From positions 1 to 23,261 of the IMG/VR virus record IMGVR_UViG_3300042294_003853: DNA of 23,261 nt. One strand, 5' to 3'. The notes beneath the pieces are model-generated. The model had not been told where the DNA came from. It saw nothing but the letters and a program-made list of their open reading frames with translations, and ran no database searches. The stretch is from a virus. Positions within the stretch are counted from its first letter, which is position 1. The number at the start of each line of letters is the position of its first letter. Below, one piece after another: positions 1 to 23,261 of this stretch. The position numbers were made by a program, and so were the translations under genes.

Positions 1-104
1 TTCGCGGGTGCATGACCGCTCGCCTCCAACACACTGGCGACTTGAGTGCCGATCTTCCCGGCAGTTTGCGTGGTGTACTGGGCGACGAAACGTGTCTCGT
101 ACAA
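1..104 (-). CDS. partial leftward gene, unknown function (runs off left edge)
   Basis: An open frame starts with TTG at 104 and runs off the window after 34 codons. The translation begins MYETRFVAQYTTQTAGKIGT and looks like an ordinary soluble protein. An AAGGA sequence lies 9 nt before the TTG, and I see no ATG in the same frame nearby, which is why I chose the TTG. It follows the terminator hairpin at 138-176, so it may have its own promoter or be reached by read-through. No family is recognised and too little is visible to propose a function. Confidence 0.5.
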   Translation of the reverse strand, partial: MYETRFVAQYTTQTAGKIGTQVASVLEASGHAPA

Positions 105-137
105 GGGAGGGAGTCCTTTCCGACCCGTCCGGGAAAA

Positions 138-176
138 CCCCCCGGCGCGGTCCGTCGTGGCGGCGCTGCCGGGGGG
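138..176 (-). terminator. intrinsic terminator-like hairpin, leftward
   Basis: Perfect 9-bp arms CCCCCCGGC (138-146) and GCCGGGGGG (168-176) flank a 21-nt loop. Read leftward, the right arm is followed directly by TTTT and then CCC. It lies between the end of the possible ssDNA-binding gene and the partial gene starting at 104. The U-tract is short, so it may be only a partial terminator or a leader structure. Confidence 0.5.
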
Positions 177-193
177 CTATCCGGGGGACTGTA

Positions 194-225
194 GGGGGCG
201 GGAGCCTTGCGAGCTGCCCGCCCCC
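194..225 (-). other. G+C-rich hairpin after the 257-778 gene
   Basis: Perfect 9-bp arms GGGGGCGGG (194-202) and CCCGCCCCC (217-225) flank a 14-nt loop. With 138-176 it makes a tandem pair of hairpins in the gap. There is no U-tract, so it could stabilise the 3' end of the upstream mRNA instead of terminating it. The Chi-like decamer begins two bases to its right. Confidence 0.5.
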
Positions 226-238
226 GGCTGGTGGGGTT
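226..238 (+). repeat. Chi-like decamer, non-coding copy
   Basis: GGCTGGTGGGGTT lies in non-coding DNA 18 bases beyond the stop codon of the 257-778 gene. It contains GCTGGTGGGG at 227-236. Because it is outside any gene, codon or amino-acid bias cannot explain it. Confidence 0.85.
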
Positions 239-256
239 CCGAGATGGTAGCAGAAA

Positions 257-778
257 TCAGCCGGCGAGGGGCTTCACGAGGAAGTCCTTGCGGTAAGTCC
301 TGCCGTTGACCTGGTCGTACTGGCACTTCACGACGACTGCGACCGCGTCCTGGCCGTTGATCTTGGCGTCGGCATCCGCGATTGCGGTTCCGATATCCTT
401 GACGTCACGGCGCAGGATGGTCTGGAGGTGGCCTTTCAGGCGGCGCATCTCGATATCGACGCGCATCCGGCCCTTCTCGTCCAGGACGCTGGTGTCCTGC
501 GGGAGGCGGAAGGAAGCGCCGTCGAACGAGCGGGGCTCGCTGGGCTGGTCAGCGTCGTTGATGAGCTGGTAGCGGAAGCTGATCTCCGTACCGGCGACCT
601 TCTGGCCGTCAGGCAGCTTGTACTCGCTCGGGCGGACCGACAGGCTGGACACGAAGACCTCGTGCTGGCCCTCGGCCGGCCACCAACCGCCAGCACCCAT
701 GCCGTTGTCGGGCTGGGCCTGCGCGAAGGAGGCGTTGAGTGAGTTGAACATGGCCTTGACGTTGTTCTCAATGGGCAT
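257..778 (-). CDS. possible phage ssDNA-binding protein (173 aa)
   Basis: I start at the ATG at 778 (MPIENNVKAMF) because GGAG lies 6 nt before it; an in-frame start 39 nt upstream would cover the Shine-Dalgarno. The protein has a low-complexity N-terminus with GMGAGGWWPAEG, a beta-rich middle (HEVFVSSLSV, TEISFRYQLI) and ends in YRKDFLVKPLAG. No catalytic motif is visible. It is the last gene of a cluster containing a RecB-like nuclease and a RecA-like ATPase. In many phages a DUF669-type ssDNA-binding protein occupies that position. The assignment rests mainly on this context and on the beta-rich pattern, so it is tentative. Confidence 0.45.
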   Translation of the reverse strand: MPIENNVKAMFNSLNASFAQAQPDNGMGAGGWWPAEGQHEVFVSSLSVRPSEYKLPDGQKVAGTEISFRYQLINDADQPSEPRSFDGASFRLPQDTSVLDEKGRMRVDIEMRRLKGHLQTILRRDVKDIGTAIADADAKINGQDAVAVVVKCQYDQVNGRTYRKDFLVKPLAG

Positions 779-800
779 CTGATGCTCCGTAAAGAGGGGT

Positions 801-830
801 GAAAAGAAACGAAACAAACGAAACGAAGAT
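801..830 (-). promoter_or_regulatory. GAAAC-repeat leader of the 257-778 gene
   Basis: The gap between the ATPase stop (855) and the start at 778 holds closely spaced GAAAC units, including CGAAAC at 810-815 and 819-824. Leftward, this is a pyrimidine-rich leader of GTTTC units. CGAAAC/GTTTCG units also make up the palindrome near 3780, so a shared regulator is possible. Confidence 0.3.
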
Positions 831-836
831 GGGGAA

Positions 837-872
837 GCGAACGCGGTTCCCGCGTCAGCGGACCGCGTTCGC
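837..872 (-). other. perfect 11-bp hairpin across the ATPase stop codon
   Basis: Arms GCGAACGCGGT (837-847) and ACCGCGTTCGC (862-872) pair perfectly around a 14-nt loop that contains the stop codon of the ATPase gene (855-857). Leftward it is followed by a pyrimidine-rich stretch without a clean U-run. It is one of several long perfect hairpins just upstream of leftward genes in this window. Confidence 0.6.
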
Positions 873-1754
873 GGTCTCGTAGGCAGAGCAGAAGGATCCC
901 CACGCGTTGTCGCGTGGGAGCTCGACCGTGGTGAGCGGCGAGAGCGTGCGGACCTTCGCGATGCCCTCGAGCTTGGGGTTGTCGAAAGAGCAGTAGTGCC
1001 GACGCACCTTCTCCTGCGTAGTCACCTTTCGCGTAAGCACCTTGCCGCCGACGTTCGCCTCCTGGTCCCTGCTGACTTCGCGGATGTCCCAATGCGCGGT
1101 GACCGGGATCACGATGTCGAACATGGGGAACATGCGGGCGTACAGGCCGTCCGAGATGAGGATCTTGTACTCCTCGACGTTCTGGTTCTCGCTGAGGGGG
1201 ACGTGCTTGCGGGACAGGTGGGCGATGTAATAGACGCCGTACCCGTGCCGGCGCAGGGTCGTGCCGAACTCGATGAGGGTGTCGAACAGTCGCTCCCAGC
1301 CGAGTCGGCCGTCCACGTCGGTGAACCGCTCGCGGCCGTAGAGCTTGGCGATGTGCGGACGCAGGAGCCGGATGGCGGCACCGAGCGTGTCGATCACCAC
1401 CGTCTCCGGGCGGGGCTGGTTCGTGCGGGCCAGCTCAAGCAGGATCTTCTGCTTCGCCTCGATTGCGGACCAATCGAGCACGACGGGATTTCCCTTCTCG
1501 TCCACTGATCGGCCGTCAGGACCGGGGGTGGGGAACATGACCGCCTCGCTGGTGCCGCAGACCGCAGGCGTCTCGTCCAGGTTGAGGATGTACGCGCCAG
1601 GGTGGGACTGCAGGAGGAAAGACTTGCCGCAGCCAGCCTCACCGACCACAAGACCAAGCATGCGGGAAGGAGTAGTGCGACCAGTGGTGACGGCATTGCC
1701 GAGTCCTGCGTACTTGGATGCGACGGTGGAACCGTGAGTGACGGAGTGTGTCAT
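855..1754 (-). CDS. RecA-like P-loop ATPase, probable phage recombination protein (Sak4-type)
   Basis: This 299-aa protein has a Walker A motif GEAGCGKS at about residues 38-45, a Walker B-like strand TVVID near 118-122, and a polar strand YYIAHLSRK near 175-183. That order is typical of the AAA_24/RecA-like phage ATPases that include the Sak4 single-strand annealing proteins. These act on ssDNA with a phage ssDNA-binding protein and a nuclease, and candidates for both flank it. The ATG at 1754 is preceded by AAAGGAG with 5 nt spacing. A one-mismatch copy of the repeated decamer (1771-1780) fills the gap directly after the previous stop codon. The ATPase fold is secure; the annealing role is inferred from the family and neighbours. 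Confidence 0.75.
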   Translation of the reverse strand: MTHSVTHGSTVASKYAGLGNAVTTGRTTPSRMLGLVVGEAGCGKSFLLQSHPGAYILNLDETPAVCGTSEAVMFPTPGPDGRSVDEKGNPVVLDWSAIEAKQKILLELARTNQPRPETVVIDTLGAAIRLLRPHIAKLYGRERFTDVDGRLGWERLFDTLIEFGTTLRRHGYGVYYIAHLSRKHVPLSENQNVEEYKILISDGLYARMFPMFDIVIPVTAHWDIREVSRDQEANVGGKVLTRKVTTQEKVRRHYCSFDNPKLEGIAKVRTLSPLTTVELPRDNAWGSFCSAYETANAVR

Positions 1755-1781
1755 GATGACTCCTTTGGGGGTTGGTGGGGG

Positions 1782-2312
1782 TCAGTTCGCGTAATCGTTG
1801 CTGCCGAAGAAGGTCGGGGCCCTGAAGCCGCCGGGCAGGATGTCGGGCATGCCGTCGTTGAAGGAACTTATGTCTGCCTCGCGGGGCGTTGGCTTCATGT
1901 CCCATTCCACGGGGGCGTCCGGGTCCACGGGCTGCTCCCCGATGATCTGGGTGCCTTCGGGCGAGATCATGGCGACCGGGACGGTGTGCACGCGCTGGAC
2001 CGGCATGGGACCCTGGAAGTCCGCGGCCGGGCGTGGCATCTCGCGCCAGCCGGGGATGGTCACCTCGATGCGCTTGCGGAAGTTGATGCCCAGATCTTCG
2101 CACCACCCGCTGAAGGTGGAGTACGAGGGCTTGACCCCGTGCATCTCGCAGAACGCCCGGTGGAGCTGCTGCCTGTTCTCGATGTCCGGGTTCGCCTTCA
2201 CGGCCTCCGCGATGCGTGGTGCGATCACGAGCCGCAGGCAGTCATGCCACATGACGGGCCCGAGCACGGACTTTCCTGCTTCCTGGCTGGTGGGGTTAGG
2301 TGCTTCCTCCAT
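1782..2312 (-). CDS. hypothetical protein with possible helix-turn-helix (176 aa)
   Basis: The ATG at 2312 has GGAG 7 nt upstream and overlaps the end of the nuclease gene by 17 bp, so the two are translationally close. Residues about 45-78 (QQLHRAFCEMHGVKPSYSTF and following) read like a helix-turn-helix, with a tryptophan-containing second helix. The C-terminal half is proline-rich and probably flexible. It lies between nuclease and ATPase in the recombination cluster, so a DNA-binding accessory role is plausible but unproven. Codons 6-9 contain the repeated decamer (AAC CCC ACC AGC). I do not recognise the family. Confidence 0.6.
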   Translation of the reverse strand: MEEAPNPTSQEAGKSVLGPVMWHDCLRLVIAPRIAEAVKANPDIENRQQLHRAFCEMHGVKPSYSTFSGWCEDLGINFRKRIEVTIPGWREMPRPAADFQGPMPVQRVHTVPVAMISPEGTQIIGEQPVDPDAPVEWDMKPTPREADISSFNDGMPDILPGGFRAPTFFGSNDYAN

Positions 2313-3522
2313 TGTCGATCTCCGTGTGAGTGTCCCTGTCGCGTTGCAGGAAACCCTCAGCCAGAATCAACTCAGGCCACTTGCCAGGCTCGACCATGTG
2401 GAACGGCAGGTACGGCGACGGAGTGCCGTGCTGAACTACCGGATCACCAATCTCGAATTCGCTGGGCTGGGACGGGCGCTGTGTGTACTTCCGGATGAAG
2501 GACAGGCGATCATGGTACTCGGTCTTGAGATCTTCCGCAAGAAGAAGTTCCGCGGAAGTTGTGGAAATCGCGATGCACGGATCGGTCAGCCGCTCGGGCT
2601 CGAAGTGGCTGTACTCTCCGCGTCCCAGGTACCAATCCAGGCAGCGTTGTTCGTAGAGGTACGGGTCAGGCTCGCCCGTGTAGATGCGCTCGTTGCGCGG
2701 CTCGCCCTTGCGGGGGCCGCTCTTGAACGGGCTTTCGTCCAGCGTGAAGGGGCGGTCCTTCAGACCGAACTCGATGCTGGGCTTGCGCACGGCGATGTGC
2801 AGGACGCCGCCTATCTTGTCGCTGCCCCATTGCAGCGCCAGCTCGGGTGAGTCAAGTTCCATGGCCTCGAGCAGGGTGTGGAAGTAGTGCTGTGTCTGGA
2901 ACTCGAGAGGGCAGGTCTGCAGGCGGGCATTTGTGGACATGGACGTGGTCTTGAAGTCCACGATCCACAACTTGCCTGCCTTGTCCCGGAGGATGCAGTC
3001 GGGCTGGATCAGCCGGTCGCCGACCTTGATCTCGGGCTCCTGCTCCACGACGGTCCAATCCTCCGCGAACCGCTGGCCCAGCGTCTTGCCGCTGCCGTCC
3101 GGTACCTGCAGCGCCGCGTTGAACCACGCGATGCTGGTGCGTGCGTCCTGCTCCTCCCGCGCCACCATCTCCCGGACCTTGTCGCCGGACACGCCCATCT
3201 GCTTGCACACGTCCCGCAGTTCCTCGCACCGAGCGACGATGGCCTGCTCCAGCGTCAGGGCCCGCTCGGTGGGGTCATCGAGGATGCACGCGAACGCCAG
3301 GTGGACCCAGCTGCCTCGGCTCAGGGCACGGCTGTACTGGAACGCCTTGACCAGCCCGAGCTTGCGGGACAGGTAGTAGGTGCGGGGGCAGGACCGGAGG
3401 AGCCGGTAGTCGCTGCTGCGGATGTGGGGCCTACGGGCAAAGATGCCGTGGGCCTCGAGCCACGAACGGACATCGTCAAGAATGCTGGTGGGATAGGACG
3501 CCTGGCTGGTGGGGGGTGGCAT
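2296..3522 (-). CDS. PD-(D/E)XK nuclease of the RecB/Cas4-like type
   Basis: This 408-aa protein shows the RecB-family nuclease signature. An N-terminal SSDYRLLRSCPRTYYLSRKL segment resembles the opening helix of PDDEXK_1 proteins. Then come Asp175 in IQPDCI, the D189-F-K191 core (WIVDFKTTS) and a QxxxY motif at 209-213. Known members are exonucleases or recombination nucleases that resect dsDNA ends. Followed by a Sak4-like ATPase and a possible ssDNA-binding protein, it fits a phage recombination module. The ATG at 3522 has AGGAG 6 nt upstream. The Chi-like decamer is in codons 3-6, and a further octamer copy is at 3484-3491. No Cas4-type cysteine cluster is evident, and no cas genes are nearby. 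Confidence 0.8.
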   Translation of the reverse strand: MPPPTSQASYPTSILDDVRSWLEAHGIFARRPHIRSSDYRLLRSCPRTYYLSRKLGLVKAFQYSRALSRGSWVHLAFACILDDPTERALTLEQAIVARCEELRDVCKQMGVSGDKVREMVAREEQDARTSIAWFNAALQVPDGSGKTLGQRFAEDWTVVEQEPEIKVGDRLIQPDCILRDKAGKLWIVDFKTTSMSTNARLQTCPLEFQTQHYFHTLLEAMELDSPELALQWGSDKIGGVLHIAVRKPSIEFGLKDRPFTLDESPFKSGPRKGEPRNERIYTGEPDPYLYEQRCLDWYLGRGEYSHFEPERLTDPCIAISTTSAELLLAEDLKTEYHDRLSFIRKYTQRPSQPSEFEIGDPVVQHGTPSPYLPFHMVEPGKWPELILAEGFLQRDRDTHTEIDNGGST

Positions 3523-3540
3523 AGGGGACTCCTGGGGTTA

Positions 3541-3576
3541 GCGCACGCGGGGCGCGTAGCGCTCCCCCGCGTGCGC
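3541..3576 (-). other. 12-bp perfect leader hairpin before the nuclease gene
   Basis: Arms GCGCACGCGGGG (3541-3552) and CCCCGCGTGCGC (3565-3576) enclose a 12-nt loop. The hairpin ends 18 nt before the ATG at 3522, just upstream of its Shine-Dalgarno. There is no U-run on either side, so I favour a leader or processing structure over a terminator. Confidence 0.65.
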
Positions 3577-3858
3577 GACTTTAGGGGGTAGCGTTGTAGC
3601 ATGTGCTTCACCCATGCTGATGATCTAACATCCCGCCTCGGGTCGGAGGCCAAGAACAAGATGCCGTGGGTTCGCCGGCAATGCGGGTAGTGGGAATCCC
3701 GCTCAGCAAATGGGCTGTGTCGAAACCTAGGTCAACGGATCGAACTTACTACATTTCTTCACGTTTGTAGCAGTTTCGGTACGAAACGGTCGTTTCGTAA
3801 GCGGTAAGGAAAAGTGGTAAGTGTTTCTTACCGGCTGCGGGTTCCCGTAAGTGGAGGT
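3577..3858 (-). promoter_or_regulatory. regulatory gap with operator-like palindrome and CTTAC repeats
   Basis: This non-coding stretch, less G+C-rich than its surroundings, separates the HExxH gene from the nuclease gene. It holds a 9+9 bp palindrome with a 2-nt centre, TACGAAACGGTCGTTTCGTA (3780-3799). Further CGAAAC/GTTTCG half-sites lie at 3721-3726 and 3773-3778. A small inverted repeat GGTAAG/CTTACC lies at 3816-3832, and further CTTAC units flank it when read leftward. A TTGACC hexamer occurs leftward near 3730, but I see no convincing -10 at the right distance. The arrangement looks like an operator region for the recombination operon (3522 to 257). The regulator is unknown. Confidence 0.45.
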
Positions 3859-4131
3859 TTAAGTTCCAGTCCGGCGGTACCCCACCCGCCAGAGGGCGGC
3901 GGATATGGCGTTGGCCGTGTCGTGAACCGCTTCTTCGTCCAGGTCCCATAGCGCGGCGTGCAGGACCTCGTGGATGATCGAGTCCATGGTCCGCTCGTCG
4001 GGGTAGCCCAGGGCGATGCGGATGATCCGCTCCTCCTTGTGGCAAAGTCCCTCTGCGTCACCCAGGTTGGGCACGAACCGCAAGCGCCAGCGCTGACCAC
4101 GGATCTTGAGGATGCGGTCGCCCTTCGCCAT
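3859..4131 (-). CDS. minimal HExxH putative zinc metallopeptidase (90 aa)
   Basis: The start is the ATG at 4131 (MAKGDRILKIRGQ). The central motif HEVLHA at residues 54-59, followed by the acidic run DLDEEAVHD, has the HExxH pattern of zinc metallopeptidases such as small SprT-like phage proteins. At 90 aa it is close to the minimum for one catalytic domain, and it has no signal peptide or membrane segment. There is no Shine-Dalgarno before the ATG. Instead CCCCACCAGCC, the complement of the repeated decamer, abuts the start codon, directly after the phosphoesterase stop. Translation may depend on coupling to the upstream gene. Zinc binding is likely from the motif; substrate unknown. Confidence 0.65.
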   Translation of the reverse strand: MAKGDRILKIRGQRWRLRFVPNLGDAEGLCHKEERIIRIALGYPDERTMDSIIHEVLHAALWDLDEEAVHDTANAISAALWRVGYRRTGT

Positions 4132-4145
4132 GGCTGGTGGGGGTT
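4132..4145 (+). repeat. Chi-like decamer filling an intergenic gap
   Basis: GGCTGGTGGGGGTT spans essentially the whole gap between the stop of the phosphoesterase (4145-4147) and the ATG at 4131. In the leftward mRNA it takes the place normally held by a Shine-Dalgarno. Confidence 0.85.
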
Positions 4146-5059
4146 CAGTGCGCGAGGTGGAATTCGGGAGTGAGCTGGTAGTACGTCTTGTGTTCGCCGC
4201 TTGTGGTGCGGCCTGACTTCTTGGCCATGTACAGGCGGAGCCAGACCGCTCCCTGCACTTCGGGCCCGCGGCCCTGCTCGATGTGCCAACCGCTGTGGCC
4301 GTCACCGAACTCGTCCTTGTAGGTGCCCGTGCGGACGTGGTACTGGATGTCGCTGACCACCCGGCAACCGGCCTTGTCGCACACCAGCCGCTCGCGGGAC
4401 AGCGGCATGAACCACTGCTTGTGCACGTGGCCCTGCACGATGATGTCTGCGTCCGGGATGACTGCCGCCTGCCGCCGCACTTTGAGCGTGTCGAACGACA
4501 TGAGCGCGGCACCGCCTGCACCGTGGAAGTACTTGAGGGACAGCGTGTAACGCTCGTTGTTGATCTCCGTGAAGAAACGGATCCAGCCGCCGTATCCTCC
4601 GGGATACACCTTGTCACCGGACTGCTGGCTCATGCGCTCGCACAGCCGCTCAGTGAGGTCCGTCTCGCAGTTCTTGAGGATCGCGGACTCGTGGTTGCCG
4701 CGCCCGATGACCACGAAGTTACCGGCGTAGGGGGAGTAGAAGTCGGAGGCGTGCCGGACTAGGGAATCGAGGTAGTCCGCAGCCAGTGCATGCTCTTCGC
4801 GTATGCCGCTCTTGTTGCGCCGAGGATCGAACTTGCCTTCCATCGCGCAGAAGAGATCGCCCACGTCAATGATGCCCGCACGACGCTCAACTGCCTGGTC
4901 CAGATGCGTTCGCTCGAGGTCATGGTCAGCGTGGGGGTTATCGTGGTGGCGGTCCCCGGACAGGAGGAACCACCACTCATCCGTTCTTGAGGTGCACGTA
5001 AGGTCAACGAGGTGTATGTTCCTCGAAGCTGCCCTCACCTTGAACGGGACGTTGGGCAT
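4145..5059 (-). CDS. calcineurin-like metallophosphoesterase (304 aa)
   Basis: All signature blocks of the metallophosphoesterase superfamily are present: GDRHHD (35-40), GDLF (67-70), GRGNHES (119-125), YFHG (177-180) and QGHVH (209-213). These residues form a dinuclear metal site that cleaves phosphomono- or phosphodiesters. I start at the ATG at 5059 (MPNVPFKVR) because it overlaps the stop of the 38-aa gene as TGATG. The longer open frame to 5137 would overlap that small gene. Phage members of this family are thought to act in nucleic acid metabolism or end processing, but the substrate cannot be told from sequence. Confidence 0.8.
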   Translation of the reverse strand: MPNVPFKVRAASRNIHLVDLTCTSRTDEWWFLLSGDRHHDNPHADHDLERTHLDQAVERRAGIIDVGDLFCAMEGKFDPRRNKSGIREEHALAADYLDSLVRHASDFYSPYAGNFVVIGRGNHESAILKNCETDLTERLCERMSQQSGDKVYPGGYGGWIRFFTEINNERYTLSLKYFHGAGGAALMSFDTLKVRRQAAVIPDADIIVQGHVHKQWFMPLSRERLVCDKAGCRVVSDIQYHVRTGTYKDEFGDGHSGWHIEQGRGPEVQGAVWLRLYMAKKSGRTTSGEHKTYYQLTPEFHLAH

Positions 5060-5175
5060 CAGAACTTGGAGCCGTGCTTCTTGCAGAGGAACCAGCCGGC
5101 CACGAAGCCGACCACGCCGAGCAGGGCTGCGAACCAAAGGCTACCGAGGAAATCGCCGAAATCAGCAAGGATCAT
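5059..5175 (-). CDS. 38-aa single-pass membrane protein
   Basis: This short ORF begins with an ATG at 5175 that overlaps the preceding stop as TAATG, and ends in a TGATG overlap with the phosphoesterase. AAAGG lies about 6 nt before the start. The protein is one hydrophobic segment (LWFAALLGVVGFVAGWFL) followed by a basic tail CKKHGSKF. Tight coupling on both sides supports it as a real gene. It lies next to two other small membrane proteins, so a role in lysis or at the cell envelope is a reasonable guess, but no family is recognised. Confidence 0.65.
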   Translation of the reverse strand: MILADFGDFLGSLWFAALLGVVGFVAGWFLCKKHGSKF

Positions 5176-5675
5176 TATGAACCTTTCTTGTGAATGCGTC
5201 GCCACGCAGCATCGAACTCCGGGTCTGATGCGCGCCGCGCAGCGACATACTCGCGAGCATCTTCCGGTTTAGAGGGGTCCAGCATTCCGGACGCGAGAGC
5301 CGCGTCCTGCACCTTGCGGCGCGGCAGCCAGCCGATGGCAACCCTGATGACCGTGCCCAATCCGGTCTGCCACAGCAGCACGCAGATCCCGATAACCACG
5401 ACTGCGGCAGCCACCCACCACACCGTCTCCAGCCACGCAGGAGTCTTGTTCTCCAGGTGCGGAAGCTGCCCGTGAATGTCAACGGCCAGGTCGTGAATGG
5501 TCTCGGCACGGGTCACCACCTCCTGGTCACCCACGGCCTTGCCGTGGTCGATGAGGGCCTGGGACTCGGCCTGGATCGCGGTCGTGTTCCTGCTCACGCG
5601 AGCGAGCGGATTGCACCCCACCAGCAGGCTAGCGGCGAGGATCAAGCTGGCGTTCGATCTTGTCCAGCCGTGCAT
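5175..5675 (-). CDS. putative lipoprotein with an internal membrane segment (166 aa)
   Basis: The N-terminus ends in a lipobox-like LLVGC with Cys20 after a hydrophobic stretch, as in bacterial lipoproteins. A second hydrophobic segment (VWWVAAAVVVIGICVLLW) lies near residues 85-102. The region between them looks helical. The start at 5675 has AGGAGG 6 nt upstream and lies inside the 5629-5829 gene in another frame, a 47-bp overlap. An embedded lipoprotein gene after a small membrane gene recalls Rz/Rz1 spanin pairs. The extra membrane segment and 166-aa length do not fit a classical o-spanin. Codons 17-20 carry the repeated decamer in opposite orientation. Membrane location is likely; a lysis role is inference. 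Confidence 0.55.
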   Translation of the reverse strand: MHGWTRSNASLILAASLLVGCNPLARVSRNTTAIQAESQALIDHGKAVGDQEVVTRAETIHDLAVDIHGQLPHLENKTPAWLETVWWVAAAVVVIGICVLLWQTGLGTVIRVAIGWLPRRKVQDAALASGMLDPSKPEDAREYVAARRASDPEFDAAWRRIHKKGS

Positions 5676-5829
5676 TCATCGCCTCCTGCTGCGCCACCAG
5701 GCGCATGAGCAACCGGTCGTGCGTGAGGTATCCGCTGCCGAGGATCGTGAGCAGCGTGATCGCCACCCCGATGATGCCGACCCAATCGCGGGTCGACAGG
5801 CGCACGATGTTGTTCTGCTCTCTGGTCAT
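5629..5829 (-). CDS. 66-aa membrane protein with coiled-coil tail (holin- or i-spanin-like)
   Basis: MTREQNNIVRLSTRDW is followed by a hydrophobic segment (VGIIGVAITLLTILGSGYL) and a charged helical tail with heptad-like spacing (LLMRLVAQQEAMNARLDKIE). One N-terminal membrane helix plus a short coiled coil is seen in some small holins and truncated i-spanins. The start at 5829 lies 11 nt after the previous stop and has only a weak Shine-Dalgarno. The next gene begins inside it. No endolysin was recognised in this window, so the lysis assignment remains a guess from topology. Confidence 0.55.
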   Translation of the reverse strand: MTREQNNIVRLSTRDWVGIIGVAITLLTILGSGYLTHDRLLMRLVAQQEAMNARLDKIERQLDPRR

Positions 5830-5840
5830 GGCTTCGTCGT

Positions 5841-6146
5841 TCAGAAGAAGACTCTGTATGGGGTGGTGGGGGTAGGTGTCACGATTGGAAGACTCGAGAG
5901 CTGTTCGGCGGTGAGCTCGAAACTGGTTCTCAGGTTTGCGTGGTACCCCGAATCGCCCCGCTTCTGGACATACCCGTCCTCGTCCAGAATGTCCGGGATC
6001 TGGCCGATGTAGTCAATCTCGACACCGGGCCCCCAATAGAAGACCTCTTCCCCTTCCATGACCTTCATCTTCAGCAGACCGGATTCGAGAAGTGCCTCGT
6101 TCATCTCGCGTTCGCTGCGGGTCCTCAGCATGAAGTCAAGGATCAT
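5841..6146 (-). CDS. hypothetical protein downstream of the fibre gene (101 aa)
   Basis: The ATG at 6146 overlaps the fibre stop as ATGA, with AAGGA 9 nt upstream, so I prefer it to an in-frame GTG at 6191 that would overlap the fibre gene more. The protein is acidic (EREMNEALLESGLL, DILDEDGYVQKRGD), has no membrane segment, and ends in a Pro/Thr-rich tail. Its position directly after a fibre gene and close coupling suggest a fibre chaperone, attachment factor or minor virion protein. That is context only. Base composition is A+T-richer than the genome around it, matching the fibre. Confidence 0.55.
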   Translation of the reverse strand: MILDFMLRTRSEREMNEALLESGLLKMKVMEGEEVFYWGPGVEIDYIGQIPDILDEDGYVQKRGDSGYHANLRTSFELTAEQLSSLPIVTPTPTTPYRVFF

Positions 6147-7393
6147 GGAATCAGATCCTTCATCTGAGAATCCGTCAGGGCGTAGTTCCACACCTCAATC
6201 CTCTGCAACGTCATCGGAATTACGATTGATGAATCGTTAAAGAGAGGCATCATAACCAGGTCCGATGGGGTCAAATCGGTGACCGATGAGCCCTTCACGA
6301 TTGTTCCCGGTGATCCGCTACCCGTCGTCAGCGACTTCGCTTCGTTCTTGCTGAGGGTAAACACGGAAGTGAAGTCACTCAGCACGCTTCCGCTTGAGGG
6401 AAAGAAGTTTCCTGAGTTTATGGAAAAAATCGCAGCGTTGAAGGAACACCCCGTCGTTATCGCGTTTGACGTCGAGGCGTAATAATTTCTCCCGGAGTCA
6501 GCTCCCCATCCTTCAGCCGAGGAGTTTTCAAAGTAGAAGAAAGTTCCACTATTCGTTGATGGTGAACTAGGTCTACCCCTGAACTTCAGGAAGACGCTGT
6601 TCCCGTTATTCAGCTGCGCATAAAACGATGGGCCAGAATTTCCATACAAGAAATCCATAGCTCTCGAAGCGCCTGTTGTCGTTGTCTTGATGTAGCTGGT
6701 GGGAGTGGCCGCACCGGTTGCAACACCAGAAGTTTGATAGATTTCAACCTGCGCTCCCCAAATTTCGATAGTGTCGTTAAGCGCGACTACCCGAATTGAG
6801 GGGATAGTGTGGCTACTTGCGGCGGAAATATGAAACCTTTTCCAGGTGGAAGTTACTCCGGATAGGGTCGTGTAGGTGCTGTTGTTTAAGGACAGCTGGA
6901 TGTTCCCTGTCCCAGAAACCCTTCGGATCCACACCGAGAAGACTCTTCCCGACCCGGTACTTGCTATTGTCTGCCGGATTGTCCCGTTTGCTCCGATTGC
7001 CTGAATCCTCAATGCTGTAGCTGTCAAGTCCGGTGCCAGTGCATTCGTTGCAAGGCGGCTGATGCTTGAATCAACCCAGTTCGTCGTGCCCCCGGATGTC
7101 GCAAACGTCTCCGAGTGGCAAAGCGTATTTGACCCATTCCGCTCGATGATCAAGCCGGGATAGGAAGGATCCTGGCTGAACCGGGGGACGTCTGTTCCAA
7201 CGGTTACTACTTGGCCGGTCCTTGTTTCGTAAGTCGCATTTCCAGTCCTAGAAAATTCAAGGTTTGGGGGAATGGAGCCAGTGGTAAGGTCCCACGAGAA
7301 GGTGCTTCCGTCACCCCCACCGAGCGGGGAGATGCGGTTGCGTTCCGTGCGCAACTCCGTCTGATCGAGGAGCCAGGTTCTGTTGCGGTGCAT
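6143..7393 (-). CDS. tail fibre/spike-like receptor-binding protein (416 aa)
   Basis: Ser, Thr, Asn and Gly are abundant throughout. The segments ERNGSNTLCHSETFATSGGT and IEIWGAQVEIYQTSG followed by TPTSYIKT match a pattern common in phage spike and fibre proteins. That pattern is a names-and-side module followed by a jelly-roll ending in the type WGAQxE...TSYI. The C-terminal half reads like a second beta-sandwich, possibly lectin- or concanavalin-like. It would bind the host surface. The ATG at 7393 overlaps the previous stop as TGATG. The region is visibly A+T-richer than its neighbours, as expected for exchanged host-range genes. The exact virion position is unknown. Confidence 0.65.
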   Translation of the reverse strand: MHRNRTWLLDQTELRTERNRISPLGGGDGSTFSWDLTTGSIPPNLEFSRTGNATYETRTGQVVTVGTDVPRFSQDPSYPGLIIERNGSNTLCHSETFATSGGTTNWVDSSISRLATNALAPDLTATALRIQAIGANGTIRQTIASTGSGRVFSVWIRRVSGTGNIQLSLNNSTYTTLSGVTSTWKRFHISAASSHTIPSIRVVALNDTIEIWGAQVEIYQTSGVATGAATPTSYIKTTTTGASRAMDFLYGNSGPSFYAQLNNGNSVFLKFRGRPSSPSTNSGTFFYFENSSAEGWGADSGRNYYASTSNAITTGCSFNAAIFSINSGNFFPSSGSVLSDFTSVFTLSKNEAKSLTTGSGSPGTIVKGSSVTDLTPSDLVMMPLFNDSSIVIPMTLQRIEVWNYALTDSQMKDLIP

Positions 7394-7881
7394 CAGAGCC
7401 CCGAGCTGAGAACGCTGATGACCGGCTGGCTGGGATTGCCACCCGCGACGACTTCAACGAATTGGCAGCCGAGGGTGTCCACCAGCACAAAGCCTCCGTT
7501 GCTCGTAGCGCCGACGCCCGCGTAGATCTTCACGTCGCCGGTAAGCTTCGTGGCGTTCACCATCTCGTAGACGGTGCCCACTCCCGGAACCGTGGAGGTG
7601 GATCCGTTGGGAACCATAGTGAACGAGCAAAGCAGCTGCGGAACCCACGCCATCTGGTCAGGCCAGAATGACCAACCCCAGACAAAGATTGATTCGTTGC
7701 TTGAAGCGCTTGAATAAAACTTAAGCTTCAGGTAGTTCAGGCTTGTCCCGATCACCGTGGAACTGTTGTCCGTGGGCCGGGTCGTCTGGACAATCCGAAC
7801 TTCGTTGCCCGCTGCGTCCGAAATCTCGAACGACGTCAGTGCAAAGCTCTTGACGTCCGTGGTCAGGGTGACGTGTGCCAT
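7393..7881 (-). CDS. probable virion protein upstream of the fibre (162 aa)
   Basis: A beta-rich, Ser/Thr/Val-rich protein (MAHVTLTTDVKSFALTSFEI; YEMVNATKLTGDVKIYAGVG) with no catalytic motif. The composition is like that of phage structural proteins, and it is coupled to the fibre gene. The ATG at 7881 has AGGAG with a short 4-nt spacer. Its first 161 bp overlap the 3' part of the ERCC4 nuclease frame. The N-terminal residues look well-formed, so I accept this start. Fibre base, connector or decoration are all possible; no family recognised. Confidence 0.55.
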   Translation of the reverse strand: MAHVTLTTDVKSFALTSFEISDAAGNEVRIVQTTRPTDNSSTVIGTSLNYLKLKFYSSASSNESIFVWGWSFWPDQMAWVPQLLCSFTMVPNGSTSTVPGVGTVYEMVNATKLTGDVKIYAGVGATSNGGFVLVDTLGCQFVEVVAGGNPSQPVISVLSSGL

Positions 7882-8371
7882 CGCGCTCCTGCGACAGGAG
7901 CCACCTCAATGCCCATTCACCTGCGGCCCTACGCTGGCCGGTCGTGCTCAGGGGAAGCAGCATCAGGGGCAACCCGTGCTCCCCGATGATATCCAATAAA
8001 GCGTCGGCCGCAACGCCCGGATGGGGAAGTCCTGCCCGAACCTCGAAGCCCCCCACCAGCCCCTCGAACAGGAGGCAGGCGGTGCGGCACTCAGAGCGGA
8101 GGCGGCGGCAGCAGTCCATAAAACGGCGGCGGCCGTCGAGGGTTAGGCAGTTACCGGCGATCTCCTCGAAGGAGCCCTTGCGCTCGATTGCGCTGGTGCC
8201 CCCCACCAGCCGGTAGTCACCAGTCTTCAGGGTCTCGGACTTCGTGCGGACCGTAACTGTGCGTGACTTGCCGGCGGTGGGGAGCTTGGTCCTGTCTAGC
8301 ACGACGAGGTGCGCGGGGAAGGAGAGGGGTTTCTTCTCCCGACTGTCGATCAGGACCGTGACCTGGGACAC
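7721..8371 (-). CDS. ERCC4/XPF-type nuclease (216 aa, unusual C-terminus)
   Basis: The N-terminal part shows the ERCC4 nuclease core: TVLIDSREKKPLSF, then KTGDYRLVGG followed by AIERKGSFEEI, matching the GDx(n)ERK active site. The helical part FMDCCRRLRSECRTACLLFEG and GEWALRWLLSQE fits the rest of the fold. These enzymes cut branched or flapped DNA and occur in phages, where they probably process replication or recombination intermediates. The start is a GTG at 8371 with a poor Shine-Dalgarno. The last 50 or so residues (after about LLSQERDG) are polar, low in hydrophobics and overlap the next gene by 161 bp. The conserved domain probably ends near the start of that gene. The tail could be a genuine overlap or the scar of a recombination junction. 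Confidence 0.7.
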   Translation of the reverse strand: MSQVTVLIDSREKKPLSFPAHLVVLDRTKLPTAGKSRTVTVRTKSETLKTGDYRLVGGTSAIERKGSFEEIAGNCLTLDGRRRFMDCCRRLRSECRTACLLFEGLVGGFEVRAGLPHPGVAADALLDIIGEHGLPLMLLPLSTTGQRRAAGEWALRWLLSQERDGTRHPDHGRQELCTDVVRDFGRSGQRSSDCPDDPAHGQQFHGDRDKPELPEA

Positions 8372-8387
8372 GCCGCCATGCTATCAA

Positions 8388-8789
8388 TCAACCCTCGCCC
8401 TTGTACATCTCGACTGCCGCAGCCCGCGCAAGTTGCGCAAGTTCCTCGTCCTTGTGGCGGGCGGGCACCCGGTTCATCTCGAAGGTCAGCGTCATCTTGC
8501 CGAGCCACCACTCGGGGGTGGGCAGGAAGCCCATGTCCTCCATCACGTGCTGCTCCGCGACCAGCCGGACCGGCACCTCCCTTGGCTTGTCCTTAATCCA
8601 GACCGTGATGGTGTCACCAAACTTTTCCTCACACCAGAAGATCCCGACGGTGTGGTGGCGCAGGGCACGGTGACGTGCGTCGCCGAAGTACTTCTTGGTT
8701 TCGTCAAACCACTCGTGGATTCTCATGTAATTCTCGACAATGCCGCCGAACTTCTTGACGGAGGAGAGGGCGTGGTGGTAGGGGTGCAT
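8388..8789 (-). CDS. DUF6915-like protein (133 aa)
   Basis: The segments MHPYHHALSSVKKFGG, IHEWFDETKKYFGDARHRAL, RHHTVGIFWCE and VPVRLVAEQHVMEDMGFLPT match my recollection of the DUF6915 family, found in phages and bacterial genomes, function unknown. The family is usually nearer 80-110 aa. The extra C-terminal 30 residues (MTLTFEMNRVPARHKDEELA) are a local extension. Several conserved His and Asp residues could bind metal. The ATG at 8789 overlaps the previous stop (TGATG) and has GGAG 8 nt upstream. Confidence 0.65.
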   Translation of the reverse strand: MHPYHHALSSVKKFGGIVENYMRIHEWFDETKKYFGDARHRALRHHTVGIFWCEEKFGDTITVWIKDKPREVPVRLVAEQHVMEDMGFLPTPEWWLGKMTLTFEMNRVPARHKDEELAQLARAAAVEMYKGEG

Positions 8790-9190
8790 CAGAAGTGCTC
8801 CACTTCGTCGGGGCTCTCGTCCTGACTTGACTCGAACAGGACCTCGTGATGTTGCGCAATGGTGCGCTCCTTGCTGGATATCGTGAAGTATCCGCAGGAT
8901 CCCATGACGTGGCCGTCACCGATCTCCCAGCCCGGGAACCTGCGCTCGAGGGTGTTGCCGAGCTCCTCGAACACCTCGCGCTCGAGGGATGCGATGAGGC
9001 GGGTCGCGTTGTCGGGTGCCGACATGCCCATGTCGGAGCCGTCCTCGTTGCGGAGGAAGATCTGGTCGAACCAACCGGAGTCGTTGGAACCGGAGTAGGT
9101 GACGTGGAGGATGAAGTCCTTGCCGATGATCGGCTTGAGCTGTGACATCAGGTTGCGGATGGTGGGGTACTTAGTCACGGTCGTCCTCAT
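8789..9190 (-). CDS. DUF6878-like hypothetical protein (133 aa)
   Basis: Residues around MSAPDNATRLIASLEREVFE, RRFPGWEIGDGHVMGS and FTISSKERTIAQHHEVLFES resemble DUF6878 proteins as I remember them; function unknown. It is acidic and soluble with no motif suggesting catalysis. The ATG at 9190 has AGGA 8 nt upstream and lies inside the end of the preceding gene (20-bp overlap). DUF6915 and DUF6878 in adjacent, coupled genes may indicate a shared pathway, which is inference. Confidence 0.5.
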   Translation of the reverse strand: MRTTVTKYPTIRNLMSQLKPIIGKDFILHVTYSGSNDSGWFDQIFLRNEDGSDMGMSAPDNATRLIASLEREVFEELGNTLERRFPGWEIGDGHVMGSCGYFTISSKERTIAQHHEVLFESSQDESPDEVEHF

Positions 9191-9488
9191 GGGGGTTGTC
9201 CTGGAAGTTGGGTGCGTTCACGATGTCGGTCGCCTTCTCGAGCAGCAGGCGGTTCAGGCGGTCACCGTGCAGCTCGAGCGCACGGACGATGGTGGATGGC
9301 TTGTTGTCCCCGTAGAACCACTCGAACTCCTCGTCCTTGCTGTTGACCATGTCCACCCGGACGAGGATCGGGTCCATGTCGGGCAGCCAGGCGTCGTCCA
9401 CCTTGCGGTCCCTGAAGATGCGGCATTCGTAGGTTGCCTGCATGAACAGGCCCGGTGTTTCGATGGTGAGCGTTATGTCCTTAGTCAT
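9171..9488 (-). CDS. hypothetical protein (105 aa)
   Basis: I start at the ATG at 9488 (MTKDITLTIETPGLF), with GGAG 9 nt upstream and an 8-bp overlap with the previous gene. An in-frame ATG at 9509 would lengthen it by seven residues. The sequence has a beta-rich N-terminus (ATYECRIFRDRKVDD) and an acidic tail NFQDNPHEDDRD. No family recognised. It belongs to the four-gene string just downstream of the DNA polymerase. Confidence 0.55.
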   Translation of the reverse strand: MTKDITLTIETPGLFMQATYECRIFRDRKVDDAWLPDMDPILVRVDMVNSKDEEFEWFYGDNKPSTIVRALELHGDRLNRLLLEKATDIVNAPNFQDNPHEDDRD

Positions 9489-9798
9489 CGTTGGGATCTC
9501 CGAAGTCAAGTTCGATCTCGTCGGCGTCCGGGCTGAAGCGGATGCGCCATGCCTCCCACTTCAGGTCGAAGGAGGAGAAGTCCTCTGCTGCCTTGCAGTC
9601 CTGCTGGAAGTTTCGGGCGCTCCGGTTGAAGAGGATGATCGCGCCGAGTGCGGGGAAGTTCTCGTCGTCCGCGGTTGCGGCTGCGGTCCATGCGTCGTTG
9701 CGGATGACGGAGTTCAGGAATCCGCCTGGTTCGTAGCCGTGCTTGTAGTAGCGGTACAGCGCGCCGAAGCAGTGCGGGGGAACGGTGAGGTTGCGCAT
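9481..9798 (-). CDS. small conserved-looking phage protein (105 aa)
   Basis: MRNLTVPPHCFGALYRYYKH, then GYEPGGFLNSVIRNDAWTAA and ADDENFPALGAIILFNRSA. This pattern (a helix, then a HGxxPGGFLxxVxxND element, then a short helical end) recurs in small phage proteins of unknown function, in my recollection. The start at 9798 is four bases beyond the polymerase stop and has a weak Shine-Dalgarno, so it probably depends on polymerase translation. The C-terminus is strongly acidic (DADEIELDFGDPNDD). Confidence 0.55.
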   Translation of the reverse strand: MRNLTVPPHCFGALYRYYKHGYEPGGFLNSVIRNDAWTAAATADDENFPALGAIILFNRSARNFQQDCKAAEDFSSFDLKWEAWRIRFSPDADEIELDFGDPNDD

Positions 9799-9801
9799 GT
9801 G

Positions 9802-11877
9802 TCACTCGTAGATGAGGGGTGCGTGGTGTCCGGAACGATTGCAGAGTTCGTGCCAGTAGCCTGCGGTGCCGACGAATTGCACGGCGGTCTCCATCAGGTC
9901 TCGGGCCTGCTGCTCCGTGCCTGCCGGGCAGTCGAAGTACAGGGCGTCGTAGACCTGGAGGAAGAGGAGGGGCTGGCGGTGGCTGGTGGGGGATGTGAGC
10001 GGGCCGAGCGCCCGATGGATGAAGTTCTGGATGGCGAGCATCACGTTGCCGGCGGTTGCCTGCACGGGGAAGTTGCAGACTTCGGAGATCATCGACTTGC
10101 CGCCACGCCCCACCAGCTGGCGGAGCTCACGGCGGGTGCGCCATGCGCGTTCGTCCAGCCGGAAGTTGGTGAAGGTGCGGGTGTGGCCGGTGAAGGGGAG
10201 CTCGATGTAACCGGCGGACTCCGCCTGCTTGCAGAGTGAGTGCTGCCACTCCACGAGCGCGGGTCGTTGGGCGTGGCGGGACGCGACGATCTGGTCGAAG
10301 AAGGAGAGGGGATACAGCGTGCCCGACATGTCGAGGACCGAGCGCTGGAGCCGGGCGGCGGATGCGCCGAAGAGGTCCGCGAAGTTGACGGTCTTGCCGA
10401 TCTGGCGGAGGGCCTTGAAGTCAGGGCGGTCGGCGGAGGTTGGTCCGAAGATGGCGAGCGTGCGCTGGGTGTGCAGGTCGAGGCCATCGTTGAACGCGGC
10501 GAGGAGGGTGGGCTCGCCCGAGAGGATGGCTGCGACGCGGAGCTCGATCTGGCTGAGGTCGAAGGAGACGATGCTGCCGCCCGTGAAGCGGGACTCCTCG
10601 CAGTCCTTGATGACGGCGGGGAATGTCTGGGCAGCGGGGTTCTTGCAGGTAATGCGGGCCTGGATGGTGCCGCCCTCGGAGCCCGAGTCCTTGGGCACGG
10701 ACGGGACCGTGTACCAGGTGGGGTAGGCGATGCCGATGTCAGGCCTATCTGTCCGTTTCAGAAGGACAGATGACTTGTCGGTCGGCTTGGTTCGCCGGTG
10801 GCGCAAGAGGGGATATGTGTAGGACGAGACCAACTTCTGGGCGGTGGCGTGAGCGTCGGCACACGCGAAGATGGTGCGTGCTGGATGAGAGTCGGGCAAG
10901 TGGCTGGAGATCAGGCGTCTGTTCTCGCTGGACCATGAGAGCTCCTTGTTCTTCTCGGTGTAGGTGAGGAGGGGATGCGCGAGGAAGTCGGGGTTGGTGG
11001 GGAGGATGTCCTCGATGCACCGGGACATGAACTCCCGCTGGGACTGGACGCTGCCCTCGCCCTCGATCAGGACTCCGCCTGCTGCTGCGCAGTTCGATGC
11101 CTCGTCGGCCTGGCGGAGCAGGTCCTTCTCGAGTGCGGTGAGACGGGGCAGTGAGAATGGGATGCCGGCCTCCGACATGCGGATCGTGGACCACAGCGTG
11201 TCGCTGAAGTGCCGGATGCTGTAGGCGCTGAGCTTGGCGGTGTCGGGGTAGTCGTGGCGGATGCGGTTGGCGAGGTGGGCCACGGCGAGCAGCGTGTTGT
11301 GCGTGTCCTGCGCGTTGTATGCGTGCAGGTTCGGGCAGGTGGGGGACGGGAAGCGGCGTCCGTCCTTGAGGGTTGCGGACTCCTGGTACGAGTGCGTGCC
11401 GAGGACGGGGCCGAGAGACTTGAGGCTGCGCTCGGGTCGGAGCTCGGAGTGCAGGAAGTTCACCACGCTGAGGTCGATGAGGGTGTGCCTGCCGCACAGG
11501 GCGAGGGCGAGTGCGGGGGTGTAGGCGCGGAGCCAGAGGATGTCGAACGGCAGGTTCATGCCGACGATGGTGTCGGCGTGGCGGAGCCATGCGAGGAGGA
11601 TGTCGTGGCTGGTGGGGTCGGTCAGGTTCAGGGTGAAGGTCGGGCCGGGCTGCAGGGAGGCGATGCCGTCGAGGCTGTTGAGGTCTTCGGGTTCGGTAGC
11701 TGCGACGGTGATGGCGCAGGTGAGTACGAGATCCTCCCGAGCAACGCCGTCCGTGGCGATTGCTCGGGCCGGATGGAAGACGGTCTGCACGGGGAGCAAC
11801 GTGCTCCGACCGTTGGTAGCAGCCGCTCCATAGGTCTCGATGTCAAGGGAGATGACTCGGGGACTGGTGGGGGTCAT
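9802..11877 (-). CDS. family A DNA polymerase with 3'-5' exonuclease domain (691 aa)
   Basis: The N-terminal exonuclease has ExoI (LDIETY, about 11-16), ExoII (MNLPFDILWL, about 108-117) and ExoIII (YNAQDTHNTL, about 188-197). The polymerase domain has motif A (FDLSQIELRVAA, about 440-451), motif B (RQIGKTVNFADLFG, about 492-505) and motif C (LQVYDALYF, about 641-649). It replicates the phage genome. Motif C reads YDA where most family A enzymes have HDE; the metal-binding Asp is kept. The ATG at 11877 lies two bases beyond the previous stop without a clear Shine-Dalgarno, and codons 2-5 are a one-mismatch copy of the repeated decamer. Exact decamers occur in the body at 9982-9991, 10108-10117 and 11608-11617. 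Confidence 0.92.
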   Translation of the reverse strand: MTPTSPRVISLDIETYGAAATNGRSTLLPVQTVFHPARAIATDGVAREDLVLTCAITVAATEPEDLNSLDGIASLQPGPTFTLNLTDPTSHDILLAWLRHADTIVGMNLPFDILWLRAYTPALALALCGRHTLIDLSVVNFLHSELRPERSLKSLGPVLGTHSYQESATLKDGRRFPSPTCPNLHAYNAQDTHNTLLAVAHLANRIRHDYPDTAKLSAYSIRHFSDTLWSTIRMSEAGIPFSLPRLTALEKDLLRQADEASNCAAAGGVLIEGEGSVQSQREFMSRCIEDILPTNPDFLAHPLLTYTEKNKELSWSSENRRLISSHLPDSHPARTIFACADAHATAQKLVSSYTYPLLRHRRTKPTDKSSVLLKRTDRPDIGIAYPTWYTVPSVPKDSGSEGGTIQARITCKNPAAQTFPAVIKDCEESRFTGGSIVSFDLSQIELRVAAILSGEPTLLAAFNDGLDLHTQRTLAIFGPTSADRPDFKALRQIGKTVNFADLFGASAARLQRSVLDMSGTLYPLSFFDQIVASRHAQRPALVEWQHSLCKQAESAGYIELPFTGHTRTFTNFRLDERAWRTRRELRQLVGRGGKSMISEVCNFPVQATAGNVMLAIQNFIHRALGPLTSPTSHRQPLLFLQVYDALYFDCPAGTEQQARDLMETAVQFVGTAGYWHELCNRSGHHAPLIYE

Positions 11878-11879
11878 CG

Positions 11880-12026
11880 TCAGTTGCAGGACTTGAGGAA
11901 GAACGAGATGAGGAACGCGAGAATAACGATTGGCGCAAGCCAGAACGCGATCATCACCACGGAGAGGAGGATGGCCCCGACCGAGTTGATGATCTGGCTG
12001 ACGTAGTCCGTAGGCTCGTTGCTCAT
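11880..12026 (-). CDS. 48-aa membrane protein
   Basis: MSNEPTDYVSQIINSVGAIL leads into one or two hydrophobic segments (LLSVVMIAFWLAPIVILAFL) and ends FFLKSCN. The start at 12026 has AAGGA 7 nt upstream and overlaps the previous stop as ATGA. It sits directly before the polymerase. Function unknown; small membrane proteins are common in phage early regions and include host-takeover and superinfection factors. Confidence 0.6.
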   Translation of the reverse strand: MSNEPTDYVSQIINSVGAILLSVVMIAFWLAPIVILAFLISFFLKSCN

Positions 12027-12229
12027 GGGGATTTCCTTATGTCGAAGGTCATGTTCTGGTGGACTCGGAGCTGGACGGTGGTGTAGTGGCGGAGGTGACC
12101 GCCGGCACAGAGGGCGACACACCACACGTCGTTCTCGAAAGTGCCGCCGTCACGGACGTACAGGGCGTAGCCGTCCTGCCCGTCGCAGGTCACGACAGGG
12201 ATGGGCGTGGAGAACTGGTGCACGTTCAC
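12023..12229 (-). CDS. hypothetical protein, GTG start (68 aa)
   Basis: The GTG at 12229 overlaps the previous stop as GTGA and has AAGGAG 8 nt upstream, which decides this start. The protein (VHQFSTPIPVVTCDGQDGYA, then FENDVWCVALCAGGHLRHYT and TVQLRVHQN) is a short beta-rich domain. The pattern NDVW...GGHLRHYTTxQL occurs in small proteins of T7-like and other phages. It may be an SH3-like fold. No function known. Confidence 0.6.
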   Translation of the reverse strand: MNVHQFSTPIPVVTCDGQDGYALYVRDGGTFENDVWCVALCAGGHLRHYTTVQLRVHQNMTFDIRKSP

Positions 12230-12462
12230 TTGTCTTGCTCCTTGAGTCGCTTGATGGTTGCCTCCAGCTTCTCGATCTCCGCGCTCCTGCGCTCGGCGTG
12301 GAAGCGGTAGTAGTTGTACGCCTCGCATATCTCGTGGACGAGGGCGGAGCTGAGCGTGACGTTGCCAAGTGCCTCGGACAGACCGGCGAGGTACATGAGG
12401 TGCTTGTCGAGCGGCCAATGCGTGTGCTGCCCGTGAACCTTGTCGGAAGCCGGCGTGTTCAT
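12226..12462 (-). CDS. small helical protein with C-terminal coiled coil (78 aa)
   Basis: The ATG at 12462 has AGGAG 8 nt upstream and overlaps the previous stop as ATGA. The N-terminal half has DKHLMYLAGLSEALGNVT. The C-terminal third (RRSAEIEKLEATIKRLKEQD) is a clear coiled coil. Probably an oligomeric or partner-binding factor; not recognised. Confidence 0.55.
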   Translation of the reverse strand: MNTPASDKVHGQHTHWPLDKHLMYLAGLSEALGNVTLSSALVHEICEAYNYYRFHAERRSAEIEKLEATIKRLKEQDK

Positions 12463-12671
12463 GTGCGAATCTCCTCTTCGTAGTGGATCTCGGCGCGCCG
12501 CACGGCGGACATGACCGCGTCCTTGCCGAACAGGTGCATGGCATCGGCGATCAGGTCGGACAGGGTTGCCTCGTCGTGCAGCTCGACGTGACGCGTCTCC
12601 TCGTTGCCGTCGATGTACGCAATGATTGCGCGCTGCGCACGGTCTGCTCGTTCCTCGTTCTCCTTGCTCAT
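12459..12671 (-). CDS. hypothetical acidic protein (70 aa)
   Basis: MSKENEERADRAQRAIIAYI and DEATLSDLIADAMHLFGKDA form an acidic, mostly helical protein ending HYEEEIRT. The ATG at 12671 overlaps the stop of the 56-aa gene as ATGA. Its Shine-Dalgarno is weak, suggesting translational coupling. No family recognised. Confidence 0.55.
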   Translation of the reverse strand: MSKENEERADRAQRAIIAYIDGNEETRHVELHDEATLSDLIADAMHLFGKDAVMSAVRRAEIHYEEEIRT

Positions 12672-12838
12672 CGCTTCGCTTTCTTCCTTGAGGCGTGGTG
12701 CATGTACAGCCCGAGCCGCTGGTTGGCACGGGCCAGTTCGCGCTTCAGTTCGCGGATGCGGTCGGCAGCGATCATGTTGACGCTCTGCGACCTGCCATCC
12801 GTCCGCATCAGCCAGTTGAGTAGGTCGTGGTCGTTCAC
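12668..12838 (-). CDS. 56-aa basic helical protein, GTG start
   Basis: The frame starts with GTG at 12838, overlapping the previous stop as GTGA, with AAGGAG 11 nt upstream. It ends in an ATGA overlap with the next gene. The sequence MNDHDLLNWLMRTDGRSQSV is followed by a basic helix (DRIRELKRELARANQRLGLY) and an RKKAKR tail. Nucleic acid binding is possible from charge. Overlaps on both sides fill the only gap in the string, which supports it. Confidence 0.55.
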   Translation of the reverse strand: MNDHDLLNWLMRTDGRSQSVNMIAADRIRELKRELARANQRLGLYMHHASRKKAKR

Positions 12839-13068
12839 TTGCCGTACTTCTCCTTGCGGATCTCGAGGAATCCGGGGCCGTTGCCCTCGGGGTCACGGAA
12901 GATGGTGACGAGCATCTGCTGGTGGTTGTTGCCCGGCTTGCGGAGGACGAGGGCATAGAGCGGTTCGTCGTACTCGCTTGCGTCCTCGTACTTGATGGCG
13001 ACGGGATGCGAGACGGTCCACCCCACCAACTGGCTGAGGTGGGTGTAGTGCGGGTCGTTGTCAGTCAT
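12835..13068 (-). CDS. hypothetical protein (77 aa)
   Basis: MTDNDPHYTHLSQLVGWTVS, then a beta-rich stretch PLYALVLRKPGNN and QQMLVTIFRDPEGNGPGFLE. It resembles small phage proteins with an SH3- or WYL-like beta barrel, but I cannot name a family. The start at 13068 overlaps the end of the upstream gene by 8 bp. A one-mismatch copy of the repeated decamer (13021-13030) encodes QLVGW. Confidence 0.55.
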   Translation of the reverse strand: MTDNDPHYTHLSQLVGWTVSHPVAIKYEDASEYDEPLYALVLRKPGNNHQQMLVTIFRDPEGNGPGFLEIRKEKYGK

Positions 13069-13354
13069 TGATGGTCCCCTTGCGGAAGGCGGTGTTGGCT
13101 GCGTCTGCGTCGGACTTGATGCCGAGGATGTTGCGGGTCATCTGCTCGAGGTCGATGAGCTCGGGCGTGGGTGCGAAGCCGACGCGCTTGTCGGTGATGC
13201 GGTAGAAGAGGGAGCCGAGGTTCTCGTAGGTGGTGCGCAGTCCGCAGATGCAGATGTTGACCGGGTGATCGCAGGGTCCGGTCTCCTCGATCTGGGAGCG
13301 GAGATCGGTGAGGGCTTGGCGCATGGTGGAGATGTCGGCGGGGCTGAAGTTCAT
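13061..13354 (-). CDS. hypothetical protein with Cys cluster (97 aa)
   Basis: The ATG at 13354 overlaps the glycosylase stop as ATGA, with an AGGA just upstream. An N-terminal helix (TMRQALTDLRSQIEETG) is followed by CDHPVNICICGL, three Cys and one His that could hold a metal, then a helical C-terminus. No known family. Coupling to the glycosylase gene suggests it is in the same operon. Confidence 0.55.
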   Translation of the reverse strand: MNFSPADISTMRQALTDLRSQIEETGPCDHPVNICICGLRTTYENLGSLFYRITDKRVGFAPTPELIDLEQMTRNILGIKSDADAANTAFRKGTIND

Positions 13355-14025
13355 GTGGTCCTCGGGAGGAACGGGGTGCGGATGGTGGGGGCGGACGGAC
13401 GGGCGAGGTCGCCGGTCAGGAAGTTGCGGAGCAGTGCGAGGTGGTCTGCGACGGGGTGGATGAGGCCGGGCTCGCGGAGGACCGCGGCCGGGTGATAGGT
13501 GGCGAAGAGGTGGGTACGGGTGAGGGTCGGGATGGACATGCCCTGCACGCGGAACGCGTCCTGCTGGGACAGGGCCTTGCGCTGGAAGGTTCGGGACAGG
13601 TAGGTGACGGGGTCCGCGCCGGCGCACAGGATTGCACGGGCGGGCGATGCGTGATGATGGTCGAGGATCGTGGTGATGTCAAGCAACGTGTTGGCGAAGC
13701 ACGTGCGGTAGTGCGCGGGCTTGGGCTTGCCGCCCGGCGAGACGCAGCGTGCGACGTTGCAGAGGTAGACGGTTGCGAGGGACGTGATGGTGGAGCCGGT
13801 GAGGTAGGGACCGGAGAGGAGGATGCCGGACGGTCCGATCCAGCACTCGCCTGCGCGGTCCTCCTGGGTACCGGGGTTCATGCCGATGACGATGACCACG
13901 GGGTTGGCCGAGTCGGGGGGCAGGCTGGTGGGGAGATGGCGGGACGGGATGCCCACGTTCTTGGCGGAGGCATGGAGATCGCAGGCCGTGCATAACGGCT
14001 TGGCCGGGAGCAGGTTGAGTTGCAT
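13351..14025 (-). CDS. uracil-DNA glycosylase superfamily, family 4-like (224 aa)
   Basis: The motif GMNPGTQEDRAGECWIGPSG (about 48-67) matches the active-site block GxxPGxxEDxxGxPFVGxxG of family 4 and related glycosylases. HPA at 178-180 is the second catalytic block. Four cysteines at about 12, 15, 94 and 109 are spaced like the 4Fe-4S ligands of this family. Known members remove uracil from DNA to start base excision repair. A phage copy near the polymerase could keep uracil out of the genome. Some related proteins are polymerase-associated and not enzymes. No strong Shine-Dalgarno is seen; the exact start could differ. A decamer copy (13924-13933) is in the coding sequence. Confidence 0.8.
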   Translation of the reverse strand: MQLNLLPAKPLCTACDLHASAKNVGIPSRHLPTSLPPDSANPVVIVIGMNPGTQEDRAGECWIGPSGILLSGPYLTGSTITSLATVYLCNVARCVSPGGKPKPAHYRTCFANTLLDITTILDHHHASPARAILCAGADPVTYLSRTFQRKALSQQDAFRVQGMSIPTLTRTHLFATYHPAAVLREPGLIHPVADHLALLRNFLTGDLARPSAPTIRTPFLPRTT

Positions 14026-14339
14026 TAGTTACCTCGGTTGAGAAATGTACCCCACCAGCCAGAGCCTTATCGTGGTGACCGTAGTGTGCGTGCGTACTGT
14101 GCGCGGATATCACGGCAGGGAGTGGCAGAGGCTTGGATGCTCAGAGGAGGGCGGTTGGCTGGGGGATACGGACGCACCTTCCCTCCGCTGTACGGGCGGA
14201 GGATCTGCGGTGCGCCCCACGTGGACATGGTCATGGCCTTGACCTTGTCCGGGGTGGCTTGGTGGGGGCAGGTCCCGACGCATACGACCGGCAACATGCC
14301 GGGGCATCTCGTCAGAGAATCGGGCCTGCCCCCGTGAGG
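14026..14339. other. non-coding gap before the glycosylase gene
   Basis: Over 300 bases without a convincing gene. It contains an exact decamer in reversed orientation (CCCCACCAGC at 14050-14059), 25 bases upstream of the glycosylase start. It also holds a decamer-like GGCTTGGTGGGG near 14256 and a nested hairpin at 14264-14333. A leftward 76-codon frame (14067-14297) has weak start signals and no family resemblance; I do not call it. A promoter for the 14025-11880 transcript may lie here, but I see no clear -35/-10 pair. Confidence 0.5.
14264..14333 (-). other. long nested hairpin after the 14340-14957 gene
   Basis: Outer arms GGGGGCAGGTCCCGA (14264-14278) and TCGGGCCTGCCCCC (14320-14333) pair over 14 bp with one bulged A. 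The 41-nt loop contains a second hairpin, CCGGCA/TGCCGG around ACA (14288-14302). It starts 6 bases beyond the stop codon of the upstream gene. There is no U-run, so it may act by stabilising or processing the RNA 3' end. Confidence 0.55.
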
Positions 14340-14957
14340 TCAGAGGTTGCGGGGACGGGGAAGGTAGTTGTCACGGTCGCACGGGCACTCTCCGCCGAGG
14401 ACGATGGGACCACGGAGGTAGGGACCGGGGGCTGAGGTCGGGACCTGGCCCGAGCGGGAGAGCATGGCGGAGCCGAGCGGATAGTCGATGTCCAGCGGGT
14501 GCAGCACGTCGATGTACTCGGCGGCTTCGGCAGCGGGCGGGATGTCGCGGCATTCCTCGTCGAGGATGCGGTAGTAAAGCCGGGCGTAGAGGTCGCTGTC
14601 GCAGAGGTGGTCCGTGTTCATGAGGTAGACGCCGGACTTGGACATCGCCTCGATGATGGTCCAGAGCTCGTCGTGCAGTTCGGACGGGATCTGGAGTTCC
14701 TGCGGCGGGGTGGGGATGATGCCGTGCTCGAGCAGGAGTCGCCGGCACGTGACGAGCGGTGCCTCCTCGAGGTCATACACCATGGTCCAGTAGAACTCGT
14801 CCTTGTTGTCGGAGGGAGCGGAAGCGACGAGGGACTTGATGCGTGCGGTGCGTGCGCGTGTGCGCTGGTCACGGTCGGCGACGGCCTCGGAGCGGATGTT
14901 GTCGATGGGGTGCGGGCTGGTGAACGGACGGGTGCGGGTTGCGAAGGTGGTGTTCAT
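14340..14957 (-). CDS. hypothetical phage protein (205 aa)
   Basis: The block SGVYLMNTDHLCDSDLYARL, then YYRILDEECRDIPPAAEAAE and YIDVLHPLD, resembles a phage protein family of unknown function. In that family a NTDHLSDxxLY helix is followed by an IDxLG element. Here the end differs, with Cys-rich GGECPCDRDNY and a proline-rich tail. The N-terminus is basic and probably disordered. The ATG at 14957 is two bases beyond the previous stop with AGGAG 11 nt upstream. No catalytic motif is evident. Confidence 0.55.
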   Translation of the reverse strand: MNTTFATRTRPFTSPHPIDNIRSEAVADRDQRTRARTARIKSLVASAPSDNKDEFYWTMVYDLEEAPLVTCRRLLLEHGIIPTPPQELQIPSELHDELWTIIEAMSKSGVYLMNTDHLCDSDLYARLYYRILDEECRDIPPAAEAAEYIDVLHPLDIDYPLGSAMLSRSGQVPTSAPGPYLRGPIVLGGECPCDRDNYLPRPRNL

Positions 14958-14959
14958 GG

Positions 14960-15739
14960 TCAGCAGATCTCCTGGAGGTAAGCGGTGGCGGACTGCATGC
15001 GATCGACGGTGGACAGTGCGTTGAGCGAGCGCTTCTCGACTTCGGTGATGGCCTGAAGGACGAGGCCCTTGGTGAGACCGGCGGAGCGGTCGGGGAAGAG
15101 ACCGCCGGGGCCGGCGGGGTTGGAGAGTTCACGGCGCAGGTGGGGGACGTTCTGCCAGAGGACGGCGCCTCGGTCGGCCAGGGCACAGGCGGTGGTGTCG
15201 ATGAACTCACGGGTATCGGGCAAGGCGTACATGTCGAAGTCGTTGAGCGTGCCGACGAAGCGGTTGGCGTGGGCGATGAAGTCGATCATGGCCGTGGCGA
15301 TGGTGGTCTCGTAGTTGTCGGCGAGACCGGGCGTGTTCTTGCGGTGGAACGAGATTGCGTCGCCGCCGGACATCGCCATGTTGTCGCACACGAAGGTTCG
15401 GAACGAGAGCATGCCGGACTGTGCGAACGACTTGTCCCACGATCCGCGGAACCCGAAGCCCACGGTGCCCGAGGGTCGGGGTGTGATGCGCGGATGCTCG
15501 AACTCGATGAGACCGAAGAGCTTGTCGGCTCCGGTGTGACCGGGCTTGATGGCGAGGGTCTGCGACGTGATGCGACCGCCGAGCATGGAGATGGAGTCAC
15601 GGATGGCGGTGACGTAGGAGGCGTGCGGGATGGGATGCCACGAGGGAGTGGGCTCGGGCGGGACGATCATCGCGAGATCATCGAAGGCGATCTCGGATGC
15701 GCCGCAGTGCAGGTAGAGGCGGTTGGTGGGGGACGGCAT
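14960..15739 (-). CDS. DUF932-like phage/plasmid protein (259 aa)
   Basis: PHASYVTAIRDSISMLGGRI, then FGLIEFEHP, FGFRGSWDKSFAQSG and MLSFRTFVCDNMAMSGGDAI followed by FHRKNTPG. This order (an x..LG helix, F/YGLxE, a NSxDKS-like turn and VCxN followed by RKHT-like) matches DUF932 proteins of phages and plasmids. Their function is unknown; some are encoded near replication or anti-defence genes. The ATG at 15739 has GGAG 9 nt upstream. Codons 3-6 are a one-mismatch copy of the repeated decamer. Confidence 0.65.
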   Translation of the reverse strand: MPSPTNRLYLHCGASEIAFDDLAMIVPPEPTPSWHPIPHASYVTAIRDSISMLGGRITSQTLAIKPGHTGADKLFGLIEFEHPRITPRPSGTVGFGFRGSWDKSFAQSGMLSFRTFVCDNMAMSGGDAISFHRKNTPGLADNYETTIATAMIDFIAHANRFVGTLNDFDMYALPDTREFIDTTACALADRGAVLWQNVPHLRRELSNPAGPGGLFPDRSAGLTKGLVLQAITEVEKRSLNALSTVDRMQSATAYLQEIC

Positions 15740-15742
15740 GGG

Positions 15743-16021
15743 TCAGATCTCCAGTTCGGGGTTGATCGTGTGGCAGCGGACGGCGAGAGCGGAGCAGGTC
15801 GTGCGGCATGCGGATGCGTTGGCCTGCCACGAACGGAAGGCGGCGGTGAAGTCGTTGGTCGCGCAGATCAGGTGGACCGTGCAGGTGTCGGGGTCGGGGT
15901 AGTCGGTGGCGATGACCTCGGGGAACGAGTCGGCGGGCGTGCCCCAGACCTGCATGATGCGGCCGGTGGGGTTGATGGCGGCGAAGACCTGGTAGTCGGC
16001 GAGCGTGGTTGGGGTCGGCAT
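15743..16021 (-). CDS. hypothetical protein (92 aa)
   Basis: MPTPTTLADYQVFAAINPTG followed by FPEVIATDYPDPDTCTVHLI and a Cys-containing helix (SACRTTCSALAVRCHTINPE). Four cysteines and a histidine in the second half might bind metal. The ATG at 16021 is preceded by a CCACCAGTCCC stretch related to the repeated decamer, with no Shine-Dalgarno at normal distance. No family recognised. Confidence 0.5.
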   Translation of the reverse strand: MPTPTTLADYQVFAAINPTGRIMQVWGTPADSFPEVIATDYPDPDTCTVHLICATNDFTAAFRSWQANASACRTTCSALAVRCHTINPELEI

Positions 16022-16053
16022 GGGACTGGTGGGTGGGGGTTGGAAGAGGAAAT

Positions 16054-16091
16054 CCCCCCGGCGGGGGACGCATCGCGGCCCCGCCGGGGGG
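16054..16091 (-). other. 13-bp perfect leader hairpin with 12-nt loop
   Basis: Arms CCCCCCGGCGGGG (16054-16066) and CCCCGCCGGGGGG (16079-16091) enclose a 12-nt loop. It fills most of the gap between two leftward genes, 32 bases before the start at 16021. No U-run follows it leftward beyond ATTTCC. It shares its outer CCCCCCGGC/GCCGGGGGG arms with the 138-176 hairpin. Confidence 0.7.
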
Positions 16092-16102
16092 TGCTGAAAG
16101 GA

Positions 16103-16113
16103 GGCTGGTGGGG
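16103..16113 (+). repeat. Chi-like decamer directly after a stop codon
   Basis: GGCTGGTGGGG abuts the stop codon (16114-16116) of the 193-aa gene and is non-coding. Downstream on the mRNA lies the 13-bp hairpin. Confidence 0.85.
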
Positions 16114-16695
16114 TTAGGGTTGGGCCCAGAGGACTCGGCGGTCGAGCGGTGCGTGGGAGGTCCATGCGGAGTCCGGGTCACGGGCAAGGCGTTGGGTGCG
16201 GGCACAGCGGACGATGCCGAGTCGGCGGTACAGGCGTGCGCGCATGTCGGAGCGACGGGAGGAGGAGAGACCCGAGAGGATGATGGCTGGGGCAGGGGGA
16301 CGGGGCGGAGTGTGGATGACGTCGGGCGTGGTGGGGGCAAAGCGGTGGGAGCCGCCTGCGGACATCGAGAGGTTGTGCTGCTCGGCGAGGATGCGGTTCC
16401 AGCGGCGGTAGGTAGGCCGGTGTGCGGGCGGGACGGACTCGAGGGAGCGGGTCAGTTCCCATGCGGCACGGAAGGAGAACTCGTCGCGCTCGGTGTCGGA
16501 CTCGGTGGGGAACGGGATGCCCTCGGTCAAGTCGCTTGTGGGCGGAGACAGGTAGGGCCGGTGGTCCTCGGTGAGCGGGAGGTTGGGCAGGGTGGTGGGG
16601 GTGACGGCGTCGATCTCCGCGTGGCGGACGAGCCACGAGGAGAACGGGATTGGGACGAGCAGTGCGGATACGGCGAGCGATGGCAGGGTTGACAC
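16114..16695 (-). CDS. hypothetical protein, GTG start (193 aa)
   Basis: The GTG at 16695 has AAGGA 7 nt upstream. The protein has a hydrophobic start (MSTLPSLAVSALLVPIPFSS), a Pro/Thr-rich linker, a helical centre (DEFSFRAAWELTRSLESVPP, TYRRWNRILAEQHNLSM) and an Arg-rich end with RRSDMRARLYRRLGIV. It is basic overall, consistent with nucleic acid or virion association, but no family is recognised. Confidence 0.55.
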   Translation of the reverse strand: MSTLPSLAVSALLVPIPFSSWLVRHAEIDAVTPTTLPNLPLTEDHRPYLSPPTSDLTEGIPFPTESDTERDEFSFRAAWELTRSLESVPPAHRPTYRRWNRILAEQHNLSMSAGGSHRFAPTTPDVIHTPPRPPAPAIILSGLSSSRRSDMRARLYRRLGIVRCARTQRLARDPDSAWTSHAPLDRRVLWAQP

Positions 16696-16726
16696 GGTTG
16701 ATTCCTTTCAGCGTGGTTGCGCGAGT

Positions 16727-16762
16727 CCCCCACCAGCGTGCAGTAGCAGAGGCTGGTGGGGG
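16727..16762. repeat. inverted pair of Chi-like decamers forming an 11-bp hairpin
   Basis: CCCCCACCAGC (16727-16737) and GCTGGTGGGGG (16752-16762) are perfect reverse complements around 14 nt. The pair is non-coding, between the stop at 16778 and the GTG at 16695. A one-mismatch copy (ATGGTGGGG) follows at about 16769-16776. Confidence 0.8.
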
Positions 16763-16777
16763 TGCGCATGGTGGGGT

Positions 16778-17380
16778 TCAGCGACGGACGGCCTTGAGCT
16801 TGCGACGGGGGGCGGGCTGACGCTCCATGTCGCAGTCATCGCCGGTGAACGAGGAGGCGGGGTCCTGCTCGTTGGAGGCGGAGACGTAGGACGGGACGGC
16901 CTTGCTGCCCTTCACGTTGGCGTAGCGGGAGTCGTCGGTCCAGACGATGTTGGGGGCGACACGGGTACCGGGGAAGACGCGGGCGATCTCGGCGAGTGCG
17001 AGGTACGCGTCGCGGCAGGCGGTGATGTTGGCGGACTCGAGGGCGTTGGCGAGGTCCTTGCAGGCGCTGTAGACCTGGTCACGGTCGAGTCCGGCGAGGG
17101 CGGCGATGTCGCAGAAGACGTTCGCGCCAGCCCACATGAAGCCGTTCGGTCCGGTGAAGGAGACGAGGTCGGTCAGGCGGAGTTGGGGCTTGCCCTCGTG
17201 GGCGTCCACGGCGATCTGGACCTGGAAGCGGAAGCACGGCTTGTCCTTGCTGTCCTTGGTCTGGGGCACGACGCCGGTGATGGTCGCGGAGTAGCGGCCG
17301 GCCGGGTAGTCCAAGGGCGTGGCGCGGGCGAAGCGCGAGAAGTCGAGCGAAGCGAGCGAGTCGAACTTGATCTCAGTCAT
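16778..17380 (-). CDS. possible ssDNA-binding / OB-fold protein (200 aa)
   Basis: The ATG at 17380 (MTEIKFDSLASLDFSRFARA) has GGAG 6 nt upstream. The longer frame to 17482 would read through the leader hairpin and is rejected. DYPAGRYSATITGVVPQTKD followed by PCFRFQVQIAVDA resembles the opening strands of phage ssDNA-binding proteins of the DUF669 type. The middle is helical (DQVYSACKDLANALESANIT) and the end is acidic then basic (GDDCDME...RRKLKAVRR). Nucleic acid binding is plausible; not proven. It follows a terminator and a strong leader hairpin, so it may be separately expressed. Confidence 0.5.
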   Translation of the reverse strand: MTEIKFDSLASLDFSRFARATPLDYPAGRYSATITGVVPQTKDSKDKPCFRFQVQIAVDAHEGKPQLRLTDLVSFTGPNGFMWAGANVFCDIAALAGLDRDQVYSACKDLANALESANITACRDAYLALAEIARVFPGTRVAPNIVWTDDSRYANVKGSKAVPSYVSASNEQDPASSFTGDDCDMERQPAPRRKLKAVRR

Positions 17381-17430
17381 GGTTATCTCCGAGAGATGTG
17401 GAAGAAACGAGAAAAGAAACAGGTGCAACC

Positions 17431-17470
17431 CCCCACGCGGGGGGCGCAACGCGCCTCCCCCCGCGTGGGG
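17431..17470 (-). other. 14-bp perfect leader hairpin with 12-nt loop
   Basis: Arms CCCCACGCGGGGGG (17431-17444) and CCCCCCGCGTGGGG (17457-17470) enclose a 12-nt loop whose inner bases can pair further as GCG/CGC. It lies 50 bases before the start at 17380, after a separate terminator at 17510-17544. This is the longest perfect stem in the window. Confidence 0.7.
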
Positions 17471-17509
17471 AGAGGACGGCATGGGACGGGAGGGTGAGAG
17501 GGAGGGAGG

Positions 17510-17544
17510 AAAAAAGAAACCGCTCCCCCACGGGGAGGGAGCGG
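17510..17544 (-). terminator. intrinsic terminator after the 17554-17760 gene
   Basis: Leftward, CCGCTCCC pairs with GGGAGCGG (17520-17527 and 17537-17544 on the plus strand), followed directly by TTTCTTTTTT. It starts 10 bases beyond the stop codon at 17554. This is a classic Rho-independent structure. Confidence 0.75.
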
Positions 17545-17553
17545 GAAGGAAGG

Positions 17554-17760
17554 TCAGGGCTCATTGGACTTGCGGATTCCGTGGTTGATCTCGTTGATGA
17601 GCTCGGTGAGGAGGGTGATCTGGCAGAGCAGGTCGGAGCGGGAGGTCGTGGTGTGGTCGTGCGTGAGGCGGGAGGAGAGGTACTGGATGCGCTCACCGGC
17701 GAGCTGCATGACGGCCTGGGCCTGCGAGAGTGACATCTGGGTGTAGATGAACGGTTCCAT
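17554..17760 (-). CDS. small helical protein (68 aa)
   Basis: MEPFIYTQMSLSQAQAVMQL, then SRSDLLCQITLLTELINEIN. Two long helices, probably an oligomer. The ATG at 17760 has AAGGA 5 nt upstream, and the gene ends in a strong terminator. No family recognised. Confidence 0.55.
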   Translation of the reverse strand: MEPFIYTQMSLSQAQAVMQLAGERIQYLSSRLTHDHTTTSRSDLLCQITLLTELINEINHGIRKSNEP

Positions 17761-17791
17761 GGGTGTCCTTTCTTGGGTTGGGGGTGAGGGG

Positions 17792-18064
17792 TCAGGAGGG
17801 GGTGCCGCAGCGGGTGCAGCGGAAGTCAGCGTCGAGTTCGAGCTGGTGGTTGCAGGACGGGCAGGGGTTGTCGCCGGGATAGTCGCGGTCCCATTCCTGC
17901 TCGGGCTCGTCGTGGTAGAACGGCTTCCAGACGAAGGGCTCGGGTGCCGGGACGAGGTCCGTGAGGTTGAGTTCGTTGAGCGCGGCCTGGATCTCGGCGA
18001 TCAGGTCGGCGTCCGGGATGGACGGGATGCGGCGGAAGTCGGACTGCTGGTGGGGGTCGGACAT
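17792..18064 (-). CDS. small zinc-ribbon protein (90 aa)
   Basis: The N-terminus is polar and acidic; the C-terminus CPSCNHQLELDADFRCTRCG is a two-knuckle zinc ribbon (CxxC, 11 residues between pairs, CxxC). Such ribbons bind nucleic acid or partner proteins, for example RNA polymerase. The ATG at 18064 has AAAGGAG 6 nt upstream. Codons 4-7 are an exact decamer read in a different frame (CCC CAC CAG) from other coding copies. A role as a transcription factor is possible but only inferred from the ribbon. Confidence 0.65.
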   Translation of the reverse strand: MSDPHQQSDFRRIPSIPDADLIAEIQAALNELNLTDLVPAPEPFVWKPFYHDEPEQEWDRDYPGDNPCPSCNHQLELDADFRCTRCGTPS

Positions 18065-18137
18065 GGTGTGCTCCTTTCGGGGGCAGGTGGGGGTCGGGGT
18101 GGGTATGGGGGCAACGCGCCCCGGCAACCCGCGAGAC

Positions 18138-18172
18138 AAAAAAACCCCTCCCCCCACGAGGGAGGGGAGGGG
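18138..18172 (-). terminator. intrinsic terminator after the 18190-18537 gene
   Basis: Leftward, CCCCTCCCC pairs with GGGGAGGGG (18145-18153 and 18164-18172), followed by TTTTTTT. It lies 17 bases beyond the stop codon at 18190. Confidence 0.75.
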
Positions 18173-18189
18173 CTGGGCTGCGGGTGGCG

Positions 18190-18537
18190 TCAGAACTTGG
18201 GAAGGGCCTCCTCCTCGCGGGCGGCGGGGGTGGGGGCGGGCGCGGCCTTGGCGGTGGCCTCCGCCATGCGGGTGGCGTAGTAGACCGTCTGGCGCGCGCC
18301 GTCCTTGCGGGTGCCCGCGTCGTGCGTGTGGTCGAGGAAGCACTTGGTCAGGACGCCGGTGGCGGTGTCCGTGATCTCGAGGGTCGACCACGCGGGCTTG
18401 CCGGCGGACTTGGAGGGGATGTCCGTGGTCACGACGATCTTGAGGTCGGACGGACGGCGGACCTTCGAGGTGAGGTCCTCGATCATCTTGCGCTGCTCAG
18501 CGATCTGGGCCTTCAGCATGGCGATCTCGTTCTTCAT
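18190..18537 (-). CDS. hypothetical protein with N-terminal coiled coil (115 aa)
   Basis: MKNEIAMLKAQIAEQRKMIE begins a coiled coil of about 27 residues. A beta-rich domain follows (DLKIVVTTDIPSKS, WSTLEITDTATGVLTKCFLD) and an Ala/Pro-rich acidic tail ends it. The ATG at 18537 has AAAGGAG 6 nt upstream. A terminator lies on each side, so this gene appears to be its own short unit or a read-through target. No family recognised. Confidence 0.6.
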   Translation of the reverse strand: MKNEIAMLKAQIAEQRKMIEDLTSKVRRPSDLKIVVTTDIPSKSAGKPAWSTLEITDTATGVLTKCFLDHTHDAGTRKDGARQTVYYATRMAEATAKAAPAPTPAAREEEALPKF

Positions 18538-18598
18538 AGCGTGCTCCTTTCGAGCGAATGGGTGGATTCGGGTTCAACCATCTGCAACGCGCAGAGAG

Positions 18599-18628
18599 AA
18601 AAAACCCGCATCCCCCGTAAGGATGCGG
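18599..18628 (-). terminator. intrinsic terminator in the 18538-18975 gap
   Basis: Leftward, CCGCATCC pairs with GGATGCGG (18606-18613 and 18621-18628), followed by G and TTTTTT. It lies upstream of the 18537 start, so it either ends the helicase transcript or attenuates the next genes. Confidence 0.75.
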
Positions 18629-18975
18629 CACCAGTTATCGACCATCACATGGCGCACCGGGTCACGAGGGGCCTGGTGCTGAACTCCGGTACTAGCGTCC
18701 GATAGCGGTGGGCTGTGAGCAACCGTGATCCGGCGAGGGGGGTAGCGGCCCCCAGACGGTGTCCAGATAATAGGGGAAAGGGTCAATCCCTCTCAAAATT
18801 CCCCCACAAATACCTAACCTGTACCAGCAATACCAACCCTTCTTTCTTACGTAGAGAGAGTTACATATAAAGAATAGAACGCACAGGTCACTCCGGTATC
18901 CCCGGTACAATCCCCAAACAAACACCCCCCACCACCCGAAGGTGACAGGGGGCGCGTGGAGAGAAGACCAGAAGT
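18629..18975 (-). promoter_or_regulatory. regulatory gap downstream of the 84-aa gene
   Basis: About 350 bases with no gene. The right part (about 18780-18930) is clearly A+T-richer than the genome and holds the promoter-like element at 18767-18796. The left part is G+C-rich with short inverted repeats. A decamer-like CCCCCCACCACCC lies at 18925-18937. A leftward 70-codon frame (18574-18786) runs through the terminator and is not called. Confidence 0.45.
18767..18796 (-). promoter_or_regulatory. sigma70-like promoter, leftward
   Basis: Leftward, TTGAGA (18791-18796) and TATTAT (18767-18772) are separated by 18 bases; each differs from consensus at one position. Transcription would begin near 18760 and meet the terminator at 18628-18599 after about 150 bases. 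Confidence 0.45.
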
Positions 18976-19230
18976 TTAGTCCATTTCGCCCAGGAAGTGA
19001 AGCCTCAGGTAGTGCAGCGCGGCACGCTTCGTGTCCGACTCCGCCTCGTTCGCCTTCCGTCCGTCCTGCTTCACGGCCCCCCGCTCCGTCCCGATCCACC
19101 GGGGACCCGTCACCCCCTCCAGCCACTCCAGGTACTTGAGCGCAGCATTGGCCCGCTGCGTGACGTCGCTCATCACGACGCCCATCACCTGCTCGCTCAC
19201 CACCTCATGTCCGCTCGTCGGATCGTGCAT
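18976..19230 (-). CDS. hypothetical protein (84 aa)
   Basis: MHDPTSGHEVVSEQVMGVVM, then DVTQRANAALKYLEWLEGVT and TKRAALHYLRLHFLGEMD. Mostly helical, no motif recognised. AGGAGG lies 4 nt before the ATG at 19230, partly overlapping the stop region of the helicase gene. It probably shares the helicase transcript. Confidence 0.55.
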   Translation of the reverse strand: MHDPTSGHEVVSEQVMGVVMSDVTQRANAALKYLEWLEGVTGPRWIGTERGAVKQDGRKANEAESDTKRAALHYLRLHFLGEMD

Positions 19231-19238
19231 CGGGCCTC

Positions 19239-20654
19239 CTAGTGCTCGTCATCGTACTCCTTCCTGAGACCCATGCCCGCAATTCCCCGCTCATGGCCCT
19301 GGCTTTCCGCCAGCCTCACCTGCCTCAGATCCCAGCTGCTGCCCTGCACAACCTTCATCGGCAGCATGTTGCTCGCCACGTGCATCCTGATCTTGTTCGC
19401 CTTCGTCCACGCATCCCACTGAGCCCTCACGATCCCATTACTTACGAACCCGTCCCGCCTCTGGACGAACCGAGCCTCCAGGAACGCATCGAACGGATTG
19501 TTCTGCAGGTGATACATGTGCACCGCCCGCTCCGCCGCGCCCGGCACCGGCCATCGCTCCGACGCCTTGCTGTTCTCCAGCCTGTGCGCTCCCGCAACCG
19601 CCCACGCCGCGATGCCCGCCAGCTCCCGCTCCAGCGCCGCCTCCAGGTCCAGATCCTCCTTCCCCTCAAAACTCACCTCGAACGGCAGCACAAGCATCTT
19701 CCCGCTCAACCCCCTCCCCTTGTTCGGCAGCACCGGGATCTCGTTGCTCTGCATGATCACCGCCGCGTTCACGATCACGTTCCGCTGCTGCCTCATGTAC
19801 TTCGCATCCACGGTCATCGGGTCCCTGCCCACGATGTTCTTCACCACCCGGCACACCCGCTCCCCGCTCTTGCCGTCCAGCTCGCTCACCTCGTTGATGC
19901 TCAGCACCTTCGTACGCTCCAAGCCGTCCATCCCGAACCCGCCCGCCAGGTCCTCCAGGCTCGCGCCCATGAACGCATCGCGACCCACCAGCCGCCTGAT
20001 CACGCCGCTGATCGTGCCCTTTCCACCCCTAATCTTCCCGTACATCAGCATCCACCGCGCGTACTGCCTGCTCCCCATCAGGCAATAACCCATCCACCTC
20101 GCCAGCAGATCCGCCCACACCGGATCCCCGTCGCCCCACTCCCCGACCGCCTGCAGCCACCGCTCGGCCTTCGCTTCCGGCTCGTACGCCACCGGCAGGA
20201 TCGCCGTGTCGAACCACCGGGCCGGACGCTCCATGCTCTCCAGCGTCCTTACATTAACCAGCCGATCTCGGAAAGCAACAGTTGACCCAGCCGGGAACCG
20301 CTCATCCGGCTCCGCAAGCCACAGCGGAACCTCCTCAGCCTCGATGCGCACCAACGCCTCGAGCGCCCGGACCACCCCATCGACCTTCTGCTTGTCGGGG
20401 CTGTACCGCATGAGCACCGGCCCGTTCTGGGTCTGCCGCTCGTACAGCGCATCCTCAAGCACGAGCCACACACGATCCCTGATCCGCTCCTCATCGAGCA
20501 CCCTCCAGGTCCCGCCCTCCCAGGCCCACCAGTCATTCTTCCACCTCCACAGTCCCCTCATGCCGCCCGGCGCTGTAAACTGTCTCTGCAGAATCCTCCT
20601 CGCGACCTTCACGGGCTCGAGGGACTGCAACGGCTGCTGCATCCAGTCAGTCAT
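19239..20654 (-). CDS. SF3 helicase / D5-type primase-helicase C-terminal part (471 aa)
   Basis: Walker A GKIRGGKGT (about 206-214), the Walker B-like LSINEVSE (about 251-258) and motif C MQSNEIPVLP with a following Arg finger (about 301-314) are the SF3 helicase signature of P4-like and poxvirus D5-like proteins. The N-terminal 200 residues resemble the D5_N region (RWMGYCLMGSRQYARWMLMY before Walker A). It unwinds DNA at the phage origin. No zinc-finger or primase active site is visible, so priming would come from another gene. The ATG at 20654 has AAGGAG 5 nt upstream. Confidence 0.85.
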   Translation of the reverse strand: MTDWMQQPLQSLEPVKVARRILQRQFTAPGGMRGLWRWKNDWWAWEGGTWRVLDEERIRDRVWLVLEDALYERQTQNGPVLMRYSPDKQKVDGVVRALEALVRIEAEEVPLWLAEPDERFPAGSTVAFRDRLVNVRTLESMERPARWFDTAILPVAYEPEAKAERWLQAVGEWGDGDPVWADLLARWMGYCLMGSRQYARWMLMYGKIRGGKGTISGVIRRLVGRDAFMGASLEDLAGGFGMDGLERTKVLSINEVSELDGKSGERVCRVVKNIVGRDPMTVDAKYMRQQRNVIVNAAVIMQSNEIPVLPNKGRGLSGKMLVLPFEVSFEGKEDLDLEAALERELAGIAAWAVAGAHRLENSKASERWPVPGAAERAVHMYHLQNNPFDAFLEARFVQRRDGFVSNGIVRAQWDAWTKANKIRMHVASNMLPMKVVQGSSWDLRQVRLAESQGHERGIAGMGLRKEYDDEH

Positions 20655-20680
20655 CTTCTCTCCTTGTTGGAACGCGAATT

Positions 20681-20995
20681 ATGCCGATCCCCATCCGCCC
20701 GTCAAGCCTTTTCAACCCCCGTCCCGCGGGAATTCCCACTTTCCGCCACCGATCCGATTTCGAGTCGCGTGATGCCGACATCCGCGCGCAGAACCGCATC
20801 GAGCGCGAACGCAAGCGAAAGGAACGCTACGCCGTCCGCGATGCGGCCGCAGCCGAGCGCCGTCGCAAGCGCCTTGAGTTGCGCGGAACCCGCGAAGCAG
20901 AACGCCTCGGCCGCCTTCGTCTCGAGCTCGAGGACACCGACTCTCCTTCCGCCAAGTACGGTGAACTGCCCCCCTACCTCCTCCGGGCAATGTAA
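20681..20995 (+). CDS. charged coiled-coil protein (104 aa), first rightward gene
   Basis: After a proline-rich start (MPIPIRPSSLFNPRPAG) the protein becomes a long Arg/Glu-rich helix (RIERERKRKERYAVRDAAAA, RRRKRLELRGTREAERLGRL). The start lies 26 bp from the oppositely directed helicase start and has only a weak Shine-Dalgarno (GGAA). Function unknown; the charge pattern suits a scaffold or nucleic acid binder. Because low-complexity Arg codons can make chance frames, I keep confidence moderate. Confidence 0.5.
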   Translation: MPIPIRPSSLFNPRPAGIPTFRHRSDFESRDADIRAQNRIERERKRKERYAVRDAAAAERRRKRLELRGTREAERLGRLRLELEDTDSPSAKYGELPPYLLRAM

Positions 20996-21010
20996 CGTCG
21001 CGCAACCCGC

Positions 21011-21595
21011 TTGACAGAGTCCCACGACAAGGCAGTCATCTCCTTCGGCAAGGGCGTCCGCCTGATGTCGGAGGACTACTACATCCGCGAGCTGCGGCCC
21101 TTCGGCATCAACAGCCGCCGGTCCTTCCGTGCCCTGTGCCGAGCCATCTGCTGCCCCAACATCATCCTGGGCAGCACGTCCTTCGTGGACCCCTCCATCT
21201 TCCAGGTCTGCATCAAGCACCTGTCCCTCCCCGGTCGCCCCGACTTTCTGGGCCCGAACTCCTACCTCAAGACCTACAGCAAGCGCCCGCACATCGAGAA
21301 CCAGGTCTCCCCCGAGTCCGTGCACCGCAACTGGCAGCTCGTCGTCCGCACCATCCTGGACTCCCGGAGGCTGGTGGGGCTCCAGACTCCCGAGGCTGAC
21401 CGCATCGCAATTCGCACTGCGGCCTCCGAACTCACGCGCTTTGTGCTTACAATGATCCCGTCCCACAAGCAAGGACGACCAGATGGCGAAGAAGGCAAAG
21501 TCAGCGACGGCAGCGGAACAGTACAAGCGCCCGGCAGGACCAGCAGCCCTGCCGATGGGGACGCCGCCTGCGAAGACGCAGACCCGACCGACTGA
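21011..21595 (+). CDS. possible DNA-binding protein (194 aa or 176 aa)
   Basis: The block YYIRELRPFGINSRRSFRAL, then CRAICCPNIILG and SFVDPSIFQVCIKHLSLPGR, looks like a helix-turn-helix domain of the excisionase or small-terminase kind. The frame opens with a TTG at 21011 without a Shine-Dalgarno; an ATG at 21065 with AAGG 11 nt upstream is at least as likely. The last 113 bp overlap the next gene, and the encoded tail (about the last 37 residues) is Gly/Ser/Asp-rich and low in structure. A decamer at 21370-21379 encodes RLVGL. DNA binding is inference from pattern. Confidence 0.5.
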   Translation: MTESHDKAVISFGKGVRLMSEDYYIRELRPFGINSRRSFRALCRAICCPNIILGSTSFVDPSIFQVCIKHLSLPGRPDFLGPNSYLKTYSKRPHIENQVSPESVHRNWQLVVRTILDSRRLVGLQTPEADRIAIRTAASELTRFVLTMIPSHKQGRPDGEEGKVSDGSGTVQAPGRTSSPADGDAACEDADPTD

Positions 21596-23030
21596 GGCGG
21601 AGCTGTCCGCCGTCTGGGAAGCCCTTTCCGCCAAGCGTGCAAACCGGTTTGCGCCGAAGACCATCGCGGACACGGTGGAATCGCTGGTCCGTTCTGGCAA
21701 GATCCGTCCGCAAGCGGCACCCGCGGTCAAGTCCTACGCCGTCTACGGCGAAGACCTTATCCGCGACCGCGCACAGCAGGTCAACCCCGTCCGCGCAGCC
21801 CGCGGTCTCGAGGAGCGTTACTTCCTCGGGGGACAGTCTGAGGCCGAGACATCCGCGGAGCGTGAACTCCTGCGCACCGCCCGTACTTCCATGCGTCCCG
21901 AGCAGAAGCCGACTCGTCGCGCAGTCTCCCTCGGCATCCCGGAATCGGAGGAGCAGCTGATCCGCCGCTCTCTCCAGACCCCCGAAGGCAAGAAGCTCGC
22001 TCTCAGCACGATTCAGTACCAGCGCAAGCGTGAAGGTCGCGGAGTCGGCCAGAACCCGCTGGCCCGCCTGCGTCCCCGTGCGGAGCCGACCCCGAAGAAG
22101 GAAGAGCCAAAGGGGGTCTCGAAGCGCGGAGGCAGGGATCTTGCCATGCGTCTGCTTCGTGCGGTTCGCGGTGGCAAGCCGACCGAGAAGGACGTGTATG
22201 AGCGGAAGCCCGGCGACGAGCGAGCCCCGCAACCCAAGTACTACGGGCCGGAAACGCTGGAGAAGGCGCTTGGGCCCGAAGGGTCCGACGTGTTCGCGGG
22301 CGTGAACAAGGACCCCACCAGCGCATTCGATTACCTCAATGAGCGGGCGAAGGCGGGTGACGTCCGCGCGGCCATGGCGCTGAGGGTGCTGCGCCGCAAG
22401 ATGTACAAGACCGGCGAACGCGCGAGAATGGCCCAACAGACCGTGACCGGACCGAAGATGAAGCCTACGGCTGGTGGGGGTTTCGAGCCCGTGATCGACC
22501 GGGCTACCGGCAAGCCGGTGATGCGGACGGAGACCCCGGCGGAGCAGGCTCGCCGTCGCGCACGGAACGAGTCGAAGTACCAACTCGGCATGACGGCTCG
22601 GGAGGAGGCGAAGCGTGCGGAGATGCGCGACCCCGGCGGACGCACCCGTGCACGCCAGGTCAAGACCGTCGAAGAGGCAATCCGCGAGCGCGCCGAGCGC
22701 GCGACTCGGCGAAAGATTGCCGGTGTGCAGGCTGGTCCGCTGCAGCGCGAGGCCGCGGAGTACGTTTCCCGCAAGGGGCGTGAGGCGCTGGAAGGTGCGG
22801 ACCCGGAACTCCTCGAGGACCTGAAGCGCCTGTCCCGGATCAGGACCGTGAAGCCCGAGCCGAGCCCCGAGGTGGTGCTCGAGCGCAGGAGGCAGCGGGA
22901 TGAACCGTCGATCACGCCGCGGGAACAGCGTGCCGTGGACCGTGCGCGCGGACGGAAGACCAGGTTCGGTGCGCTTGAGCGCATCGACCGACTCAGCCGG
23001 ATCATGCGGGCGAGAGGGAAGGGCCGTTGA
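21483..23030 (+). CDS. long basic protein of unknown function (515 aa)
   Basis: MAKKAKSATAAEQYKRPAGP begins a Lys/Arg/Glu/Ala-rich protein without hydrophobic core segments or membrane helices. The ATG at 21483 has AAGGA 8 nt upstream. Helical stretches (EQARRRARNESKYQLGMTAR, KTVEEAIRERAERATRRKIA) alternate with proline-rich parts. A minor virion, internal or DNA-condensing protein is conceivable, given its place just before a possible small terminase. No family recognised. Exact decamers lie at 22313-22322 and 22470-22479 in opposite orientations. The coding strand is supported by the charged but balanced composition and Shine-Dalgarno; the antisense frame is a shadow. Confidence 0.65.
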   Translation: MAKKAKSATAAEQYKRPAGPAALPMGTPPAKTQTRPTEAELSAVWEALSAKRANRFAPKTIADTVESLVRSGKIRPQAAPAVKSYAVYGEDLIRDRAQQVNPVRAARGLEERYFLGGQSEAETSAERELLRTARTSMRPEQKPTRRAVSLGIPESEEQLIRRSLQTPEGKKLALSTIQYQRKREGRGVGQNPLARLRPRAEPTPKKEEPKGVSKRGGRDLAMRLLRAVRGGKPTEKDVYERKPGDERAPQPKYYGPETLEKALGPEGSDVFAGVNKDPTSAFDYLNERAKAGDVRAAMALRVLRRKMYKTGERARMAQQTVTGPKMKPTAGGGFEPVIDRATGKPVMRTETPAEQARRRARNESKYQLGMTAREEAKRAEMRDPGGRTRARQVKTVEEAIRERAERATRRKIAGVQAGPLQREAAEYVSRKGREALEGADPELLEDLKRLSRIRTVKPEPSPEVVLERRRQRDEPSITPREQRAVDRARGRKTRFGALERIDRLSRIMRARGKGR

Positions 23031-23261
23031 GCAGGAAGCGCGAGGAGAGCAGCGACGAGGTGATCCGTTCCTACTTCGGACTGGACGGCGTCGGTCTTGC
23101 CCTGCGCGCAAGCGGGTGGGAGGTCCGGGAAGAGGTCGAGCGGCTGGTCGAGTTCAGCCGGGACTCCGACCCCAAGGTTGCGATGGCCGCGATGAAGCAA
23201 TTGCGCGGAGTTGTGCGGGAGACGGCGGAGATCAACGGTATCATCCGCAGCCAGAACGCCG
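23027..23261 (+). CDS. partial gene, possible small terminase subunit (78+ aa)
   Basis: TTG at 23027 overlaps the previous stop as TTGA, with GGGAAGGG just upstream. The visible part begins MSRKREESSDEVIRSYFGLD and continues helical (GWEVREEVERLVEFSRDSDP, then KVAMAAMKQLRGVVRETAEI) to the window edge. The phrase SRDSDPKVAMAAMKQLR is reminiscent of helical repeats in small terminase-like or phage DNA-packaging proteins that recognise the pac or cos site. That is a weak resemblance. The gene is cut by the right edge. Confidence 0.5.
   Translation, partial: MSRKREESSDEVIRSYFGLDGVGLALRASGWEVREEVERLVEFSRDSDPKVAMAAMKQLRGVVRETAEINGIIRSQNA

Follow-up and report, generated by a model that had tools for sequence, protein, structure and literature searches.

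A hypervariable and probably lasting slot for fibre genes within the DNA-metabolism block of a metagenome-assembled phage

For the O-antigen tailspikes of E. coli phages, one account (PMC10408124) describes a conserved anchor, an exchanged receptor-binding part and horizontal transfer, and it suggests that conserved DNA motifs beside the exchanged part are recombination hotspots. Distantly related Alteromonas phages are reported to share a host recognition module in which a fibre and a small downstream gene move together (PMC10579305). According to PMC10218006, the head spike and tail fibre of RcGTA bind capsule polysaccharide. Chi in E. coli is commoner in the core genome than in recently acquired genes, as cited in a paper on Chi sites in lambdoid phages (PMC3784561). 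In this study, we analysed 23,261 nt of the metagenome-assembled virus record IMGVR_UViG_3300042294_003853, and this whole stretch is called the window below. The results led us to consider it highly probable that one region of the window, the cassette, serves receptor-binding fibre genes as a slot that is both lasting and hypervariable, with content swapped among related phages. Fibre swapping in phages is already well known, and the slot is a clear new example of it.

The cassette coordinates, 5841-7881, match three minus-strand ORFs (Table 1). The leftward block of the window begins with a primase/helicase gene (19239-20654, PHROG 6088), continues with ssb-like, glycosylase-like, family A polymerase, DUF6915 and ERCC4-type nuclease genes, and leads on to a phosphoesterase, an exonuclease (PHROG match 1.8e-15) and a Sak4-like annealing protein (1.7e-10). 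The ssb-like and glycosylase-like labels are our own interpretation, and neither gene matched a PHROG model. The cassette lies inside this DNA-metabolism block in the order gene B, fibre, gene A, and is followed by the holin-like and lipoprotein-like genes. In G008, a relative's contig of 53.5 kb, the terminase and the leftward DNA-metabolism genes are on opposite strands, indicating that the cassette is away from the structural side, as an earlier note had claimed.

Table 1. Features in and around the fibre slot of the window
Feature	Coordinates	Strand	Evidence
ERCC4-type nuclease gene	7721..8371	-	PHROG 3490 E 5.6e-06; Pfam ERCC4 23.9 bits, slightly below cut-off 24
Gene B, 162-aa beta-sandwich protein, proposed fibre adaptor or base	7393..7881	-	tblastn in 17/18 slots; model; alignment
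Fibre gene, 416 aa	6143..7393	-	PHROG 5939; NCBIfam GTA_spike_fiber; fold match
Gene A, 101 aa from ATG at 6146 (116 aa from GTG at 6191)	5841..6146 (5841-6191)	-	homologues behind other fibres
Small membrane protein, weakly holin-like; holin-side slot edge	5629..5829	-	PHROG holin E 0.03 only
Lipoprotein-like membrane gene behind holin-like gene	5175..5675	-	conserved next to slot; lipobox from inspection of translation
Decamer GCTGGTGGGG in lipobox codons, invariant copy slightly outside slot	5616..5625	-	13/13 aligned relatives, 18/18 alleles

Searches for described relatives returned distant matches. Among phage records, the polymerase matched 883, every one below 60% identity; the sole match of the fibre was Synechococcus phage S-WAM2 at 26.6% (two records of one phage), and tblastn found no match for gene A or gene B at E 0.01. 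A morphotype search on the structural proteins gave only TerL (PHROG 38) and a weak SU10 adaptor match below the cut-off. A host search that scanned one genome per species with the polymerase alignment turned up no more than two loci, both in Flavobacteriia and distant (27% identity), and no host was inferred. A literature search under names tied to the phage group (DUF6915, planctophage and the like) returned nothing relevant.

The most direct evidence of exchange came from a comparison of the window with a related locus, L003. The two were 98.9% identical over 532-5833 on the holin side and 92.7% identical over 7277-11880, with a different fibre between, and blastn gave no alignment in 5834-7276. 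On the holin side, identity stopped at 5833, 4 nt ahead of the holin-like ATG. On the ERCC4 side, it fell some 12 codons into gene B (near 7844), beyond which patchy pieces of 73-90% extended further into gene B and the first fibre codons. The alternative slot was identical in L003, L004 and L005, which come from three metagenomes, and L002 (metagenome 3300044613) matched the window at 99.94% over 11.6 kb, through the cassette and both junctions. Exchange at the slot is directly supported by the window/L003 pair. Identity was lost in the same zones on both sides in the pairs L018/L019, L006/L008, L007/L008, L009/L008 and L099/L101, and on the holin side only in L012/L013 and L014/L015, where the other side was kept into or through gene B. 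In closely flanked pairs, identity on the holin side was often not regained until within the initial ~100 nt of the holin-like gene. Since the pairs lose identity at varying points, the slot edges are zones, not one fixed base.

We then considered the slot across relatives, using DUF6915, the Sak4-like protein and the phosphoesterase as queries and checking the resulting loci for both slot edges. Fifty loci had both edges and yielded 18 distinct slot sequences once identical ones were removed. Because both edges were the selection criterion, these 18 alleles cannot tell how often the arrangement is absent, nor are they independent of one another, since L006, L007 and L009 hardly differ and L014 and L015 share gene B. 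Every one of the 18 slots was occupied by B-like or fibre genes, with lengths of 416-6621 nt. The order ERCC4, B, variable fibre genes, holin-like gene, lipoprotein gene was common to relatives, and the content between gene B and the holin-like gene was replaced wholesale; the synteny comparison proposed by the earlier note thus gave kept edges around different content in 18 distinct slot sequences. Slot G+C was below both flanks in 16 of the 18 (exceptions L019 and L102). The content included PHROG 5939 head-spike/tail proteins (window, L003, L019), Mtd_N (L010, L018), a pectate-lyase-like beta-helix (L014), fn3 (L019) and, below the cut-off, CBM_5_12 in L006. Among the alleles scanned, known receptor-binding or tailspike domains were matched in the window, L003, L010, L014, L018, L019 and L101; the receptor-binding domain scan gave none for L008 (Pfam) and none for L016 (NCBIfam). 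Some slot fibres carry 'GDSNAGS', which resembles an SGNH-type hydrolase motif. An SGNH-type assignment for these fibres was rejected, as family scans of the L006, L008, L013, L014 and L016 proteins matched no such model.

The fibre is laid out as a short N-terminal anchor, a carbohydrate-binding-module-like domain at about residues 71-245 and a poorly modelled C-terminal part. It matched the tail protein family PHROG 5939 (4e-18) and NCBIfam GTA_spike_fiber (NF048003) at 48.4 bits, above the curated cut-off of 36. A profile of 11 fibre sequences, compared with solved proteins, placed the RcGTA head spike fibre Rcc01080 at the top (E 3.6e-29) and also matched E217 gp45 (3.9e-12), Pa193 gp46 (1.1e-11) and two xylanase chains (1.5e-4, 2e-4). 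The structure model was poor overall (pLDDT 55.8), and only residues ~71-245 were taken into the fold comparison, where the modelled domain resembled phage baseplate chains and carbohydrate-binding modules at Z 10-14; the best VIA-align matches were a Pa193 baseplate chain (Z 14.2) and an E217 baseplate chain (Z 12.3). The domain recurred in 15 further loci, 10 of which had no other protein in common with the window. The N-terminal motif was clear in the window, L003 and L019 (residues 1-63 at 60% in L003), looser in L010, L099 and L101, and not seen in L006, L013 and L016. Taken from family and predicted fold, the fibre is likely a host-recognition protein. The earlier note had read the cassette as a host-range module acquired by exchange. 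Family and modelled fold support the host-range role, and the L003 flanks, 92.7-98.9% identical around a different fibre, support the exchange; a single later arrival does not agree with a slot occupied in 18/18 alleles.

Gene A homologues were found behind other fibres, in L003 (50%), L019 (33%), L198 (48%), L201 (43%) and L106, L108, L111 and L115 (42-44%), and the gene was detected in 3 of the 18 slot alleles. Family scans with Pfam, PHROG and NCBIfam gave no chaperone family match for it. Gene B had a tblastn match in 17 of the 18 slot sequences, and an alignment of 15 sequences showed 12 invariant columns. Its structure model reached pLDDT 82.6, with only middling PDB fold matches (Z <=7.4), including a capsid chain of Agrobacterium phage 7-7-1 (Z 6.4), and a sequence comparison with solved proteins gave no match at E 0.1. 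The ERCC4 frame extends ~160 nt (its last ~54 codons, 7721-7881) into gene B in another frame, so an exchange of gene B alters the nuclease tail too. This C-terminal tail differs among relatives, and it looks dispensable since the L102 ERCC4 ORF stops at about the start of the next gene. Two slots, L011 7617-8171 and L012 3675-4271, hold gene B alone without a fibre gene; gene B may act alone in them, or they may be deletions.

In 500-nt windows from 6001 to 8000, cassette G+C was 0.504-0.586. Outside the cassette it was 0.596-0.706, apart from the cassette-edge window (0.552) and a second dip at 18501-19250 (0.556-0.590), which is mostly intergenic and absent from the earlier note. As a codon control, each gene was compared with the expectation from its own residues under the codon usage of 19 backbone genes (GC3 0.859), which themselves gave GC3 z-values of -3.2 to +3.1 when left out one at a time. 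The fibre had a GC of 0.524 against 0.625 expected and a GC3 of 0.597 against 0.863 (z -16.5). GC3 was 0.745 against 0.872 for the 101-aa gene A (z -3.6; 116-aa form z -5.6) and 0.755 against 0.873 for gene B (z -4.6). The composition signal is carried mostly by the fibre, and genes A and B are mildly low, barely beyond the backbone range. The claim of the earlier note that the fibre gene and its two neighbours are lower in G+C than both flanks was confirmed by the 500-nt windows and the codon control, only mildly for the neighbours. Among slot genes of relatives (in-frame genes only, with genes containing internal stops left out), 4 of 19 had backbone-like GC3 within 2 sd, namely the L019 fibre, L102 and L003 genes A and B.

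A Cys-rich structural ORF of two relatives, G005 and G008, had a GC3 of 0.585 and 0.588 (z -14.8 and -15.0, the G008 value calculated against G005 codon usage), and the presumed capsid ORFs of the same contigs, named by a guess from position, had no deficit (z +3.5 and +2.2). Because the Cys-rich ORF has the same codon bias, low G+C and codon bias alone are no proof of import. The ORF lies at 30786-32447 of G005 (in L180), 21261-22871 of G008 (in L186) and about 1.5-4 kb of G003 (in L191); its G+C is low in each of the three, its GC3 is strongly reduced in the two tested, and it is a second candidate for a surface-exposed variable protein.

The decamer GCTGGTGGGG occurred 19 times in the window, against a mean of 0.05-0.73 and a maximum of 2 in simulated sequences (Markov order 2-4). 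Together, 14 related records contain 321 copies of it and a single copy of the reversed control pattern. The earlier note had seen a cassette that lacks the exact decamer and has a single octamer, at 6695-6702, and had taken this to fit later arrival. The results showed that the decamer is indeed missing from 5841-7881, but the claim of a single octamer is wrong, as a second GCTGGTGG lies at 7479-7486 (minus strand, gene B). At 19 copies per 23,261 nt, 1.67 would be expected in the cassette (Poisson ~0.19), so the absence is not evidence by itself, and the reading as later arrival fails for this window taken alone. The argument does hold for the pooled slots, where 5 decamers were found in 45.3 kb and 39.6 were expected, compared with 211 in the 246 kb that these loci comprise outside the slot; 18/18 alleles were below their own flanks, and 0 of 5000 random-segment draws were as low (mean 32.1). 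One of the five slot copies, in L003, sits between gene A and the holin-like gene. With G+C matched, decamers per 500-nt window in slot and rest were 0.06 and 0.30 in the 0.60 bin, 0.11 and 0.50 in the 0.65 bin, and 0.06 and 0.07, with no gap, in the 0.55 bin. In 11 loci, the slot had 3 copies in 30.1 kb (0.10/kb), other variable segments 4 in 20.9 kb (0.19/kb) and the conserved backbone 130 in 127 kb (1.02/kb). Since the other variable segments are nearly as poor, the decamer is a backbone motif, and its absence fits recent content and is not special to the fibre. On five contigs of 49-54 kb, its density was 0.53/kb on the structural side and 0.64/kb on the early side (G009 structural, 0.21/kb).

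Conservation of the decamer exceeded that of G+C-matched 10-mers. Copies in aligned backbone were kept in 44-73% of cases for nine relatives at 79-83% identity, compared with 16-23% for the matched 10-mers, and in L003 it was kept at 15/15 sites, compared with 82.5%. The sites at 5616 (13/13 aligned relatives), 2286 (11/11) and 9982 (12/13) were well conserved, and those at 3505 (1/12) and 8051 (1/13) were poorly kept. The lipobox copy at 5616 was found in 18/18 alleles at a distance of 198-228 nt from where the holin-side match starts, and its codons CTG-GTG-GGG have a probability of ~0.02 by backbone codon usage (0.38 x 0.43 x 0.13). Together, and as far as shared ancestry allows, the invariance and this probability point to constraint at the DNA level. 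The nearest decamers on the ERCC4 side lay 33-2246 nt away, 11 in one orientation and 7 in the other; among the 18 alleles there was no fixed copy in constant orientation on that side, and hence no Chi-like two-sided orientation towards the slot, a feature that bears on the hotspot idea and is not the strict definition of Chi. The suggestion that decamers bracket the slot more closely than chance was likewise unsupported: the median distance was 371 nt on the ERCC4 side, compared with 656 nt for random points (30% as close), and 205 nt on the holin side (18%). Only the invariance of the holin-side copy is notable.

Some decamers are paired. Those at 16728 (-) and 16752 (+) form an intergenic inverted pair 24 nt apart, each kept in 7/8 aligned relatives, and pairs spaced 24 nt also occur in G006, G007, G011 and G012 among the matches listed; the 16728/16752 pair could be a terminator or a protein site. 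The pairs 9982/10108 and 13924/14050 are in opposite orientation and both spaced 126 nt, and the same spacing was seen in G011 and G012 among the matches listed. It is conceivable, though on balance unlikely, that the decamer is a recombination or maintenance signal special to the G+C-rich group, that the lipobox copy helps to make the slot a hotspot, that the fibres come from decamer-free relatives and that motif density acts as a residence clock.

A possible source was seen in a sister group. There were 23 further loci (within L082-L123) with the phosphoesterase and without both edges, of which four had fibre and gene A and 19 had a match to neither, some for lack of upstream DNA and some (e.g. 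L104, L112, L117, L120) despite thousands of bases upstream. In the four, L106, L108, L111 and L115, fibre and gene A homologues stand immediately before the lipoprotein gene, and ERCC4 and gene B were not detected. This sister group has a G+C of 0.50-0.53, with phosphoesterase 74-75% and lipoprotein 59-60% identical to the window; its fibres have a GC3 of 0.43-0.52 and are 27-44% identical (best 44% over 224, residues 27-250, L106). No decamer was found in 128 kb of seven sister-group loci (L104, L106, L108, L111, L112, L115 and L117, the last with G+C 0.587). A close fibre donor was not found, the best matches being 46% over 141 residues, 41% over 219 and 44% over 224 (L106). A lower-G+C, decamer-free pool with the fibre and gene A arrangement therefore exists, and the composition of the cassette fits such a source, with identities of only 27-44%; the sister group is possibly the best source candidate seen for such cassettes.

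From sequence, we infer the virion location and the receptor as follows. Protein B and the short N-terminal fibre anchor would fix the fibre to the virion, and the carbohydrate-binding domain would recognise a host surface glycan. Replacement may proceed by recombination in which the conserved flanks take part, and the exonuclease and Sak4-type annealing protein that the phage itself encodes possibly carry it out; the replaced content would be kept by selection for a changed host range. The low G+C and backbone-unlike codons may mark DNA from a lower-G+C, decamer-free pool that is not yet adapted to the backbone.

The plain reading of the earlier note was that a foreign fibre cassette entered this phage only, at a site lacking in its relatives. 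Low G+C, foreign codon usage and a cassette without the decamer agree with that account; however, all 18 slots hold B-like or fibre genes, and in four sister-group loci the same lipoprotein gene is preceded by fibre and gene A. The slot is therefore old and only its content recent. We regard such a one-off gain as very improbable. Under fast divergence in place, a vertically inherited fibre would have changed quickly under host selection, and exposed adhesins of this group would simply have relaxed, AT-richer codons. The low G+C of 16/18 slots is consistent with this, as is the Cys-rich structural ORF, homologous between relatives by eye, with the same GC3 deficit. The abrupt end of all nucleotide identity beside a 98.9% identical flank argues against it, as do the changes of domain type and gene number between alleles; moreover, L019 and L102 are backbone-like in composition, indicating that low GC3 is not required of slot genes. 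Divergence in place is thus quite unlikely.

An assembly chimaera of two metagenomic phages was considered because the window was assembled from a metagenome and L002 may share its origin. L002 nevertheless reproduces both junctions at 99.94%, and the other allele is identical in three contigs from three metagenomes, which leaves a chimaera exceedingly improbable. A separate question, compatible with exchange, is whether the fibre is a head spike rather than a tail fibre, with B as a capsid base and the fibre as a capsid-mounted glycan binder as in the Rhodobacter GTA. Rcc01080 is the top-scoring solved protein by sequence, the NCBIfam domain is named for the RcGTA spike, and the gene B fold matches include the phage 7-7-1 capsid chain. 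In contrast, the profile clearly matches the baseplate proteins E217 gp45 and Pa193 gp46, and a Pa193 baseplate chain gives the closest fold match. The fold matches of B reach a middling level, and what other alleles carry is of the tail-fibre or tailspike type. A head location is possible but rather doubtful.

Exchange of fibre content at a lasting slot remains the preferred reading, and it provides a clean natural pair of phages that differ in their fibres although the DNA around the slot is 92.7-98.9% identical. Such a pair is useful for host-range prediction and for the turnover rate of receptor-binding genes, in a group that had no close relative in the searched phage records. The conserved backbone motif is almost missing from segments that are exchanged or otherwise variable, which could be of use in locating genome parts that phages have replaced recently.

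As in the E. coli phage tailspikes described in PMC10408124, an anchor may be kept, a receptor-binding part is swapped and a motif lies nearby; unlike in that account, the slot here has genes for DNA metabolism and lysis-like functions around it, the terminase is on the other strand, and the nearby motif is a genome-wide decamer. The fibre with a small gene behind it resembles the Alteromonas phage module as reported in PMC10579305, whereas gene A has no chaperone family match and is present in only 3/18 alleles. The fibre domain is homologous to that of RcGTA Rcc01080, and the glycan binding proposed here parallels the capsule polysaccharide binding reported in PMC10218006; the adjoining protein B, in contrast, matched no solved protein by sequence at E 0.1, and the rest of the fibre differs. 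Compared with Chi as treated in PMC3784561, the motif here is ten bases long and occurs in phages that encode a Sak4-like annealing protein; like Chi, the decamer GCTGGTGGGG, which contains the E. coli Chi octamer GCTGGTGG, is over-represented and scarce in replaced segments.
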